Source of the DNA: Sinimarinibacterium flocculans
GTDB lineage: Bacteria > Pseudomonadota > Gammaproteobacteria > Nevskiales > Nevskiaceae
DNA: 64,000 bases
Direction of reading: 5' to 3'
Assembly (NCBI RefSeq): GCF_003201205.1
Contig: NZ_QICN01000002.1
Coordinates: 421,780 to 485,779 of the forward strand
This document shows, one piece after another, positions 1-64,000 of the stretch (within the stretch, counting starts at the first letter, position 1; each line of letters begins with the position of its first letter). A program made the translations under genes and the position numbers. Below the pieces are notes generated by a model. It was not told where the DNA came from. It saw nothing but the letters and a program-made list of their open reading frames with translations, and made no database searches.

Positions 1-1707
1 CAGGAACAGCAGCGTCTCCTCACCCAGCGAGAACTCGAGCCCGACCTTGGGGCTGAAGCTGTGCTGCGTGTCGGACAGCAGGTTGCTGTCCGGATCGGCA
101 GGGAACAGGGCGGGCGCGTCGCGGTTGCGCGTGAGCGTCTGGTAGGACTCGATGATGAAGCGCTCCTCCGACTGGTAGCGCGCGCCCAGCGTCATCCGCA
201 GCCGGTCCGTGAAGCTCACGGTCATCTGCCCGAAGTAGGCCAGCGACCGCGCGCCGAGTTGGCCGTACTGGTTGATGCCGGGCCCTTGCCCGTCGCCGAG
301 AACCGGCAGGTCGAGCAGTCCGGTGATGGGGCCGAGCAGCGGATTGGCGAGATTGAGCTTGATGCTCAGACCTTCCTTGTAGCCCTGGTCCGCCCGGAAG
401 TAGTACATGCCGGCGATCCAGTTCAGCCAGCCGGCGCCCCAGGTGCCGTCGTTGGACAGCAGCTGCAGCTCGGCCGTCTGCACGTCGCCGAACAGGTCGC
501 CGTCCACCGACAGCAGCGGCGTCGGCGAACCGTCGAGATCGTAGAACGCCGTGTTCTCGATGGACTGATCGGAGGTCAGCACGCGGATGTCGAGCCACGG
601 CAGCGTCCATTCGGCGCGCCCGTAGAAGACCGTGTTCTCGACACCGTTGTCGACCGGTGCGCTGAGCTCGCCGTCGTATCCGGTCTGCGGCTGGATGAGG
701 GCGCCGAGGAGCGGGCTCGGTGCGTAGTTGAGCTGGAACAGCGAGCCCGCTCCGTCCTGCTCCGAGCGCAGGGCCGCAAGCTCGATCTCCAGCGTATCCG
801 TCGGCCGTATCGCCATCTTCACGCGCGCGCCCTTCGCGACGACGGGTTCGAGCGGCTGCCCGGCCGCGACGCCGTCCATGTAGAAGTCCTCGCGGTTGTG
901 GTAGGCGGAGACGCTCATCGCCATGGACTCGCCCAACGGCAGATTCAGGTAGCCGCGGTTCTTGATGCTGTTGAAGGCACCGACGCTGCTCTGCACCGAA
1001 CCGGAGAACACCTCGAAATCCGGCGCCGGGGTGTGAATGCTGATGGCCCCGCCGACGGCGTTGCGGCCGAACAAGGTGCCCTGCGGCCCCTTGAGCACCT
1101 CGATGCGCTCGACGTTGCCGAAGTTCTGCGCAAGGCCCTGGCCGAACGGGAAGTAGATGTCGTCGATGTAGTAGGCGACGCTCGGGTCGCCGAGCAGGAA
1201 CACGTCCGAGCCGAGGCCGCGCAGATAGACGATCGCGAAACCGATGCTGTTGGAGAAGTTCAGCGCCGGCACGATCAGCGACAGCTTGGTCGGATCGTCC
1301 ACGCCCAGCGCATCCAGCTTGTCGCCGCTGAAGGCTTGGACGGAGATCGGCACGTCTCGCAGGTTTTCCTCGCGCTTCTGCGCGGTGACGACGATTTCCT
1401 CGACCAGGCGGTTCGTCGGCCGCTCGCGCACGACCGGGGGCGGTGGGTCCTCGGCCACGCGAATCACGTCCAGCTCGTCCGCCACCTCGACGTCCGCCGC
1501 CGGAGAATCCGGCGTGCCCAACGTGGTCTGCGGCGCGTCCGGTGCGTCACCTTTGCTGTCCCCGGCAGGCGCCTGCTGCGGCTCGCTGCCGAGCAGAAAG
1601 TCCAGATCATCCTGCGCCGACGCGGCGCCCGCGACGAGGATCAGTGCCAGAGAGACCAGCCCCGGCGAGAGGGCCCGTTCGTGACGCTTGCGCACACCCG
1701 CGTTCAT
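1..1707 (-). CDS. TonB-dependent receptor, partial (C-terminus outside window)
   Basis: Outer-membrane, TonB-energised receptor for uptake of a large or hydrophobic substrate. The readable 569 residues start with a signal peptide (basic N-terminus, then hydrophobic LVSLALILVAGAASA). An acidic Pro-rich linker follows, then the plug-domain entry EEIVVTAQKREENLRDVPIS and the plug core VERIEVLKGPQGTLFGRNAVGG, and the start of the beta-barrel. The reading frame is open to the window edge, so about 200-300 barrel residues are missing. The ATG overlaps the stop of the upstream monooxygenase gene by 4 bases (ATGA), making this the last visible gene of the operon that starts with the linalool-dehydratase-like gene. 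The substrate is unknown; context suggests a terpenoid or related lipid. The family call is secure. Confidence 0.93.
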   Translation of the reverse strand, partial: MNAGVRKRHERALSPGLVSLALILVAGAASAQDDLDFLLGSEPQQAPAGDSKGDAPDAPQTTLGTPDSPAADVEVADELDVIRVAEDPPPPVVRERPTNRLVEEIVVTAQKREENLRDVPISVQAFSGDKLDALGVDDPTKLSLIVPALNFSNSIGFAIVYLRGLGSDVFLLGDPSVAYYIDDIYFPFGQGLAQNFGNVERIEVLKGPQGTLFGRNAVGGAISIHTPAPDFEVFSGSVQSSVGAFNSIKNRGYLNLPLGESMAMSVSAYHNREDFYMDGVAAGQPLEPVVAKGARVKMAIRPTDTLEIELAALRSEQDGAGSLFQLNYAPSPLLGALIQPQTGYDGELSAPVDNGVENTVFYGRAEWTLPWLDIRVLTSDQSIENTAFYDLDGSPTPLLSVDGDLFGDVQTAELQLLSNDGTWGAGWLNWIAGMYYFRADQGYKEGLSIKLNLANPLLGPITGLLDLPVLGDGQGPGINQYGQLGARSLAYFGQMTVSFTDRLRMTLGARYQSEERFIIESYQTLTRNRDAPALFPADPDSNLLSDTQHSFSPKVGLEFSLGEETLLFL

Positions 1708-3242
1708 TCCACCCGCTCCTGTGCCTGATCCCGGAAATGCGAGCGCTCGGTGCTGGCCTGCGCTGGCGTGAGTTCGTACTCGGCCAGGTCCGGCCGACGC
1801 ATGTCGCGGTAGAAGCGCGCCGGTGGATGCGCGTAGAGATTCGGGTCGCCCGAGGCATCGATGTACCAGCTTCGACAGCCGCCCGTCGCCCAGATGGTCC
1901 GGCGGACGGCCTGCGCCAGATCGGCGTTGTAGCGCTCGAACGACAGGCGCCGCGGCGATACCGCTGCGAGGCCGCGCCTGCGCATCGCGTCGAGCACCTG
2001 CACGATGTAGCGGATCTGGATCTCGCTGACCGAGACCAGCGAAATGTTTCCGACCGGACCGCCGGGACCTTCGAGAAACCACAGGTTCGGAAAGCCGGGC
2101 ACCGACATCGCCCGGTGCGCGCGCGGCGCCTCGCCCCAGACATCCGCCAGCCGCTGCCCTTCGCTGCCGATCACGTCCACCGGCAGGATGAAGCGGTTGC
2201 TGTGGAAGCCCGTGCACAGCACCAGGGTGTCGAGCGCGTGCAAACGTCGGTCGCGCGTGCGCACCCCCTCGGGTTCGAGGCGCTCGATGGCGTCTGTCAC
2301 CAGCTCGACGTTGTCGCGGACGATGGCCTCGTAGAACGTCGAGCAGATCACCAGGCGCTTGCAACCCGCGCGGTAGTCCGGCGTGAGCTTGCGGCGGAGG
2401 TCCGGGTCCTTGACCGTGCGCTGCAGGTTCCAGCGGCAGGTCCATTCGAACAGCCGCTGCATCAGGGTGTTGCCCATCGTCGCCGGCCCCAGCGTGCGTT
2501 CCAGCGCGAGGCGATGCGCGTGGTACATCAGCCGCGGCAGGCCCGGCACTCGCGCCATCAGCCATTTCCACCAGCCGGAATACCGCTTCTGCAGCAGCGG
2601 AAACATCCACTGCGGCGTGCGCTGGAAGCACGACAGGCGGGCGCAGCGCGCGCCGAGCGCGCCGACGATCTGCGCCGCCGTGGACCCGGTGCCGATGACG
2701 CCGACACGCGCGCCATCGACCGGCGCATCGTCTTCCCAGCGCGATGAATGGAAGACCCGTCCACGGAAGTCCCGCAGGCCCGGAATCTCCGGCAGCTTCG
2801 GATGATGGAGGATGCCGGCCGCAGAGATGACGATGTCGTAGGTGTCCTCGCCATGCCGGGTCACCAGGCGCCAGCGCTGCCCGGTGCTGACGAGACGTTC
2901 CACCGGCGTTTCGAAGCGGATGCAGCGGCGGATGTCGAAGTCGTCCGTCACCTTCTCCAGATAGGCGCGGATTTCCTCGCCGAGCGGATAGCGGTGCGAC
3001 CAGCGTGGATTCGGCGCGAAGGTGAACGAGTACCAGTACGACGCGATGTCGCAGGACAGACCCGGATACCGGTTGTCGCGCCAGGTGCCGCCGACGGCAG
3101 CGGCTTTCTCGTAGACCGTCACGTCGTCGTAGCCGGCCTTGCGCAGATGCACGACCGCAGCGAGGCCCGACAGGCCGCTGCCGATGATCGCGATCTTCGG
3201 CATGCGACCGGCGGCCGCCCAGGGCATGAGGGTGTCGTCCAT
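1704..3242 (-). CDS. Type I Baeyer-Villiger / flavin-containing monooxygenase
   Basis: A 512-residue FAD/NADPH monooxygenase predicted to insert one oxygen atom next to a ketone, giving an ester or lactone. The FAD Rossmann motif GSGLSG is at residues 21-26. The segment RYPGLSCDIASYWYSF (58-73) is typical of Baeyer-Villiger enzymes. The fingerprint F-x-G-x3-H-x3-W is present at 159-169, followed by E rather than the usual P or D. The NADPH Rossmann motif GTGSTA is at 184-189. The chosen ATG lies 2 bases after the acyl-CoA ligase stop; a longer upstream reading overlaps that gene and is unlikely. The stop overlaps the receptor start by 4 bases. The neighbours (SDR, CoA ligase, linalool-dehydratase-like protein) suggest alcohol to ketone to ester or acid processing. 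The substrate is not known. Confidence 0.88.
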   Translation of the reverse strand: MDDTLMPWAAAGRMPKIAIIGSGLSGLAAVVHLRKAGYDDVTVYEKAAAVGGTWRDNRYPGLSCDIASYWYSFTFAPNPRWSHRYPLGEEIRAYLEKVTDDFDIRRCIRFETPVERLVSTGQRWRLVTRHGEDTYDIVISAAGILHHPKLPEIPGLRDFRGRVFHSSRWEDDAPVDGARVGVIGTGSTAAQIVGALGARCARLSCFQRTPQWMFPLLQKRYSGWWKWLMARVPGLPRLMYHAHRLALERTLGPATMGNTLMQRLFEWTCRWNLQRTVKDPDLRRKLTPDYRAGCKRLVICSTFYEAIVRDNVELVTDAIERLEPEGVRTRDRRLHALDTLVLCTGFHSNRFILPVDVIGSEGQRLADVWGEAPRAHRAMSVPGFPNLWFLEGPGGPVGNISLVSVSEIQIRYIVQVLDAMRRRGLAAVSPRRLSFERYNADLAQAVRRTIWATGGCRSWYIDASGDPNLYAHPPARFYRDMRRPDLAEYELTPAQASTERSHFRDQAQERVE

Positions 3243-3244
3243 GC

Positions 3245-4807
3245 TCAGTTCACCTGCCGGTCGCGGCCTTCCCAGTACGGCGCACGCAGCTCGCGTTTCA
3301 GGATCTTGCCGGCCCCGGAGAGCGGCAGCGCTTCGTTCCGGAACTCGACGCTGCGCGGACACTTGTAGCCGGCGATCCGCCCGCGGCAATGGGCGATCAG
3401 CGTCGCCTCGTCGACGGGCTGGCCCGGCCTGGCGACGACGATGGCGTGCACCATCTCGCCCCACTCCGGATCGGGTACTCCGATCACTGCCACCTGGCCG
3501 ACCGCCGGATGGGTCGACAGCGCGCTTTCGACCTCGGTCGAATACACGTTCTCGCCGCCGCTGACGATCATGTCCTTCGCGCGATCGACCAGAAACAGGT
3601 AACCGTCCGCATCGAGATAGCCGACGTCGCCGGTGTGCACCCAGCCGTCGCGCAGCACCTCCGCCGTCTGCCGCGGCTTGTTCCAGTAGCCCAGCATCGC
3701 GTTCGGCCCGCTGGCGCAGACTTCGCCGATCTCGCCGGCAGCCAGCGTCGTGCCCTCCGGCCCGGCGATCCGGATGTGCACGCCGTAGGCGGCGCGGCCG
3801 GCGGAGCGCAGCAGGCGGCTGCGCTCGCCCTGCCCCACGTGATCGTCCGGCAGCAGCAGCGACACCACCGGCGCCATCTCGGTCTGTCCGTAGGCCTGCA
3901 TCAGCCGTATGTGCGGCGTGGTCGCAAACACGCGGCGCAGCAGCCCCTCGGGCATCGGCGACGCGCCGTAGAGAATGCGCCGGAGTCCGGCGAGCTTTCC
4001 GGCGTCGAAGTCCGGATGGTCAAACAGCATCTGCATCATCGTCGGCACCAACAGGGCGTCGGTGAGCCGTGTGTCCGCGATGACCTGCTGCACGCGCTGC
4101 GGCTCGAAGGCCGGAACGATCACGTGGCGCGCGGCCAGCAGCGTGAACGTGTACAGCACGGCGAGATCGGCCAGATGGAACATCGGCGCCGCGTGCAGTA
4201 CGGCGCTGTGCTCGTCGGCTTCGATCGCCGCGACGACGCTCAGTGCGCTGGACAGCAGCGCCGCATGCGTCAGCATCACGCCCTTGGGAAATCCGGTCGT
4301 GCCTCCGGTGTAGAAGATGCCGGCGATCTGCTGCTCGCCCTGTACCTGCTCGTGACATTCCGCGGCTTCGGCGATCAACCGCTCCAGCGGCAGCGCCCAG
4401 TGCGGACACTCATCGGCATCGCCGATGAACAGGCAGCCGCCCAGGTCGCTCCCCTGCGCCCGCAACGCGTCGACCGTCGGCAGGAACGTCCGGTCGAACA
4501 GCAGCCATCGCGATTGCGAGTCGCGCAGCGCATAGCTCAGTTCCATCACCGCCCAGCGGATGTTCAGCGGAACGATGCGCGCACCGATCTGCGGCACGGC
4601 GAACAGGGCATCGAAGTAGCGATCGCTGTTCAGTGCGAGGATCGCGACCTGCTCGTTGCACGAGACGCCCAGCGCGCGAAGCGCCGACGCCAGCCGGCGT
4701 ACGTCGCGCGCGGTCTCGGCCCAGCTTCGATCCCGACCCATGAAGGTGGTGGCCATAGCGCGTGCGCGCTGCTGCTCGGCGCGCCAGATCATTTGACAGA
4801 GATGCAT
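3245..4807 (-). CDS. AMP-dependent acyl-CoA ligase (ANL superfamily)
   Basis: A 520-residue enzyme that should activate a carboxylic acid to its CoA thioester through an acyl-AMP. The P-loop YTGGTTGFPKG is at about residues 166-176. Further motifs are YGQTEM, GWVHTGDVGYLDADGYLFLVDR and the C-terminal lysine motif SGAGKILKRELR. The length is normal for the fatty/aromatic acyl-CoA ligase families. It sits 36 bases after the SDR gene and 2 bases before the monooxygenase gene, so it is in the same transcript. It differs from the FadD3-like ligase further along and is not obviously a steroid enzyme. It probably activates the acid released by the terpenoid-like pathway; the exact substrate is unknown. 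Confidence 0.88.
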   Translation of the reverse strand: MHLCQMIWRAEQQRARAMATTFMGRDRSWAETARDVRRLASALRALGVSCNEQVAILALNSDRYFDALFAVPQIGARIVPLNIRWAVMELSYALRDSQSRWLLFDRTFLPTVDALRAQGSDLGGCLFIGDADECPHWALPLERLIAEAAECHEQVQGEQQIAGIFYTGGTTGFPKGVMLTHAALLSSALSVVAAIEADEHSAVLHAAPMFHLADLAVLYTFTLLAARHVIVPAFEPQRVQQVIADTRLTDALLVPTMMQMLFDHPDFDAGKLAGLRRILYGASPMPEGLLRRVFATTPHIRLMQAYGQTEMAPVVSLLLPDDHVGQGERSRLLRSAGRAAYGVHIRIAGPEGTTLAAGEIGEVCASGPNAMLGYWNKPRQTAEVLRDGWVHTGDVGYLDADGYLFLVDRAKDMIVSGGENVYSTEVESALSTHPAVGQVAVIGVPDPEWGEMVHAIVVARPGQPVDEATLIAHCRGRIAGYKCPRSVEFRNEALPLSGAGKILKRELRAPYWEGRDRQVN

Positions 4808-4843
4808 GTGGGTCTCCGGGGTTGAGTCGCCTTCGGAATTGCG

Positions 4844-5644
4844 TCAGGACCGCGTCGGCGCGGTTCTGCGATCCGGGCGCTCCAGCAGCCGTACCAGCGC
4901 CCACAGCAGGCCGGGGGACAGGCGACGGGCCCACACGCTGGCGCGCGTGTACCAGCCGGGGAACACCCAGAAGCGGCGCCGGCGCAGCGCGGCGTCGACG
5001 GCGTCGATGACCTGCGGCGCAGTGATCGGGGGCAGCAGATCGAGAAAGCGCGGCCAGCGCGTCGCCCTGCCCTGCGCCAGCAACGGCGTCTTCACGGCGG
5101 GGGGACAGACACAGACGACCTGCACGCCGCTGCCGCGGCATTCCTGATGCAGGACCTCGGTGTAGGTCACGGCGGCCGACTTGGTCGCGGCGTACGCCCC
5201 CATGAAGAAGATCGGCACGTGCCCGGACAGCGAAGCGAAGCTCACGAACTCCCCGCGGCGTCGGGCGATCAGCAGCGGCATCGTCGCCGCCGCGACGTTG
5301 ACCAGCCCGCCGACATTGATGTCGAACAGTCGCCGCACGGTCGCAGCGTCCATGTCGACGAGTCGTCCCAGCGGCATGATCGCCGCCGCATTGACGACGC
5401 GACGCAGGGGCCCGAGACGGGCTTCGGCCTGCGTCACCGCGTCGCGCACCGCCCCGGCGTCACGCACGTCGCAGGTCAGCTTCAGCAGTTGCGGCGACGT
5501 GCCGAGCTGGTCGAGGCCCGCCGTATCGACGTCCACGGCTGCCACCGACCACCCCTGCTGCAGCAGGCGGCGTGCGCAGAGCTGTCCCATGCCGCTGCCG
5601 GCACCGGTGATGAAAGCCACGTCGCGATCGCCCGCCATCGTCAT
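4844..5644 (-). CDS. Short-chain dehydrogenase/reductase (SDR)
   Basis: A 266-residue classical SDR expected to interconvert an alcohol and a ketone with NAD(P). The cofactor motif TGAGSGMG is at residues 13-20. The N-A-A-A variant of the usual NNAG motif occurs in VVNAAAIMPLG, and the catalytic serine and YxxxK are in SFASLSG and YAATK. The C-terminal 40 residues are basic and hydrophobic (RRFWVFPGWYTRASVWARRL), which may dock the protein to membrane. The first ATG is taken because it overlaps the upstream stop as ATGA; a second ATG two codons later is possible. A plausible role is oxidation of a secondary alcohol to the ketone used by the Baeyer-Villiger enzyme two genes on. Confidence 0.88.
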   Translation of the reverse strand: MTMAGDRDVAFITGAGSGMGQLCARRLLQQGWSVAAVDVDTAGLDQLGTSPQLLKLTCDVRDAGAVRDAVTQAEARLGPLRRVVNAAAIMPLGRLVDMDAATVRRLFDINVGGLVNVAAATMPLLIARRRGEFVSFASLSGHVPIFFMGAYAATKSAAVTYTEVLHQECRGSGVQVVCVCPPAVKTPLLAQGRATRWPRFLDLLPPITAPQVIDAVDAALRRRRFWVFPGWYTRASVWARRLSPGLLWALVRLLERPDRRTAPTRS

Positions 5645-7572
5645 GGCGCCGGCGCGACCAGCAGACGCTGCGGTGCGGCCTCGATGCGAAGGTCGAAGCG
5701 GGCCCGGCCACCGGCATCCGCGACGCAGACCTGTGCATCGCCGATGCGATAGCGCTGACCCGGCCGCAGCTGATCCAGACCGAGCGTCGCTGTCCGGCCG
5801 ACCGCGGCGCTGCAGCCCGGCGCGAGTTCCAGCGCCAGTGCCGAGCCGTCATTGCGCGCGTAGCAGACCAGCACATCCGGGTATGGGGCTTCGGCCAGAA
5901 CCGGACCGGCGCGCTCGACGTCGGGAATGCCGTCGGCATGCATCGAGCGTCGCTGGTTCGGCCGGGCCGTCCAGTGATAGAGCGTCGTCGCATGGGCCTG
6001 CGTGGACACGCCATCGAGCGAGACGGCACCGTCGTTCTCCGGCCGCCAGTCGAATTCCTCGCGGACGCGCTCGCGCAGCAGCGCCGCCACCTCGAGATCG
6101 CCCATCTCGGCTGCGGCGGCGCCGATCTGCGTATAGGTTGTGATCATCGACGGCCGGTAACTGCCCGTATCGAGCCGGTCCCAGCCGCGCGCCTCGATCT
6201 CGATCCGCCCGTCGAGCACGCGGATGTAGTCCATGCGCGCGATCTCCCAGGAACGGCGCGCGATGTCCGGAAAGGTGCCGTGCTGGAAATGCGCGGTGAC
6301 GCTGTCCGCCATCGCCGAGGTCAGCATCGGCAGTGTCAGGCCGGTGTGCGTCGAGCGGATCGCCAGCACCCGGCCGTCGAGCGTGCAGAACTCGTCGTCG
6401 AAGCGGCGCCTGTAGTCGGACTCGATCTCCGCGAACCAGCGCGTGCCGTACAGACGGTCGTGCACCTTCAGCGCGATCGCGCTGAAGTTGTTGCACATCG
6501 GGTAGATCCAGTTCGGTTCGCAGGGGAAGAGCGTGAAGGGGCTCTTGCGGTGGCTGCGATGGAGCACCTCGCAGATCTCGCTGAACCGGTAGCGCCACTC
6601 GCGGCCGGACGGATGCCGCAGGACCAGGGGCTCGTCCTGGTAGCGCGTGTCGCCGGTGTTGGAGATGTACTCGGCGAGCATCGCCATGTACCAGCCGTGA
6701 TACATGACGTTGTCACGGTGGTGGATGGGATTCGGATCGAGCGCGAGGTTGCCCCAGGCGTTCTCCCAGACCCAGTACTTCCAGTTGCGGTGATCGAGCA
6801 TCTTCAGATGCAGCCGGCGCTGGGCTTCACTCAGGTAGCCGGTGAAGGCCGGCGTCGCGCCGTAGTGCACGCCGGAGAGCGCATAGCCCATGCCGCAAAG
6901 CGCATAGCGCAGCGCCCCGAACTGGAACTGGTCGACCCAGTTGATGCCGTCGTAGCGATCGACCGGCTGCAGCGCACGATCGAGGACATGTCGCAGCAGT
7001 GGCAGCGCATCCCGGTTCAGCGGGGCGGGCTCGAACCGGCCGGCGGGGCGCAGCTGCAAGGCCCGTTCGCGCAACGCGACATTGCGGCGGGCACGATGCC
7101 GCAGCGCCTGCGCGGTCGTGCGCCGCGCGGTGCGCACGGCGAGCCCCCCGGCCAGGCCGAGTATCGCCATGACCAGCCACGGCGCTCCGGTCCAGGGCAC
7201 ATCCGGCACGGCGATGGCGGCCGCCAGCGCGGACAGCAGCCAGACGGCGACCGGAGCCACGACATTGCCGCTGCCGAACCATGCGAAGAAGCCAAGGCCG
7301 AAGAGCGCGATCGTCAACAGCCATGCGGCCACGCTGGCGGCGACGCCGGAAAGGCTCGTGAAGCCCGCCGCAAAACCTGCGCCGGGCATCAGCAGGCCGA
7401 GCCCGAAGGCACGCCACGCAGACGGCGCTGCCGTCCACAGCATCCAGCCCAGTACCGCCGCGCCGGCGTAGACAGCGGCCAGGCGCCGGTACCGCTGTCT
7501 CGTCAGCGGCCCGGCGGCGCGGTCCCGCAACGGGATCGTTGCGACCGTCACAACCGGCGATGCAGGGTCCAC
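5641..7572 (-). CDS. Membrane-anchored linalool dehydratase/isomerase-like protein
   Basis: A 643-residue protein. Residues 30-145 hold about four hydrophobic membrane segments. Residues about 200-560 resemble linalool dehydratase-isomerase (Ldi) of Castellaniella, an alpha/alpha barrel that hydrates or dehydrates and isomerises C10 terpene alcohols. The best match is CEPNWIYPMCNNF with C351 and C360, the same 9-residue spacing as the two active-site cysteines of Ldi, followed by a conserved hydrophobic helix ending DRLYGTRW. NWVDQF (D214) may match the catalytic Asp region, and DNVMYHGWYM aligns with ENIMYKGHLN, where the Ldi His is Trp here and a His sits two positions earlier. Ldi itself is secreted and lacks the membrane domain. 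The start is GTG, divergent from a TetR gene. The superfamily call is fairly sure; the reaction is unknown. Confidence 0.78.
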   Translation of the reverse strand: MDPASPVVTVATIPLRDRAAGPLTRQRYRRLAAVYAGAAVLGWMLWTAAPSAWRAFGLGLLMPGAGFAAGFTSLSGVAASVAAWLLTIALFGLGFFAWFGSGNVVAPVAVWLLSALAAAIAVPDVPWTGAPWLVMAILGLAGGLAVRTARRTTAQALRHRARRNVALRERALQLRPAGRFEPAPLNRDALPLLRHVLDRALQPVDRYDGINWVDQFQFGALRYALCGMGYALSGVHYGATPAFTGYLSEAQRRLHLKMLDHRNWKYWVWENAWGNLALDPNPIHHRDNVMYHGWYMAMLAEYISNTGDTRYQDEPLVLRHPSGREWRYRFSEICEVLHRSHRKSPFTLFPCEPNWIYPMCNNFSAIALKVHDRLYGTRWFAEIESDYRRRFDDEFCTLDGRVLAIRSTHTGLTLPMLTSAMADSVTAHFQHGTFPDIARRSWEIARMDYIRVLDGRIEIEARGWDRLDTGSYRPSMITTYTQIGAAAAEMGDLEVAALLRERVREEFDWRPENDGAVSLDGVSTQAHATTLYHWTARPNQRRSMHADGIPDVERAGPVLAEAPYPDVLVCYARNDGSALALELAPGCSAAVGRTATLGLDQLRPGQRYRIGDAQVCVADAGGRARFDLRIEAAPQRLLVAPAP

Positions 7573-7601
7573 GGCGCTCTCCTCGCGATCTGATCGTTCT
7601 G

Positions 7602-7620
7602 CGCCGATAAACTATCGGCG
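7602..7620. promoter_or_regulatory. Perfect palindrome, probable TetR operator
   Basis: An 8-base inverted repeat CGCCGATA-AAC-TATCGGCG lies in the 71-base gap between the divergent linalool-dehydratase-like and TetR genes. The symmetry and size fit a TetR-dimer site, and its position would let it control both directions. Function is inferred from position. Confidence 0.7.
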
Positions 7621-7643
7621 GCTCCTGAACAGATCGACCGAGA

Positions 7644-8270
7644 ATGTCCAAACGGCCGGCGGACGAAAAAACCCGCGCGCATGCTGGGGCGCGCCTGGAC
7701 GTCGCGGCGCTGCTCACGGAAGCGATGGAGCGGCAGATCCGCAAGGGCGCGTCGTTCCAGGCGCTGACGGTCGACGGGCTCGCGCGCGAGGCGGGAGTGT
7801 CCCGGTCGAGCTTCTACCTGCGATTCAAGGACAAGAACGATCTGCTCGCCTATCTGCTGGAGCGCGTGGCCAGCGAGATCGGCGTCGCCGCGGGCGACTG
7901 GTTCGCGCATCCGGAAAGCACCGGCCCGGACCAGGTGATGACGGCGGTGGCCGGCATCGTCGACGTCTTCGAGCGTCACCGCGCGGTCATGCAGGCGGCG
8001 ATCGAAACCTCGGGCCAGGATCCGAAGATCGATTCGCTGTATCGCCAGCTCCTGAGAAACCTGCTCCGCACCAATCGCCGCGTCGTTCAGCGCGCGGCGA
8101 TGGCAGGACGGACGCGCCCTGACCTGAGCACCGACGTCGGCGATGCCCTGGTGTGGATGATCGAGCGCTGCAGCTATCAGCTCGCCAGCGCGGACGCCCG
8201 CGGGCGACAGCGCGCGATCGGGGCGTTGTCGCACATCGTCTGGCACAGCCTGTTCGAAGATGAACGCTAG
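7644..8270 (+). CDS. TetR/AcrR-family transcriptional regulator
   Basis: A 208-residue DNA-binding regulator. The N-terminal helix-turn-helix spans about residues 35-70 (FQALTVDGLAREAGVSRSSFYLRFKDKNDLL), the classic TetR form. The C-terminal ligand and dimer domain is helical and not assignable to a ligand. It is transcribed away from the linalool-dehydratase-like operon, with a palindrome between them. It is most likely the local, ligand-released repressor of that operon and of itself. Confidence 0.88.
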   Translation: MSKRPADEKTRAHAGARLDVAALLTEAMERQIRKGASFQALTVDGLAREAGVSRSSFYLRFKDKNDLLAYLLERVASEIGVAAGDWFAHPESTGPDQVMTAVAGIVDVFERHRAVMQAAIETSGQDPKIDSLYRQLLRNLLRTNRRVVQRAAMAGRTRPDLSTDVGDALVWMIERCSYQLASADARGRQRAIGALSHIVWHSLFEDER

Positions 8271-8521
8271 TGCAGCGCTCTCAACGAAACGTTGGAAGAT
8301 GGCCGAAGGACTTTCGTGCAGATCGAGGCGCGAATCGGAGGCGTAGCGGGCACTACGGCGACGATGAGCAACGAAGAGCTGCGCGAAAGGACTCGGCCAG
8401 GGCTAACGGTTTGTTGGGAACGCTGCACTCATCCGGTGGCGCGCTAGCGTCCCGCGTGCACGCCCGCGGTCCCACACCCCGCAGTGCCACACTACGCCCC
8501 TGCCCTTCGCCGGAGTTTTTC
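8271..8521. other. Intergenic stretch without a supported gene
   Basis: About 250 bases between the TetR gene and the thioesterase. Open frames across it give low-complexity, Arg-rich translations without a family signature, so I call no gene. GGAG at 8512-8515 is the ribosome site of the next gene. Confidence 0.6.
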
Positions 8522-8896
8522 GTGGACGTCAGCGGTCGCATCGAATTTCGCATCACCGAGCAGGGGCCCGACCGCGTCGTCGGGACGATGCCGGTCCAGC
8601 CCGGCATCCTCAATCCCTTCGGCACCGCGCACGCCGGCGCCATTCTCTGGTTCGCCGACGTCTGCGCCACGGTGCTGGCTTTCGGCGGCACCGGCATGAC
8701 CCCGGGTGGCAGCGGATTTCCGCTGGCCATCAACCTCAGCGCGGCACTCACCGGCAACCAGAAGGACGGCAGCTTCACCGCCACCTCGCAATACGTGCGC
8801 AAGGGGCGCAGCCTGAGCGTCGTGCGCACCACGGTCACCGGCGACGACGGCCGGCTGATCGCCGACGTCACGACCAGCCACGTGCCGGCGAAGTAG
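8522..8896 (+). CDS. PaaI-type hotdog thioesterase
   Basis: A 124-residue single hotdog-domain protein that should hydrolyse an acyl-CoA thioester. The core GILNPFGTAHAGAILWFADVCATVLAF carries the N-P-F-G-T-A-H-A-G pattern of the PaaI/YbgC-like phenylacetyl-CoA thioesterase family. The end SVVRTTVTGDDGRLIADVTTSHV is the expected last beta-strands. A GTG start is chosen because GGAG lies 6 bases upstream and the product begins right at the domain; a longer in-frame reading would add about 84 unrelated residues. No operon partner is evident, so its role is general acyl-CoA housekeeping or unknown. Confidence 0.82.
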   Translation: MDVSGRIEFRITEQGPDRVVGTMPVQPGILNPFGTAHAGAILWFADVCATVLAFGGTGMTPGGSGFPLAINLSAALTGNQKDGSFTATSQYVRKGRSLSVVRTTVTGDDGRLIADVTTSHVPAK

Positions 8897-8898
8897 CG

Positions 8899-9567
8899 CT
8901 ACGCGCCGAGCGCCGGCGGCCGCACGTACTTGCGGGTCAGGTGGACGCCGGCGACGAGGGCCACGCCCAGCGGCGCGAGCCAGCCGAAGGTCTGGACCGG
9001 CGCCGCCCAGGTCTCCGGCAACAGCCGCCCGAGTCCGATCAGCAGGAAGGCGATATGCGTCGCCACGCCGTTGCCGATCATCGCGCCCAGGTGCTCGGAC
9101 AGCGACCAGCGTGGCGCCGGCGGACGGCGGCTCAGCGCGAGCATCGCGCCGCCGCGCCCCAGGCCGACGAAAGCGAAGCCGGCGAAGATCAGGTTACCGG
9201 CCGACAGGCCGTAGACCAGCATGCCGGCACCGGACGCAAGCAGTACGACCGCCGCCGCGCGATAGGGCGTTCCGAAGTAGCGCGCGGGATCGCGCTTGAG
9301 CTGCAGCGCACGCAGGCTGGTCCAGACGCTCTCGCTGACGATGACGACCAGGTAGGCGAAGAACAGGGCAAAGCCGAGGCGTTCGCGCATCAGCAGTGCG
9401 CCGACGATCGGCAGCGCGGTGAGCAGGATCAGCCGCATCGCCTGCAGGTAGATGCGTCCGGCGCGGCGGTGCAGCGGCGAGCCCTTGCGCGCCAGCCCCG
9501 CGGTCCAGAAGCTTGCCAGCGCCACCGTGCCCGCCAGGGCGTGCAGCATGACCACGGCTTCGTACAT
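8899..9567 (-). CDS. Multi-pass membrane protein, DUF2306-like
   Basis: A 222-residue protein with about six hydrophobic helices covering nearly its whole length. The N-terminal pattern HALAGTVALASFW...SPLHRRAGRIY resembles the H...G...HRxxGRxY signature of DUF2306-type membrane proteins, whose function is unknown. It is divergent from the sensor kinase gene, 129 bases away. It may be a target or co-sensor of that two-component system, but nothing in the sequence proves this. The ATG is chosen because upstream in-frame sequence runs antisense through the kinase gene. Confidence 0.7.
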   Translation of the reverse strand: MYEAVVMLHALAGTVALASFWTAGLARKGSPLHRRAGRIYLQAMRLILLTALPIVGALLMRERLGFALFFAYLVVIVSESVWTSLRALQLKRDPARYFGTPYRAAAVVLLASGAGMLVYGLSAGNLIFAGFAFVGLGRGGAMLALSRRPPAPRWSLSEHLGAMIGNGVATHIAFLLIGLGRLLPETWAAPVQTFGWLAPLGVALVAGVHLTRKYVRPPALGA

Positions 9568-9696
9568 GTCGGTTCTCCGTCGATGAGCGCAGGCAGTCTG
9601 CGCGCCGCGCCGCGCCGCCGGCAGGTGACGAAACGCAGGGTTGGGGGGTGACAAAACGCACCTGCCCGCGCGCCGCGGCGCTCGGCATACTCGGCC

Positions 9697-10842
9697 ATGG
9701 CCCGCGATTTCCGACATGACGACGACGGCCCGCTCGCGCCGCTGAACCTGGCCGGCTACCTCACCTGGCTGGCCGTCAGCTCCGGTCCGCTGCTGCGCCT
9801 GCCGTCGCTGACCCCGGACCTGCCGACGGCGGCCGGCCTCGTCGGCTCCCTGGGTTTTCTCGCGCTGTTCGTCTGGCGCTCGCTGCGGCGCGCGCCGGAT
9901 TGGGCGCTCGACCGCTGGCTGGTGCTCGCACAGGTTCCGGCGACGCTGCTTGCCGTCGCCGGCTGGCGCGACGGCCTGCAGCCGGTGCTGATGATCATCG
10001 TCGCCGCACAGGCGGCGCTGCTGTTTGCCCCGCGCAGCCTGGTGCTGGTGCTGGCCACCGCCAACGCGATGCTGCTGGCGACGCTGCTGATGATGTGGCC
10101 GACGGGCGCGGCGCTGCGCAGCTTCGCGGCCTATCTCGGCTTCCAGGGCTTTGCCTGCCTGCTCGCGATCTACGCGCTGCGCGCCGAACGCGCTCGCGAT
10201 CAGGCGCAGCATCTGGCCGCCGAACTGCTGGCGACACGGGCGCTGCTGGCCGAGGGCGCACGCGCCGGCGAGCGCCTGCACCTGTCGCGCGAACTGCACG
10301 ACGTGGCCGGCCAGAAGCTGACGGCGCTGAAGATGCAGCTCGCCCTGCTCGAACGCCGCGCGCCGACGGAACTCGCCGCCGGCGTGAAGACACTGCGCGA
10401 ACTCGCCGACGAGCTGCTGGTCGAGCTGCGTGCCGTAGTCGGCACCCTGCGCCGCAGCGACGGCGTCGATCTGCACGCAGCCTTGCAGGCGCTGGTCCGC
10501 GCCTTCCCGCAACCGCAGGTCGTGCTCGATCTGCCGGACGAGCTGCGGGCACCCGATCTCGCCCGCGCAGAAGCCCTGCTGCGTGCTGCGCAGGAGGCCC
10601 TGACCAACGCCGCCCGGCACAGTGGCGCAGGCCGCGTCACGCTGAGGCTCGCACCCGAAGCGGACCGGCTGGTCCTCGAAGTCCGCGACGACGGTCACGG
10701 GCTGCGCGGCGCGCCGCCCGGCTACGGCCTGACCGGCATGCGCGAGCGTCTCGAAGCCGTCGGCGGCACGCTGGCGCTCGACGAACCGGTCGACGGCGGA
10801 CTGTGCCTGCGTGCCAGCGTGCCGGCGGGGGGCGCGACATGA
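9697..10842 (+). CDS. NarL-type membrane sensor histidine kinase
   Basis: A 381-residue kinase. Residues about 15-165 form roughly six hydrophobic segments, with no sizeable periplasmic sensor domain. A short coiled region leads to the HisKA_3 motif LSRELHDVAGQKLTALK with phospho-acceptor H201. The ATP-binding domain has the N box QEALTNAARHSGA, the G1 box DDGHG and GYGLTGMRERLEAVGG. It resembles DesK/LiaS-like sensors that read membrane state. Its stop overlaps the start of the response-regulator gene (ATGA), so the two are translationally coupled. Confidence 0.9.
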   Translation: MARDFRHDDDGPLAPLNLAGYLTWLAVSSGPLLRLPSLTPDLPTAAGLVGSLGFLALFVWRSLRRAPDWALDRWLVLAQVPATLLAVAGWRDGLQPVLMIIVAAQAALLFAPRSLVLVLATANAMLLATLLMMWPTGAALRSFAAYLGFQGFACLLAIYALRAERARDQAQHLAAELLATRALLAEGARAGERLHLSRELHDVAGQKLTALKMQLALLERRAPTELAAGVKTLRELADELLVELRAVVGTLRRSDGVDLHAALQALVRAFPQPQVVLDLPDELRAPDLARAEALLRAAQEALTNAARHSGAGRVTLRLAPEADRLVLEVRDDGHGLRGAPPGYGLTGMRERLEAVGGTLALDEPVDGGLCLRASVPAGGAT

Positions 10843-11468
10843 CGGCGCCGCTGTCGATTGCACTGGCCGACGACCAGGCGCTGATCCGCAGCGCGCTGGC
10901 GGCGCTGCTGCACGAGCTGGGCATCGACGTCGCCGTGCAGGCCGAGGACGGACACGCGCTGCTCGAGGCGCTGCACCGGCAGCGCGTGGATGTGGTCGTC
11001 AGCGACATCCGCATGCCGCGGCTGTCGGGCATCGACGCGGTGGCGCGTCTGCGCGAACGCGCCGACCCGACACCCGTGCTGTTGCTGACGACCTTCGACG
11101 ATCCCGCGCTGATGGCTGCGGCACGTCGCGCCGGCGCGCAGGGCTTCCTGCTCAAGGATTCGGCGCCCCAGGCGCTCGCCGATGCGATCGCCCGCCTTGC
11201 CGCCGGCGGCACGCTGTTCGCCGCGATCTCGACGGACGCCGTACCGGCACCGCCCGCGCCGGACGGCGCGCAGTCCGCGCACCTGACCGAACGCGAGAAG
11301 GATGTGCTGCGCCTCGTGGCGGGCGGTTATTCGAACAAGGAGATCGGTCGCGCGCTGGCGATCAGTGACGGCACCGTGCGCAACCATCTCACCGAGATCC
11401 TGGCAAAGCTCGAAGCGCGCGACCGCACGCATGCGGTCATCAAGGCCTTGTCGGCACGCCTGCTCTGA
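10839..11468 (+). CDS. NarL/LuxR-family response regulator
   Basis: A 209-residue two-domain regulator. The receiver domain has the acidic pocket ADDQ (10-13), phospho-acceptor D56 in VVSDIRMPR, and the conserved Lys in FLLKDS. The C-terminal LuxR-type helix-turn-helix reads LTEREKDVLRLVAGGYSNKEIGRALAIS. The ATG overlaps the kinase stop by 4 bases. It is the cognate partner of that kinase; target genes are unknown, the divergent membrane-protein gene being the nearest candidate. Confidence 0.92.
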   Translation: MTAPLSIALADDQALIRSALAALLHELGIDVAVQAEDGHALLEALHRQRVDVVVSDIRMPRLSGIDAVARLRERADPTPVLLLTTFDDPALMAAARRAGAQGFLLKDSAPQALADAIARLAAGGTLFAAISTDAVPAPPAPDGAQSAHLTEREKDVLRLVAGGYSNKEIGRALAISDGTVRNHLTEILAKLEARDRTHAVIKALSARLL

Positions 11469-11480
11469 GCCAGCGCGCGC

Positions 11481-11852
11481 CTACGCCGGGCCATCGTCCT
11501 CGACGAAAGCCTGCAGGCGCTGCAGCGCCTCGTCCCACTGCTGCGAAATCCGGTCGAGATAGCGCTGCGCGTCGCCGAGCCGCTCCGGACGCAGCGCCCA
11601 GATCTGCTCTCGGCCCGCGCGGCCGCCCTGCACGAGGCCGGCCTGTTCCAGGGCATGCAGATGCTTGGTGACGGCCTGCCGCGACACGCGGGCGCCCTCG
11701 GTGAGGCGTGCGATCGACAGCGGCCCGGCATCGCACAGGCGCGACACGATGCGCAGGCGCGCCGGCTCGCCGAGCGCCGCGAACACGCGCGCCGGGTCGC
11801 CCGCGGCCGCCGTGCGGCGGCGGCGCCGTCGCGGCAATGCCGGATCAGCCAT
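11481..11852 (-). CDS. ArsR-family winged-helix repressor
   Basis: A 123-residue regulator. After an Arg-rich N-terminus the core is ARVFAALGEPARLRIVSRLCDAGPLSIARLTEGARVSRQAVTKHLHALEQAGLV, the ArsR winged helix without an evident metal-binding cysteine pair. The ATG used overlaps the end of the SRPBCC gene by 8 bases; an upstream ATG would overlap it more and adds unrelated residues. ArsR genes paired with SRPBCC/AHSA1 genes are common, and the regulator usually represses the pair. The two palindromes upstream of the SRPBCC gene are its likely sites. Confidence 0.88.
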   Translation of the reverse strand: MADPALPRRRRRRTAAAGDPARVFAALGEPARLRIVSRLCDAGPLSIARLTEGARVSRQAVTKHLHALEQAGLVQGGRAGREQIWALRPERLGDAQRYLDRISQQWDEALQRLQAFVEDDGPA

Positions 11853-12339
11853 CGGTTCCGAGCGACAGGTACTTGGCGACCAGGTCGAGCTGGTGCGTCC
11901 AGCCGCCGTCGTTGCCGGCGAATGCATCGGCCCGGCGCGCCAGCGGGATGCGCTCGAAGCCGGATTCGGTGATCGTCAGCAACACGCCATCGGGCCTCTG
12001 CTCGAGCTCGAACACCACCAGCGTCCGTTCCTCGTCCGGCAGCGGCACATCCGACTCGGGCACGCCCGGATGCCAGCGGAACGCGAAGCAGCGCATCGGC
12101 TCCACGCGCTCGATCCACAGGTCGAAGGCGACGCCGTCGTAGGGCTTCTGCATCTCCGCGACCGCGGCATCGACCTGCGTTGGCCTGATCTTCGCCCGTA
12201 CCCGCGTGCCGGTCACGAAGCCGCCTTCCACTTCCATGCCGAACCACGCACCGAAACGCCGCGAATCGCTGATCGCGCGCCAGACGCGCTCCAGCGGGGC
12301 TTTCAGCAATACCTGCTTCTCGATCCGATCGTGTTCCAT
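11845..12339 (-). CDS. SRPBCC / AHSA1-like domain protein
   Basis: A 164-residue START-like (SRPBCC) protein. It begins with the family's first strand and helix (KQVLLKAPLERVWRAISDSRRFGAWFG) and ends with TITESGFERIPLARRADAFAGNDGGWTHQLDLVAKYL, typical of the AHSA1/YndB subgroup. Such proteins have a hydrophobic cavity, but most have no proven ligand. It is the first gene of a two-gene unit with the ArsR repressor. AGGAGG lies 6 bases before the ATG, inside a palindrome. Confidence 0.85.
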   Translation of the reverse strand: MEHDRIEKQVLLKAPLERVWRAISDSRRFGAWFGMEVEGGFVTGTRVRAKIRPTQVDAAVAEMQKPYDGVAFDLWIERVEPMRCFAFRWHPGVPESDVPLPDEERTLVVFELEQRPDGVLLTITESGFERIPLARRADAFAGNDGGWTHQLDLVAKYLSLGTDG

Positions 12340-12340
12340 A

Positions 12341-12358
12341 TGCAACCTCCTGGTTGCA
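12341..12358. promoter_or_regulatory. Operator-like palindrome covering the ribosome site
   Basis: TGCAACC-TCCT-GGTTGCA, with 7-base arms, immediately upstream of the SRPBCC ATG. On the coding strand the loop and one arm contain the AGGAGG ribosome site. It shares GCAACC-N4-GGTTGC with a second site 45 bases away centre to centre, as expected for an ArsR repressor. Confidence 0.7.
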
Positions 12359-12360
12359 TA

Positions 12361-12390
12361 TCTATACCAGACGGAACGATGGATACGCAA
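12361..12390 (-). promoter_or_regulatory. Candidate sigma-70 promoter of the SRPBCC-arsR unit
   Basis: On the minus strand, TTGCGT (12390-12385) and TATAGA (12366-12361, preceded by TGG as an extended -10) are 18 bases apart. The two palindromes flank and overlap this promoter, so repressor binding would block it. The call is by eye. Confidence 0.5.
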
Positions 12391-12402
12391 CCATATGGTT
12401 GC
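12387..12402. promoter_or_regulatory. Second operator-like palindrome
   Basis: GCAACCATATGGTTGC is a perfect 16-base palindrome that overlaps the candidate -35 element of the SRPBCC-arsR promoter. It has the same half-sites as the palindrome at the ribosome site. Confidence 0.7.
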
Positions 12403-12440
12403 ATATTGTCGACGTGCGGACCGGTGTACGCGGGCCTGCG

Positions 12441-13712
12441 CTATGGGGCGGGATCGGCCTCGGGAACCCACGGGTGTCGCATGATGCGGTCGCGCAGCGC
12501 CGGCAGCGGGGCACGCCAGCCGCCGCCTCCGTAGAGCGCGAGCCACAGATGCTCCTGCGCATCGACGGTCAGGGCGTTGACCGATTCGTCCGCCAGCCCG
12601 CCGATGCCGGTACCGAGCCGATACCAGCGATCGTCGCGTCTGAGCAGCAGCCCCTGCTTCCAGGTGCCTATCCAGCTTTCGTCGGCGCGGTCGACGATGC
12701 CGGTGACCCAGACCCCCGGCAGCACGACCCGGATCTGGCGATCGTCGCCGACGCGGAACAGCCCGCGGGTCGACCCCACCCACCAGCCGCCTTCGCGCGC
12801 CGGCACCAGCGCCTCGACCCGGCCGGCGTCGTCCGGCCACTGCATCCAAGGTTCCGCGCGATCGCCGTCCCAGGCCAGGATGCGCCGGCCCGAGTCCGCG
12901 AGCAGCAGCTGGCTTTCGCCTGCCCCGACGGCATCGAGCCGGCTGGCGCCGGGCAGCGTGATCTCGCGCAGCTGCCCGCCCTCGTCGTCGAGTCGCCACA
13001 AACCGTCGCCGGCGACGAGTACATGCCCGTTCCACGCCAGCATCCGGACGATGCGCCCCTTCGGACGATCCTCGCGGGCCGACAGGCGATGCAGCGTTTC
13101 GTCGCGCCCCATCAGGACCTCGCCATGCCAGCCACCGAGAAGGTAGCGGCCGTCCGCCAGCAGCAGGGCCGAGGCCATGGCCTGCGAACGCCCGTCGGCG
13201 AACTGCTCACGGTAGCGCCGCGGGCTGTACAGCAGGCGCCGAAGGGGCGCGTCGCCGGCACCGAGTTCGAGCACGGCGTACTTGCCGGTCATCAGCACGT
13301 CGCCGGTCGGCGTCAGCGCCACCTGCATGGCTTCGCTGCTCATGCCCTCGATCTCGCGCAGCGGGCCGCCCGTCAGCATCGAGAGGATCGGCACGGCGCC
13401 GGGCGTCGCGTCGGGCGCCCGTGCGCCGGTGGCCGCGGCATCCGGCCCGGTGCCGGCTTCGCTGCGTGCGGTGGCGTCCGGTGCGGTGGGAATGGGTATC
13501 GAGCGGTCGGGCGATGGCTCGTGCAGTGCCTGCACGACTTCACCCGTGGCCTGCTTCACCTCGGGCCAGAACTCCACCAGCAGCCCGACCAGCGCGCCGA
13601 GAACCAGCAGCAAGACGATGCGGCGATTCTCGGAACGCGATTCGCCGGGCAGCACGGCCCGCGCCGGCGGCGGGCGGGATCGGCTGTCGGGTTCGGAGGG
13701 CGGGCGTTTCAT
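12441..13712 (-). CDS. Single-pass membrane protein with predicted beta-propeller
   Basis: A 423-residue protein with no close family I recognise. A basic N-terminus is followed by one membrane segment at about residues 31-47 (RIVLLLVLGALVGLLVEFW), a Pro/Ala-rich linker, and from about 110 onward a repeating pattern. The repeats carry short strands and W/G-rich turns (GWWVGSTRGLFRVGDD, ESWIGTWKQGLLLRRDDRWYRLGTG, HLWLALYGGGGW), like two-component-regulator-type propellers. This suggests a periplasm-facing propeller anchored in the inner membrane. It follows the RND transporter gene by 54 bases in the same direction, so it may be an accessory subunit of that transporter. Function unknown. Confidence 0.6.
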   Translation of the reverse strand: MKRPPSEPDSRSRPPPARAVLPGESRSENRRIVLLLVLGALVGLLVEFWPEVKQATGEVVQALHEPSPDRSIPIPTAPDATARSEAGTGPDAAATGARAPDATPGAVPILSMLTGGPLREIEGMSSEAMQVALTPTGDVLMTGKYAVLELGAGDAPLRRLLYSPRRYREQFADGRSQAMASALLLADGRYLLGGWHGEVLMGRDETLHRLSAREDRPKGRIVRMLAWNGHVLVAGDGLWRLDDEGGQLREITLPGASRLDAVGAGESQLLLADSGRRILAWDGDRAEPWMQWPDDAGRVEALVPAREGGWWVGSTRGLFRVGDDRQIRVVLPGVWVTGIVDRADESWIGTWKQGLLLRRDDRWYRLGTGIGGLADESVNALTVDAQEHLWLALYGGGGWRAPLPALRDRIMRHPWVPEADPAP

Positions 13713-13766
13713 CGCCGTGAGGATAGGGCAGCGACCGCGTCCGGTCGCCGCCCCATCAACCGGCGC

Positions 13767-16343
13767 TCAGCGCGCCGGGTTCGTGGCGACGAGGGTCGGC
13801 TGCCGCTCGCGGAAGAACCAGGCCCCCAGCGCGGGCAGCAGACAGACCGCGCCGAACATGTTCACCAGGAACATGAAGGACAGCATCACGCCCATATCGG
13901 CCTGGAACTTGAGCGCCGAGAAGATCCACGTGGCGACGCCGACGGACATCGTGATGGCGGTGAACACCGCGGCGCTGCCGCGCTCGACCATGGCCCGCTC
14001 GAAGCTTTCGCGGAAGCTCACGGTCGGGTCGGCCATGTGGTGCTGGATGCGCTCGAACAGGTACAGGCCGTAGTCGACGCCGACACCGACGCCGAGCGCG
14101 ATCACCGGCAGCGTGGCCACCTTCAGGCCGATGCCGAGCGTCGCCATCAGCGCGTTGCAGAACACCGTGACCAGCAGCAGCGGCGTCATCACGCAGATCA
14201 CGCCGATCCACGAGCGGAAGGTGAGATAGCAGAACAGGATCAGCGAACCGAAGATCGCCAGCAGCATCGTCACCTCGGCCGCGGCCACTGCCTCGTTGGT
14301 CGCCGCCATGACGCCGACGTTGCCGCTGGCCAGCCGCAGCGTCACGCCGTCGACCGGGTTGGCCTCGACGAAGCGCTTGATCTCGGCCACGGCGTGCTGG
14401 ATCGTGTCGCCCTCGTGATCCTTCATGAAGATCATGACCTGGATCGCCTTGCAGCCCTCGTTGTTGAGGCCGAGGTTGGGATCGAAAGCCTTGGAGCCGG
14501 TGGACAGGCCGACCTGCGAACGCGGCAGCGCGCGCCAGCGCGGATTGCCCTCGTTGAACGCGGAGATCACCAGCTTGCCGATGCCGGCGACGCTGATCAC
14601 CGACTGCACGCCCTCGACACCCTTCATGTACAGCTCGAAGCGGTCGATGAGCTCCACCACCGGGTAGTGCAGGCAGGAGTCGCCTTCGAAACCGGGCGCC
14701 TCCGCGATGACCGTGAGCACGTCGACGCCGATGTCGTAAGTGCCGGCGATGACCCGGTTGTCCTGGTTGTAGCGCGAGTCCTCGTGCAGTTCCGGCACGC
14801 CCTGTCCGGAGTCGCCGATCACCAGGTCGCGGGACTTCCAGGTCGCGCCCGCAAGCAGGACCAGCGCGGCGGCGAATACCACCACCGCGAAGCGCGGCTC
14901 GGCACAGTTGCCGATCATGCGCACCAGCGGCGAGCGCCGCTCGATGCCGCTGTCGCCGGCATGCGCCATCGCCGACTGCTCGAGCCGCAGGTGCGCCAGG
15001 ATGATCGGCAGGATCATCTTGTTGGTGATGATCATCAGCAGCACGCCGACGCAGGCGGTGATGCCGAGTTCGTGCACGATCGGGATGTCGATCAGCATGA
15101 TCACGCCGAAGCCGAGCGCCTCGGTCAGCAGGCCGGCGGCACCGGGAATGAACAGCTTGCAGAACGAGGCATGGGCCGCGGCGGCCGGCGTCGCGCCGTT
15201 GCCGACCTCCATGCGCCAGGCATTGGTCATCTGCACCGCGTGCGAGACGCCGATCGAGAAGATCAGGAACGGCACCAGGATCGACATCGGGTCGATGCCG
15301 TAGCCGAGCAGCGGCAGCACGCCGATCAGCCACAGCACCGGCAGCATCGCGACGAACAGCGCGACGACCGTCGTGCGCAGCGAACGCGTGTACCAGTACA
15401 GCAGCACCGCCGTGATCGCGAACGCGATCGCAAAGAACGCGAACACGCCGACCAGGCCCTTGATCACGTCGCCCAGCAGGCGCGCGAAGCCGATGATGTT
15501 GACCTCGATGTCCGGGTTGTACGCCGGGTTGTCGACAGTCTCGACCTCGACCTCGCCGCCCTCGACGATGAATTCCTGCTTGCCCTCGGCCCCGGGCACG
15601 TCGCGCAGCACGCGGAACTTCTGCATGCCGAGCATCGCGCCGTAGTCGACGTACCCCTCAGCAACGACTTCACCGGCCTCGAAGGGTTCGCGCGCACGCT
15701 TCATCCGGTAGACGTACTGGATCGGGCTCTCGTAACGCCCGCGAATCTCCTCGAGCTTGCCCTGCACCTCCCAGTAGTCGACCTTGACCCCGGCGTTCGG
15801 GTCGTACTCGTGCAGGTCGGCCTGCACCATCGCGCCCTTGAGGTCGACGGCGACGAGCTGTCCGATCTGGCCGGAGTGCTCGACGTTGTTGCGCACGCGA
15901 TCGAGATCCTGCTCGGTGCCAGAGTAGCGCGCCGGCACCACCGGCTCGCCGCGGAAGCCGTCCTCGGTGATCTCGATGTAGTAGACGTTGGGCGTGAACA
16001 GCGACGAGACCTTGGTGCGGTTGATGCCCGGAATGAAGAACACCTCGTCGGTGGTCTCCTGCAGGGCCTTCATGAACGCCGGGTTGTAGATGTCGCCTTC
16101 GCCCTTCCACCGCAGATTCACGAGGATCTTGTTGGCGCCGGAGAAGTCGTCCATGTACTGCATCATCGTGCGCATGTACGGATGCTCGACCGGGATCAGC
16201 TTGAGGAAGCCCGGGTCGAGCTGGACCTTGGTGGCGCTGTAGCCGAAGGCGATCGTGATCAGCGCGAACAGCACGGCGAGCACCTTGCGGCTGCCGATCA
16301 GGAAGTCGGCCATGCGCGCGACCGCGCGTTCCGAACGGGTCAT
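13767..16343 (-). CDS. RND/MMPL-family transporter (copy 2)
   Basis: An 858-residue inner-membrane protein with one N-terminal helix, a large periplasmic domain, five helices, a second periplasmic domain and five more helices. The N-terminal HPYMRTMMQYMDDFSGANKILVNL and the loops around DPMSILVPFLIFSIGVSHAVQMTNAWR and GVGVGVDYGLYLFERIQ are typical of the MMPL/HpnN-like branch, related to sterol-sensing-domain proteins such as NPC1. These proteins move lipids or other hydrophobic compounds, driven by protons. The ATG overlaps the stop of the YCF48-like gene by 4 bases, implying a complex. It is a paralogue of the 871-residue transporter downstream of alkB. Its substrate is probably hydrophobic. 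Confidence 0.88.
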   Translation of the reverse strand: MTRSERAVARMADFLIGSRKVLAVLFALITIAFGYSATKVQLDPGFLKLIPVEHPYMRTMMQYMDDFSGANKILVNLRWKGEGDIYNPAFMKALQETTDEVFFIPGINRTKVSSLFTPNVYYIEITEDGFRGEPVVPARYSGTEQDLDRVRNNVEHSGQIGQLVAVDLKGAMVQADLHEYDPNAGVKVDYWEVQGKLEEIRGRYESPIQYVYRMKRAREPFEAGEVVAEGYVDYGAMLGMQKFRVLRDVPGAEGKQEFIVEGGEVEVETVDNPAYNPDIEVNIIGFARLLGDVIKGLVGVFAFFAIAFAITAVLLYWYTRSLRTTVVALFVAMLPVLWLIGVLPLLGYGIDPMSILVPFLIFSIGVSHAVQMTNAWRMEVGNGATPAAAAHASFCKLFIPGAAGLLTEALGFGVIMLIDIPIVHELGITACVGVLLMIITNKMILPIILAHLRLEQSAMAHAGDSGIERRSPLVRMIGNCAEPRFAVVVFAAALVLLAGATWKSRDLVIGDSGQGVPELHEDSRYNQDNRVIAGTYDIGVDVLTVIAEAPGFEGDSCLHYPVVELIDRFELYMKGVEGVQSVISVAGIGKLVISAFNEGNPRWRALPRSQVGLSTGSKAFDPNLGLNNEGCKAIQVMIFMKDHEGDTIQHAVAEIKRFVEANPVDGVTLRLASGNVGVMAATNEAVAAAEVTMLLAIFGSLILFCYLTFRSWIGVICVMTPLLLVTVFCNALMATLGIGLKVATLPVIALGVGVGVDYGLYLFERIQHHMADPTVSFRESFERAMVERGSAAVFTAITMSVGVATWIFSALKFQADMGVMLSFMFLVNMFGAVCLLPALGAWFFRERQPTLVATNPAR

Positions 16344-17461
16344 GACGCGTCTCCGGCCGCGGCCTGCGGCTGCTTGATGACGAGGCCGCCCTCGCCTCCC
16401 GTGAGCCAGCCGCCGGATGCCAGCGGCTCGATCGTGACGATGCCGCTGCGCGTGGGCGCCGCCACCTGCTGGAAGCTGCGCCCGTCGTCGCCGGAGCGCA
16501 GCAGCGTACCGGCGGCGCCGACCAGCAGCGCCCGCCCCTGGCCGTCGACGCTGCCGCCGAACAGCGACTCGCCGCCGGGCAGGCGGCTCTCGGTCCAGGT
16601 CTGGCCCAGATCGTCGCTGCGGTAGGCGTGCCCACGCATGCCGAAGACGATCAGCGTGCCCGACGGCAGCGACAGTGCCCCGAACAGCGAGCCGTCGTAG
16701 ACCGACGGCAGCTCGGTCCAGCTCTGGCCGTCGTCGGTGGAGCGCAGCAGCAGGCCGCGTTCACCGACCAGGATCAGCGAGCCGTCTGCCGCCACGGTCA
16801 TGCCGTTGATGTGCCGCTGGCCGCTGAACGCCTGCGCCTCGAAGGCGGCGAAGGGGTCGGCATAGGGGTCGAGCGCCTCTTCCGGCGCCGACGATTCGTC
16901 TTCCGTGGTTTCCGGCGTGACGATGTCCAGCTCGTACGGCTGCCAGCTCCGGCCCCGATCCTGCGAGACCCGCATGACGCCGAAGGCGCCGTAGGCGAAC
17001 ACCCGGTCGCCGACGAGGCCGGACACGCCCAGCAGCGGATCGCTGCCCTCGCTGTAGGCCACCTCCTGCCACGAATCGCCGCGATCCTCGCTGAGCAGGA
17101 TCCAGCCGTCGTGGCCGACCGCGAGCACGCGCTGTTCGTCGATGAAGCGCACGCGCGTCAGCGTCGATCCGCGCTGCGGTGCCGGTGCTGCCGACCGCCA
17201 TGGCCCCGCGGCGCCGTCGGCGACGAGGATCTGCCCCTGCTCGCCGACGGCGACGAAGCGCTCGCCGGCACGGTCTACGCCGTTGACCAGCAGCCGCTCC
17301 GGGTAGACCTGCGTGTCCGGGAACGCCGGTGGCTGTCTCGGCGAGAACGAGTACACCGCACCGCCGACGACGAGCGCGGCCACCAGCAGGGCCGGCCAGC
17401 CGGCTACGACACTCCCGGCCGCCTGGCGCTGGGCCACGGTCGCGGACGCCGAATCGTTCAT
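16340..17461 (-). CDS. YCF48/BNR-repeat propeller protein, membrane-anchored (copy 2)
   Basis: A 373-residue protein. An N-terminal membrane segment lies at about residues 20-42 (GWPALLVAALVVGGAVYSF). Repeats of the sialidase/YCF48 type follow, with S-x-D-x-G-x-x-W asp-boxes: SEDRGDSW, SQDRGRSW, STDDGQSW, SDDLGQTW and SGDDGRSF. This gives a predicted periplasmic beta-propeller. YCF48-like proteins accompany RND/DUF1302/DUF1329 genes in many proteobacteria, and their function there is not established. It is translationally coupled to the RND gene, supporting a stable partnership. An acidic insert (about 170-195) is an oddity. Confidence 0.8.
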   Translation of the reverse strand: MNDSASATVAQRQAAGSVVAGWPALLVAALVVGGAVYSFSPRQPPAFPDTQVYPERLLVNGVDRAGERFVAVGEQGQILVADGAAGPWRSAAPAPQRGSTLTRVRFIDEQRVLAVGHDGWILLSEDRGDSWQEVAYSEGSDPLLGVSGLVGDRVFAYGAFGVMRVSQDRGRSWQPYELDIVTPETTEDESSAPEEALDPYADPFAAFEAQAFSGQRHINGMTVAADGSLILVGERGLLLRSTDDGQSWTELPSVYDGSLFGALSLPSGTLIVFGMRGHAYRSDDLGQTWTESRLPGGESLFGGSVDGQGRALLVGAAGTLLRSGDDGRSFQQVAAPTRSGIVTIEPLASGGWLTGGEGGLVIKQPQAAAGDAS

Positions 17462-17596
17462 GAGTCTCTCCTCTCTAGCGCTTGCCCCGGTCTATGGCCG
17501 GGCTCTGGCGGCGCGGCCTTGGTGCGCCCGCGCGCCAGCAGTCTGATCCGGGCCACCTGCCCCCGCAAGCGACCGACCCTCTCCCCCCCGCCCCGA

Positions 17597-18799
17597 TTAC
17601 GGCAACTCGAACAAGCCCGCCGCCCCCATGCCGCCGCCGATGCACATCGTCACGACGACGTGCCTGACGCCGCGGCGGCGCCCCTCGATCAGCGCATGCA
17701 TGACCATGCGCGCCCCCGACATGCCGAACGGATGGCCGATCGCGATCGCGCCGCCATCCACATTGAGCCTGTCCTGCGGGATGCCGAGCGTGTCGCGGCA
17801 GTACAGCACCTGGCTCGCGAAGGCCTCGTTGAGTTCCCACAGACCGATGTCCGCCACCTTGAGTCCATGCTGCGCGAGCAGCTTCGGCACCGCGTAGACC
17901 GGCCCGATGCCCATCTCGTCCGGCTTGCAGCCGGCGACGGCGATGCCGCGATAGATGCCCAGCGGCCTCAGCCCGCGGTCCTGCGCCGTCTTGCCGCTCA
18001 TCACCACCACGGCCGCCGCGCCATCCGACAGCTGCGAGGCGTTGCCGGCGGTGATGAACTGGCCTTCCTTGACGAAATGGCCGTTCTTCCACACCGGCTT
18101 GAGTGCATTCAGGCCTTCGAGCGTGGTCTCGGCGCGATTGCCCTCGTCCTTGCCCAGGGTCACCGACTGCTTGCCGGTCGGATGGCCTTCCTTGTCGTAG
18201 AGCTGCCTGTCGACGGTGATCGGCACGATCTCGTCGTCGTAGCGACCGGCGGCCTGCGCCGCGGCGGTGCGCTGCTGGCTGTGCAGGCTGTATTCGTCCT
18301 GCGCGGCACGCGAGATCTTGTAGCGCTCGGCGACGATCTCCGCCGTCTCGATCATCTGGATGTACGCCGTCGGCGCCGCCGCAAGCACCGCGTCGGAAAC
18401 GAAGCGGTAGCTGTTCTTGTGCTTGTTCTGCACCAGCGAGATCGACTCCAGACCGCCGGCGACGACGATGTCCTGCTCGCCGGCGAGGATGTTCTTGGCG
18501 GCGAAGCCGATCGCCATCAGCCCCGAGCCGCACTGGCGGTCGAGGGTCATGCCCGGCACGGACTCCGGCAGGCCACCGGTATAGGCGCACAGCCGGCCGA
18601 GGTTGTAGGCCTGCGTGCCCTGCTGCGCGGCGCAGCCGAGGATGACGTCGTCGACCTCCTTCGGATCGATGCCGGCGCGCGCCACCGCGTGCCTGACCAC
18701 ATGGCCGCCGAGCACCGGCGCCTCGGTGTCGTTGAACGCGCCGCGATAGGCCTTGCCGATGCCGGTGCGGGCGACGGAAACGATGACAGCTTGATTCAT
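17597..18799 (-). CDS. Thiolase family acetyl-CoA acyltransferase
   Basis: A 400-residue thiolase expected to cleave a 3-ketoacyl-CoA with CoA. All three catalytic elements are present: C90 in DRQCGSG, His in GHPFGMSG, and the second Cys in CIGGGMG near the C-terminus. NEAFA is also present. It differs clearly from the FadA6-like thiolase further along. The ATG is placed where the family N-terminus ([16 protein letters not shown]) begins; upstream in-frame sequence is unrelated. It follows ipdF and maoC in the same direction, so these three supply dehydrogenase, hydratase and thiolase activities. The chain it shortens is unknown. Confidence 0.9.
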
Positions 18800-18901
18800 G
18801 GCAGGTTCTGGCCGTGCGGGCTGGACGATGACCGCGTGCATCGCCCGAGGCGCGCACGACGGTCCGCCTAAGCTATGCGGGGCGGCCGCGCCCCGCTTCA
18901 T

Positions 18902-19360
18902 TCAAAAGTAGTAGCGCGAAATCGTGTCGACGACGCAGGCCGGCTTGGCCTCGTTCTCGATCTCGACGGTCAGGCGCAAGGTCGACTGCAGGCCACCGTC
19001 CCTAGCGCGCTCCACCGCCACCAGTTCGCCACGACCGCGGATGCGCGCGCCAACGCGCACCGGCGCCGGAAAGCGCACCTTGTCGCAGCCGTAGTTCACG
19101 CCCATCTTCATGTTGCGCACCTCGATCAGCTGCGGCATGAAGCGCGCTGCCAGCGACAAGGTGAGATAACCGTGTGCGACGCAGGCGCCGAAGGGGCCGT
19201 CCTTGGCCTTGACCGGATCGACGTGGATCCATTGATGGTCGTCGGTCGCGTCGGCGAACAGGTTCACGCGCTCCTGCGTGACCGGCATCCACTCGGTGAC
19301 GCCGAGGTCGCGGCCGACTGCGGCCAGCAGGGCATCTGCTGAATCGAAGACGATGGGCAT
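18902..19360 (-). CDS. MaoC-type (R)-specific enoyl-CoA hydratase
   Basis: A 152-residue single hotdog protein. The complete hydratase-2 motif is present, with Asp and His in FADATDDHQWIHVDPVKAK and the following GPFGACVAHGYLTLSL. It should add water to a trans-2-enoyl-CoA. One base separates its start from the ipdF stop, so the two are co-translated. Small MaoC hydratases often act in steroid side-chain or fatty-acyl beta-oxidation; which one applies here is not shown by the sequence. Confidence 0.88.
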   Translation of the reverse strand: MPIVFDSADALLAAVGRDLGVTEWMPVTQERVNLFADATDDHQWIHVDPVKAKDGPFGACVAHGYLTLSLAARFMPQLIEVRNMKMGVNYGCDKVRFPAPVRVGARIRGRGELVAVERARDGGLQSTLRLTVEIENEAKPACVVDTISRYYF

Positions 19361-19361
19361 G

Positions 19362-20159
19362 TCAGGCTCTCTGGCTGGAGGCGGAAATCACTTCGCCAAC
19401 GAGGTAGGACGCATAGTCCGAAGCGAGGAACACCATCACGTTGGCGATCTCCCAGGCCTCGGCGCCGCGGCCGAAGGCTTCGCGGCTGGCCAGCTGCGTC
19501 AACAGCTCCTCGGGCGCGCTCTTGCGCAGATGGTCGTGGAACACGATCGACGGCGACACCGCGTTGATGCGCACGCCGAACTCGGCGGCTTCCAGCGCCG
19601 CGCAGCGCGTCAGCGCCATCACCCCGGCCTTGGCCGCGGCGTAGTGCGCCTGCTCGGTCTGCGCGCGCCAGCCGAGCACCGAGGCGTTGTTGACGATTGC
19701 GCCGCGCCCGCGCGGCTGCATCTTGCGCAGCATCGCGCGGGTCATGCGGAAGGTGCCGTTGAGGGTCACGTCGAGGACGCGCAGCCACTCTTCGTCGCTC
19801 ATGTCGACGATGCGCTGGCTGCCGCCAAGGCCGGCGTTGTTGATCAGCACGTCGACGCCGCCGAGCCTGTCCTCGGCCATGTCGACCAGCGCCTGGACCT
19901 CGGCCTCCTGCGTGACGTTGCAGACCTGGCCGTGGATCACGGCCTGCGGAAACTCCTTCGCCAGCGCCTGCGCGGCCTCCGCGGTGCGGCGCGGATGCAT
20001 GTCCGACAGCACCAGGCCGCGCGCACCTTCCTCGAGGCAGCGCTTCGCCGTCGAGAAACCGATGCCGGCGCCGGCCGCCGCGGTGATCAGCACGGACCTG
20101 CCGGCCAGCAGGCCATGCGGCGGCACATAGGACGGCGGCGGAACGACGATTCGACTCAT
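19362..20159 (-). CDS. ipdF: IpdF-like hydroxy-HIP-CoA dehydrogenase (SDR)
   Basis: A 265-residue SDR very like M. tuberculosis IpdF (Rv3559c), which oxidises the 5-hydroxyl of the hydroindane-propionyl-CoA intermediates in steroid C/D-ring breakdown. The cofactor motif is TAAAGAGIG (26-34), an unusual form shared with IpdF. NNAG is at 107-110, the catalytic Ser in NNASVLGWRAQ, and Y173/K177 in HYAAAKAGVMALTRC. The tail EAFGRGAEAWEIANVMVFLASDYASYL also matches IpdF closely from memory. The chosen ATG (MSRIVV) gives the family length. It is separated from the main HIP operon by about 10 kb and sits with maoC and a thiolase downstream of the alkB-RND block. Confidence 0.88.
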   Translation of the reverse strand: MSRIVVPPPSYVPPHGLLAGRSVLITAAAGAGIGFSTAKRCLEEGARGLVLSDMHPRRTAEAAQALAKEFPQAVIHGQVCNVTQEAEVQALVDMAEDRLGGVDVLINNAGLGGSQRIVDMSDEEWLRVLDVTLNGTFRMTRAMLRKMQPRGRGAIVNNASVLGWRAQTEQAHYAAAKAGVMALTRCAALEAAEFGVRINAVSPSIVFHDHLRKSAPEELLTQLASREAFGRGAEAWEIANVMVFLASDYASYLVGEVISASSQRA

Positions 20160-20268
20160 GCGGGCTCCTTGGCAGGCCCGCAGTGTGCGCACCCGGGCCG
20201 GGCCCGGCTTCGCCCGGAAGGACGAGGCCGCCGCCGCTCGTCCGCGGCCGCGCGGTCGCGGGTACCTG

Positions 20269-21273
20269 CTACGGCTTCACCGCCCAGCGGCGGACGCCGG
20301 CGTCGCCGACGGTGATCAGCTCGCCGTTGCCGAGCACGAGCAGGTCGGCGAAGGCCGTCGCCTCGATCGACATCGCCGCGGCGCCGGCCGGCGCCTCACC
20401 GTTTTCCAGCGCCTGCAGTTGCAGCTCGCGGGCGGTGCCGTCCGCCGCGACGCCGATCACCGATGCGTTGAAACCGGCGAGCGCGTACCCGTCGCCGCGC
20501 TCGGCGATGCCGAACACGGACTGCTCGGAGCCGGTTTCGATGCGTTCCCACGCGCCGGCAGCGACATCCGCGCAGCGGAAACTGTTGCCGCGCAGGCCAC
20601 CGACGATGGCGCCGTGCTCACCGTAAGGACGCACGGCGAACAGAGAACCCTCGTACGGAAACTCGCCGCGTTCCCAGGTCTGGCCCTCGTCCTGGGATGT
20701 CGCGATCAGGCCGGCCTCGCCGACGATGAGCAGCCGGCCATCATTCAGGCGCGCGATCGCGTTGAGGTGCATGCCTTCCTCGGTCAGCACGTTCTCGGCG
20801 GCCGCCCAGGTCTCGCCGCCGTCGGCACTGGTCAGCAGCGTGCCGTAGGCGCCCAGCGCGAGGCCGCGCCGGCTGTCGAGGAACATCACGGCGAGCAAGG
20901 CCTCACCGGCCGCATCGAAGTGGCGGATGGCCCAGGTCTCGCCGCCATCCGTGGTCTTGAGCACGGTCGCATCGTGGCCCACGGCCCAGCCGGTCTGCGC
21001 ATCGAGGAACGCGACCTGGGTCAGCAGGCTGCTGACCGGCGACGCAACCTGCCGCCAGCGCGCGCCGTCGTCGTCGGACAGCAGGATGTGTCCGCGCGCA
21101 CCGACCGCGACCAGCCGCTGCGCGCCGGCACGGGTGATCGCGGTGAGCAGGCTCTGCTCGGCGCGTGGCGCGATCTCGGCCGGCATCGGCGTGGCCTCGG
21201 CCGCTGTCGCGGCAGGGCCGCCGACGCTGCAGGCCAGCAGCAACGCGTGCGCGAACAGGTGGGGGACTCTCAT
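20269..21273 (-). CDS. YCF48-like propeller protein, secreted (copy 1)
   Basis: A 334-residue protein with a signal peptide (HLFAHALLLACSVGGPAATAAEA). Asp-box repeats follow (SDDDGARW, TTDGGETW, SADGGETW, SQDEGQTW), predicting a periplasmic six- or seven-bladed propeller. Unlike the other copy it has no membrane anchor. It is 13 bases after the DUF1302 gene, the usual order for this module (RND, DUF1329, DUF1302, YCF48). No enzymatic residues are recognisable. A scaffold or substrate-handling role between the outer and inner membrane is inference. Confidence 0.8.
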   Translation of the reverse strand: MRVPHLFAHALLLACSVGGPAATAAEATPMPAEIAPRAEQSLLTAITRAGAQRLVAVGARGHILLSDDDGARWRQVASPVSSLLTQVAFLDAQTGWAVGHDATVLKTTDGGETWAIRHFDAAGEALLAVMFLDSRRGLALGAYGTLLTSADGGETWAAAENVLTEEGMHLNAIARLNDGRLLIVGEAGLIATSQDEGQTWERGEFPYEGSLFAVRPYGEHGAIVGGLRGNSFRCADVAAGAWERIETGSEQSVFGIAERGDGYALAGFNASVIGVAADGTARELQLQALENGEAPAGAAAMSIEATAFADLLVLGNGELITVGDAGVRRWAVKP

Positions 21274-21286
21274 CGGCGGGGCCTTC

Positions 21287-23785
21287 TTAGAACTGCAGCT
21301 TGAGGAAGAAACCGAGATTGTCCCGGTCGCGATACACGTTGTTGCTGCCGGCGCCGAAGAAGCTGTTGTACGCGATGGTGAACGCGAACGCCTTCTCGTA
21401 GCGCGTCTCGAGCAGGAAGTTCAGCGACTTGCGTCCTTCGACGAAATTGCCCGCCGGCCCCGGCGCATTGCCCTGCAGATCGTGCTGCCAGATGAACAGC
21501 GGCTGCACACTGATGCCCGGCAGCACCGACTCGTAGCTGATGCGTCCGACGATGCGGTAGCCCCAAGAGAATTCGTCGGCAAAGGCGTCGCGTCGCGCCT
21601 GGAACGGATTGAAGCGCAGGCCGTCCGGGCCGACCGAGCAGCTTGGATTGGTCGAGCAGGCAAGCCGTGAACCGTCGGCGCCGCTGCCGTCGGCGCCGGC
21701 GCTGGCGTGGGTCGTGGTGTAGGCGGGGCCTTCAATCTGCAGCTCGTCGAAGTCCGGCATGTTGAGCACGTGCGTGGCGGCGACCTCGTAGATCAGGATC
21801 ACCTGGTCGGCGCCGATCCAGTTCTCGGAGGTGCCGAGCACGCGCGTCGCGCCGAGGTTGTACTGCGCGACCTTGCCCGGAATCCAGCCCTGGATATAGC
21901 TGTTCGGCGGCGTCTCGCCGACCGCGACGCCGCGGTACGGCATGATGAAGTTCGGGAATGAACGCGCCGAACCGGGTGCTGCGCCGACGGCGAGATTGAT
22001 GGTGTCGGGATACGGATTGACGTAGTCGTCATCCGTACCGACGTTGAAGTCATTGTTCTCGTAGACCACATAGTTGCCGTTTTCGTCGAAACCGAGGCCT
22101 GCGCGCGCACCGGCGCAGCCGAGCGATGCGTCGTGGCAGCGCGTCAACGTCGGACCGAAGGCGGCGAAGGCCAGATCGATGACCGCCACCTGCAAGGGTA
22201 CGTTGGGACGGTACGAAATCTCGCCCTGGAACGAGTACTCGCCAAAGGTCGTCGTGAAGTCCACACCGAACATGCGCAGGTCTTCCGGATACTCGATCTG
22301 GATGCGCGCCGAGTCGAACGGCACCGCGCTGGACTGCGGCTGACCTGGACGCGGCAGCAGCAAACTGCCGAGTCCACGCAATACGGTCGGCAGATCGAGA
22401 CTGACGCCCAGATCGCCGAGCACGGCCGGCCGCTGCAACAGCAGCGACGTGAAGTCGGTGAGGAAGGCGGCGTTGCCAGCGACCGGCAGGTTGGGGCAGG
22501 CCTCGAGGAACTCCAGAGAGTTGGTTGCGTCGATCTGCCGTGTGTTGCCTTCGCGGCGCGCACAGCTCGCATCGGTGGAGTAGAAACTCACGTATGGCAG
22601 CTTCGAGTGGTAGTTCATCGCATAGAAGCCGAACTCGGTGCCGTTATTGATCTCGTCCGAGTAGAACTTCAGCGAGATGCCGTACTGGCCCGAGTCGCTG
22701 GCCTCATTGTCCGGCAGACGCGGAATCGTCAGCGACGTCGGCGTGATCAGCGTCAGCGGATTGTCGAGCGGGTTGCCGACCATGTCCGGATCGTCGGCCG
22801 AACCACCGAAGGCCGCGTTGACGCTGCCGCGCAGATTGTCGGTGCCCAAATCGGCGAAGGACATGAAGCTGCCCGGCGTCGGAATCTCGATCGGCGCCCA
22901 CTCGAACTGGTAATAGGCCTCCAGCGTCAGGCCCTGCGCGACCTCGGTGCTGGCGCGCACCATGCCGACCGGCACGAACAGCTCCTCGAGCAGGCCGAAG
23001 CCGAGGCGGTACAGCGAGTTCGCGTTGACCGGCTGTGCCTGGTTGACGCTGTTGACGACGGCCACCGTGCTCTGACCCCAGTTCACGGTCTGGCGGCCGA
23101 TGCGGAAGGTCACGTCGCGCGTGCCATCAGCGTAGGGAATGCTGCCGAAGAAGTTGACGTCGAGCAGGTCGTAGCGCAGGCCGATCTCGCGCGCCTCCGC
23201 CTCGTCGCGATCGGCGCGTACCACACCGCCGGTGCCGTAGACGCGCGGGAAGTAGCGGTTGGCCGCGGCATCGTCGGTGATGCCGACCTGGCCGGCATTC
23301 TCGGCCGTGATCTTGTTCGGGCTGAAGGTCTCGAAGTCGTGGTAGTTCACCGGGTCGTAGATGCCGATGCCACGCAGGAAGATGCCGTAGTTGCCGAACA
23401 GGAAACGGAAGTCCTGGCTGATCTTCAGCGGTGCCTGGGTGATGTCGCCGCGCGCATAGTTCAGGTTGCCGTCGTCGAAGTTGATCGACGCCATGCCTGG
23501 CGCCATCACCAGCCGCTCTGCCGGATGGGTCTGCGTGCGATGCAGGCCCTGGCAGGACTGGAACGCGCCGGCACAGACATCGGGGTCGAGATTCGACTTG
23601 CCGATGAGGTCCGCCGCCGGATCCTGCAGGCGCCACGACGCGCCGAAGGTGACGGTGTTGTTGAGCACCGCATCGATCCGCTCACCGAACAGATCGAAGC
23701 TGTACTCCAGGGCCGAGGCCGGCCCGCTCACGCCCAGGGCCAGTGCGCATGCCGCGCAGCCAGCCAGCGTCTTGATGCTGCTCAT
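21287..23785 (-). CDS. DUF1302 outer-membrane beta-barrel protein
   Basis: An 832-residue protein with signal peptide (TLAGCAACALALGVSGPASA). It is built of alternating amphipathic strands with Tyr/Phe girdles and ends in a terminal aromatic residue (NLGFFLKLQF), the signal for outer-membrane insertion. Start and middle match the DUF1302 family (LNNTVTFGASWRLQDP; DVTFRIGRQTVNWGQSTV). DUF1302 proteins occur in hydrocarbon and steroid degraders next to DUF1329, RND and YCF48 genes and are presumed lipid-linked outer-membrane proteins. No substrate has been assigned. It lies 91 bases after the DUF1329 gene, across a strong hairpin. Confidence 0.85.
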   Translation of the reverse strand: MSSIKTLAGCAACALALGVSGPASALEYSFDLFGERIDAVLNNTVTFGASWRLQDPAADLIGKSNLDPDVCAGAFQSCQGLHRTQTHPAERLVMAPGMASINFDDGNLNYARGDITQAPLKISQDFRFLFGNYGIFLRGIGIYDPVNYHDFETFSPNKITAENAGQVGITDDAAANRYFPRVYGTGGVVRADRDEAEAREIGLRYDLLDVNFFGSIPYADGTRDVTFRIGRQTVNWGQSTVAVVNSVNQAQPVNANSLYRLGFGLLEELFVPVGMVRASTEVAQGLTLEAYYQFEWAPIEIPTPGSFMSFADLGTDNLRGSVNAAFGGSADDPDMVGNPLDNPLTLITPTSLTIPRLPDNEASDSGQYGISLKFYSDEINNGTEFGFYAMNYHSKLPYVSFYSTDASCARREGNTRQIDATNSLEFLEACPNLPVAGNAAFLTDFTSLLLQRPAVLGDLGVSLDLPTVLRGLGSLLLPRPGQPQSSAVPFDSARIQIEYPEDLRMFGVDFTTTFGEYSFQGEISYRPNVPLQVAVIDLAFAAFGPTLTRCHDASLGCAGARAGLGFDENGNYVVYENNDFNVGTDDDYVNPYPDTINLAVGAAPGSARSFPNFIMPYRGVAVGETPPNSYIQGWIPGKVAQYNLGATRVLGTSENWIGADQVILIYEVAATHVLNMPDFDELQIEGPAYTTTHASAGADGSGADGSRLACSTNPSCSVGPDGLRFNPFQARRDAFADEFSWGYRIVGRISYESVLPGISVQPLFIWQHDLQGNAPGPAGNFVEGRKSLNFLLETRYEKAFAFTIAYNSFFGAGSNNVYRDRDNLGFFLKLQF

Positions 23786-23821
23786 GTGTCGTGTTCTCCC
23801 GGAACTGCGCTTCGCACCGGA

Positions 23822-23853
23822 ACCGGCGTGCGGTCGGATGCCCGCACGCCGGT
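23822..23853 (-). other. Stable 12-bp intergenic hairpin
   Basis: Perfect inverted repeat with arms ACCGGCGTGCGG and CCGCACGCCGGT and an 8-base loop, between the DUF1329 and DUF1302 genes of one operon. No T-run follows on the transcribed strand, so it is not a standard terminator. An mRNA-stabilising or processing role is possible. Confidence 0.6.
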
Positions 23854-23876
23854 CCCCTTCTTGGATCGCGGATGGC

Positions 23877-25247
23877 TTACTTCGACGCGCGGTTCTGCAC
23901 GGTATTGGCTTCGAAGTAGTTGGCCGGATAGGTCGCCGTGCCGTCGTACGGCTGGTCTTCGTTGTTCATCGCGGTGACGAAGTAGCGACCCGAATTGAAG
24001 TGATAGATCACTTCCGGCTGCGTCGTGTGCACGAGCAGGTTGTAGTAGCTGACCAGGTGGCCTTCCTGGAACTGCATCAGCTGGCCCTGCTGGTCGTAGT
24101 TGTCAATCGCGACCACGGTCCAGGTGTCCTCGTCGATGTAGAAGCGGCGGCTCTTGAAGGTGTGCCGCATGTCCGGCTTGTTCTCGGCCTCGACCACCCA
24201 GACGCGGTGCAGCTCGTAGCGCGGCAGATCGGCGTTCAGGTGGTTCGGCTGCGCCATGTCGGCGTACTTCACCGCCGGACCGGCGAGCTTGTTGGCGTTG
24301 TACGGCACGTACATCTCGCGCTTGCCGACCAGCTTCCACGAGAAGCGCTCGAGCACGCCGTTGTACATGTCGACCTGGTCGTAGAACTGGTGACCGTCGG
24401 TGCCCTCGTAGGGGTTGTCGCAGCACACCGCCGGGGCACGGCGGATGCGCTTGAGCGCCGGTGCGTACAGCCACGCCGAACGGCCCTCGGTGCCGAAGCC
24501 GGCCTTCTCGTGCACGAGGATGTAGGTGCCGGCGATACGCGGCGGCGACAGCGTTTCCGACAGGTAACGCAGGAAGTCGGTGCCCGGCTTGAGTTCGTCC
24601 GGCGGGTTCTTCTCGATGTTCGCGTAGTTGAAGGTCACGTCCTCGACGATGCGCGTCACCGAGAACTTGCCGTCCTGCTGGACGATCATCTGGTTGTTGA
24701 AGCGGCGGACGTCGGAGCCGCGGAACTTCACGCGATGATTCCAGATCGGCTCGGCGCCGCTCTTCGGGATCGGGAACGGGAAGCCGACATAGGCGCCGCT
24801 GGGGTTGTCGACGCCCTCGAGCTTGGCGCGCGTGGCGTTCTTGACGGTCTCGTCGAGCACCTTCTGCGGGTAGGTGGCGAGACGGTGCGACGGATAGACG
24901 TTGAGCTTGTAGGTCTGCGGATAACGCCGCAGCAGTTCCTTGTGGCCCTCGGTCAGCTTGCTCTCGTACTGCGCCATGTTCTGCGCGTTGATCGTGAACA
25001 GCGGCTTGTCGCCGTCGATCGCGGGGTTGTTCGGGAACACGCCCTTGCGCGCCTCGCCGGTGCGCTGCGCCGCCGGCTTCCACTCGGGGATGGTGCCGTC
25101 GGCATTGCCGGCGCGCTCGGCGCCGACCGGGGTCAGATCCTTGCCGAGCCTGGCGGCCTCTTCGGCGGAGACGCCGGCGGCCGCGAGGCCGGGCGCCATG
25201 ACCAGCGCCAGGGTCAGCGCCGTTCGCGTGAATGTCGTCTTGTCCAT
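23877..25247 (-). CDS. DUF1329 periplasmic (LolA-like fold) protein
   Basis: A 456-residue exported protein with signal peptide MDKTTFTRTALTLALVMAPG followed by LAAA. The family hallmarks are clear: GKDLTPVGAERAGNADGTIPEW near the N-terminus, NPAIDGDKPLFTIN, RRAPAVCCDNPYEGTDGHQFYDQ, and YDQQGQLMQFQEGHL near the C-terminus. The C-terminal part of DUF1329 is related to LolA/LolB lipoprotein carriers, so it may shuttle a hydrophobic molecule across the periplasm (inference). It sits between the RND transporter and the DUF1302 barrel, exactly the geometry expected of a trans-envelope route. Confidence 0.88.
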   Translation of the reverse strand: MDKTTFTRTALTLALVMAPGLAAAGVSAEEAARLGKDLTPVGAERAGNADGTIPEWKPAAQRTGEARKGVFPNNPAIDGDKPLFTINAQNMAQYESKLTEGHKELLRRYPQTYKLNVYPSHRLATYPQKVLDETVKNATRAKLEGVDNPSGAYVGFPFPIPKSGAEPIWNHRVKFRGSDVRRFNNQMIVQQDGKFSVTRIVEDVTFNYANIEKNPPDELKPGTDFLRYLSETLSPPRIAGTYILVHEKAGFGTEGRSAWLYAPALKRIRRAPAVCCDNPYEGTDGHQFYDQVDMYNGVLERFSWKLVGKREMYVPYNANKLAGPAVKYADMAQPNHLNADLPRYELHRVWVVEAENKPDMRHTFKSRRFYIDEDTWTVVAIDNYDQQGQLMQFQEGHLVSYYNLLVHTTQPEVIYHFNSGRYFVTAMNNEDQPYDGTATYPANYFEANTVQNRASK

Positions 25248-25319
25248 GATGTGCTCACTCCAGGGGTTGCAGTGCCGACAGCGCGCCGGCGGTTTCGTGA
25301 AGAACGCTCGCGCGTCGTG

Positions 25320-27935
25320 TCAGCTGAAGACCTCGCGCTGCGAGGGCGGCAGGCGCGCGTCGTCGCGCACCGGCGCGCCCGGCGGCACCTTGAGCAGGAA
25401 CGCCGCGAACGCCGGCAGCAGCACCGCCGCGGCAATCGCGTTGGCGAAGAACATCAGCGTCAGCAGGATGCCCATGTCGACCTGGAACTGAAGGTCGGAG
25501 AACATCCAGGTGCATACCGTCGCGCCCAGTGTCAGCGCCGTGAAGATCACCGCCTTGCCGGTCTGGTGCAGGGTGTTGCGATAGGCCTCGCGCAGCTGCA
25601 TGCGCTTCTGCAGCACGTTCTCCTCGAGCACGCTGTAGATGTAGATGCCGTAGTCGACGCCGATGCCGGCGGCGAAGGCGGCGACGGCGATGTTGGAGAA
25701 CTTGACGCCGATCTCCAGCCACACCATCACCGCGTACGACACGATGTGCACCAGCGCCAGCGGCACCAGCACGCAGATCAGGCCGGCGATGCTGCGGAAC
25801 GACAGCGCGACGCAGACACCGATGCCGAGGAACAGCCACAGCAGCACCGTGTATTCGGTCTGCTTGATGACGTCGTTGACCGCGGCCATGACGCCGACGT
25901 TGCCGGTCGCGAGCTTGAACTGCACCGGCGCATCGGCCGGCTGCTCGTCGATGAAGCGGTTGATCGACGCGATGATGTGGTCGATGGTCTCGGCCTTGTG
26001 GTCCTGCGTGAAGATCAGCACCGGCATCGCGCTGCAGTCTTCGTTGAGCAGGCCGGTCGAGCTCGGGAACGGCTGCACCGTGACGACGAGCACGCCGCTG
26101 TCGCGCGGCAGCGTGTTGAACTTCGGATTGGCTTCGTTGTAGCTGTTGTAGACGCGTTGCTGCAGCTTGGGCAGCGACAGCGTCGACTGCACGCCGGCGG
26201 TGTTCTCCATGCGCCACGCGAAGCGGTCCATCTGCGAAACGATGCCGTGGTCGATGCAGCCGTCGGCCTTGCCCTCGGCGACCACCTTGAGCACGTCGAC
26301 ACCGATCGAGAAGTCCTGGACGATGCGCGAGGAATCGAGGTTGTAGCGTGCGTCCGGACGCAGCTCCGGCACGCCGTCGTGCAGCTCGCCGATCTTCAGG
26401 TCCTGCGCGATCCACTGGCCCGTCGCCCACAGCGCCACGCCGCCCATCAGCACCACGGCCGCGACCGGCTTGAGGGTGATCGCCGACAGCAGGTTCCACA
26501 CCGGCTTGAGGTGCTGGTCGCGGCGATGCTGGTAGTCGCGGAAGCGCTGCGGGTTCTTCAGCGTCGCGAAGGTCAGCAGGCACGGCAGCAGCACCTTCTT
26601 GCACAGCACGATCGCGATCAGGCCGAACATCGCGTTGGCCGCCATCTCGCGGATGATGTCGATCGGGATCAGGAACAGCGTGCCGAAGCCGACGAAGTTG
26701 GTCGCCAGCGCCGAGATGCCGGGAATCACCAGCCGGCGGTAGGTGGCGACCGCGGCGTCGAAGGCGCCGAGCCCGTTGTCGGCCGACTCGTTGAGCCAGA
26801 AGTTGGTGATCTGGATGCCGTGCGAGGTACTGATCGCGAGCACGATGAACGGCATCAGCACGGCGAACGGATCGAGACCGAAGCCGAACAGGTGCAGCAG
26901 CCCAAGCTCCCAGACCACCGCGAGCAGGCCGCACAAGGTCGGCAGCGTCGCGACGAGGAACGAACCGCAGTACCAGGCCAGCAGCAGCCAGACCAGGAAC
27001 ACGGTCAGCCCGAAGAAGCTGAACACTTCCACCGTGCTGTCGGCGATGTCGCCGACCGCCTTGGTGAAGCCGATGATGTGGATGTCGACGCCCGGGTTGT
27101 AATCCGGGTTGTCGAGCTCGACGACCTCGACCTGCGCACCGCGCAGCGTGGTGGTGGGACTCGACGCGTCGGTCGGATCGAGCGGCACCTCCAGCGCCTT
27201 GAAGCGGAACAGCGGCCCGCGCTCGTCGCTGTAGACGGTGCGCACCACCGCACCGGCTTCGAACGGCGCGCTGGCCTCGCGCAGGCGGTACTCGAACAGC
27301 CGCGGGCTGGTGAAGCGCTGGCGGATGTCCTCGAGGCGATGCGCGGTCTTGATGTAGTCGAGCTTCTCGCCGGTGACCGGGTGCCGCTCGAGCAGTTCGG
27401 CAAACACCATCGCGCCGGTCTGGTCGTTGGCGATCAGGCGGCCGATGATGCCGGCCTTCTCGATATTGGAGCGCACCCGCGCGATCATCTCCGGCGTCGG
27501 CGTGAAATCGGCCGGCACCACGTTGCCGCCCTGGAAGCCGCCTTCGACGACCTCGAGGTAGCGCACGTCGGGCGTGAAGATCGAGCTGACGCGCGAGCGG
27601 TCCATGCCCGGCGTGAAGAACACCGCCTGCGTCAGTTGGCGCAGCGTGGCCATGAACGCCGGGTCGTAGATGTCGCCCTGCTTCTGCGTCAGCGCGACCA
27701 GCGTGGTGTTGGCGCCACCGAACTCGCGCTCGTACTGCTTGTAGATCTGGATGTACGGATGCTGCAGCGGAATCTGCTTCTCGAAGCCGGCGTCGATGCG
27801 CAGATGCGTCGCCTGCCAGCCGAGCACCGCCGTGATCAGCGCGAGCACCCACAGGGTGACCCAGCGGCGGCTGAAAATCAGCGGTTCGGTCAGGCGTACG
27901 AAGGCCTGCGCGAACGCGCTACGTGAATCGTGCAT
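25320..27935 (-). CDS. RND/MMPL-family transporter (copy 1)
   Basis: An 871-residue inner-membrane transporter of the MMPL/HpnN-like branch. It has the topology 1+5 and 1+5 helices with two large periplasmic domains; motifs include HPYIQIYKQYEREFGGANTTLVAL, DPFAVLMPFIVLAISTSHGIQ and FAAGIGVDYGIYIYSVLEE. It is clearly paralogous to the other transporter in this window. The ATG chosen (MHDSRSAFAQAF) leaves 44 bases to alkB; an upstream in-frame extension is Arg-rich and overlaps alkB. It probably moves a hydrophobic substrate or product together with the downstream DUF1329, DUF1302 and YCF48 proteins. Import versus export cannot be told. Confidence 0.88.
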   Translation of the reverse strand: MHDSRSAFAQAFVRLTEPLIFSRRWVTLWVLALITAVLGWQATHLRIDAGFEKQIPLQHPYIQIYKQYEREFGGANTTLVALTQKQGDIYDPAFMATLRQLTQAVFFTPGMDRSRVSSIFTPDVRYLEVVEGGFQGGNVVPADFTPTPEMIARVRSNIEKAGIIGRLIANDQTGAMVFAELLERHPVTGEKLDYIKTAHRLEDIRQRFTSPRLFEYRLREASAPFEAGAVVRTVYSDERGPLFRFKALEVPLDPTDASSPTTTLRGAQVEVVELDNPDYNPGVDIHIIGFTKAVGDIADSTVEVFSFFGLTVFLVWLLLAWYCGSFLVATLPTLCGLLAVVWELGLLHLFGFGLDPFAVLMPFIVLAISTSHGIQITNFWLNESADNGLGAFDAAVATYRRLVIPGISALATNFVGFGTLFLIPIDIIREMAANAMFGLIAIVLCKKVLLPCLLTFATLKNPQRFRDYQHRRDQHLKPVWNLLSAITLKPVAAVVLMGGVALWATGQWIAQDLKIGELHDGVPELRPDARYNLDSSRIVQDFSIGVDVLKVVAEGKADGCIDHGIVSQMDRFAWRMENTAGVQSTLSLPKLQQRVYNSYNEANPKFNTLPRDSGVLVVTVQPFPSSTGLLNEDCSAMPVLIFTQDHKAETIDHIIASINRFIDEQPADAPVQFKLATGNVGVMAAVNDVIKQTEYTVLLWLFLGIGVCVALSFRSIAGLICVLVPLALVHIVSYAVMVWLEIGVKFSNIAVAAFAAGIGVDYGIYIYSVLEENVLQKRMQLREAYRNTLHQTGKAVIFTALTLGATVCTWMFSDLQFQVDMGILLTLMFFANAIAAAVLLPAFAAFLLKVPPGAPVRDDARLPPSQREVFS

Positions 27936-27979
27936 GCGGTGTCCTCTTGATCCTGCGCGGGTCGTTGCAGATCGGTGGT

Positions 27980-29389
27980 TCAGGCGCGACGGATCGCGAT
28001 GAAGTCCGGCTTGTCGCGCACCGCGCAATGCGGGCACGACCAGTCATCCGGCAGGCTCGCCCAGGGCGTGCCGGGCGGGTAGCCCTCCTGCGGGCAACCT
28101 GCAGCGGCGTCGTAGACGTAACTGCAGTTCGGACACTGGTGCGGCGCGTCGGCCGTGCGCGGCGTCGCCGCGCCGCTGGCCGCTTCGGCGGTGGCCGTGG
28201 CGGTCGGTCGCGCGGCGGCGGTGCTGCCCATCCAGCGCCGCAGCAGCTGCTCGCGGCGCGGCGGATGCAGGTTGGCGCGGGTCAGGTCGCCGCCGTGGTG
28301 GCGCACCACGAGCGGGTCCATCAGCCGGAACCACAGCGGCGGCAGATAGGCGATCAGCAGCATCGACGCATAGCCGGACGGCAGCTGCGGGCTGTCGTCG
28401 AAGCTGCGCAGGCTCTGGTAGCGGCGCGTCGGGTTGGCGTGGTGGTCGGAGTGGCGTTGCAGCTGGTACAGCAACAGGTTGGTCACGACATGGTTGCTGT
28501 TCCACGAGTGGCGCGGCTGGCAGCGCTCGTACCGACCGTTGGCATCCTTGAGGCGCAACAGGCCGTAATGCTCCAGGTAGTTCACGACCTCCAGCAGCGA
28601 AGCACCGTAGGCGGCCTGCGCGACGAGGAACAGCAGCGCCCACGGGCCGAGCCACAGGCTCACCGCGCCGAACAGCACCAGCGTCATCGCCCAGGCCTGC
28701 AGGATCTCGTTGTGCTGCGAGAACACCGGCTTGCGGTCGCGCTGCAGGCGCGTGCGCTCGATGTGCCAAGCCGAGCGCACGCTGCCGATCACCGTGCGCG
28801 GCAGGAAGGCCCAGAAGGTCTCGCCCATGCGCGAGCTGGCCGGGTCTTCCGGCGTCGCGACGTGCTTGTGGTGGCCCTTGTTGTGCTCGATGAAGAAATG
28901 ACCATAGGCCACCGGTGCCAGCGTGATCTTGGCGAGCCAGCGTTCGAGCGGGTTGGTCTTGTGGCCGAGTTCGTGCGCGGTGTTGATGCCCACGCCATTG
29001 ATCACGCCGACCGCGATGACCAGGCCGATCAGCTCCCACCACGCGTAGCCGCCGCTGACCGCGAGCCAGGCGCCGAACAAGGTCACGGCGTACTGGGTCG
29101 GGATATAGGCGATCACGATGCGGCGGTAATAGCGGTCCGCTTCGAGGGCGGGCACGGCGCGCTCGGGGGCATTGACCGGATCGGTGCCGATCAGCCGGTC
29201 GAGCAGCGGCACGATGCCGTAGAACACGAACGGCACGGCCCAGAACCACAGCCCTGTACCGCTCAGGTACGCGAGCAGCAGCGCCACCAGCGACATCGCC
29301 GGCAGGGCGGGACTCAGCAGCCACCAATATCGCTTGCCATCCGTCCACGCCGTGCCGTCCGGCAGCGTGGCGGTGATCACATTGTTCAT
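27980..29389 (-). CDS. alkB: AlkB-type membrane alkane hydroxylase fused to rubredoxin
   Basis: A 469-residue fusion. Residues 20-385 are an integral-membrane di-iron hydroxylase with six helices and the diagnostic His motifs HELGH (139-143), EHNKGHHKH (168-176), NYLEHYG (270-276) and QRHSDHH (311-317). After an Ala/Thr-rich linker, residues about 417-465 are a rubredoxin with four Fe ligands C419, C422, C452 and C455. It should hydroxylate a terminal methyl group with electrons from the fused rubredoxin; a reductase is not nearby. The ATG has GAGGAG just upstream, whereas an earlier in-frame start lies in the regulatory region. It heads the operon with RND, DUF1329, DUF1302 and YCF48 genes. 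The substrate may be an n-alkane or an alkyl side chain of a steroid; undecided. Confidence 0.93.
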   Translation of the reverse strand: MNNVITATLPDGTAWTDGKRYWWLLSPALPAMSLVALLLAYLSGTGLWFWAVPFVFYGIVPLLDRLIGTDPVNAPERAVPALEADRYYRRIVIAYIPTQYAVTLFGAWLAVSGGYAWWELIGLVIAVGVINGVGINTAHELGHKTNPLERWLAKITLAPVAYGHFFIEHNKGHHKHVATPEDPASSRMGETFWAFLPRTVIGSVRSAWHIERTRLQRDRKPVFSQHNEILQAWAMTLVLFGAVSLWLGPWALLFLVAQAAYGASLLEVVNYLEHYGLLRLKDANGRYERCQPRHSWNSNHVVTNLLLYQLQRHSDHHANPTRRYQSLRSFDDSPQLPSGYASMLLIAYLPPLWFRLMDPLVVRHHGGDLTRANLHPPRREQLLRRWMGSTAAARPTATATAEAASGAATPRTADAPHQCPNCSYVYDAAAGCPQEGYPPGTPWASLPDDWSCPHCAVRDKPDFIAIRRA

Positions 29390-29440
29390 GTTTGCTCCTC
29401 GAACGCGCCACCATGCTGCGCGGCGACGCCGTGTCGAGCC

Positions 29441-29477
29441 TGTCATAATCGGACATTAAACTGTCATAATGCGACAT
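29441..29477. promoter_or_regulatory. Two-copy direct repeat, probable AraC-type activator site
   Basis: TGTCATAATCGGACAT and TGTCATAATGCGACAT are 16-base direct repeats with starts 21 bases apart, two helical turns, in the gap between alkB and the divergent AraC gene. Tandem direct half-sites at that spacing are the usual AraC/XylS operator layout. The second copy runs into the AraC ATG. CATAAT within each copy may also serve as a -10 element for the regulator gene. Confidence 0.75.
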
Positions 29478-30531
29478 GCAGCGAACTTCCGGCAGCCCCA
29501 ACAAGCAGCTCCTGGTGCCCGCGCGCTACTACGTGCGGCTGGCGGAAATCCTGCCGCGCCAGGGCATCGACCTGCGTGCCGTCCTGCAGACGCTGGGGCT
29601 GCCGGAGGCCGACCTGCAACAGCCCGACGCGCGCATCGCCTTCGCCGACGTCGACCGGCTGGTCACGCACATCGTCAAGGCCGGCGCGCATTCGGAGACC
29701 GGCTTCGAGCTCGGCAAGCTGCTGTCGGTCAGCACGCACAGCGTCGTCGGCTTCGGCATGCTCAGCAGCGCAACCCTGGAGGGTTCGCTGCGCTTCGTCG
29801 CGCGCTACTTCCGCCTGGTGATGCCGAGCTTTCGCATGCGCTACAGCAGCGGCAGCGACCGCAGCGAACTGCTGTTCACGCCGGTGGTCGCGATGAGCCG
29901 CGCCTGCCTGAACTTCCATCTCGAAGCGATCGCGATCGCCGCGCTGCGCGATGCCGAGGACCTGGTCAGCGGCCGTCGCCCGCCGTGCCGGTTGACCTTG
30001 TCGATTCCCGAACCCGCACACGTGCGCCGCTACCGCGCCCTGCGCGATGTCGAATGCCGCTTCGGCGCCGAGTCCGGCCCGTTCGTGAAACTGGAGTTCT
30101 TCGGCAACCTGCGCGCGATTCCGTTGCTGCTGTCCGATCCGAATGCGCTGCAGGTCGCGGAGGAGCGCTGTCGCGCGCTGGTGCACCAGGTCACCGGCGT
30201 GCGCCGCTTCTCCGAGTGGGTGACGATGACGATCCGCGAGATGGGCGACGGCGTGCCGACGCTGCAGGAGCTGTCGAAGATGCTCAACCTGACGACGCGC
30301 ACGCTCAACCGCTATCTGGAACGCGAAGGCACCTGCTACCGCGATCTCGCCGGCAGCGTCCGCTTCGAGCTCGCCTGCGAGCGCCTCGCCGCCGGCAACA
30401 TGAGCGTCACCGAGATCGCCTACTCGCTCGGCTTCCACGACTCCGCCAACTTCGCCCGCGCGTTCCGCGCGAAGGCAGGCTGCACGCCGAGCGAGTACCG
30501 ACGCCGCTTCGGCGCCGCCGAGAGCCGCTGA
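29476..30531 (+). CDS. AraC-family transcriptional regulator
   Basis: A 351-residue regulator. The N-terminal 190 residues match the arabinose-binding-like sensing domain of the OruR/ArgR-type AraC subgroup (ARYYVRLAEILPRQGIDLRAVLQTLGL; SVVGFGMLSSATLEGSLRFVARYF). The C-terminal double helix-turn-helix reads PTLQELSKMLNLTTRTLNRYLEREGTCYRDL and SVTEIAYSLGFHDSANFARAFRAKAGCTPSEYRR. The first ATG overlaps a repeat of the putative operator and has no ribosome site, so the message may be leaderless, or translation may begin at the GTG 39 bases later. It is probably the activator of alkB. Its stop abuts the fadE30 stop without a gap. Confidence 0.9.
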   Translation: MQRTSGSPNKQLLVPARYYVRLAEILPRQGIDLRAVLQTLGLPEADLQQPDARIAFADVDRLVTHIVKAGAHSETGFELGKLLSVSTHSVVGFGMLSSATLEGSLRFVARYFRLVMPSFRMRYSSGSDRSELLFTPVVAMSRACLNFHLEAIAIAALRDAEDLVSGRRPPCRLTLSIPEPAHVRRYRALRDVECRFGAESGPFVKLEFFGNLRAIPLLLSDPNALQVAEERCRALVHQVTGVRRFSEWVTMTIREMGDGVPTLQELSKMLNLTTRTLNRYLEREGTCYRDLAGSVRFELACERLAAGNMSVTEIAYSLGFHDSANFARAFRAKAGCTPSEYRRRFGAAESR

Positions 30532-31716
30532 TCAGCCGGCCGGCCGCGGCTCGCGCGGCATGCCCAGGCCGCGCTCGGCAATCAGGTTGAGCTGGATCTC
30601 GTTGGTGCCGGCATAGATGGTGTCGGCACGCGAGAAGAAGAACATCTGCTGCAACGGGCGCACGTCCGGATCGTCCGACATCACGCTGCCCTCGGCACCG
30701 AGCACGTCCATCGCCAGTTCGCCAAGGTCGCGGTGCCAGTTCGACCAGTAATACTTGTAGATCAGCGCCTCGCGGCGCAGGCCGATTTGCCCACCGGACA
30801 ACATGCGCAGCGCGTTGTAGCGCATCACGCGCAACCCGCACCAGGCCTGCGCGATGCGCGCGCGGATCGCCGCGTCGTTCGCCCGGCCGTTGCGCTTCGC
30901 CGCCTTGATGATCAGCTCCAGCTCGTGCGCGAAGTGCATCTGCTGGCCCAGCGTCGATACGCCGCGCTCGACCTCGAGCAGGCCCATCGCCACCTTCCAG
31001 CCCTCGCCCGGCTGGCCGACGAGGTGATCGGCCTGCGCGACGGCACCGTCGAAGTAGACCTCGTTGAACTCGGCGCCACCGCTGATCTGGCGGATCGGCC
31101 GGATCTCGATGCCCGGCTGATCCAGCGGCATCAGCAGGAAGGCGAGGCCCTTGTTGCCCTTGCTGCCGGGCTCGCAGCGCGCGATCACGAAGATCCAGTC
31201 GGACTCGTGCGCGAGCGAGGTCCAGATCTTCTGGCCCTGCACCCGCCAGGAGCCGTCGGCTTCCTGCCAGCAACGCGTCTGCACGTTGGCCAGATCGGAA
31301 CCGGCGCCCGGCTCCGAATAGCCCTGCGCCCAGTATTCGCGACCGGCGACGATCTCCGGCAGGAAGCGCTGCTGCTGCGCCGGCGTGCCGAACTGGATCA
31401 GTGCCGGACCGATCAGTCCCTCGCCGATATGACCCATGCGCCCCGGCCCCCCGGCACGGGCGTATTCCTCATGGAAGATCACCTGCTGCTCGATCGACAG
31501 GCCACGCCCGCCGTGCTCGCGCGGCCAGCCGACACAGGTCCAGCCGCCCGAGGCCAGCTCGCGTTCCCAGCGCTTGCGCAGCGCCGGCTCATGCTCCTCG
31601 TCGCCGGGACCGCCGCGGAACTTCAGCGCGGCGAAGTCTCCGCTCAGGTGCTCGCGCATCCACTGCGCCACCTCGACGCGGAACGCTTCGTCGGCTGCGG
31701 TCGGCTCGAGATTCAT
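30532..31716 (-). CDS. fadE30: FadE30-like acyl-CoA dehydrogenase (HIP-CoA side chain)
   Basis: A 394-residue ACAD closely resembling M. tuberculosis FadE30, which dehydrogenates the propionyl side chain of HIP-CoA. Shared blocks from memory are GDFAALKxxGGPG near the N-terminus, LTC-or-WTC-GWPxEHGGRGLS, YSEPGAGSDLA, QKIWTSLAHxSxW, ERGVSTLGQQ and the end DTIYAGTNEIQLNLIAERGLG. The start overlaps the stop of a second, smaller ACAD as ATGA, suggesting the two products assemble together. It is the last gene of the 15-gene operon. The assignment is good for the family and probable for the substrate. Confidence 0.87.
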   Translation of the reverse strand: MNLEPTAADEAFRVEVAQWMREHLSGDFAALKFRGGPGDEEHEPALRKRWERELASGGWTCVGWPREHGGRGLSIEQQVIFHEEYARAGGPGRMGHIGEGLIGPALIQFGTPAQQQRFLPEIVAGREYWAQGYSEPGAGSDLANVQTRCWQEADGSWRVQGQKIWTSLAHESDWIFVIARCEPGSKGNKGLAFLLMPLDQPGIEIRPIRQISGGAEFNEVYFDGAVAQADHLVGQPGEGWKVAMGLLEVERGVSTLGQQMHFAHELELIIKAAKRNGRANDAAIRARIAQAWCGLRVMRYNALRMLSGGQIGLRREALIYKYYWSNWHRDLGELAMDVLGAEGSVMSDDPDVRPLQQMFFFSRADTIYAGTNEIQLNLIAERGLGMPREPRPAG

Positions 31717-32843
31717 GCCGCGTCGTCCAGCAGGGCGTCGGCGAGCTCGGCGCGCAGGCGCTCGGCATTGCCGAACCAGTTCGCCGCCGCCTGTGCACGC
31801 TTGAAGTAGAGCTGCGGGTCGTACTCCCAGGTGAAGCCGACACCGCCGTGCAACTGGATCGCCTCCTGCGCACAGTAGAACGCGGCATCTACCGCGAGCA
31901 GGCGCGCCATGATGCATTCCATCGCCAGTTGCCGCGTTTCGACGCGACCCGCGGCGCAGGCTGCGGCCCCATGGACCGCCGACCGCAGCGCTTCGATCTT
32001 CACCATCATCTGCGCGCAGCGGTGCTTGACCGCCTGGAAGCCGCCGACGACGCGCCCGAACTGCTTGCGGGTGGCGGTGTAGTCGACGGTAAGGTCCAGG
32101 CACTGCTGCGCGCAGCCGAGCTGCTCGGCCGCCAGGTACAGACGCAGCAGCGAGGCCGCTCGCGACAGTCCGTCGTCGATGCGCGCGGCACTGTCGAGCC
32201 GCTGTGCCCCGGCTGCCGCGAACCGCACGGCGGCAAAGCGCCGCGTCCGGTCCCAGGTTGGCAGGGGGTTCAATTCGACGCCCGTCGCCGCGCGCTCCAC
32301 CGCGAACAGGCCGAGCCCGCTGTCGGTCTCGGCAAACACCAGCAGCACATCGGCGGTGGCGCCATCGGCGACCTGCGCCGCGACGCCATCGAGCCGCCAG
32401 CGATCGCCGTCGGCCCGCGCCTGGATCGCCTGCGCATGCGTGGCCCAGTCGCCGACATCGCCGTACAGCGGCATGCCCATCGCGATCTCACCGGCGGCGA
32501 TGCGCGGCAGCCACTGCGCGCAGGCCGGCTCGCTGCCGATCTCGGCAATCACCGTGGCCGCGGCACACACCGTCGCAAAGAACGGCGAGCACAGCAGTCG
32601 ACGGCCGGCCTGTTCCTGGATCAGCGCCAGCTCGACCGGCCCCAGCCCGAGCCCGCCGTGGGCTTCCGCAATCGCGACCCCGCACCATCCGAGCTCGCTG
32701 CCGATGCGTTGCCAGACCTCGCGGTCGAAGCCGTTTTCCGAATCCATGGCCCGACGCACGGCCGCCGAATCGCTGACGTCGCCGAGAAAGCTCTCGGCGG
32801 CATCGCGGATCATGGTCTGGTCGTCGGTGAGCGCGAAGTCCAT
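31713..32843 (-). CDS. Acyl-CoA dehydrogenase, probable partner subunit of FadE30
   Basis: A 376-residue ACAD-fold protein. The N-terminal helical domain (DFALTDDQTMIRDAAESFLGD), middle beta domain and C-terminal helices with QFGRVVGGFQAVKHRCAQM and AIQLHGGVGFTWEYDPQLYFKR are all recognisable. The closing Y-x-G-T-x-E-I-Q segment of the adjacent ACAD is missing, a feature of the smaller subunit in alpha2beta2 steroid ACADs. The 4-base overlap with fadE30 suggests a heteromeric enzyme. The ATG (MDFALT) is chosen on family length. Its exact place in HIP degradation is not known. Confidence 0.85.
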   Translation of the reverse strand: MDFALTDDQTMIRDAAESFLGDVSDSAAVRRAMDSENGFDREVWQRIGSELGWCGVAIAEAHGGLGLGPVELALIQEQAGRRLLCSPFFATVCAAATVIAEIGSEPACAQWLPRIAAGEIAMGMPLYGDVGDWATHAQAIQARADGDRWRLDGVAAQVADGATADVLLVFAETDSGLGLFAVERAATGVELNPLPTWDRTRRFAAVRFAAAGAQRLDSAARIDDGLSRAASLLRLYLAAEQLGCAQQCLDLTVDYTATRKQFGRVVGGFQAVKHRCAQMMVKIEALRSAVHGAAACAAGRVETRQLAMECIMARLLAVDAAFYCAQEAIQLHGGVGFTWEYDPQLYFKRAQAAANWFGNAERLRAELADALLDDAA

Positions 32844-32891
32844 GCGGGGATTATCCGCGGCCCGGACCGGCGCCCTCATCATCCGATGGCA

Positions 32892-33341
32892 TTAGGGCGC
32901 GACGAGGTGCTCGGCCAGCACAGCCCGCTCCGCGTCATCGAGTTCGACGGCGCGGCGGCTATGGCCATCGATGCGGGCGAACACCGTCACCACCGTGGCT
33001 GCGCAGGTCTCGCCGTGGAAGATGCCGAGGCCGAGCGTGAACGAGCGTCGCCCGATGTGTAGCGTGCGCACGCCGATGCGCAGCTCCGCCGGATAGTGCA
33101 GCTCGCGGCGGTAGTCGATCTCCAGGCGAACGATCACGCTGTGCCGGTCGGCGTCCATCCGCCACAGGCCGGTATGCCGCAAGAACGCCGCGCGACCGCT
33201 CTCGGCGTACGTGGCGTAGGCCTTGTTGTTGACGTGACCGATCAGGTCGAGATCGGCGAAACGCACGATCTCCGGCACCCAGTAGCGGTAGGCCGCGGGG
33301 TCGGTTGCATCCGCGACCGGCGCCGACGCGCCTTCGCTCAC
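32892..33341 (-). CDS. YbgC/FadM-like hotdog acyl-CoA thioesterase
   Basis: A 149-residue hotdog protein of the 4-hydroxybenzoyl-CoA thioesterase type. The signature is VRFADLDLIGHVNNKAYATYAESGRAAFL, in which the first Asp is the catalytic carboxylate, followed by VRLEIDYRRELHYPAELRIGV. The GTG start is chosen because it overlaps the stop of the upstream SDR gene (GTGA) and gives the normal family length; upstream in-frame residues are Arg-rich and unrelated. It may release a free acid from a CoA intermediate of ring C/D degradation or recycle CoA. Confidence 0.85.
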   Translation of the reverse strand: MSEGASAPVADATDPAAYRYWVPEIVRFADLDLIGHVNNKAYATYAESGRAAFLRHTGLWRMDADRHSVIVRLEIDYRRELHYPAELRIGVRTLHIGRRSFTLGLGIFHGETCAATVVTVFARIDGHSRRAVELDDAERAVLAEHLVAP

Positions 33342-34216
33342 GTACCGTAGACCTTCTGCGGCGCGGGGGTCTCGCCGATCAGGGCGTCGACGACGTCGGT
33401 GAGTTCCGCCGGATTCCAGCGTGCGCCCTTGTCGCGGACCTGTCCGGTCCGCCAGCCGTCGGCAACCGAGAGCTTGCCGCCCTCGACCTCGAACACGCGG
33501 CCGGTGACGTGCACCGACAGCGGGCTGCACAGCCACACCACGAGCGGTGCCACGTTCTCCGGCGCGTAGTGGTCGAAGCCGCCGTCCTCCGGCTTCTTCA
33601 TCATGGCGCCGAAGACCGGTTCGGTCATGCCGGTGCGCGCAGCCGGCGCCAGGGCATTCACGGTGACGCCGTAGCGGCGCAGCTCCGCCGCCTGCACCAG
33701 CGTCAGCGTGGCGATGCCGCCCTTGGCCGCCGCGTAGTTGCTCTGGCCGACCGAGCCCTGCAGGCCGGCACCGGAGCTGGTGTTGATGATGCGCGCGTCG
33801 ACCTTCTGTCCCGCCTTGGACTGGTCGCGCCAGCGGTGCACCAGATGGCTGGCGATGCAGAAGTGGCCTTTCAGATGCACCTTGATGACCAGGTCCCAGT
33901 CTTCTTCGCTCAGCGACGCGAACATGCGGTCACGGACGATGCCGGCGTTGTTGACGACGCCGTGCACGTCGCCGAAGGCGCTGACGCCGGCCTGCACGAT
34001 GCGCGCCGCGCCGTCCATCGAAGTGATGTCGTCGCTGCTCGCAACGGCCTGGCCGCCGGCCTTGCGGATCTCGTCGACGACCGCGGCGGCGGCATCGGCC
34101 TTGATGTCGTTGACGACGACGCCGGCGCCCTCGGCGGCGAGCGCCATTGCGTAGGCACGCCCGAGACCGGCGCCCGCACCGGTGACGATGATGCTGCGGT
34201 TGTTGCAGATGCTCAT
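33338..34216 (-). CDS. SDR, 3-hydroxyacyl-CoA dehydrogenase-like
   Basis: A 292-residue SDR of the type seen in the dehydrogenase domain of 17beta-HSD4 and the mycobacterial steroid enzyme ChsB1. The cofactor motif is VTGAGAGLGRAYA (11-23), with VVNDI for adenine binding and NNAGIVRDRMFASLSEEDWD. The catalytic Ser is in INTSSGAG, and Tyr/Lys in SNYAAAKGG. The tail GRVFEVEGGKLSVADGWRTG is typical of that subgroup. It likely oxidises a 3-hydroxyacyl-CoA before thiolysis by FadA6, which is encoded just upstream in the operon. Confidence 0.87.
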   Translation of the reverse strand: MSICNNRSIIVTGAGAGLGRAYAMALAAEGAGVVVNDIKADAAAAVVDEIRKAGGQAVASSDDITSMDGAARIVQAGVSAFGDVHGVVNNAGIVRDRMFASLSEEDWDLVIKVHLKGHFCIASHLVHRWRDQSKAGQKVDARIINTSSGAGLQGSVGQSNYAAAKGGIATLTLVQAAELRRYGVTVNALAPAARTGMTEPVFGAMMKKPEDGGFDHYAPENVAPLVVWLCSPLSVHVTGRVFEVEGGKLSVADGWRTGQVRDKGARWNPAELTDVVDALIGETPAPQKVYGT

Positions 34217-34245
34217 GGACCAAACCCTCGAAACGCTCCTGACTT

Positions 34246-34362
34246 CCCTCTCCCGCAGGCGGGAGAAGGACCGAGGGAGAGGGCGGTCGGCGAACCGCGA
34301 CGCGCTGCGCGCGCCCTCTCCCGCCCCGTTCGGGGCACCCTCTCCCGCAAGCGGGAGAGGGG
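34246..34362. repeat. Palindromic repeat cluster (CCCTCTCCCGC / GCGGGAGAGGG type)
   Basis: Between fadA6 and the SDR gene lie two dyads, CCCTCTCCCGC-AG-GCGGGAGAAGG at the left and CCCTCTCCCGC-AA-GCGGGAGAGGG at 34338-34361. A third half-element and a CCCCG-TT-CGGGG dyad lie between them. The same element occurs inside the 3' end of ipdC. This is the familiar dispersed REP-like repeat of high-GC proteobacteria. Confidence 0.8.
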
Positions 34363-34372
34363 ACTAAAAAAC

Positions 34373-35521
34373 TTACAGCCGCTCGATGATCGTGACGTTG
34401 GCGACGCCGCCGCCTTCGCACATCGTCTGCAGGCCGTAGCGGCCGTTCGAGCGTTCCAGCTCGTGCAGCAAGGTCGTCATCAGCTTGACGCCGGTGGCGC
34501 CGAGCGGATGCGACAGCGCGATCGCGCCGCCGTTGACGTTGGTCTTCGCGTGCGGATAGCCGGTTTCCTTGAGCCAGGACAGCGGCACCGGCGCGAAGGC
34601 CTCGTTGATCTCGACGAGGTCGATGTCGTCGAGCGACATGCCGGCCTTCTTCATCGCGACGCGCGTCGCCGGAATCGGCGCGCTGAGCATCATGATCGGA
34701 TCGTCGCTGTAGACGCTCATGTGGTGGATGCGCGCACGCGGGGTCAGACCGTACTGCTTGAGCGCCTTCTCGGAGACGATCAGCATCGCCGACGCGCCGT
34801 CGCCGGTCTGGCTCGACACCGCCGCGGTGATCGTGCCGCCCGGCGCGAGCGGTTCGAGCGTAGCCATCTGCTCGAGCGAGGTATCGCGCACGGTCTCGTC
34901 CATCTTCAGGCCCGCGGTCTCGACCAGCTCGCGGTCGAAACGTCCTTCCTTCTGCGCCTGCCGGGCACGACGATGCGATTCGAGTGCGAAACGCTCCATG
35001 TCCTCGCGCGAGATTTCCCACTTCTTGGCCATCATCTGCGCGCCGTGGAACTGCGAGACCGGCTCGTCGCCGAAGCGCTCGACCCAGCCCTTGGAGCCGG
35101 AGAACGGATCGGCGAAGCCCAGCGGCTTCGCGGCGATCATCGCCGAGCCGATCGGGATCTGCGTCATCGTCTGCACGCCGCCGGCGACGACGACATCCTG
35201 CGTGCCCGACATCACTGCCTGGGCAGCGAAGTGCACCGCCTGCTGCGACGAGCCGCACTGGCGGTCAATGGTGACGCCCGGCACGTGCAGCGGCAGGCCC
35301 GCGGCCAGCCAGCTGCTGCGTGCGATGTTGCCGGCCAGCGGACCGATGGCATCGAGACAGCCGAAGATCACGTCGTCGTAGGCCTCTGCGGGGACGGCGT
35401 TGCGCGCGACCAGGGTCTTGAGCACGTGGGCACCCAGATCGGCGCCGTGCATGTGCGCCAGGCTGCCCTTGCGCTTGCCGGTGGGGGTTCGCAGGGCATC
35501 GACGATATAGGCTTCGGCCAT
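34373..35521 (-). CDS. fadA6: FadA6-like steroid beta-ketothiolase
   Basis: A 382-residue thiolase almost co-linear with M. tuberculosis FadA6 (Rv3556c), which acts late in steroid C/D-ring catabolism. The catalytic C89 is in VTIDRQCGSSQQA, His in GHPLGATG-like SHPLGATG, and the second Cys in QTMCEGGGVANVTIIERL. The G-to-S change before HPLGATG is a small oddity. Shared stretches such as DDVIFGCLDAIGPLAGNIA and PRARIHHMSV make the orthologue call strong. The gene lies between the ACAD pair and the SDR; REP-type palindromes flank it on both sides. Confidence 0.9.
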   Translation of the reverse strand: MAEAYIVDALRTPTGKRKGSLAHMHGADLGAHVLKTLVARNAVPAEAYDDVIFGCLDAIGPLAGNIARSSWLAAGLPLHVPGVTIDRQCGSSQQAVHFAAQAVMSGTQDVVVAGGVQTMTQIPIGSAMIAAKPLGFADPFSGSKGWVERFGDEPVSQFHGAQMMAKKWEISREDMERFALESHRRARQAQKEGRFDRELVETAGLKMDETVRDTSLEQMATLEPLAPGGTITAAVSSQTGDGASAMLIVSEKALKQYGLTPRARIHHMSVYSDDPIMMLSAPIPATRVAMKKAGMSLDDIDLVEINEAFAPVPLSWLKETGYPHAKTNVNGGAIALSHPLGATGVKLMTTLLHELERSNGRYGLQTMCEGGGVANVTIIERL

Positions 35522-35556
35522 GTCAGTTCTCGGGGGTTGCGGTTGAGGGTCTGTAT

Positions 35557-35613
35557 TGTAGGAGCGCCTTCAGGCGCGACGCTGAGCCGGTCGCGCCTGA
35601 AGGCGCTCCTACA
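35557..35613. repeat. REP-type palindrome with perfect 24-bp arms
   Basis: The arms at 35557-35580 (beginning TGTAGGAGCGCC) and 35590-35613 are exact reverse complements with a 9-base loop. TGTAGGAGC-type dyads are typical REP sequences mobilised by RAYT transposases in Pseudomonas and relatives. It sits in the operon between fadE and fadA6 genes, without a T-run. Confidence 0.85.
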
Positions 35614-35622
35614 GGAGGAGCA

Positions 35623-36681
35623 TCACGCGAAGGTCGCGCCGGGGCCGACGCGTGCATCGTCGGCGAGCACCGCCGCTGCCAAGCGCGCCTTGTGGAACTT
35701 GCTGTCGCCCCAGGTCGCGTTCAGCGCCCAGGCGCGTTTCATGAACATCTGCAAGTCGGCCTCCCAGGTATATCCCATCGCGCCGTGCACCTGGATGCTC
35801 TTGCGTGCCGCCAGCAGGGCCGCCTCGCCGGCCGCGAGCCGCGCCTGCGAGACGTAGACCGGCGCGCGCGGATCGTCCTGCGCGAGTGCATAGGCCGCAC
35901 GATGCACGACGGGCTCGGCAAACTCGACCTTCACGGCAACATCGGCCATGTGGTGCTTGACCGCCTGGAAACTGCCGATGGGCTTGCCGAACTGCTTGCG
36001 CTGGGCGGCGTGGTCGACGCCGAGGTCGAGCATGCGCTGCGCCAGGCCGATGAGCTGGGCACTGATCGCCAGCCCCGCACGATCGATCGTGCCGGCCCAC
36101 AGCTTCTGGCCGATCGTCGCCTTGCACACGCGCGTCGCCTCCGACGGCGTCCACTCGATCTTGTACAGCCGACGCGACAGGTCGATGCTCGGGTTCATCC
36201 GCAGCGTGGCCTGCGCGGGCGAAAGCGCATGCACCTCGCCCTCGTGCCAGAGCAGCAACAGGTCGGCGTTCTTCGCGTCGGCCACCATCGGGTTGATCGG
36301 ATGGCCGACGGCCACGCGTGCCTGCCCGGCCGCGATGCGCGGCAGCCACTCGCGCTTGAGCGCGACGTCGGCCGGCAGGTGGTTGAGCAGGTAGACACCG
36401 AGATACGCCGTCGCCGTCAGGGAGTCGGGGATTGCGAAGTAGCCGAGCTCCTGCTGGACCAGGGTCCAGTCGAGGTCGCCGACGTTGATGCCGCCGAACT
36501 CCTCGGGCACCGACAGCGCGGTCAGCCCCTGGTCGGCAAGCTTGGCGCGCAGCTCAGCCGAGCGCCCGGTCTCCGTCGTCTCCCAGATCTCGCGCAGCCA
36601 TTCCGGCGCCGCCTCGACCATCAGGAACTTGCGGATCGCATCCCGGAACGCGAGCTGTTGTTCGTCGAATGTGAAATCCAT
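35623..36681 (-). CDS. Acyl-CoA dehydrogenase, FadE32/FadE33-like small subunit
   Basis: A 352-residue ACAD-fold protein. It starts MDFTFDEQQLAFRDAIRKFL and contains RKQFGKPIGSFQAVKHHMADVAVKVE and KSIQVHGAMGYTWEADLQMFMKRAW. It lacks the final GTNEIQ-type segment. Length and features fit the smaller subunits FadE32 or FadE33, which pair with FadE31 in alpha2beta2 enzymes acting after ring C opening. It is 11 bases downstream of the FadE31-like gene, supporting that pairing. I cannot choose between FadE32 and FadE33 from sequence alone. Confidence 0.85.
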   Translation of the reverse strand: MDFTFDEQQLAFRDAIRKFLMVEAAPEWLREIWETTETGRSAELRAKLADQGLTALSVPEEFGGINVGDLDWTLVQQELGYFAIPDSLTATAYLGVYLLNHLPADVALKREWLPRIAAGQARVAVGHPINPMVADAKNADLLLLWHEGEVHALSPAQATLRMNPSIDLSRRLYKIEWTPSEATRVCKATIGQKLWAGTIDRAGLAISAQLIGLAQRMLDLGVDHAAQRKQFGKPIGSFQAVKHHMADVAVKVEFAEPVVHRAAYALAQDDPRAPVYVSQARLAAGEAALLAARKSIQVHGAMGYTWEADLQMFMKRAWALNATWGDSKFHKARLAAAVLADDARVGPGATFA

Positions 36682-36692
36682 GCTCTTCGTCC

Positions 36693-37859
36693 TCAGGCGC
36701 GCGGCAGGCCGAGCATCCGTTCGGCAATGATGTTGCGCTGGATCTCGTTGGTGCCGGCGTAGATCGGCCCCGCCAGCGAGAACAGGAAGCCGTCCAGCCA
36801 GGCGCCGATGTCGCCGCCGTCGGCGGCGTCGGGCATCAGCTCGCCGCGCGCGCCGAGAATGCGCATCGCCGTCTCGTGCATCAGCAGATCGAGCTCAGAC
36901 CAGAAGATCTTGTTGGTGCTGGCCTCGGCGCCGATATGCCCGCCCTTGGCCAGCCGGCACGCGGTCCGGTAGGTCGCCAGCGCATAGGCCTCGGCATCCA
37001 TCCAGCTCTTGATCACCGCATCGCGGATACCCGGGTCGGCGTCTGCCTCTTCGCGATGACGACGGTACAGCTCGACGAGCTGCCGCGCGGTCTGCTGGAA
37101 GCGCGCCGGCGAGCGCAGCATCAGGCCGCGCTCGAAGCCCGCGGTGGCCATCGCGATGCTCCAGCCCTGCCCTTCCTCGCCGATGCGGTTCTCCACCGGG
37201 ACCTTGACGTCGTCGAAGAAGATCTCGGCGAAGCCCGGCAGGCCGTTGAGCTGCTTGATCGGCCGGATGGTGATGCCCGGCGTCTTCAGCGGCATCAGCA
37301 GGAAGGTCAACCCGTGATGACGCTGCGAGTTCGGATCGGTGCGGAACAGGCCGAAGATCCAGTCGGCCCAGACCGCGCGCGTCGACCAGACCTTCTGGCC
37401 ATTGACCACGTAGTGGCCGTTGTCGCGCTGCGCGCGGCTGCGGATCGCCGCCATGTCCGAACCAGCGCCGGGTTCGCTCCAGCCCTGCGCCCAGATGTCC
37501 TCGGCGGTGGCCATGCGCGGCAGGAAGCGCGCCTTCTGCTCGGGCGTGCCGTACTCCATCAGCGTGGGCGCCAGCAGGAACACGCCGTTCTGGTTGACGC
37601 GCAGCGGGCTGCCGGCGGCCCAGTACTCCTCCTCGAAGATCAGCCACTCGATCAGGTCGCAGCCGCGACCGCCGAGATCCTTCGGCCAGGTGACGGCGGA
37701 AAACCCCTTCTCCGAGAGCTTGCGCTCCCAGGCACGATGCTGTTCGAAGCCCTCCGGCGTGTCGAAGCTCGCGAGCGGCTGCCCGGGCAGATTCGCTGCC
37801 AGCCACTCGCGCACTTCGGCGCGGAACTGGTTCTGTTTTTCGGTGTAGAGCAGTCTCAT
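36693..37859 (-). CDS. fadE31: FadE31-like acyl-CoA dehydrogenase
   Basis: A 388-residue ACAD close to M. tuberculosis FadE31 (Rv3562). Shared blocks from memory are FRAEVREWLAANL, SFDTPEGFEQHRAWERKL, VTWPKDLGGRG, SEPGAGSD, QKVWSTRAVWADWIFGLFRTDPNSQRHHGLT, RGLMLRSPARF and SLAGPIYAGTNEIQRNIIAERMLGLPR. It is the FAD and substrate-binding large subunit in the heteromeric dehydrogenases of late steroid degradation. The ATG is preceded directly by a 55-base dispersed repeat rather than a good ribosome site, so its translation signal is unusual. Confidence 0.88.
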   Translation of the reverse strand: MRLLYTEKQNQFRAEVREWLAANLPGQPLASFDTPEGFEQHRAWERKLSEKGFSAVTWPKDLGGRGCDLIEWLIFEEEYWAAGSPLRVNQNGVFLLAPTLMEYGTPEQKARFLPRMATAEDIWAQGWSEPGAGSDMAAIRSRAQRDNGHYVVNGQKVWSTRAVWADWIFGLFRTDPNSQRHHGLTFLLMPLKTPGITIRPIKQLNGLPGFAEIFFDDVKVPVENRIGEEGQGWSIAMATAGFERGLMLRSPARFQQTARQLVELYRRHREEADADPGIRDAVIKSWMDAEAYALATYRTACRLAKGGHIGAEASTNKIFWSELDLLMHETAMRILGARGELMPDAADGGDIGAWLDGFLFSLAGPIYAGTNEIQRNIIAERMLGLPRA

Positions 37860-37860
37860 A

Positions 37861-37915
37861 TGTACGTCCTATACAAGACCGCGCCATTCCCGGCGCGGTC
37901 CTTCGAAACGAGCAC
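37861..37915. repeat. 55-bp dispersed hairpin repeat, copy 1
   Basis: Between the echA20 stop and the fadE31 ATG. It comprises TGTACGTCCTATACAAGAC followed by a 9-bp stem (GACCGCGCC / GGCGCGGTC) and a tail ending AGCAC. It matches a second copy before fadD3 at 43 of 55 positions, counted by eye, with a compensatory change in the stem. Confidence 0.75.
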
Positions 37916-37936
37916 CGGCGCGCGTCGGATTCATCA

Positions 37937-38701
37937 TCACGCCTTCCCTTCGAACTGTGCTTCGCGCTTCTCGACAAAGGCGCGGCGCGTCTCGGCGGAG
38001 TCCTTCTCGGAATAGGCCTGCAGCGTGAAGCCCTGCTCCCAGCGGTACTTGTCCTCGAGGTTGCCGTCCTCGATGCCGTTGAGCGATTCCTTGGCCAGCC
38101 GGATCATCGCCGTGCTCTTGGCGGCGATCTTGCGCGCGATCGTCAGCGCGGTTTCGCGCAGTTGCGCACGCGGCACGACCTGTTCGATCGCGCCCAGGCG
38201 ATACCCCTCGGCGGCCGTGATCGGCTCGCCGGTGAAGTACATCATGCGCACCTTCTGCACCGGGAACAGGCGCTGCAGATGCGCGCCGCCCCCCATCGCG
38301 CCGCGATCGACCTCCGGCACGCCGAAGGTCGCGTCCTCGCTGGCGACGACGATGTCCGCTGCGCCGGCGATGCCGATGCCGCCGCCGAGCACGAAGCCGT
38401 GCACGGCGACGATGACCGGCAGCGGGCTGCGGTGCACGGCCTTGAACGTGCGGTAGTTGCCGGCGTTGACGGAGACGATCTTCTCCGGGTGTTTGTCCAG
38501 CTCCTTGATGTCGACGCCGGCGCAGAAGCCGCGCCCCTCGGCGCGGATCACGATCACGCGCACGGCGGGATCGTGGCCCAAAGCCTCGATCGTGTCGGCC
38601 AGCCCATGCCAGCCGGCATCGTTGAGCGCATTGACCGGCGGCTGGTCGATGACCAGTTCGGCGATGCCGTCGGTGATCGTGGTGGTGAACGGAGCGCTCA
38701 T
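37937..38701 (-). CDS. echA20: EchA20-like ring-D hydrolase (crotonase family)
   Basis: A 254-residue crotonase very like M. tuberculosis EchA20, which hydrolytically opens steroid ring D of the HIEC-CoA intermediate. The oxyanion-hole segments are RAEGRGFCAGVDIKE and GGGIGIAGAADIVVASEDATFGVPEVDRGAMGGGAHL. The end RLAKESLNGIEDGN...YRWEQGFTL also parallels EchA20. The start ATG overlaps the ipdC stop as ATGA; a longer in-frame reading runs antisense-like through ipdC and is rejected. The assignment is strong by sequence pattern and by neighbours ipdC and ipdAB. Confidence 0.9.
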   Translation of the reverse strand: MSAPFTTTITDGIAELVIDQPPVNALNDAGWHGLADTIEALGHDPAVRVIVIRAEGRGFCAGVDIKELDKHPEKIVSVNAGNYRTFKAVHRSPLPVIVAVHGFVLGGGIGIAGAADIVVASEDATFGVPEVDRGAMGGGAHLQRLFPVQKVRMMYFTGEPITAAEGYRLGAIEQVVPRAQLRETALTIARKIAAKSTAMIRLAKESLNGIEDGNLEDKYRWEQGFTLQAYSEKDSAETRRAFVEKREAQFEGKA

Positions 38702-39855
38702 ATCGATTTCCTGGTATCTGCGGGCGCTTCGGCGCTGCGCGCCGCCCTCTCCCCTTCCCCTCTCCCGCTTGCGGGAGAGGGGTGCCCGACTGGTGGGGAG
38801 AGGGCGCCGAGCGCAGCGAGGCGTGCTTCCGCTTCGCGCACGATGGCGTCGATCACTTCCGCCACCGGCGGCAGCGCGTCGATGACGGCGGCGACCTGCC
38901 CCGAGGGCAGCACGCCTTCGTCCGGATGGCCCTCGACCATCGCGCGCTGGATCAGCACCGGCGCATTGGCAGCCATCATGGTCTGGATCGCGCCGTCGCC
39001 CTCGCGCATCGCCGCGAAGAAGGTCTTGATCATGTGTGCAAGCGACATGCCGGTATGCGCGCGCCAGTGCCAGGCGCTCGCCAGCGCGACGAACAGGCGG
39101 CGCAGCAGCCCGCCGCTTTCGAGCTTGAGCAGGAACGGGTTGTCGATCATCCGCTGCGGCAGGCCGTCGACCGCGGTCGATGCGCGGATGCGCGCCGGGT
39201 CGTTGACCTCGATGTACTTCTGCAGCGTGCTGCGCGGTACCGGCGATTCCTCGGTCATGAGAAAGCGCGTGCCCATCGCGATGCCGGCGGCGCCGAAGGC
39301 CAGCGCCGCCGCGAGCCCGCGACCGCTGTGGAAACCCCCGGCCGCAACGACCGGCACGTTCACCGCATCGAGCACCTGCGGCAGCAGCAGCGTCGTCGGC
39401 ACCGATCCGGTATGCCCGCCGCCCTCGGCGCCCTGCACCGTGATGATGTCGGCGCCCAGCTCCACCGCCTTGACCGCGTGCTTGAGCGCGCCGACCGTGG
39501 GCATGCACAGCACGCCGGCGTCCTTGAAGCGCCTGATCGTCGCCGCGCTCGGGCCGCGCCCGTAGCTGACGGCGCGCACGCGGTCGGCGTTCTCGAGAAT
39601 CAGCTCGATCACCTCGTTCGCGTTGGGCTGGAACATGTGGAAGTTCACGCCGAAGTCGCGATCCGTCGCCGCGCGCACGGCCGCGATCTCGCGGCGCAGC
39701 GTCTCGGTGGACATCGTCGCCGCGGCGAGAAAACCGAAGCCGCCGGCGTTGCTGGTGGCGGCCACCAGTTTCGCGTCGGCAATCCAGCCCATCGCGGTCT
39801 GCACGACCGGCACCCGGCAGCCGAGCTTCGCGGTCAGCGTGGTGGACAGGCTCAT
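38698..39855 (-). CDS. ipdC: IpdC-like flavin-dependent oxidoreductase (NPD/NMO family)
   Basis: A 385-residue TIM-barrel FMN protein of the nitronate-monooxygenase/2-nitropropane-dioxygenase family. In steroid HIP clusters this is IpdC, a redox enzyme acting on the hydroxylated indane carboxyl-CoA before ring D opening. The FMN-binding motifs are VQTAMGWIADAKLVAATSNAGGFGFL, GVNFHMF, VQGAEGGGHTGS and VVAAGGFHSGRGLAAALAFGAAGIAMGTRFL. The last roughly 30 residues (PSPASGRGEGERAARSAEAP) do not belong to the family and are encoded by a REP-like palindrome at the gene's 3' end. Both ends overlap neighbours by 4 bases, so it is tightly coupled. Confidence 0.87.
   Translation of the reverse strand: MSLSTTLTAKLGCRVPVVQTAMGWIADAKLVAATSNAGGFGFLAAATMSTETLRREIAAVRAATDRDFGVNFHMFQPNANEVIELILENADRVRAVSYGRGPSAATIRRFKDAGVLCMPTVGALKHAVKAVELGADIITVQGAEGGGHTGSVPTTLLLPQVLDAVNVPVVAAGGFHSGRGLAAALAFGAAGIAMGTRFLMTEESPVPRSTLQKYIEVNDPARIRASTAVDGLPQRMIDNPFLLKLESGGLLRRLFVALASAWHWRAHTGMSLAHMIKTFFAAMREGDGAIQTMMAANAPVLIQRAMVEGHPDEGVLPSGQVAAVIDALPPVAEVIDAIVREAEARLAALGALSPPVGHPSPASGRGEGERAARSAEAPADTRKSI
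38757..38782. repeat. REP-like palindrome inside the ipdC 3' end
   Basis: Arms CCCCTCTCCCGC and GCGGGAGAGGGG with a 2-base centre. It is the same repeat family as in the fadA6-SDR gap. Read in the ipdC frame it encodes part of the extra C-terminal tail (SPASGRGEGE). Confidence 0.85.
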
Positions 39856-40709
39856 GCGTCACCGTCCCGCTTGTTCGCGGCCGCCATCGCCCGGGCATCG
39901 ACCCCGCCAAGGTTGTTGCCGGAGACGAGCTGGTTGTGTGCGTGCGCGTAGTGGTGCCACGCGAACGCGGCGTCCATCGCCGTGCGCTTGCCCTGCAGGT
40001 CCTCGACGTGGTTGATCGCCTGCTTGGCCAGCGTCAGTCCCAGGCGCGGCTGCTGCACCAGCCGGCGGGCGATCGCCATGGTCTCGTCGCGCAGGCGCGC
40101 ACGCGGCACGACGCGGTTGACCATGCCCATCTGGTGCGCACGTTCGGCGCCCATCTTCTCGCCCAGGAACAGGAACTCCTTGGCGATGCGCGGATGCAGC
40201 TCGTAGGCGTGCGCAAAGTACTCGACGCCGGGGATGCCCATCGTCATCACCGGGTCGCTGAACCAGGCATCGTCGCTGGAGACGATCAGGTCGCAGACCC
40301 AGGCCAGCATCAGGCCACCGGCGATGCACGCGCCCTGCACGCTCGCGATCGTCGGCTTGGGGATCTCGCGCCAGCGCCGGCACATGCCCAGGTAGACCTC
40401 CTGCTCGCGCACGTACTGGAACTCCGCGCCGGGCTTGCCGACGTGGTCCGGCCACAGGTGGACGCGCTCGAAGCTCTCGTGGGCGTCGCGCTCGGGTGTG
40501 CCGATGTCATGCCCGGCCGAGAAATGCGTGCCGCTGCCGGCGAGCACGATCACGCGCACCGCATCGTCGTCCACGGCGCGCCGGAACGCGGCATCCAGCG
40601 CATACGTCATCTTCGAGTTCTGCGCGTTGTGATAGCGCGGCCGGTTCATCGTCACCGTGGCGACGCCGTCCTCGACGGCGTACAGGACGATGTCGTCGGC
40701 CGCGGGCAT
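39852..40709 (-). CDS. Enoyl-CoA hydratase/isomerase family protein
   Basis: A 285-residue crotonase. The oxyanion segments are LAGSGTHFSAGHDIGTPERD and GACIAGGLMLAWVCDLIVSSDDAWFSDPVMTMGIPGVE, and the C-terminus has a distinctive HHYAHAHNQLVSGNNLGG. It does not match EchA20 and is a second, different crotonase. The ATG with GGAG about 7 bases upstream is preferred; an earlier ATG overlaps the preceding gene without a ribosome site. The stop overlaps the ipdC start. It probably hydrates the 2-enoyl-CoA made by FadE30 or acts on a later ring-derived chain. Confidence 0.85.
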   Translation of the reverse strand: MPAADDIVLYAVEDGVATVTMNRPRYHNAQNSKMTYALDAAFRRAVDDDAVRVIVLAGSGTHFSAGHDIGTPERDAHESFERVHLWPDHVGKPGAEFQYVREQEVYLGMCRRWREIPKPTIASVQGACIAGGLMLAWVCDLIVSSDDAWFSDPVMTMGIPGVEYFAHAYELHPRIAKEFLFLGEKMGAERAHQMGMVNRVVPRARLRDETMAIARRLVQQPRLGLTLAKQAINHVEDLQGKRTAMDAAFAWHHYAHAHNQLVSGNNLGGVDARAMAAANKRDGDA

Positions 40710-40720
40710 GGACGCTCCGC

Positions 40721-41908
40721 TCAGCATGTGACGATCACCGACGAGCCGTGGCCGAACAGGCCCTGGTTAGCGGTGATGCCGACCTTGGCATTCGCGACCT
40801 GGCGCGCGCCGGCCTGCCCGCGCAACTGCCAGGTCAGCTCGCAGACCTGCGCGATCGCCTGCGCCGGCACGGCCTCGCCGAAGCACGCCAGACCGCCGGA
40901 GGGATTCACCGGGATGCGGCCGCCGACGCGCGTCGCGCCCTCGCGCACCAGGCGCGCCGCTTCGCCGCGCCGGCACAGCTGCAGGTCCTCGATCCAGTCC
41001 AGTTCCAGCGCCGTGGACAGGTCGTAGACCTCGGCCAGCGACACGTCCTCGGGCCCGATGCCGGCCTCCTCGTAGGCCTTCTTCGGCAGCGCGGCACGGA
41101 ACGACTGCGGCGCACAGGCCACGGCCGAGTCGGTGGCGATGTCCGGCATCTCGACCAGCTCGGACGCGAAGCTCGGCGTGACCGTGGAGATCGCCGCGAC
41201 GCGCGGTGCGCCGGCCTTGCCGATGCGACGCGCGTAGTCGAGGCTGGACACGACCAGGGCCGCGCCGCCGTCGGACACCGCGCAGACGTCCATCAGCCGC
41301 AGCGGATCGGCGAGCATCGCCGACGCCGCCACGTCCTCGGCCGAGAAGCGCTTGCGGTAACGCGCGTTCGGGTTCTCCAGGCCGTGCTCGGAATTCTTGA
41401 CCTTCACCAGGGCGAAGTCGGCCGGCGTGTCACCGTACAGCTCGATGCGCCGGCGCGCATACAGCGCGAAGTAGGTCGGATTGGTGATGCCGAGGCGGAA
41501 GCGCACCCAGTCCGGATCGTCGGGGCGATCGCCCGGCGCCGGCTTGAGAAAACCCTTGGGCGTGGTGTCCGCGCCGACGACGAGCGCGACCTCGCACTCG
41601 CCGGACAGGATCTTCGAGCGCGCCGCGGCCAGCGCCTGCGAACCCGAGGCGCAGGCGGCATAGGACGTGTTGACCTGCGCACCCTGCCAGCCCAGCGCCT
41701 GCGCGAAGGTCGCGCCGGCCACCTGGCCGGGATAGCCGTTGCGGATCGTCGCCGCGCCGGAGACGAAGCGGATGTCACGCCAGTTCACGCTGGCGTCGGC
41801 GATCGCGTCTCGTGCGGCCTTGACGCCGTATTCGACGAAGTTGCGCCCCCACTTGCCCCAGGGATGCATGCCCACGCCGAGGATTGCGATGTCGCGGTTC
41901 GTGCTCAC
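40721..41908 (-). CDS. Thiolase-superfamily lipid-transfer protein (Ltp2-like)
   Basis: A 395-residue thiolase fold of the SCP2/Ltp branch. The nucleophile Cys is kept (C86 in SYAACASGSQAL), but the usual GHPxGATG loop is changed to NPSGGLACFGEAVPAQAIAQ. The catalytic His is therefore absent, so ordinary Claisen thiolysis is doubtful. Ltp2-type proteins act as retro-aldolases with a DUF35 partner, and a DUF35 gene lies immediately upstream here. The start is GTG, 43 bases after the DUF35 stop. In a ring-degradation operon it could cleave a beta-hydroxy-CoA intermediate. That role is inference. Confidence 0.8.
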   Translation of the reverse strand: MSTNRDIAILGVGMHPWGKWGRNFVEYGVKAARDAIADASVNWRDIRFVSGAATIRNGYPGQVAGATFAQALGWQGAQVNTSYAACASGSQALAAARSKILSGECEVALVVGADTTPKGFLKPAPGDRPDDPDWVRFRLGITNPTYFALYARRRIELYGDTPADFALVKVKNSEHGLENPNARYRKRFSAEDVAASAMLADPLRLMDVCAVSDGGAALVVSSLDYARRIGKAGAPRVAAISTVTPSFASELVEMPDIATDSAVACAPQSFRAALPKKAYEEAGIGPEDVSLAEVYDLSTALELDWIEDLQLCRRGEAARLVREGATRVGGRIPVNPSGGLACFGEAVPAQAIAQVCELTWQLRGQAGARQVANAKVGITANQGLFGHGSSVIVTC

Positions 41909-41951
41909 AGGAGCACCCCGTGCGCTGCGCGCAAGACACCGTGCCGCGCAC

Positions 41952-42365
41952 TCATCGCACCACCTTCCACTTCCACGTCAGCTTGCCGTCGTCGAGCGGT
42001 TCCAGCACCAGCTCCATCGGCGTGCCGGCCTTGAGCGACGACAGCTCGGTGCCGGTCGCCAGCTGGCCGAGTACGATCATCTTCTCCTTCTCCAGCTCCA
42101 CCGCGCCGATGCCGAACGGCTGAAACGGCTCGCTGGCGACATACGGCGCCGGCGGCTGGTAGACGGCGTTGGTGAACGACCACAACGTGCCGGTGCGCGA
42201 CAGCGGCGTGTCCTCGAAGGCTTCGCCGTCGCAGTCCGGATTGCGGCAGAACCCGGTGCTCAGTTTCGGAAAGTAGTAGGTGCCGCAGGCGCGGCAGCGG
42301 TTGCCGAGCAGGTGCGGCCGCTCGTCGAGCGTGAACCAGCCGTCGAGGACGGGTGCGCTCATCAT
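41952..42365 (-). CDS. DUF35 zinc-ribbon/OB-fold protein, partner of Ltp2-like protein
   Basis: A 137-residue two-part protein. An N-terminal rubredoxin-like zinc ribbon has C24, C27, C40 and C45 (GNRCRACGTYYFPKLSTGFC, then RNPDCDG), followed by an OB-fold (GTLWSFTNAVYQPPAPY...PFGIGAVELEKEKMIVLGQL). DUF35 proteins bind thiolase-fold partners and help CoA binding, as in ChsH2-Ltp2 of actinobacteria. The double ATG start overlaps the ipdB stop (ATGA). The pair DUF35 plus Ltp2-like is therefore expected to form one enzyme. Confidence 0.88.
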   Translation of the reverse strand: MMSAPVLDGWFTLDERPHLLGNRCRACGTYYFPKLSTGFCRNPDCDGEAFEDTPLSRTGTLWSFTNAVYQPPAPYVASEPFQPFGIGAVELEKEKMIVLGQLATGTELSSLKAGTPMELVLEPLDDGKLTWKWKVVR

Positions 42366-43162
42366 CGGCGCCCCGGCGGGTTGTCCTTGATCTGCTTGCT
42401 GCGCATGTCCTTCGGATCGAGCCGGCGGATAATCGCGAGCTGTTCTTCGGTCGGATGGGCGGTCTCGCCGAGGTTATCGGCCTGGAGCAGGGGGAAGCCG
42501 GTCGCGGCCTGCACCTGCTCGAAGGTGATGCCGGGGTGCAGGCTGATCACGCGGATCGCATGCCCCCCTTCATCGTTGCGCCCGCCGAAGTCCATCACGC
42601 ACAGGTCGGTGACGATGCGGTGGATGCGCATGTAGTCCTGCTTGACGCCTGCCGGCCAGCGCTCGGGCTTGTAGCCCACCGAGCAGACGACATCGACCTC
42701 CTTGTCGACGAACACGCGCGGACCGTGGTTCGGCACGAAGAAGGAGTTGACGTGGTTGATGCTGTTGCCGGGAAAGCCGCGCAGGCCGAGCAGCTGGCGC
42801 TTGGGCCTGGCGAACTCGCCGATGCAGGAGATGTTGGCCTGTCCCCAGCGGTCGACCTGCACCGGGCCGACGAGCGCGTGACGCCGGCCACCCCAGACGT
42901 TGTCGAAGACGCGCGCGTACGGCATCCAGCCGCCGTAGCGGCGACCGTCGTGGTTCTTCGCGCCGAGGACCACCGGCTCTTCGGTGAGATAGGCCTCGCC
43001 GTCCGTGATCATCAGCTCGGGGCTGTGCGTGAGCTTGGCCAGGCCCTGCGCGAGCCGCGGGATGATGCCGATGCCGGTCGCGAGCACTTCGCCGTCGTCG
43101 CGCCAGACCTCGGCGCAGGCGCAGATCAGCAGTTCGGCCAGCGTGAAATCAGTCGTTGCCAT
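42362..43162 (-). CDS. ipdB: IpdB, subunit of ring-C-opening CoA hydrolase
   Basis: A 266-residue CoA-transferase-fold subunit matching M. tuberculosis IpdB. IpdAB hydrolyses the C ring of COCHEA-CoA although it belongs to the CoA-transferase family. Recognisable blocks are ITDGEAYL, GGWMPYARVFDNVWGGRRHALVGPVQVDRWGQANIS, GLRGFPGNSINHVNSFFVPNHGPRVF and AIRVISLHPGITFEQVQAATGF. It starts 2 bases after the ipdA stop and overlaps the DUF35 start, so it is in a tightly coupled run. Confidence 0.92.
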   Translation of the reverse strand: MATTDFTLAELLICACAEVWRDDGEVLATGIGIIPRLAQGLAKLTHSPELMITDGEAYLTEEPVVLGAKNHDGRRYGGWMPYARVFDNVWGGRRHALVGPVQVDRWGQANISCIGEFARPKRQLLGLRGFPGNSINHVNSFFVPNHGPRVFVDKEVDVVCSVGYKPERWPAGVKQDYMRIHRIVTDLCVMDFGGRNDEGGHAIRVISLHPGITFEQVQAATGFPLLQADNLGETAHPTEEQLAIIRRLDPKDMRSKQIKDNPPGRR

Positions 43163-43164
43163 GA

Positions 43165-44061
43165 TCAGAACACCTGCCGCGGCAGCCTGAGAATCGCGTC
43201 GGCACCGCCGACGGCCTGCTGGTACGCCGCTTCGTCGCCGCGCAGGAATTCCTCCGCGTACTTCTGCCAGCCGCCGTCTTCCTCGGCCGCCGCGCAGTAG
43301 CGCTTGAGATGCGCAACATCCCAGCCGTAGCCGCCGCCGTGAATGCTGACGTTGGAGGTCGGATGCGCGCCGCCGGGCGTCAGCGCGACGCCGTTGACGA
43401 GGTTGCGCTCGACCAGGTTGAAGCGTGCGTCGATCTCGTCGCCGTCGATGCGATCGACCAGTTCTTCGCAGCTCACGTAGCTGCGATCCGCCGCGCGCGC
43501 GAACAGTTCGTCGAAGAACGGGTCCGGCGCGTACAGGCGCACGTTGCCGAGACGGTCAGCCTTGTGCACGTGCAGCAGCGCGACATCGAGCTTGATCGCC
43601 GGAATCGCGAGCAGCACTTCGCCGTCGTCGTACGGCGAGGTGACCGTGCGCAGATCGGGATAGACCTTGGTGAGCTGATCGGTGCCCAGACCGACGCGCG
43701 TCGGCAGGAACGGAATGCGCATCGCCGCGGCACGCAGGCCCCAGTGCAACTGGCCTTCGTCCAGCTCGACGCCCTGGATGCTGCCGGCCTCGCGCGCCTT
43801 GCGGAAGAACGGCTCCAGCGGGATGAAGTCGAGCGAGACGAAGGCGTAGATCAGCTTCTTCACCTTGCCCGCCGCAGCGAGCATGCCCATGTCGGTGCCG
43901 CCGTAGCCGACGAGGGTCAGATCCTTGAGATCCGAGCGCAGGATCTCGCGCACGATCGCCATCGGCTTGCGGCGCGGGCCCCAGCCGCCGATGCCGATGG
44001 TCATGCCGTCGCGCAGCTCGGCGACGATGTCCTTGACGGACAGCTCCTTGTTCAGTGCCAT
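43165..44061 (-). CDS. ipdA: IpdA, subunit of ring-C-opening CoA hydrolase
   Basis: A 298-residue CoA-transferase-fold subunit matching M. tuberculosis IpdA: LRDGMTIGIGGWGPRRKPMAIVREILRSDLKDLTLVGYGG, GKVKKLIYAFVSLD, LDEGQLHWGLRAAAMRIPFLPTRVGLG, VNGVALTPGGAHPTS. E102 in LDEG lies where IpdA has its important Glu, aligned from memory. The ATG follows the dioxygenase stop by 8 bases; a longer frame through that gene is a shadow. Together with IpdB it should open the last steroid ring, a committed step of the HIP route. Confidence 0.92.
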   Translation of the reverse strand: MALNKELSVKDIVAELRDGMTIGIGGWGPRRKPMAIVREILRSDLKDLTLVGYGGTDMGMLAAAGKVKKLIYAFVSLDFIPLEPFFRKAREAGSIQGVELDEGQLHWGLRAAAMRIPFLPTRVGLGTDQLTKVYPDLRTVTSPYDDGEVLLAIPAIKLDVALLHVHKADRLGNVRLYAPDPFFDELFARAADRSYVSCEELVDRIDGDEIDARFNLVERNLVNGVALTPGGAHPTSNVSIHGGGYGWDVAHLKRYCAAAEEDGGWQKYAEEFLRGDEAAYQQAVGGADAILRLPRQVF

Positions 44062-44069
44062 GTCCGGTC

Positions 44070-44960
44070 TTACTGGAAGCCGACGGAGAAATCGTGGCCC
44101 CAGATCGAGACGCGCTGCGTCTCGGTGGTCTGCCAGCTCTGCGGATCGACGGTGATGCCGCCCCAGCCGTACTCGAGGGCGAAGTTGCCCGGCGTGAGCA
44201 TGTAGAACGAGGTCATGCGGTCGTTCTCGTGCTCGCCCAGCGTCGCCATCAGCTTGACGCCGTGCTGGACGCGACGGTCGTGGGCGAGCCCGACGTCGGT
44301 CATCGACTCGACCTCGACCATGATGTGTACGCAGCCGGTGGGCGCCGGCATCTCGGCGAGCGCGAGGCTGTGATGGCGGCCACTGGCGGCGTGCATGAAG
44401 TGGATGCGGATGTTCGGCGCATCCGGCCCCGGCTTGAAGTTGAAGCGGTCGGACATGCCGAAGCCGAACACTTCGCGGAAGAGTTTCTCGGTGGCGTCGA
44501 AGTTCTGCGCCGCCGGCAGCACGGTATGGCCCATGCCCTGGGCGCCGGTCTTGAAGCCGGCAACGCCGATGGGCGACACGAACGGGGTGCTGCTGCCGGT
44601 GTACCCCTGGACCAGCTCGTGTGCGTTGCCCGACGGGTCGGTGAACTTGACCATGCGCGCAACCTGACGCAGCGCGCGCTCGGCCTCGCTGCTGTCGCCG
44701 ACCTCGACGCCGGCGGCCTTCAACGCGGCGACCGTCCCGTCGAAATCGACGCCCGGCGCCAGTTCCCAGCCCGACGCAAGGTAGCGGTCGGCGCCGCCCG
44801 GAATCGCGGCGATGCGGAACGCGCGCTCGTCCATCTTCAGATACAGGGCGCCGCCGGCCGCCTCGGCCGTGGACATGCCCAGCACCTGTTCGGCGTAGTG
44901 CCGCCACTTGCCGATATCCGTCGTCTCGGCGAGCACGTAGGCCAGCGCCTGGATTTTCAT
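44070..44960 (-). CDS. hsaC: HsaC/TesB-like extradiol dioxygenase
   Basis: A 296-residue two-domain type I extradiol dioxygenase (vicinal-oxygen-chelate fold) like HsaC of M. tuberculosis and TesB of Comamonas, which cleave the aromatised A ring of 3,4-DHSA. The Fe(II) ligands are H145 (GMGHTVL), H212 (CVHIMVEV) and E263 (ALEYGW). The catalytic His is in GRHHSLAL (196-197). The C-terminus VSIWGHDFSVGF is the family's usual end. It is the first gene of the long minus-strand operon, divergent from the KstD-like gene. No HsaA, HsaB or HsaD accompanies it, so A/B-ring functions are partly elsewhere. Confidence 0.9.
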   Translation of the reverse strand: MKIQALAYVLAETTDIGKWRHYAEQVLGMSTAEAAGGALYLKMDERAFRIAAIPGGADRYLASGWELAPGVDFDGTVAALKAAGVEVGDSSEAERALRQVARMVKFTDPSGNAHELVQGYTGSSTPFVSPIGVAGFKTGAQGMGHTVLPAAQNFDATEKLFREVFGFGMSDRFNFKPGPDAPNIRIHFMHAASGRHHSLALAEMPAPTGCVHIMVEVESMTDVGLAHDRRVQHGVKLMATLGEHENDRMTSFYMLTPGNFALEYGWGGITVDPQSWQTTETQRVSIWGHDFSVGFQ

Positions 44961-44989
44961 GGACTTCCCTGTTGGATGCGGGTAAGACG

Positions 44990-45152
44990 GGCATTATCCG
45001 AATCCGGGACCGCCGGCAGCTTCACCCGTTTTGATGAGCGCCCGGGACAAGGCTCCGGCAAACCCTCGTCCGCATGAGGGATGCCCGCGGAGCGACAGTG
45101 CAGCCCTAGTCAGGACGGATGAAGCCGCACCGGCGCAGATCGAAATAATGCC
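44990..45152. promoter_or_regulatory. Divergent control region of the two steroid operons
   Basis: The 219-base gap between hsaC and the KstD-like gene holds a mirrored octamer. ATAATGCC on the minus strand (44997-44990) lies 30 bases before the hsaC ATG, and ATAATGCC on the plus strand (45145-45152) lies 27 bases before the other ATG. Each could include a -10 element. No KstR2-type palindrome was seen. Confidence 0.45.
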
Positions 45153-45179
45153 GGAGCCATTCCTGAGGACCTTTCCCGC

Positions 45180-46853
45180 ATGTCTGCAGCCGCCATTCCG
45201 ATGACGTCCGCCGAGCCCGGCGTGCTCGCCGTCGAACCGCCGCTGGACGGCAGCGCGCTTGCCGACAGCGACTGGGACCGGCAGTGCGACGTGCTCGTCG
45301 TCGGCCTCGGTGCCGCCGGCGGCGCGGCAGCGATCGCGGCGAAGGAGGCCGGCGCCGAAGCGCTGGTCGCCGAGCGCTTCGACGGCGGCGGCGCCACGAT
45401 CAAGAGCGGCGGCATCGTCTATCTGGGCGGCGGCACGCACATCCAGAAGCAGGCCGGCGTCGACGATACGCCGCAGGCGATGTTCGACTACCTGCGCCAG
45501 GAGAGCGGCGACGTGGTGAGCGAATCCACGCTGCGTGCCTTCTGCGACGACAGCCTCGGCCTTCTAGAGTGGCTGGAGTCGATCGGCGTGCAGTTCCGGT
45601 CCAACCCGAACCCGCCGAAAACCTCGTATCCGCGCAACGGCACCTACTACTACTACTCCGGCAACGAGGCGGTGCCGGCCTACGCCGCGCACGCCAAGCC
45701 GGCGGCCCGCGGCCATCGCGTGATGGCGCCGGGCATCGATTCCGGCCGCGAGCTGTATCGCGCACTCGAACGCCGGGTGGATGCCCTCGGCATTCCGGTG
45801 CTGCGGCAGGCGGCGGTGCGGCGACTGATCGTCGACGCGCAGGGTGCGGTGATCGGCGCCGAAGTCCATCAGCTCGCGGACGGCAGCGCGGCACAGCGCC
45901 AGCATCGCAAGCTGATGCGCAAGGCCGAGAAGGTGCACGACTTTGCCGGCGGCTGGGCCGACCGGCTGCGGGCGAAGGCGGCGCAGATCGAACAGAAGCA
46001 TGCGAAGCGCCTGCGCATCCGCGTCCGGCGCGGTGTCGTGCTGGGTGCCGGCGGCTTCATCTTCAACCGCACGCTGCTGCGCGAGGTCGCGCCGCAGTAC
46101 CTGCCGGCGATGCGTCTGGGCGCAACCGGCTGCGACGGCAGCGGCATCCGGCTGGGCAACTCCGTGGGCGGCGAACCGTCGCGCATGCACAAGGTCTCGG
46201 CCTGGCGCTTCATCAATCCGCCGACGGCATGGCCGAAGGGCATCGTCGTCGGCCCTGACGGCCGGCGTTTTTGCAACGAGCAGGTCTACGGGGCCCGCCT
46301 GGGCGTCGACATGGTCGAGAAGGCCGGCGGCCGAGCCTGGCTGATCCTCGATCGCCGGCTGCGCAAGACCGCGATGCGCGAGGCCCTCTCCGGCAAGCTG
46401 TGGTTCTTCCAGAGCGTGCCCGCCTTCTTCCTCATGCTGTTCGCGCCGCGCGCGCGCTCGGCCGAAGCGCTTGCCGCGAAACTCGGCATGCCCGCCGACG
46501 CCTTGCGCCGCACGCTCGACGACTACAACGCCAGCGCCGACGGCAGCCGCGACGACGCGCTCGGCAAGAGCGCGGACATGCGTGCGCGTCTCGACGAGCC
46601 GCCGTACTACGCGCTCGACATCGGCGCCGGCAAGAAATCGTTCCCGTGCCCGACGATCACACTCGGCGGACTGGCGGTCGACGACAACGGCCGCGTGCGC
46701 CGGGCCGACGGCAACGTGGTCGGCGGCCTGTACGCCGCAGGCCGCAGCGCCGTCGGCATCGCCTCCAACGGCTACGTCAGCGGCCTGTCGCTCGCCGACT
46801 GCCTGTGGTCGGGGCGGCGCGCCGGGCGCCATGCGGCGCAGCGGTCCAACTGA
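45180..46853 (+). CDS. FAD-dependent oxidoreductase, 3-ketosteroid-dehydrogenase-like
   Basis: A 557-residue flavoprotein of the fumarate-reductase/KstD superfamily. The FAD motif is VVGLGAAGGAAAIAAKEAGAEALVAER, followed by GGGATIKSGGIVYLGGGTHIQ. The C-terminal FAD segment is GGLYAAGRSAVGIASNGYVSGLSLADCLWSGRRAGR. Canonical KstD ends with an HTYPGPGGTIGP-like loop, which is absent, so this belongs to the side branch containing Rv0785-like proteins. Context supports dehydrogenation of a steroid-type ketone. It starts a plus-strand group that also holds a hydroxysteroid-type SDR and fadD3. An alternative ATG lies 21 bases downstream. Confidence 0.75.
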   Translation: MSAAAIPMTSAEPGVLAVEPPLDGSALADSDWDRQCDVLVVGLGAAGGAAAIAAKEAGAEALVAERFDGGGATIKSGGIVYLGGGTHIQKQAGVDDTPQAMFDYLRQESGDVVSESTLRAFCDDSLGLLEWLESIGVQFRSNPNPPKTSYPRNGTYYYYSGNEAVPAYAAHAKPAARGHRVMAPGIDSGRELYRALERRVDALGIPVLRQAAVRRLIVDAQGAVIGAEVHQLADGSAAQRQHRKLMRKAEKVHDFAGGWADRLRAKAAQIEQKHAKRLRIRVRRGVVLGAGGFIFNRTLLREVAPQYLPAMRLGATGCDGSGIRLGNSVGGEPSRMHKVSAWRFINPPTAWPKGIVVGPDGRRFCNEQVYGARLGVDMVEKAGGRAWLILDRRLRKTAMREALSGKLWFFQSVPAFFLMLFAPRARSAEALAAKLGMPADALRRTLDDYNASADGSRDDALGKSADMRARLDEPPYYALDIGAGKKSFPCPTITLGGLAVDDNGRVRRADGNVVGGLYAAGRSAVGIASNGYVSGLSLADCLWSGRRAGRHAAQRSN

Positions 46854-46885
46854 TTCATCACATCACGAACGACGGGGACGAACCC

Positions 46886-47662
46886 ATGGGACGAGTGAAC
46901 GGCAAGGTCGCGATCATCACCGGTGCGGCCAGCGGTGTCGGCAAGGAAGATGCGATCCTGCTGGCGCGCGAGGGCGCCAAGGTAGTGCTGACCGACGTCA
47001 ACGAGGAGGCCGGCCGCGAAGTGGCCAGGTCCATCGGTGACGCGGCGCTGTTCGTGAAGCACGACATCGCCTCGGAAGACGACTGGCGCAAGGTCATCGC
47101 GGTGACCCAGGAAGCCTTCGGCGGTGTCGACGTGCTCGTCAACAATGCCGCGATCCTCGCGCAGGCGACCATCGAGGACACCTCGCTGGAGCTGTGGCAG
47201 AAGATCCAGAAGATCAATTCCGACGGCTACTTCCTCGGCTGCAAGTACGGCCTCGAGGCGATGAAGCAGCGACCGAGCGGGTCCATCGTCAACATGTCGT
47301 CGATGGCCGGCATCGGCGGCGTGTCGAGCTTCTGCGCCTACAGCGCGTCCAAGGCCGCGGTGGCCGGCCTGACCCGCAGCGTCGCGGCACACTGCCGCGC
47401 CAAGCTCTACAAGGTGCGCTGCAACTCGATCCACCCGGACGGCATCGCCACGCCTATGGTCTTCAACCTGCACAAAAGCCAGACCGGCGCACCGACCTCC
47501 CAGGCCCACGTCCGCGAGAAGGACCCCAAGCAGTTGCAGGCGCGCTTCTGCCAGCCGCAGGACATCGCCAACCTGGTGCTGTTCCTGGCGTCCGACGAGT
47601 CGCGCTTCATCAACGGCGCGGAGATGCGGATCGACAACGGTTACCTGATGTGGGCGGATTGA
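46886..47662 (+). CDS. 3beta/17beta-hydroxysteroid dehydrogenase-like SDR
   Basis: A 258-residue classical SDR resembling 3beta/17beta-HSD of Comamonas testosteroni. The cofactor motif is ITGAASGVGKEDA (12-24), with NNAAIL in place of NNAG, Ser in NMSSMAGIGG, and Tyr/Lys in CAYSASKAAVAGLTR. The run VRCNSIHPDGIATPMVFN and the C-terminus VLFLASDESRFINGAEMRIDNGY match that family well. It probably oxidises a steroid hydroxyl to the ketone. The ATG is preceded by a GGGGA-type ribosome site; the long in-frame reading upstream lies in the wrong frame of the flavoprotein gene. Confidence 0.87.
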   Translation: MGRVNGKVAIITGAASGVGKEDAILLAREGAKVVLTDVNEEAGREVARSIGDAALFVKHDIASEDDWRKVIAVTQEAFGGVDVLVNNAAILAQATIEDTSLELWQKIQKINSDGYFLGCKYGLEAMKQRPSGSIVNMSSMAGIGGVSSFCAYSASKAAVAGLTRSVAAHCRAKLYKVRCNSIHPDGIATPMVFNLHKSQTGAPTSQAHVREKDPKQLQARFCQPQDIANLVLFLASDESRFINGAEMRIDNGYLMWAD

Positions 47663-47673
47663 TCGCGAAGACA

Positions 47674-47728
47674 TGTACGTCCTGTACAAGACGGCGCCAT
47701 CCATGGCGCCGGGATTCAGAACAAGCAC
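47674..47728. repeat. 55-bp dispersed hairpin repeat, copy 2
   Basis: Lies between the SDR stop and the fadD3 ATG. TGTACGTCCTGTACAAGAC is followed by a stem CGGCGCCAT / ATGGCGCCG with a 2-base loop and a tail ending AGCAC directly before the ATG. Relative to the downstream gene it is in the opposite orientation to copy 1. Confidence 0.75.
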
Positions 47729-49279
47729 ATGAGTGCCACAGTTCCTGCCGCCTTCGCTGAATCCGTCGCGCGCCACGCGGCGCGTACTGCCGTCGTCGGC
47801 GAGGACGGCGTATCGCTGAGCTATGCGGAACTGGATGCGCGGCGTATCGAAGCCGCGCGCGCCCTGCTGGCGCTCGGCGTGCAGCACGGCGATCGCATCG
47901 CGATCTGGGCGCCAAACGGCGTCGAGTGGATCGTCGCCGGACTGGCGATCCACACGCTGGGCGCGGTGCTGGTGCCGGTCAACACGCGGATGAAGGGGCA
48001 GGAGGCCGCCTACATCCTCGAGCGCAGCGGCGCGCGCGTGCTGTTCTGCGCCGGCCGCTTTCTCAACCAGCACTTTCCATCGGTGCTCGGCGCACATCGC
48101 CCGGCGATTCTGGAACACATCGTCGTCATCGGCGAGGCACAGGCGGATGACTTCACGTGGCCGGCCTTCGTCGCGCGCGCCAGCGCTTGCGGCGTCGACG
48201 CGGTCACGGAAGCGAGCACGCGTGTCCGGCCCGACGATCGCATGGACATCCTGTTCACCTCGGGCACGACCGGCCACCCGAAGGGCGTGGTCACGAACCA
48301 CACGCAGAACCTGCGCGTGATTGCAGCGTGGTCGGCGGCCGTCGGCCTGAATCCGGACGACCGCTATCTCGTCGTCAATCCGTTCTTCCATTCGTTCGGC
48401 TACAAGGTCGGCTGGCTCGCGGGTCTGCTTGCCGGGCTCACCGTGTTGCCGCACGCGGTGTTCGACGCCGCCGCGATTCTCCAGCGCATCCAGCGCGACC
48501 GCATCTCGGTGCTGCCGGGACCGCCGACTCTACTGATCTCGCTGCTCAACGATCCGGCGCGTGCGCATACCGATCTTTCGAGCCTGCGAGCCACCATCAC
48601 CGGCGCCGCGGCAATCGCGCCGAGCCTGATCGAACGCACGCGCGCCGAACTCGGCTTCAAAGTCGTACTGACCGGCTACGGGCTCACGGAGACCTGCGGC
48701 GTGGTCTCGCTGTGCGATGCAAACGACGATGCCGAAACCATTGCCTTGACCTCGGGCAAGGCGATCCCCGGCATCGAACTGCGCAGTGTCGATGGCGACA
48801 ACCGCCCGCTCGGCCCGGGCGAGTCCGGCGAGATCGTCGTGCGCGGCTACAACGTCATGCAGGGCTACCTCGACGACGAAGCCGCCACGTTTGATGCGAT
48901 CGACGCCGATGGCTGGCTGCACACCGGCGACGTCGGCCATCTCGACGAGCGCGGCTACGTGCGCATCACCGACCGGCTCAAGGACCTCTACATCAGCGGC
49001 GGCTTCAACTGCTATCCCGCCGAGATCGAACGCATCATGGCGGCCCATCCGGCGATCGCGCAGGTGGCCGTGGTCGGCATACCCGACGAGCGCATGGGCG
49101 AAGTCGGCAAGGCGTATGTGCTGCTGCGGCCGGGCCAGTCGCTCGACGAGAAGACGCTGATCGCGTGGTGCCGCGAACAGATGGCGAACTATAAGGTGCC
49201 GCGCCAGATCGCCTTCGTCGATGCGCTGCCGACGAATCCATCGGGCAAGGTGATGAAGTATCAACTACGCAAACCGTAG
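47729..49279 (+). CDS. fadD3: FadD3-like HIP-CoA synthetase
   Basis: A 516-residue ANL ligase close to M. tuberculosis FadD3, which activates HIP to HIP-CoA and starts C/D-ring degradation. Motifs are ILFTSGTTGHPKGVV (P-loop), NPFFHSFGYKVGWLAGLLAG, SVLPGPPTLLISLLNDPA, GYGLTETCGVVS, GWLHTGDVGHLDERGYVRITDRLKDLYISGGFNCYPAEIE and the Lys motif NPSGKVMKYQLRK. Several of these blocks are FadD3-specific rather than general. No ribosome site is obvious because the 55-base repeat ends at the ATG. The stop codon is provided by the GTAGGG of a REP element. Confidence 0.9.
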   Translation: MSATVPAAFAESVARHAARTAVVGEDGVSLSYAELDARRIEAARALLALGVQHGDRIAIWAPNGVEWIVAGLAIHTLGAVLVPVNTRMKGQEAAYILERSGARVLFCAGRFLNQHFPSVLGAHRPAILEHIVVIGEAQADDFTWPAFVARASACGVDAVTEASTRVRPDDRMDILFTSGTTGHPKGVVTNHTQNLRVIAAWSAAVGLNPDDRYLVVNPFFHSFGYKVGWLAGLLAGLTVLPHAVFDAAAILQRIQRDRISVLPGPPTLLISLLNDPARAHTDLSSLRATITGAAAIAPSLIERTRAELGFKVVLTGYGLTETCGVVSLCDANDDAETIALTSGKAIPGIELRSVDGDNRPLGPGESGEIVVRGYNVMQGYLDDEAATFDAIDADGWLHTGDVGHLDERGYVRITDRLKDLYISGGFNCYPAEIERIMAAHPAIAQVAVVGIPDERMGEVGKAYVLLRPGQSLDEKTLIAWCREQMANYKVPRQIAFVDALPTNPSGKVMKYQLRKP

Positions 49280-49361
49280 GGCGGGTTAGCGGCAAGGCCG
49301 CGTAACCCGCCGGCTGGGCGATCATGGTGGGTTACGCGCCTGCGGCGCTAACCCACCCTAC
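49276..49361. repeat. REP-type inverted pair (GTAGGG...CCCTAC)
   Basis: Outer arms GTAGGGCGGGTTAGCG (49276-49291) and CGCTAACCCACCCTAC (49346-49361) enclose inner dyads GGCGGGTTA/TAACCCGCC and GGTGGGTTA/TAACCCACC. This is a common bipartite interspersed repeat of proteobacteria. The left end contributes the fadD3 stop. Confidence 0.8.
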
Positions 49362-49398
49362 TGGCCACGGGACGCAACGGACACAGGAGACTGGGGGA

Positions 49399-50262
49399 AT
49401 GAATACAGATCTGAAAGGCAAGGTCGCCGTGGTCACCGGCGCGTCGCGCGGCGCCGGCAAGGGCATCGCGGTCGCACTCGGTGCACACGGCGCGACGGTC
49501 TACGTCACCGGACGTTCGCTCAAGGAGGGCGACGCCGCACTGCCCGGCACCATCGCCGGCACCGCGGACGCGGTCACGAAGGCCGGCGGCACCGGCATCG
49601 CGGTCGCGGTCGACCATGCGAAGGACGCGGACGTCCAGGCGCTGTTCGAGCGCGTGAAAACCGAACAGGGCCGGCTCGACATCCTCGTCAACAACGCCAC
49701 CTTCCTGCACGACAGGCTGATCGACAAGGGCGGCTTCTGGACCAAGCCGCTGGAGCTGGTCGACATCCTCGACGTCGGCCTGCGCTCGGCCTACGTCGCC
49801 AGCTGGTACGCGGCGCCGCTGATGGTCGAGCAGAAGAACGGCCTGATCGCCTTCACCTCGAGTTTCGGTGCGAGCTGCTACATGCACGGTCCGGCCTACG
49901 GCGCGCAGAAGACCGGCGTCGACAAGTTCGCCAAGGACATGGGCGTGGACTTCAAGCCGCACAACGTCGCCGCCGTGTCGATCTGGATGGGCATGCTGCG
50001 TACCGACCGCACCAAGCGCGTCATGGACAGCGAGCCGGACAAGTACGCGGGGTTCTGGGAGATCGCCGAGACGCCGGAGTTCACCGGTCACCTGCTCGCC
50101 GCGCTGTACAACGATCCGGCGCGCGCCGAGAAGTCCGGCCAGGTGCACATCGGCGCCGAGCTCGCCGAGACCTATGGCCTCAGCGACGAGGGTCGCCAGC
50201 CGCCGTCGCACCGACCGATGCTCGGCGCACCGACACCGCCGCATCCCGCGATCGTCGAGTAG
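49399..50262 (+). CDS. DHRS1-like SDR
   Basis: A 287-residue SDR similar in organisation to DHRS1, a reductase that can act on steroids in animals. The cofactor motif is VTGASRGAGKGIAVALGAHGATVYVTGRS, NNA is in DILVNNATFLHDR, and the Tyr/Lys pair in PAYGAQKTGVDKFAKDMGVDFK. The C-terminus YGLSDEGRQPPSHRP recalls DHRS1's RYGLRDVDGRP. Both AGGAGA and GGGGGA lie close before the ATG. The substrate is unknown, but position after fadD3 suggests a steroid or CoA-bound ketone. Confidence 0.85.
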   Translation: MNTDLKGKVAVVTGASRGAGKGIAVALGAHGATVYVTGRSLKEGDAALPGTIAGTADAVTKAGGTGIAVAVDHAKDADVQALFERVKTEQGRLDILVNNATFLHDRLIDKGGFWTKPLELVDILDVGLRSAYVASWYAAPLMVEQKNGLIAFTSSFGASCYMHGPAYGAQKTGVDKFAKDMGVDFKPHNVAAVSIWMGMLRTDRTKRVMDSEPDKYAGFWEIAETPEFTGHLLAALYNDPARAEKSGQVHIGAELAETYGLSDEGRQPPSHRPMLGAPTPPHPAIVE

Positions 50263-50270
50263 CCGAGAGC

Positions 50271-53200
50271 TTACGCGTCGGCCGGCAGCTTCTGCTCGCG
50301 CAACTGCGCGGCGAAGGTTTCTGCCGGCACGGCGCGACCGAACAGGAAGCCCTGGCATTCGTCGCAGCCCGCGTTGCGCAGGAAGGCGAGCTGATCGGCC
50401 CGCTCCACACCTTCGGCCAGCACCTTGAGGCCGAGCGTGCGGGCGATCGCGACGATGGTGTGCACGATGGCCGCGTCGCTGGTGTCCTGCGGCAGGTCGC
50501 GCACGAAGCTGCGGTCGATCTTGAGCTTGTCCACCGGCATGCGCTTGAGGTAGGTCAGCGACGAGTAGCCGGTACCGAAATCGTCGATCGCGACCCGCAC
50601 GCCCAGGGACTTGAGCGTGTCGAGCTTGCGCAGCGTCCTGGGCCCGAGGTCCATCAGCCCGCGCTCGGTGATCTCCAGCTCCAGCACCGAAGCCGGCACG
50701 CCCGCCGCGCGGATGTCGGCGGCGAGTTGCTGCTCGAACCGCGGCGCCCGGAACTGCTGCATGGACAGGTTGATCGCCAGCAGCTCGATGTCCAGCCCGT
50801 CGTCCAGCCAGTGGCGCAGGTCGGCGCAGGCGGTCTGCAGCACGTGCTGCCCGATCTCGACGATCAGCCCGCTGTCCTCGGCCACCGGAATGAAGACGTC
50901 GGGCGAGATGAACCGCTCGCCGTCGGGCCAGCGCAGCAGCGCCTCGGCCCCGACCAGGCGGCGGTCGGCGAAGTGGTAGATCGGCTGGTACCAGACCTCG
51001 AACACACCGTCACGCACGGCCTGGCGGATGCGCGTCTCCAGTGCCAGCCGCTCGCTCGCGGCCTGGGTCTGCGCCTCGGTGTAGAACTGGTAGGTATTGC
51101 GCCCGCTCTCCTTGGCCCGGAACATCGCCGTGTCGGCGTTGCGGATCAGCAACTCCACGCGATCGCCGTCGGCCGGGAACATGCAGATGCCGACGCTGGC
51201 CTGCACGTAGAGTTCGTGCCCGCTCTTCAGCGAGAACGGCTGCCCCAGTGCGGCGAGCACCTGCTCGGCGCGCTTGGCGGCGGCCACCGAGCTGTCAACC
51301 TGGTCGAGCAGCATGAGGAACTCGTCGCCCCCCAGGCGGCCCAGCGTGTCCTCTTCGCGCAGCAGCCCGCGCAGGCGCTCGGCCACGGCCAGCAGGAGCT
51401 GGTCGCCGACCTCGTGCCCCAGCGAGTCGTTGACGTTCTTGAAGCGGTCCAGGTCGAGGAACAGCACCGCCAGCTTGCTGTCGTGACGGCGGGCACGCTC
51501 GATCGCGTGTTCCAGCCGCAGCCCGAGCAGCAGGCGATTGGGCAGGCCAGTCAGGGCATCGTGATGCGCCAGATGCAACAGGCGCTCCTCGCTGCGCTTG
51601 ATCTGGCTGATGTCGGTGGCCACGCCGACGTAGTGCGTGCGGCGTCCGTCCGGGTCGCGAACGACGCTGATGTTCAGCAACTCGGGATAGATCTCGCCGG
51701 ACTTGCGGCGGTTCCAGACCTGCCCCTGCCAGTGGCCGACCTCGTCGAGCGCGCGGTACATGCCCTGATAGAACGCCTCGTCGTGCCGGCCTGACTTGAG
51801 TACGCTGGGCGTGCGCCCGATGACCTCGTCGGGCGGATAGCCGGTGATCTCTGCGAACGCCGGGTTCACGGAGATGATCGTGCCGTCGAGTTCGGTGACC
51901 ATGATCGACTCGAAGGTGCTGGCGATCACCGCGGAATCCAGCCGCAACCGTTCGAGCAACTGCTGGCGCACCGTCACGTCGCTGACGATGCCGTGCCAGA
52001 TGCGGTCGCCGTCATCGTCGACGCTCGATCCGGCCTCCACCTGCAGCCACCGGTCGGACGGCGTCCCCGTCAGCCGGCCCTCCCAGGCGAAGGCAGTCTG
52101 CGCCTCGTCGTCACCCGCCGGCCTGTCGAAGTGGGCTCCGGGTGCGATGCCGAGGCGCCCGAACACGGCAGCCGGATCGCGCAGGGCATCGGCCAGGTCC
52201 ACGTCGAGCAACTCGGCACAGGCCGGGCTGAGGTACTCGAAGTGCCCGCCGCCGGCGCGGGCCCGATAGCGGAAGACGCCGGCCGGAATGCGGTTGACCA
52301 GTTCCTTGTAGTGCGCCTCCGCGCGACGCTCGAGGGTGACGTCGCGAAAGAAGGCGTAGAGCTGCGGCGGATGCGCATCCGGCAGGGCCACCGCACTGGC
52401 CTCGATGTCGATGTATTGCCCGCCCTTGTGCCGGTGCCGCGTGGAGAACCGCGCCTGGCCTGCAGCGAGGATCTGGCCGATCCGCGCCGGGACTTCGTCG
52501 ATCCGGCCCGGCGCCTTGAAGTCGGAGACCTTGCGTCCGACGATCTCGTCGCGGCCATAGCCGAGCATGCGGCAGTACGCCGGATTGGTGTCGAGAATGC
52601 GGCCGTCCACATCGGTGCGGATGTAGCCGTCGGTCATCGTCTCCAGCATCATCCGCGTGTTCGCCAGCTCGCGTGCCAGATCGGCCTGGGCCGCGATGCG
52701 CTCGCTGACGTCCTGCACGGTGCCGATGGTGCGCAGGGGGTGCCCGCCGGGCGCGTAGGTGGTTTCGCCGTGCGTCTCGATGTGACGGATGCGGCCGTCC
52801 GCAAACGCCAGGCGGTACTGCTCCACGAACGGCTCGCGCCGGACCAGTGCAGCGGCGAAGCTGCAGTCGACACGCTCCTGGTCGTCCGGGTGCAGGGACG
52901 CCAGGAAACTGCGGTAGTTGGCCTGCCATTGCGAGCGGTCGCGCTCCCAGAGCAGGTAGGTCTGCTCCGACAGGGTCAGGGTGCCGCTGGCGTGGTCCAT
53001 CTCCCAGTGGCCGAGCCGTGCCACCCGCTGCGCCTGTCGGTGCAGGGCCTCGCTGCGCTCCAGCGCCTGCTCGGCGAACTTGCGGTCGGTGATGTCGCGC
53101 ATGACGCCGACCACGCGCAGCGGACGCCCCTCGGCATCGCGTTCGACCTCGCCGGAGGCGCTGACCCACCGCTTGCGTCCATCCTTCGGCCGGACGATCT

Positions 53201-54410
53201 GGTACTCGTGGCTGAAATGACTTTCCTCGCGCAGGATGCGCTGCCCCTCGGCCATCATCTTCGTGCGATGTTCGGGGGCGATCATCGCGAACCACTGGTC
53301 CAGCGTGTCCGGCATCTCCTCGGTGACGCCGAGGATGGTGTTGAGCACTTCGGAGGTGGTCCAGCGGCCGCGAACCACGTCGAGCACGTAGCTGCCGATG
53401 CGGCCGGCCTGCTGGGCCTGGCGCAACAGGCGTTCGCTGCGTGCGAGCCGGCGTGCGTCGCGTTCGCGCTCGGTGACGTCCATGAGCATGCCGACGATGG
53501 CCATGCGCCCCTCGCGCCGGGTCCGGCTGCCGAACATCTCGGCGCGGAACTGCGACCCGTCGGCGCGCAGGGCCTGGAACTGCAGTCCGGCGAACTGCCC
53601 CACGCCGGTCAGCGCGGCACGCACCTGCACGCGCACGCGCAGCCGCTCCTCGGGAACGACGATGTCCTCCACGGAGACACCGGCCAACTGCCCGTCGACG
53701 CGACCGAACATGCGTGCCATCTCCGCGTTGGCGTAGGTGATGCGGCCGTTCTGCACGACGTAGACACCCATCGGCGAACCTTCGACCAGGCTGCGGAATC
53801 GGCCCTCGGCCTCCTCCGCCTCGCGCAGGGCATCGAGCCGGCTGACGTTGACCTGGAACGCGTGCCCGAAGACCCAGGTCGACAAGGTCAGCACGACGAG
53901 GTAGGCGGCCGCGACCTCGGCCAGCATCTGCGCACGCAGACCGGCGGGCAGCAGCAGCATCCACAGCAGCGCCGCGAGGTGGACGCAGAAACCCAGCGTG
54001 AGAAAGCTGCCGGAGCGCGGCCGCTGGTCCTGGCGCCGCAGCAGCACGCGGCCGGCGAGTCCGAACGCCGCCGCCGTGGCAATGGTCCCCAGCCCCACCC
54101 ACATGCCGGTGCCGCCGAGCCAGACGCGGTAGGCCCCTGCACACAACGCGGCGATCGCGGCGACCAGTGGCCCGCCGAAGAAGGCCCCCAGCGCGAGCAC
54201 GACGGTGCGCCCGTCGAAGATCGTCCCGGAATGCAGCTCGAACGGAAAGGTCATGCCGAGAACGGCGACCGCGCCGAACAGCGCGCCGAACAAGGCCTCC
54301 ACGACGCGCTCGCGCCGCTGCAACCGCGACAGCAGGACGCTGTGCAGGATGACCAGCCCCAGCAGCGGAGCCACGTTGTTGGTCAGTTCGCGGAGCAGAT
54401 CTCCCGTCAC
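50271..54410 (-). CDS. Membrane GGDEF/EAL protein with LytS-type sensor and six PAS domains
   Basis: About 1,379 residues from the GTG chosen; a start 105 bases upstream is possible but adds an unrelated leader. Domain order: 5TMR-LYT membrane sensor ([29 protein letters not shown]), then six PAS/PAC modules, a diguanylate cyclase with intact GGDEF ([11 protein letters not shown]), and a phosphodiesterase with EAL (VGAEALLRW) plus [14 protein letters not shown] and [10 protein letters not shown]. Both catalytic motifs look active, so it may make and degrade c-di-GMP in response to membrane and redox signals. It is divergent from rmuC and convergent with the DHRS1-like gene. Confidence 0.92.
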
Positions 54411-54532
54411 TGCCGTCTTCCGGTCTCGTTTCGTGAACAGCCTACGCCTGCATCCCGCCGACGCATAGCACGGCCCGAACAGCGGGGCGATCGGGGCGGC
54501 GGGCGGTCCCGGCACGCGACGTACAATGCGTC

Positions 54533-55822
54533 ATGGATCTCGACCTGATGTGGATGGCTGCGGCGGCGGCGCTGGGCGCCGTGGTCGGTGCGCTGTTGCT
54601 GCGGCTGCTGCCGTCGCGCGAGCGTGGCGAGGCCTTGCGTCAGGCCCTGCAGAACGATCTCGAGCGCCTGGAGCGTGTCGTCCGCGAAGATGCGGCGCAA
54701 CAACGCCGCGATCATGCCGACGCGGCGGCGCGGCAGCGCCAGGAGCTGGGCGAACGCCTGCAACTGTTTCTCGAAGAAGCGCGTGCCGGACGTCGCGAGC
54801 AGTCGGAGACACTGGCGAAATTCGGCGAGCAGCAGGCGCAACAGGGACTGGCGTTGCGCACCGGCGTCGAGGAAAGCCTGAAGACGCTGCGCCAGGAGAA
54901 TGCCGAGAAGCTCGAGCAGATGCGCCGCACCGTCGACGAGAAACTGCACGAAACGCTCGAACGGCGTCTCGGCGAGTCGTTCAAGCTGGTCAGCGAGCGG
55001 CTCGAGCAGGTGCACAAGGGACTGGGCGAGATGCAGACGCTGGCCTCCGGCGTCGGCGACCTCAAGCGCGTGCTCACCAACGTCAAGTCGCGCGGCATCT
55101 TCGGCGAGGTGCAGCTCGCGGCGCTGCTCGAACAGGTGCTCACGGTCGAGCAGTACGCGGCGAACATCGCCACCAAGCCCGGCAGCGGCGAGCGCGTCGA
55201 GTATGCGATCCGGCTGCCCGGCCGCAGCGACGAGGGCACGCCGGTGTGGCTGCCGGTGGATGCCAAGTTCCCGCGCGAGGACTACGAGCGGCTGGTCGAT
55301 GCGCAGGAGCGGGCCGACCCCGAGGCCGCCGCGGCGGCGGCGCTGGCGCTCGAACGCCGCATCCGCGCCGAAGCCCAGACCATCGCCGAGAAGTATCTGT
55401 CGCCGCCGCACACCACCGACTTCGCGATCCTGTTCGTGCCGGTCGAGGGTCTCTACGCCGAGATTCTGCGCCGGCCCGGGCTGTTCGAGGACATCCAGCG
55501 CAAGCATCGCGTGACCGTCGCCGGCCCGACCAACCTGCTGGCCTTCCTCAACAGCCTGCAGATGGGCTTTCGCACGCTGGCGCTGGAGAAGCGTTCCAGC
55601 GAGGTCTGGCAGGTACTCGGCGCAGTCAAGACCGAGTTCGACAAGTTCGGCGACGTGCTCGACAAGGTGCGCAAGAAGCTCGACGAGGCCTCGAACCAGC
55701 TCGACAACACCGGCGTGCGCACACGCGCGATCACGCGCAGGCTCAAGACCGTCCAGGCCCTGCCGGAATCAGACAGCGAGCGCCTGCTGGGCAGCGCGGC
55801 GGACACCGCGGACGACGAGTAG
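54533..55822 (+). CDS. rmuC: RmuC-family protein
   Basis: A 429-residue protein with one N-terminal membrane segment (MWMAAAAALGAVVGALLLRLL), a long coiled-coil region (about 30-170, rich in E, R and Q heptads) and the RmuC nuclease-like core. Core motifs include LKRVLTNVKSRGIFGEVQLAALLEQVLT, WLPVDAKFPREDYERL and TTDFAILFVPVEGLYAEIL. RmuC limits inversions at short inverted repeats in E. coli. It is transcribed alone; GGCGCC-AGGG-GGCGCC after the stop is a weak hairpin. Confidence 0.93.
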   Translation: MDLDLMWMAAAAALGAVVGALLLRLLPSRERGEALRQALQNDLERLERVVREDAAQQRRDHADAAARQRQELGERLQLFLEEARAGRREQSETLAKFGEQQAQQGLALRTGVEESLKTLRQENAEKLEQMRRTVDEKLHETLERRLGESFKLVSERLEQVHKGLGEMQTLASGVGDLKRVLTNVKSRGIFGEVQLAALLEQVLTVEQYAANIATKPGSGERVEYAIRLPGRSDEGTPVWLPVDAKFPREDYERLVDAQERADPEAAAAAALALERRIRAEAQTIAEKYLSPPHTTDFAILFVPVEGLYAEILRRPGLFEDIQRKHRVTVAGPTNLLAFLNSLQMGFRTLALEKRSSEVWQVLGAVKTEFDKFGDVLDKVRKKLDEASNQLDNTGVRTRAITRRLKTVQALPESDSERLLGSAADTADDE

Positions 55823-55852
55823 CGGTGGCGCCAGGGGGCGCCCGACGCGCGC

Positions 55853-56476
55853 TCAGAACGGGACGCGAAACCCCGCGCGAACCGTCTGGATCTCGAGCTC
55901 GCCGCCGCCGTCGACGTTCAGATCGTCCCAGCGCAGCTGGGCGAAGAAGCCGAACACGTCCGGCACCCAGTGGAAGCCGATCACGTACTCGGTGCCGTCG
56001 GCATCGTCAACGTCAAGGTAGCCGAGCGAGGCGTGGACGCCGAAGTCGTAGGCGAGGTCCTGTTCGAACTGCAGGTGCACGCCGTAGCCGTTCTCCTTGA
56101 CCTCGACCCCGCCGCTCTCGAGCTTGGTGCGCAGCGACACGTACTCGGCCTTGACCTGGAAGAAGCCGACCGGGCCCGCCGGAAAGCCCCAGCCCGCACC
56201 GGCACGATAGTTCTCGAAATCGAGATCGGCGCCGCCGCCGTCGATCTCGGTGGGCACGTACTCGCCCTGGAAGTCACCGAAGAATCCGACGCGCTGTCCT
56301 CCCACCACCCGCAGGCCGCCACCGATTCCATCGAAGTCCTCGGCGATGCCGTCGGATTCGAGCTGGGCATAGGAGCCGAAGAACTCGATGCGCTGGAACT
56401 TGTCGTTCGCCACGGCGGCGGGCGACAACACACCGGCCGCGAGTGCGACGGCGGCGAGGCGAAAGGCGTGCGGCAT
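55853..56476 (-). CDS. Small outer-membrane beta-barrel protein
   Basis: A 207-residue exported protein with signal peptide MPHAFRLAAVALAAGVLSPA then AVA. About eight to ten amphipathic strands end in a C-terminal Phe (RAGFRVPF), predicting an OmpA/OmpW-like or porin-like barrel. Acidic, Gly-rich turns (IDGGGADLDFENYRAGAGWGF) are typical. I do not recognise a specific family. It converges on rmuC and follows a TonB receptor that has its own terminator, so it is probably monocistronic. Confidence 0.75.
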   Translation of the reverse strand: MPHAFRLAAVALAAGVLSPAAVANDKFQRIEFFGSYAQLESDGIAEDFDGIGGGLRVVGGQRVGFFGDFQGEYVPTEIDGGGADLDFENYRAGAGWGFPAGPVGFFQVKAEYVSLRTKLESGGVEVKENGYGVHLQFEQDLAYDFGVHASLGYLDVDDADGTEYVIGFHWVPDVFGFFAQLRWDDLNVDGGGELEIQTVRAGFRVPF

Positions 56477-56580
56477 GACGGACTCCCCCAGTCGATGATG
56501 GACGGCGGCATTGTGCATGAACTCGGCCGTGGATGGTCGGGTGCCTGCGCGGGCATCGCCCCGCCGCCGACGGTCTGCAG

Positions 56581-56617
56581 AAAAAGCGTGCCCGGCCGCC
56601 CCCCGACGACCGGGCAC
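56581..56617 (-). terminator. Rho-independent terminator of the TonB receptor gene
   Basis: On the minus strand the stem GTGCCCGG / CCGGGCAC is followed by a G, a C and five T, 27 bases after the receptor stop. It has classic intrinsic-terminator form. Confidence 0.75.
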
Positions 56618-56643
56618 CGCTCCCCTGCTGCCCCCGGATGACG

Positions 56644-58917
56644 CTACCAGCGCACCACGCCGCTGATGCCGACGGTGCGCGGCTCCTCGAAGTTGGCGAT
56701 CGTCAGGCTGCCGAAGCCCGGGCCGAAGTCGATGAAGTTGGTCGCGGTGTCGTCGTCGAGCGCGTTGCGCATCCACAGCGCGATCTCGCCGCTGCCGCGC
56801 GCGCCGAGCGGCACGTCGGTGACGGCCAGGCGCAGGTTGAGCACGCCGTGCGCGTCGACCTGCGAGTCGCGCGCAAGCTGCAGGCCGGGATTGGTGACCT
56901 CGAGCTGATACGGATAGGTGTAGAAGTCGTCGGTCCACGCATAGTCGACCACGGCGCGCACCGCGCCCCAATCGCGACGGAGCAGCTCGCTGTCGAGCGC
57001 GAGGTTGAAGCTGTGCTCGGGCGCATGCACGAAGGCGCGGTTGTCGGCGACATTGACCCCGCCATCGATGAACTCGTCGTACTCCGGATCGAGCCACGCA
57101 TAGTTCGCCATCAGCATCGTGCTGCCGAGCCGCAGCGCCGCTTCGAGCTCGATGCCCTGGATCGTCGCCTCGCCGGCATTGCGCACCACGGTGGCGGCGG
57201 CGCCGCTGCCGAGGAAGATCGATGCCTGGAAATCGTCGAGCGAGTTGTGGAACGCCGCGGCATTGAGCATCAGGCGTCCATCGGCGAGGCTCGACTTCAG
57301 GCCGATCTCGAACGACTGCTGCTTCTCCGGCTTGAACGGCGTCTGCGTCTCGGCGATGTTGAGTGCGATCAGCTCGCTGATGTCCTCGTTGGGGTCGCCG
57401 CTCGGCGGCTGGCTGAATTCGCCGTTGAAGCCACCGCTCTTGAAGCCCTCGGCGTACCGGGCATAGACGTTGAGCTGCGAACTGAAACGCCACGCGGCCG
57501 AGAACGTCGGCGTTGTCGCGTCGAAGGTCTCGGACGCCTCGGTGCCCTCGGGAATCAGGTAGAAAAACGGGTCGGCCGGGTCCGCACGCAGACCGAAGGC
57601 ACGCTCGATCTCCTTCTTCTCACGCGTGTAGCGCACGCCGGCGGTCAGCGTCAGCCGCTCGACCGGCCGGAAGTCCACCTGGCCGTAGGCCGCCCAGGCC
57701 CCGGTCTTGGTGCCGTAGCGCGAATCGAAATACGCGTCGCTGCTGGGATCGAGGACAAAGAAGCTCTGCGGGTTGTTGGTCTGGCCGTCGTCGCCGAAGT
57801 AGTAGAGACCGGCGACGTAGTTCCCGCGATCGAAGCCGCCCAGCAGCTGCAGGTCCTGGGAGATCTGCTCGTAGTCCGTAAATCGCTGGGTCCAGACCAC
57901 GGGCAGCGGCGAGCCGTCGAGATCGAGCGAGTCGTTCCAGTCGAGCCGGCGGTAGCCGGAAATCGATTTGATCTCGAGTCCGTTGCCGACATTCCAGCTC
58001 AGGGTGAACGAGTGACCCTGCACCTGCGAACGCTCGAAGGACGGTGCGTCCACGTTAGCGCTCTCGAGGCGCTCGCGCGAAGCGAACGGCTGCAGGAACG
58101 GAATCTCGATGCGGTAGAGCTGCGTGAAGTTGTTGGTCTGGTCGACGCGCGACTGGTCGAAGCGGTACTCGCCGAGCAGGCTGGGACTGAAATCGAAGTC
58201 CGCGGCGATGCGCAGGCCACGGTTGCTGCGGTCGTTGAGCTGCGGCACCGAGGCCGACGAAGGGGTGTCGATCCAGCCGTCGCGCTGCTCGCTGCGCGCG
58301 CCGATGGAGATGCTGGCGATGCCCATTCTCGGCAGGTCCACGGACGCACGCTGCACGAAGGCGTTGTAGTTGCCGATCTCCAGACTGGCCTCGCCGCCGA
58401 ACTCGCCGCTGGGCGAGCGCGTGACCAGGTTGATCGCGCCGGCCAGCGTGTTGCGCCCGTACAGGGTGCCCTGCGGGCCGCGCAGCACTTCGATGCGCGA
58501 CAGGTCGACGAGGTTGAAGATGCTGCCCTGGGCCTTGCCGATGTAGACGCCGTCGACATAGATGCCGACGGCGGGGTCCCAGTAGATCGCCGGATTGATC
58601 TGGCTGATGCCGCGGATCGTCACCTGCGAGATTGTCGTGTTCGACGGCGTCCGGCTGATCTGCAGGCCCGGCGCCAGCGCATTGAGATCGCCGACGTCGT
58701 CGATGCCGCGCGCCTCGATCTGGTCCTCCGGAAATGCCGTCACGGCCAGCGGCACGTCCTGCAGCCGTTCTTCGCGGCGCTGCGCGGTGACGACGATCTC
58801 CTCGATCTGTGTCGGGGCACGCCGCGCTTCCGCCGGGTCCGCCGATTCGGCGGGCTGGGCCGCGACGCCGCTTCCATACGCGCAAAGGGCCGCGAGGGCC
58901 AGCGGCCGCAGCCGCAT
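56644..58917 (-). CDS. TonB-dependent receptor
   Basis: A complete 757-residue receptor. The signal peptide is MRLRPLALAALCAYGSGVAAQ. The plug begins at TQIEEIVVTAQRREERLQDVPLAVTAF and contains LSRIEVLRGPQGTLYGRNTLAGAINLVTR. The barrel ends EEPRTVGISGVVRW with a terminal aromatic residue. It resembles the large group of TonB receptors in sphingomonads and steroid-degrading proteobacteria. It is divergent from a hydroxysteroid-dehydrogenase-like gene 207 bases away, hinting at uptake of a steroid-like compound (inference). It carries its own intrinsic terminator. Confidence 0.93.
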   Translation of the reverse strand: MRLRPLALAALCAYGSGVAAQPAESADPAEARRAPTQIEEIVVTAQRREERLQDVPLAVTAFPEDQIEARGIDDVGDLNALAPGLQISRTPSNTTISQVTIRGISQINPAIYWDPAVGIYVDGVYIGKAQGSIFNLVDLSRIEVLRGPQGTLYGRNTLAGAINLVTRSPSGEFGGEASLEIGNYNAFVQRASVDLPRMGIASISIGARSEQRDGWIDTPSSASVPQLNDRSNRGLRIAADFDFSPSLLGEYRFDQSRVDQTNNFTQLYRIEIPFLQPFASRERLESANVDAPSFERSQVQGHSFTLSWNVGNGLEIKSISGYRRLDWNDSLDLDGSPLPVVWTQRFTDYEQISQDLQLLGGFDRGNYVAGLYYFGDDGQTNNPQSFFVLDPSSDAYFDSRYGTKTGAWAAYGQVDFRPVERLTLTAGVRYTREKKEIERAFGLRADPADPFFYLIPEGTEASETFDATTPTFSAAWRFSSQLNVYARYAEGFKSGGFNGEFSQPPSGDPNEDISELIALNIAETQTPFKPEKQQSFEIGLKSSLADGRLMLNAAAFHNSLDDFQASIFLGSGAAATVVRNAGEATIQGIELEAALRLGSTMLMANYAWLDPEYDEFIDGGVNVADNRAFVHAPEHSFNLALDSELLRRDWGAVRAVVDYAWTDDFYTYPYQLEVTNPGLQLARDSQVDAHGVLNLRLAVTDVPLGARGSGEIALWMRNALDDDTATNFIDFGPGFGSLTIANFEEPRTVGISGVVRW

Positions 58918-59124
58918 CGGGTTCTCCTGTCGCACCTGGCTTGCTCCTGGTGTCGTTATCGGGTGGGCCCGGCCGCACCGGGCTGCCGTATCGTGGCAAC
59001 CCGGACGGGGGCACAGCCTCACCCGGAAGGACGAGCCTGTCGCGGAACCGTCGTTCGTTCGGACGAAGCCTCGCAGGCCGGCGGCTGCGCATGATCGCGC
59101 GGACCCGACCAGCGAGGAGACGAC

Positions 59125-59904
59125 ATGGGCCGGCTGCAGAACAAGGTCACGATCGTGACCGGCGGCGCACGCGGCATGGGCGCGGCAACGGCGCGGCTGT
59201 TCGCCGCTGAAGGCGCGAAGGTGGTCATCGCCGATCTGCTCGACGCCGACGGCGCCGCGCTCGCCGCCGAGATCGGCGACTCGGCGCGCTTCGTGCGCCA
59301 TGACGTGACCGACGAGACGAGCTGGCAGCAGCTCATCGGGACCGCGGAGTCCTCGTTCGGCGCGATCGACGTGCTGGTCAACAACGCCGGCATCCTGATG
59401 TTCAAGACCATCGCCGAGACCGCACGGGCCGAGTTCCAGCGCGTGCTCGACGTCAATCTCGTCGGCTGCTTCCTCGGCACCAAGCTGGTCGGCGCGCGCA
59501 TGACCGAACGCGGCCGCGGCTCGATCGTCAACATTTCCTCGGTCGACGGCATGAAGGCCGCGAACGGCCTGTCCGCGTACAACGCAAGCAAGTGGGCGGT
59601 GCGCGGCTTCACCAAGGCCGCAGCCATGGAGTTCGGCCACAAGGGCGTTCGCGTGAACTCGGTGCATCCCGGCGGCATCGATACCGCCATGGGCAACCCC
59701 TATGCGGAAGCCAAGGCCGAGGTCAACAAGCGCTACGGCATGGTGCCGATGCAGCGCGTCGGCGAGCCGGTGGAAGTCGCGTACACCAGCCTGTTCCTGG
59801 CCAGCGACGAGTCCTCCTACCTGTGCGGCGCGGAAATCGCCGTCGACGGCGGCATGCTCTGCGGCCAGTACTACGTGGGCTTTCCCGGCGCCCCCGGCGT
59901 ATGA
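59125..59904 (+). CDS. FabG3/20beta-hydroxysteroid dehydrogenase-like SDR
   Basis: A 259-residue SDR resembling M. tuberculosis Rv2002 (FabG3), an NADH-dependent 3alpha/20beta-hydroxysteroid dehydrogenase. The cofactor motif is VTGGARGMGAATARLFAAEGAKVVIADLLD, NNAGIL is at about residues 88-93, Ser in NISSVDG, and Tyr/Lys in SAYNASKWAVRGFTKAAAMEFG. HPGGIDTAM and LASDESSYLCGAEIAVDGG also match. GAGGAGA precedes the ATG. Its stop overlaps the start of a methyltransferase gene, an unusual pairing. Confidence 0.88.
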   Translation: MGRLQNKVTIVTGGARGMGAATARLFAAEGAKVVIADLLDADGAALAAEIGDSARFVRHDVTDETSWQQLIGTAESSFGAIDVLVNNAGILMFKTIAETARAEFQRVLDVNLVGCFLGTKLVGARMTERGRGSIVNISSVDGMKAANGLSAYNASKWAVRGFTKAAAMEFGHKGVRVNSVHPGGIDTAMGNPYAEAKAEVNKRYGMVPMQRVGEPVEVAYTSLFLASDESSYLCGAEIAVDGGMLCGQYYVGFPGAPGV

Positions 59905-60746
59905 CGACCGGCGGCAGGACCGCGCGCGTCAGCCCCACCGCGCACGCGACCGGCTATCTCTGGTACCGGCTCGGCCTGTCCGACGTGGCGCTGGTCACGC
60001 CGCAGGGTCGGCGGCTGGACCGCGGGTTCCGCATGCTCACCGGCATGGCCCGGACGCTCAGCGGCATCTCGCTGGAGGCGCTGATGCTCGCCCGCCACGT
60101 CGGGATCGATGCGGTGCTGTCGCGGGCGATCGAGGAGGGGCGCATCACCCAGGTCATCGAGATTGCCGCCGGCCTGTCGGCGCGCGGCTGGCGTCTGCGC
60201 CAGCGCTTCGGCGATCGCCTTGGCTACGTCGAAACCGACCTGCCGGCGATGGCCGCCGAGAAGCGCCGCCTGCTGGGCGCGGCAGGACTGCTGGGTGAGC
60301 GTCATCGCGTCATGGAACTCGACGCCCTGGTCGAGGACGGACCTCAGTCGCTGGCGGCGGTCGCGGCCACCCTCGATCCGGCACAGGGCACGGCGATCAT
60401 CACCGAAGGCCTGATGAACTATCTGTCGCCCCGCGACGCCGATGCCGTCTGGCATCGCATCGCCGAAGTGCTCGCGGGTTTCCCGGCGGGCCTGTACCTC
60501 TCGGACCTGTATCTCATGCAGGAGAACCGCAACGCGGCGATGGCCGCTTTCGGCGGCATCCTGCAGGTGTTCGTGCGCGGCCGCATGCACGTTCACTTCC
60601 GCTCGGCCGACGAGGCCGGTCAGCGGCTGCGCGGCCACGGCTTCGCGCACGTGACCCTGCACCGGACCCGCGATCTGCCGGAAACGCGCGAGATCGCCAA
60701 GACCCGCGGCGGTGATCGCGTGCGCATTCTCGAAGCCCGGCGCTGA
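59901..60746 (+). CDS. Leucine-carboxyl-methyltransferase-like SAM methyltransferase
   Basis: A 281-residue class I methyltransferase of the LCM/PPM1-like group. The SAM-binding signature is QVIEIAAGLSARGWRLRQRFG and ETDLPAMAAEKRRLL, followed by ITEGLMNYLSPRDADAVW, the acidic-G-L-x-x-Y-L hallmark of the family. In bacteria these enzymes methylate carboxyl or hydroxyl groups of small molecules. The ATG overlaps the SDR stop (ATGA), so both should act on the same substrate. What that is cannot be told. Confidence 0.85.
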   Translation: MTTGGRTARVSPTAHATGYLWYRLGLSDVALVTPQGRRLDRGFRMLTGMARTLSGISLEALMLARHVGIDAVLSRAIEEGRITQVIEIAAGLSARGWRLRQRFGDRLGYVETDLPAMAAEKRRLLGAAGLLGERHRVMELDALVEDGPQSLAAVAATLDPAQGTAIITEGLMNYLSPRDADAVWHRIAEVLAGFPAGLYLSDLYLMQENRNAAMAAFGGILQVFVRGRMHVHFRSADEAGQRLRGHGFAHVTLHRTRDLPETREIAKTRGGDRVRILEARR

Positions 60747-60766
60747 ACGCGCGGGCACGCCGCTCG

Positions 60767-60798
60767 AGAACAGTTCCACCTCAGAACAGTTCCACCTC
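60767..60798. repeat. 16-bp perfect tandem duplication at the GGDEF gene stop
   Basis: AGAACAGTTCCACCTC occurs twice in a row. The right copy holds the last codons (EVELF) and half the stop codon of the minus-strand GGDEF gene; the left copy lies beyond the stop. It is probably a recent slippage duplication. Confidence 0.8.
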
Positions 60799-61743
60799 GC
60801 CGAAGCTGCGCGCCATCGCCGGTGCATCGCCGTCACCCGCGTCGCCCGCGAACACGCAACGGTTGCGCCCGCCGTGCTTGGCCTCGTACAGGGCGCGGTC
60901 GGCCAGATCGATCACGTCGGTCGGCCCCAGCCCCGGGCGCAGGCGCGCGACGCCCAGGCTGATCGTCACCTGCCCCACACGCGCGAACGACTGGCTCTCG
61001 ACGTCGCGACGCAGACGCTCGGCCGCCGCCCGCGCGCCGGCCTCCTCGGTCGGCGCCAGCAGCACCGCGAACTCCTCTCCGCCATAGCGGAAACAGCGGT
61101 CGTCGCCGCGAAAACGACGTCGCAGCAGTTGCGCGAGCAGCAACAGCACCTCGTCGCCGTAGAGGTGACCGAAGCGGTCGTTGATACGCTTGAAGTGATC
61201 GACGTCGAACAGCACCAGCCAGCGTCCGGCAGTCTCGCCGTCGCCGCGGCGCTCGCGCAGCGCCGCCGGCAGACAGGCCTCGGCGGCGCGTGCGAGCTGG
61301 GCATCGAAGCTGCGGCGGTTGAACAGCCCGGTCAGACGGTCCTGCTCCGACGCGGCGATCAGATCGGCGAAGTTGGCGTACAGCCGCAGCATGGCCTGCG
61401 CGACGCGCGCGTCGTCCGGCCGCGTCGCATCGCCGCAGGTGCGGATGGCCAGCACCTCGCCACGCGCCAGCGGAAACAGGCTCACGCAGGCGCCATCGGC
61501 ATCGTGCAGGTCCACCGCCGAACCGGCGCGCAGCTGCTCAAGCGTCGGCGCCGTCACGGCCACGCCGAACGGTGGCAGCGCAGGTGCAGCGCCCTCGCCC
61601 GGCAGTTCCCAGAACGCCGCGCCGTCGCAGTCGAGCACCTCGGCGGTCGTCTGCAGCAGGCTGCCGCGCAAGGCGTCGAGGTCGCGCTCGGCCGAAACCT
61701 CGGCGACGGCTTCGAGCACCGTTCTCACGCTGTGTGCCGCCAT
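60781..61743 (-). CDS. GAF-like plus GGDEF diguanylate cyclase
   Basis: A 320-residue soluble protein. The N-terminal 150 residues look like a GAF sensor (VLEAVAEVSAERDLDALRGSLLQTTAEVLDCDGAAFWELPG). The C-terminal GGDEF domain starts DRLTGLFNRRSFDAQL and has the active-site variant YGGEEFAVLL, which is catalytically competent in the family. The ATG is placed at the domain boundary; upstream in-frame sequence is unrelated. It is convergent with the methyltransferase gene and has no operon partner. It probably makes c-di-GMP in response to an unknown cytoplasmic ligand. Confidence 0.9.
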   Translation of the reverse strand: MAAHSVRTVLEAVAEVSAERDLDALRGSLLQTTAEVLDCDGAAFWELPGEGAAPALPPFGVAVTAPTLEQLRAGSAVDLHDADGACVSLFPLARGEVLAIRTCGDATRPDDARVAQAMLRLYANFADLIAASEQDRLTGLFNRRSFDAQLARAAEACLPAALRERRGDGETAGRWLVLFDVDHFKRINDRFGHLYGDEVLLLLAQLLRRRFRGDDRCFRYGGEEFAVLLAPTEEAGARAAAERLRRDVESQSFARVGQVTISLGVARLRPGLGPTDVIDLADRALYEAKHGGRNRCVFAGDAGDGDAPAMARSFGEVELF

Positions 61744-61856
61744 GAATCCACCGGAGGGCAAGTGTCGGTTCTGCAGCGGCCCCGACGGGCCGAACTTGAT
61801 GCCGTTGAGCCGGCCCAGGCCTCCGTCGGTCGCGACCGGCCGTTCCACGATCGCGC

Positions 61857-61895
61857 AACAAAAACGCCCCGCACCGCGAAATGCGGTGCGGGGCG
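61857..61895 (-). terminator. Strong Rho-independent terminator of the lipoprotein gene
   Basis: A 13-bp perfect stem (CGCCCCGCACCGC / GCGGTGCGGGGCG) with a 5-base loop. On the minus strand it is followed by TTTTTGTT, 12 bases after the lipoprotein stop. Confidence 0.88.
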
Positions 61896-61907
61896 CGGTC
61901 AGCCGCC

Positions 61908-63857
61908 TCAGTGCAGGTGCTGCAGCGCCCCGGGCGCTGGCGTACGCAAGGCCGGCGCCGGCAGGACGAAGCCGTTCTTGGCCGCCAGCGGCACGCGGTC
62001 GTAGAAGCGGGCGACCGTCGTGGCGGGGCCATTGACGACACCGCCCGCGTAGCGCTGACGGAACTCCAGCAGGTAGAAGCGCTCGCCATCTTCGTTGACC
62101 GCCACCAGTCTGCGCTCGTCCACGAGCTGACAGCCGGTTGCCGGCGGGTCGCACGGCGCGCCGGAGTCGCCGTCCTGATACCGGGTGATCAGCAGTTCGC
62201 CACCCTCGGCCACCCAGCGCAGCGGCAGTGCGGCGTCGACGACTTCGCCGTTCTCGTCGACGAAATCGGTTGCCTGCGAGCCGCTGCCGTCCGCCTGGAG
62301 CACGAAGCGGAACCCCTTGAGCCGCGGGTCGCCGCCGTTCTCCTCGCCGACGCCGAACTGGAAGTACTGCCCGGCGACGTCCAGCGGATCGATGCTTGCA
62401 GCGGGATCGGCCTCGAAACCGAAGTCGATCTCGGCAAGCCGGTCGATACCGGCGCCGGAATCGACGAGCACACCGGCCGCCACGGCGTCGATGGAGGCGA
62501 CCGTCCGGTAGCGCACGTTGACACCGTCGGCATAGGTCAGCGTCAGCGTGCCGTCCTCGATCGTCCAGTCGAAGGCATCGATCAGGTAGGTACCGGAGCC
62601 GGTTCCGTTGGCCGAGAAGTTCAGAAGCTCTGCCTGGAACAGCGATGCCCCGCTGTCGGTCTCGCCGTTGGGAATCCGCACCGGCGCGACGAAGCTCGCG
62701 CCGGCGATGTCCGCCTCGACAAAGCCGCCGGTGTTGCTCTGGTTCAGGACCGTCAGGGCACCCGTCGAGGTCACGGTCTCCTCGGGCACGGCCGGGCACT
62801 CCGGGAACGCCAGCGTGCCGGTGATGCTCAGACTGATCGCCGTCGGCGACAGGATGACCAGTTCGAAGCCGTCATCCGTGACCACGCCCTGCTCGCGCGT
62901 CGGGGTTCCGTCACCGTCGCAGTCGACCAGCTCGTCCCCGAACGTCAGCTGCGGTTCGTCGTAGGTCACCCGGACCCGGTTGTCGGCGAACGTCCAGCTG
63001 ATGCCACGGTTCGTGCGCGAACTGAAGAAACGGCCCCGACCTTCCTCGTCGAACTCGATGCCGGTGACCAGATCGAAGAAGTTGAACGGGAACTCGCCAC
63101 CGACCTGCAGCACTGCGGACAGCAGGACGTTCGGCACATCGGAGGCCGTGATCGCGCCGACCACGTCGGGATTGACGATCAGCGCCCGCCGCGCATTCTC
63201 AAGCGACTTGGGATCGGTCTCCTCCACGGCAGCGGCGAACGACGCGCGACCATCGCGCGACCGGGCCAGTGCCAGCGTCGTGTCCGTTCCCTGCGGCAGC
63301 GCGAAGGCATCGGGGTCGGTGGCTGCCAGTTCGAGGATGGCGGCCAACTCCAGTGCTTCGGCCGCATCGATACCGTTGCCGATCGCACCCTTGCCGCCGC
63401 CGCCCGCTGCCTCGTCGAGCAGCACCGCCTCGGCCGTACTCAGGCTGCTGATGTTCGTGCGGATGTTCTCGTCGGGCGAGAGGCTGTCGTCCTCGCCGGC
63501 CTGCGCCTGAAGGTCGGACACGCTGCCGAGCTGACTGAGCATTTCGACGAAGGACTGATCGCCGGTGAACTTGCCGGCGAGCGTGACGAGCGCACTGCTC
63601 AGCGCCTCGTCGACCGCAAGTTCAAGGGAGTAGGCGCCATCCTCCGCCGCCTCCGTCGTCACCTCGACATCGCCGATCCGCGCCGTGACTTCCGCGCCGG
63701 ACGGCGCGGGACCGACGATCTTTCCGGAAATCGTCAGCAGGATTTCCTGAGGTATGGGCTCTTCTGTCGTCCCCCCTCCACCACCCCCGCCACACGCTGC
63801 GGCCAATACCACGGCTGCGCCCAACAGCGGCGCTGTTCGCTTCTGATTTGGACTCAT
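61908..63857 (-). CDS. Large putative lipoprotein of unknown function
   Basis: A 649-residue exported protein. The signal sequence ends in a lipobox LAAAC with C22 as the lipidation site, followed directly by seven Gly and an acidic linker. The rest is low in Cys and rich in D, G, T and V, with beta-sandwich-like stretches (ILLTISGKIVGPAPSGAEVTARIGDVEVTTEA looks like a carboxypeptidase-regulatory-like fold) and later repeated two-strand units such as DGTLTLTYADGVNVRYR. I recognise no family for the whole. Such Gly-rich leader lipoproteins are common surface proteins in Solimonas-like bacteria (inference). It is monocistronic with a strong terminator. Confidence 0.75.
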   Translation of the reverse strand: MSPNQKRTAPLLGAAVVLAAACGGGGGGGTTEEPIPQEILLTISGKIVGPAPSGAEVTARIGDVEVTTEAAEDGAYSLELAVDEALSSALVTLAGKFTGDQSFVEMLSQLGSVSDLQAQAGEDDSLSPDENIRTNISSLSTAEAVLLDEAAGGGGKGAIGNGIDAAEALELAAILELAATDPDAFALPQGTDTTLALARSRDGRASFAAAVEETDPKSLENARRALIVNPDVVGAITASDVPNVLLSAVLQVGGEFPFNFFDLVTGIEFDEEGRGRFFSSRTNRGISWTFADNRVRVTYDEPQLTFGDELVDCDGDGTPTREQGVVTDDGFELVILSPTAISLSITGTLAFPECPAVPEETVTSTGALTVLNQSNTGGFVEADIAGASFVAPVRIPNGETDSGASLFQAELLNFSANGTGSGTYLIDAFDWTIEDGTLTLTYADGVNVRYRTVASIDAVAAGVLVDSGAGIDRLAEIDFGFEADPAASIDPLDVAGQYFQFGVGEENGGDPRLKGFRFVLQADGSGSQATDFVDENGEVVDAALPLRWVAEGGELLITRYQDGDSGAPCDPPATGCQLVDERRLVAVNEDGERFYLLEFRQRYAGGVVNGPATTVARFYDRVPLAAKNGFVLPAPALRTPAPGALQHLH

Positions 63858-64000
63858 CACACCCTCTTCTTTTTCTACTTCTTCGAATGACGGCCACCCG
63901 CGACGGCTGGCCACGAGCCCGGCGTGATACGTCTCTTAGCTGCGCCCCCCTTGGGCTCGAAGCCCGCCTTGGCGCCCCCTCGTAACGTGCGACGTCCGGC

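Follow-up and report, generated by a model that had tools for sequence, protein, structure and literature searches.

The window, a 64,000-nt stretch of DNA, begins with a compact set of minus-strand genes headed by an Ldi homologue and faced by a divergent regulatory gene. Its features in this region are as follows.

1-1707, minus strand: TonB-dependent receptor (Plug domain, E 8.6e-14), extending leftwards past the window; 818 aa when whole in L014
1704-3242, minus strand: type I Baeyer-Villiger-like flavin monooxygenase (BVMO), 512 aa (PF00743, E 6.5e-18)
3245-4807, minus strand: acyl-CoA ligase (AMP-binding), 520 aa (PF00501, E 5.9e-75; exceeds the NCBIfam NF004837 cut-off)
4844-5644, minus strand: SDR, 266 aa (PF00106, E 5e-41)
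5641-7572, minus strand: predicted membrane-anchored Ldi homologue of the linalool isomerase (Lis) type, 643 aa, GTG start (ORF call)
7602-7620, no strand: perfect 8+3+8 palindrome between the Ldi and TetR genes, a candidate TetR operator
7644-8270, plus strand: TetR-family regulator, transcribed away from the Ldi homologue (E 9.6e-10)
8270-8896, plus strand: ORF directly 3' of the TetR gene, with no Pfam match at 1e-5

The preliminary description had read the minus-strand genes as a coupled operon with a TetR gene, and both the Pfam matches and the spacing of -4 to +36 bp agree. The Ldi and SDR genes overlap by 4 bp, SDR and ligase are 36 bp apart, ligase and BVMO 2 bp apart, and the BVMO and TonB receptor genes overlap by 4 bp. 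The SDR carries what we take to be the TGxxxGxG, NAA, and YxxxK motifs. The best solved matches of the BVMO were phenylacetone, cyclohexanone, and steroid monooxygenases, and its motifs were GSGLSG and GTGSTA (GxGxxG/A) and FRGRVFHSSRW (FxGxxxHxxxW) followed by E; the motif that we assumed for comparison, FxGxxxHxxxW(P/D), has P or D at that last position. None of the five operon genes that lie in the window is of the esterase fold, and the operon lacks an aldehyde dehydrogenase gene; the same genome had 14 Aldedh matches outside the operon, two of them in one frame. To the left of the window start, L014 continues on the same strand with genes for a 181-aa protein that Pfam does not match, for an Amidohydro_2 protein, and for a class III CoA-transferase of 836 aa, in which two stretches were matched.

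Of 2000 single-base shuffles of the window gap, 18 contained an equally good palindrome, and the palindrome at 7602-7620 had one match in the window at three or fewer mismatches. A divergent TetR gene with a nearby perfect palindrome was present in the window, L015, and L025, the shuffle control covering the window only. The promoter scan of 7400-7800 gave no sigma-70-like site. The ORF at 8270-8896, which by eye we take to be hotdog-thioesterase-like, may share a transcript with TetR.

The Ldi homologue had been described as a family member with both active-site cysteines at the Ldi spacing and about four N-terminal membrane helices, and these points held. Pfam PF18566 (Ldi) matched residues 222-523 with an E-value of 1.4e-72 (245.3 bits vs a curated cut-off of 26.1), and the solved Ldi chains matched the 643-aa protein in phmmer (E 6.5e-07) and a profile of 66 homologues (E 4.6e-26). 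Cysteines are at positions 226, 334, 351, 360, 396, 570, 587, and 616, of which C351 and C360 are aligned to those in the CEP...CN motifs of Ldi (C170 and C179, the catalytic pair as numbered in a passage of PMC6600392) and are invariant in 66/66 aligned sequences, window protein included. Judged by sequence, the protein belongs to the PF18566 Ldi family, as score and cysteine spacing both fit. About four hydrophobic N-terminal segments were located within residues 31-148 by 19-residue hydropathy windows alone, and in this part P63, G66, and G102 were invariant in all 66 aligned sequences. In the profile alignment, which begins at Ldi residue 64 and leaves the C48 position and the active-site positions D38 and Y44 outside, the position of Ldi C101 is D260 and that of the active-site H128 is W294, in a column with W in 43, Y in 14, and F in 9 of the 66 sequences. 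Because it has W at the H128 position, as in Lis, and D at the C101 position, the protein has a residue pattern that is Lis-like rather than Ldi-like.

A scan for relatives gave 79 distinct loci from the best 80 of 82 confirmed stretches, and near-full-length relatives were present at 63 of these 79. Alignment A2 contained 65 proteins from 63 loci, each spanning 560 or more query residues, plus the window protein (66 rows). The membrane-anchored form, earlier presented as novel, is not new, as the design is already known from Lis, reported in 2016 (PMC4791888, in part). In a tree of 67 rows (A2 plus L015), built by a quick method and midpoint-rooted for drawing, the window protein fell into an 18-row set (98 SH-aLRT), with Thauera Lis outside it. 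With the two proteins in different clades, they may differ in substrate and reaction. The Ldi homologue was absent from 10/10 congeners. With three candidates scored per genome, homologues were found in at least 2 of 369 genomes of a wider class sample at E 1e-90, its own genome included, and in at least 4 of 401 genomes of a Nocardia family sample at E 1e-100.

Neighbourhoods were compared with 17 seed proteins at E 1e-12 (13 of the 17 counted, in 11 classes), on genes called by our own GC-position script instead of a trained gene finder. Across the 79 loci, which include related, non-independent ones and were compared with no random-locus control, SDR hits per 100 kb were 2.2 in the inner flank (up to 4 kb from the Ldi homologue) vs 0.6 in the outer flank (4-8 kb), and ligase hits were 2.0 vs 1.0. 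An SDR was located in the inner flank at 11 loci. BVMO enrichment beside Ldi homologues was rejected, with 4 inner vs 4 outer hits (0.7 vs 0.8 per 100 kb) at the 79 loci.

The operon's neighbourhood recurred in small part only at L015, L025, and L026, which hold the three closest homologues (54-58% identity). TetR was present at L015 and L025, L026 having only 374 bases on the TetR side, but no close match to the SDR, ligase, BVMO, or TonB receptor was found nearby at any of the three. Weak matches were present at two of them, to an SDR at L015 (one, 26%, ~5 kb off) and to an aldehyde dehydrogenase at L025 (8.6 kb off). By eye, the surroundings of L025 are housekeeping genes. Neighbourhoods sharing none of the operon's enzymes, which the preliminary description had regarded as counting against its module, are largely what these three loci present.

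At L054 and L072, a zinc alcohol dehydrogenase, a ligase, and an aldehyde dehydrogenase adjoin Ldi, which is the set expected for conversion of an alcohol to an acyl-CoA; at L076, on a contig of 3.7 kb, a dehydrogenase lies beside Ldi. Nocardia relatives had the same enzyme classes near Ldi as the window, and in Nocardia coubleae (L053) an SDR-Ldi pair adjoins a gene run on the opposite strand that includes BVMO, ligase, and aldehyde dehydrogenase. When matches to the window BVMO were ordered by E-value, the Ldi-adjoining Nocardia BVMOs came 6th of 12 (G082) and 5th of 10 (G083), and the Ldi-adjoining ligases were missing from the whole-genome matches to the window ligase at E 1e-60. Because closer matches lie elsewhere in those genomes, the Nocardia BVMO and ligase are unlikely orthologues of the window's, and an orthologous cross-phylum Ldi-SDR-ligase-BVMO module was rejected. 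For BVMO relatives at 52-56% (G037, G022, and G039), stretches of up to 20 kb searched at E 1e-12 contained neither Ldi nor SDR, ligase, or TonB matches. In 40 relatives, with seven candidates scored per genome, operon DNA among the matches listed was single-gene only, each covering at most ~1.4 of the 6.6 kb from Ldi to BVMO.

Gene identities, coupling, catalytic cysteines, and the Lis-like residue pattern were observed directly. The reading that we favour, with roughly even confidence, is an operon under TetR control whose products take up a hydrophobic terpenoid-type alcohol and degrade it by way of a Lis-type isomerase (or dehydratase), oxidation, and acyl-CoA formation. We infer its membrane topology, substrate, direction, step order, and operator. 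The TonB receptor would import the substrate. Anchored in the inner membrane, with the catalytic domain on the cytoplasmic side, the Lis-type enzyme would protonate the allylic-alcohol hydroxyl with the help of two reduced cysteines, and water would be re-added at the other end, turning a tertiary into a primary or secondary alcohol; an alternative outcome is possibly water loss to a diene. From the newly formed alcohol the SDR would produce, by oxidation, an aldehyde or ketone, further oxidation would give an acid, and the ligase would form the acyl-CoA, with the BVMO perhaps acting on a ketone formed en route or oxidising the aldehyde. A carboxylase subunit of the same genome showed 54% identity to the subunit beside Thauera lis, taken as AtuC from its place and from a passage of PMC4847356, vs 47% to the next Thauera subunit. 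Since this subunit is closest to the lis-adjoining one, an acyclic-terpenoid acyl-CoA could be carried on.

The Pfam family, cysteines, end-to-end Lis homology, Lis-like W and D residues, tight spacing, and inner-flank density of SDR and ligase speak for this model, as do the L054 and L072 gene sets, the carboxylase subunit, and the divergent TetR with its palindrome. Against it stand the separate clade from Lis, the operon's lack of an aldehyde dehydrogenase, the nearest homologues without close partners, the congeners without the Ldi homologue, and the little operon DNA in 40 relatives. Among the titles and abstract openings listed on linalool or on tertiary alcohols in connection with BVMO clusters, none describes a pathway with such a gene set, as had been stated before. 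The literature search found nothing on PF18566 and no earlier experimental work on the window's branch or partner genes.

The route first proposed, from alcohol via ketone and ester to acyl-CoA, is possible but rather doubtful. In it, the SDR would convert an isomerised secondary alcohol to a ketone, the BVMO would form an ester or lactone, and the ligase would act after hydrolysis. Four enzyme classes in one coupled run, the solved matches of the BVMO, the run at L053, and the Amidohydro_2 gene, whose product we assume could be a lactonase, are consistent with this route. However, the even BVMO counts at the 79 loci, the lack of an esterase-fold gene in the operon, and the Nocardia BVMO ranks and ligase result leave it unsupported.

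An operon for breakdown of a steroid or triterpenoid, in which the Lis-like enzyme would remove or move a tertiary hydroxyl on the ring or side chain, seems unlikely. Some Ldi-homologue loci come from Steroidobacter and Sterolibacteriaceae MAGs, and the window itself holds genes resembling steroid-breakdown enzymes:

35623-36681: IpdE2-like dehydrogenase, model matched below its curated cut-off
44070-44960: HsaC/BphC-like dioxygenase, models matched below their curated cut-offs
45180-46853: FAD-binding protein with weaker ketosteroid dehydrogenase model matches, exceeding only a generic FAD-binding cut-off
47729-49279: FadD3-family ligase, exceeding its cut-off

The HsaC, BphC, IpdE2, and ketosteroid-dehydrogenase matches all being below curated cut-offs, and the distance of ~28-42 kb, argue against this reading; the seeds for the neighbour survey of other loci did not include steroid-ring genes. 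Least probable is that the Ldi homologue is a recent insertion heading an unrelated operon without a role in its pathway, which would suit the partnerless L015, L025 (amid housekeeping genes by eye), and L026 and the ten congeners without it, but not the 4-bp overlap with the SDR start or the SDRs within 4 kb at 11/79 loci.

Returning to the terpenoid-alcohol operon, tertiary alcohols are hard targets for enzymes, and in the literature found, one soluble and one membrane-anchored enzyme define this chemistry. The window clade, with its own partner genes, offers candidate enzymes by which terpenes and alkenes could be made or consumed, and it would reveal the breadth of bacterial cysteine-based allylic chemistry. 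Its 18-row set also contains Nevskiaceae homologues with the membrane domain (L027, L029, L030, L031, L033, and L036), whose coupled partner is an MPAB/Lcp-type oxygenase, in contrast to the SDR, ligase, and BVMO of the window. The oxygenase was assigned to PF09995 from a Pfam run on one copy, the others being 61-67% to that copy, and its best solved match was trans-anethole oxygenase 8s1j. It is conceivable, though improbable, that the window protein and its clade-mates form a second functional line of membrane-anchored Ldi enzymes. Such enzymes would isomerise or dehydrate tertiary alcohols and pass the product on to an oxygenase, which is the BVMO in the window and an MPAB/trans-anethole-oxygenase-like enzyme in other Nevskiaceae, and this route for tertiary alcohols would be aerobic and distinct from the Thauera Atu route.

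Compared with Ldi of Castellaniella defragrans (PDB 5hlr, 5g1u), described in parts of PMC6600392 and PMC12455561 as soluble and periplasmic with a C48-C101 disulfide and H128, the window protein shares the Pfam family, the C170/C179 pair, and the CEP...CN motifs. It differs in its hydrophobic membrane domain and in D260 and W294 in place of C101 and H128, and its predicted features do not match the soluble periplasmic type. The closer counterpart is Lis of Thauera linaloolentis 47Lol (EC 5.4.4.4), an inner-membrane enzyme with demonstrated linalool/geraniol isomerase activity, a length of 644 aa, and four TM helices predicted at the N-terminus (PMC4791888, in part). The window protein resembles it in length (643 aa), in a predicted membrane domain of ~4 helices before an Ldi-like C-terminal domain, and in both cysteines and the W at the H128 position, with 34% identity to the protein of the lis locus (L069) over residues 13-624. 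It differs from Lis in clade and in setting, as the window gene adjoins SDR, ligase, BVMO, TonB receptor, and TetR genes, whereas lis sits with atu and geo genes (PMC4847356, in part).

The left end of the window carries a closely packed gene run, confirmed by gene calls and Pfam matches, and the preliminary description had read it well, with correct coordinates and gene descriptions for the following features.

5641–7572, minus strand: linalool dehydratase/isomerase (Ldi) family protein of 643 aa (ORF, PF18566), heading the gene run
4844–5644, minus strand: short-chain dehydrogenase/reductase (SDR)
3245–4807, minus strand: acyl-CoA ligase
1704–3242, minus strand: flavin monooxygenase of the Baeyer-Villiger type (BVMO)
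start in the window, minus strand: TonB receptor, extending past the window's left end
7644–8270, divergent from the Ldi homologue: TetR gene

From the Ldi homologue through SDR, ligase, and BVMO to the TonB receptor, the intergenic gaps were −4, +36, +2, and −4 bp. The same strand continues beyond the left end with genes for a 181-aa product that matched no Pfam family, for an Amidohydro_2 protein, and for a class III CoA-transferase of 836 aa, which was matched over two stretches. The 71-bp gap between the Ldi homologue and the TetR gene contains a perfect 8+3+8 palindrome (7602–7620), which was equalled in 18 of 2000 single-base shuffles of the gap; with up to three mismatches, its pattern occurred once in the window (shuffle mean 0.6). 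Different perfect palindromes, to which the window-only shuffle control does not extend, lie near the Ldi homologue starts at L015 and L025, both among the three nearest homologues, that of L015 inside the TetR frame as called. The window palindrome is a candidate operator that would fit, but does not prove, TetR autoregulation.

Sequence comparison upheld the window protein as an Ldi-family homologue with both catalytic cysteines. PF18566 matched residues 222–523 (E = 1.4e-72), and solved Ldi chains were matched by phmmer (E = 6.5e-07) and by a 66-row profile (E = 4.6e-26). C351 and C360, which align with the two catalytic cysteines of Ldi, were invariant in 66 of 66 sequences, as were E352, P353, W355, and N361. 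The key residues reported for Ldi are H128, Y44, D38, C179, and C170 (PMC12455561), together with a C48–C101 disulfide (PMC6600392). In the alignments, the H128 position is W294 in the window protein and W in the linalool isomerase (Lis) of Thauera linaloolentis, and this column holds W in 43, Y in 14, and F in 9 of the 66 sequences. The C101 position is D260 in the profile alignment, and D38, Y44, and C48 are all N-terminal to the aligned part. Judged from these alignments, the window protein is Lis-like, not Ldi-like. According to the abstract of the Thauera report (PMC4791888), dehydratase activity is a point on which Lis and Ldi differ; isomerisation would therefore be the safer guess for its predicted reaction.

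In a 67-row tree (quick search, SH-aLRT support only) spanning Pseudomonadota, Myxococcota, and Actinomycetota, the window protein grouped with L015, L025, and L026, the three nearest homologues (support 100). This group was nested in an 18-row set (support 98) of Nevskiaceae, proteobacterial MAGs, Nocardia nova, Nocardia coubleae, and Mycobacterium gordonae, outside which Thauera Lis fell. The distribution was patchy: Ldi homologues were found in 12 of 58 family genomes (E 1e-30) and 2 of 369 class genomes (E 1e-90), own genome included in each, and were absent from all 10 congeners. Mycolicibacter sinensis and Nocardia harenae each encode two different paralogues with starts ~5 kb apart.

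The best 80 of 82 confirmed stretches in a scan for relatives gave 79 distinct loci, against which seed proteins were searched within 4 kb of the Ldi homologue (553 kb) and at 4–8 kb (482 kb). Matches per 100 kb, inner vs outer flank, were 2.2 vs 0.6 for SDR, 2.0 vs 1.0 for ligase, 2.5 vs 1.7 for aldehyde dehydrogenase, 1.3 vs 0 for MPAB-type oxygenase, 0.5 vs 0 for zinc alcohol dehydrogenase, 0.9 vs 0.2 for TetR, 0.4 vs 0.2 for TonB receptor, 0.9 vs 0.6 for CoA-transferase, 0.9 vs 1.0 for P450, 0.7 vs 0.8 for BVMO, and 0.9 vs 2.1 for acyl-CoA dehydrogenase. By these counts, SDR and ligase tend to occur beside Ldi homologues but BVMO does not. The seed survey found no close SDR, ligase, BVMO, or TonB receptor match at L015, L025, or L026. 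L015 gave one weak SDR match (26%, ~5 kb off), and a weak match to aldehyde dehydrogenase lay 8.6 kb off at L025, which by eye is surrounded by housekeeping genes. The divergent TetR gene was kept at both; L026 extends only 374 bases that way. Two loci encode distant relatives of 525 aa that lack the membrane part (L023, 8956–10533; L024, 9371–10948). BVMO-type and ligase genes lie nearby, inspection by eye added TetR, SCO1-like, and aldehyde dehydrogenase genes, and L023 additionally carries an AlkB-rubredoxin fusion.

Similar enzyme classes occur around relatives in the 18-row set. In N. coubleae (L053), an SDR-Ldi pair adjoins a series of genes on the other strand, which encode a wax-ester synthase, a polyketide-cyclase-like protein, a BVMO, a ligase, and an aldehyde dehydrogenase. 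N. nova has SDR, BVMO, and aldehyde-dehydrogenase matches close by; at the M. gordonae locus (L044), SDR, ligase, and aldehyde-dehydrogenase matches were joined by a partial match to BVMO at a distance of 9.4 kb. Three MAG loci have a BVMO of another type at 3.8–4.2 kb, one (L035) with genes between. When match positions were compared with Ldi positions in the same genomes, the Ldi-adjacent BVMO ranked only 6th of 12 and 5th of 10 among matches to the window BVMO in two Nocardia genomes, and no Ldi-adjacent ligase was listed at E 1e-60 in genomes G082, G083, and G084, so an orthologous module shared with Nocardia is unlikely. On sequence, the likeness extends to the classes of enzyme, and orthology could not be demonstrated. 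The wax-ester-synthase/DGAT gene adjoining the N. coubleae Ldi homologue (12173–13621, Pfam) has a similar-looking counterpart in M. gordonae (8475–10004, by eye).

An MPAB/Lcp-type gene touches or overlaps the membrane-anchored Ldi homologue in six Nevskiaceae loci (L027, L029, L030, L031, L033, L036) and a Jatrophihabitans locus (L091). The one copy run against Pfam, that of Stenotrophobium (L017 and L033 are the same gene), matched PF09995, and its best solved match was trans-anethole oxygenase (E = 5.2e-13). Because that enzyme is reported to yield p-anisaldehyde from trans-anethole (PMC3774712), a dehydrate-then-cleave or isomerise-then-cleave route for the Ldi/MPAB pair would be worth testing.

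The operon would plausibly serve a terpenoid-type alcohol. An own-genome carboxylase subunit (contig C4, 274712–276154) was 54% identical to the Thauera subunit ~3 kb from lis, which by its position is taken to be AtuC. Its identity to the next Thauera subunit was 47%, and a second own subunit paired best with that one (52%). With 14 Aldedh matches in the genome, two sharing one frame, an aldehyde step could possibly be supplied from outside the operon. A steroid or triterpenoid is also a possible substrate because of ring-degradation-type genes elsewhere in the window (31713–50262), namely an HsaC/BphC-like dioxygenase and an IpdE2-like dehydrogenase (both below cut-offs) and a FadD3-family ligase (above cut-off), and an AlkB-rubredoxin protein. 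This region also encodes an FAD-binding protein and, by start sequence, further acyl-CoA dehydrogenases; the AlkB-rubredoxin protein (27980–29446) is a fatty-acid-desaturase/AlkB-type protein fused to rubredoxin (PF00487 + PF00301). One minus-strand run (13767–25247) comprises genes for an HAE3-like transporter scoring below its cut-off, a YCF48-like protein, and DUF1302 and DUF1329 proteins.

Among the closest described systems is Thauera Lis, reported as a 644-aa protein whose first 139 residues have four predicted transmembrane helices and whose Ldi-like domain is cytosolic, with reductant-requiring activity in the inner membrane and no cofactor in UV-VIS spectra (PMC4791888). The locus of that strain, L069 in the scan, shares 34% identity with the window protein across residues 13–624 of the latter. 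At 63 of the 79 loci, 65 proteins cover at least 560 query residues, and the N-terminal P63, G66, and G102 are invariant across the 66-row alignment. The predicted membrane anchor, initially thought undescribed, is thus no novelty; the two-domain design is widespread and already described. Since the gene set is specific to its own lineage within the genomes sampled, and a membrane-anchored linalool isomerase was already known, the system is less new than first claimed.
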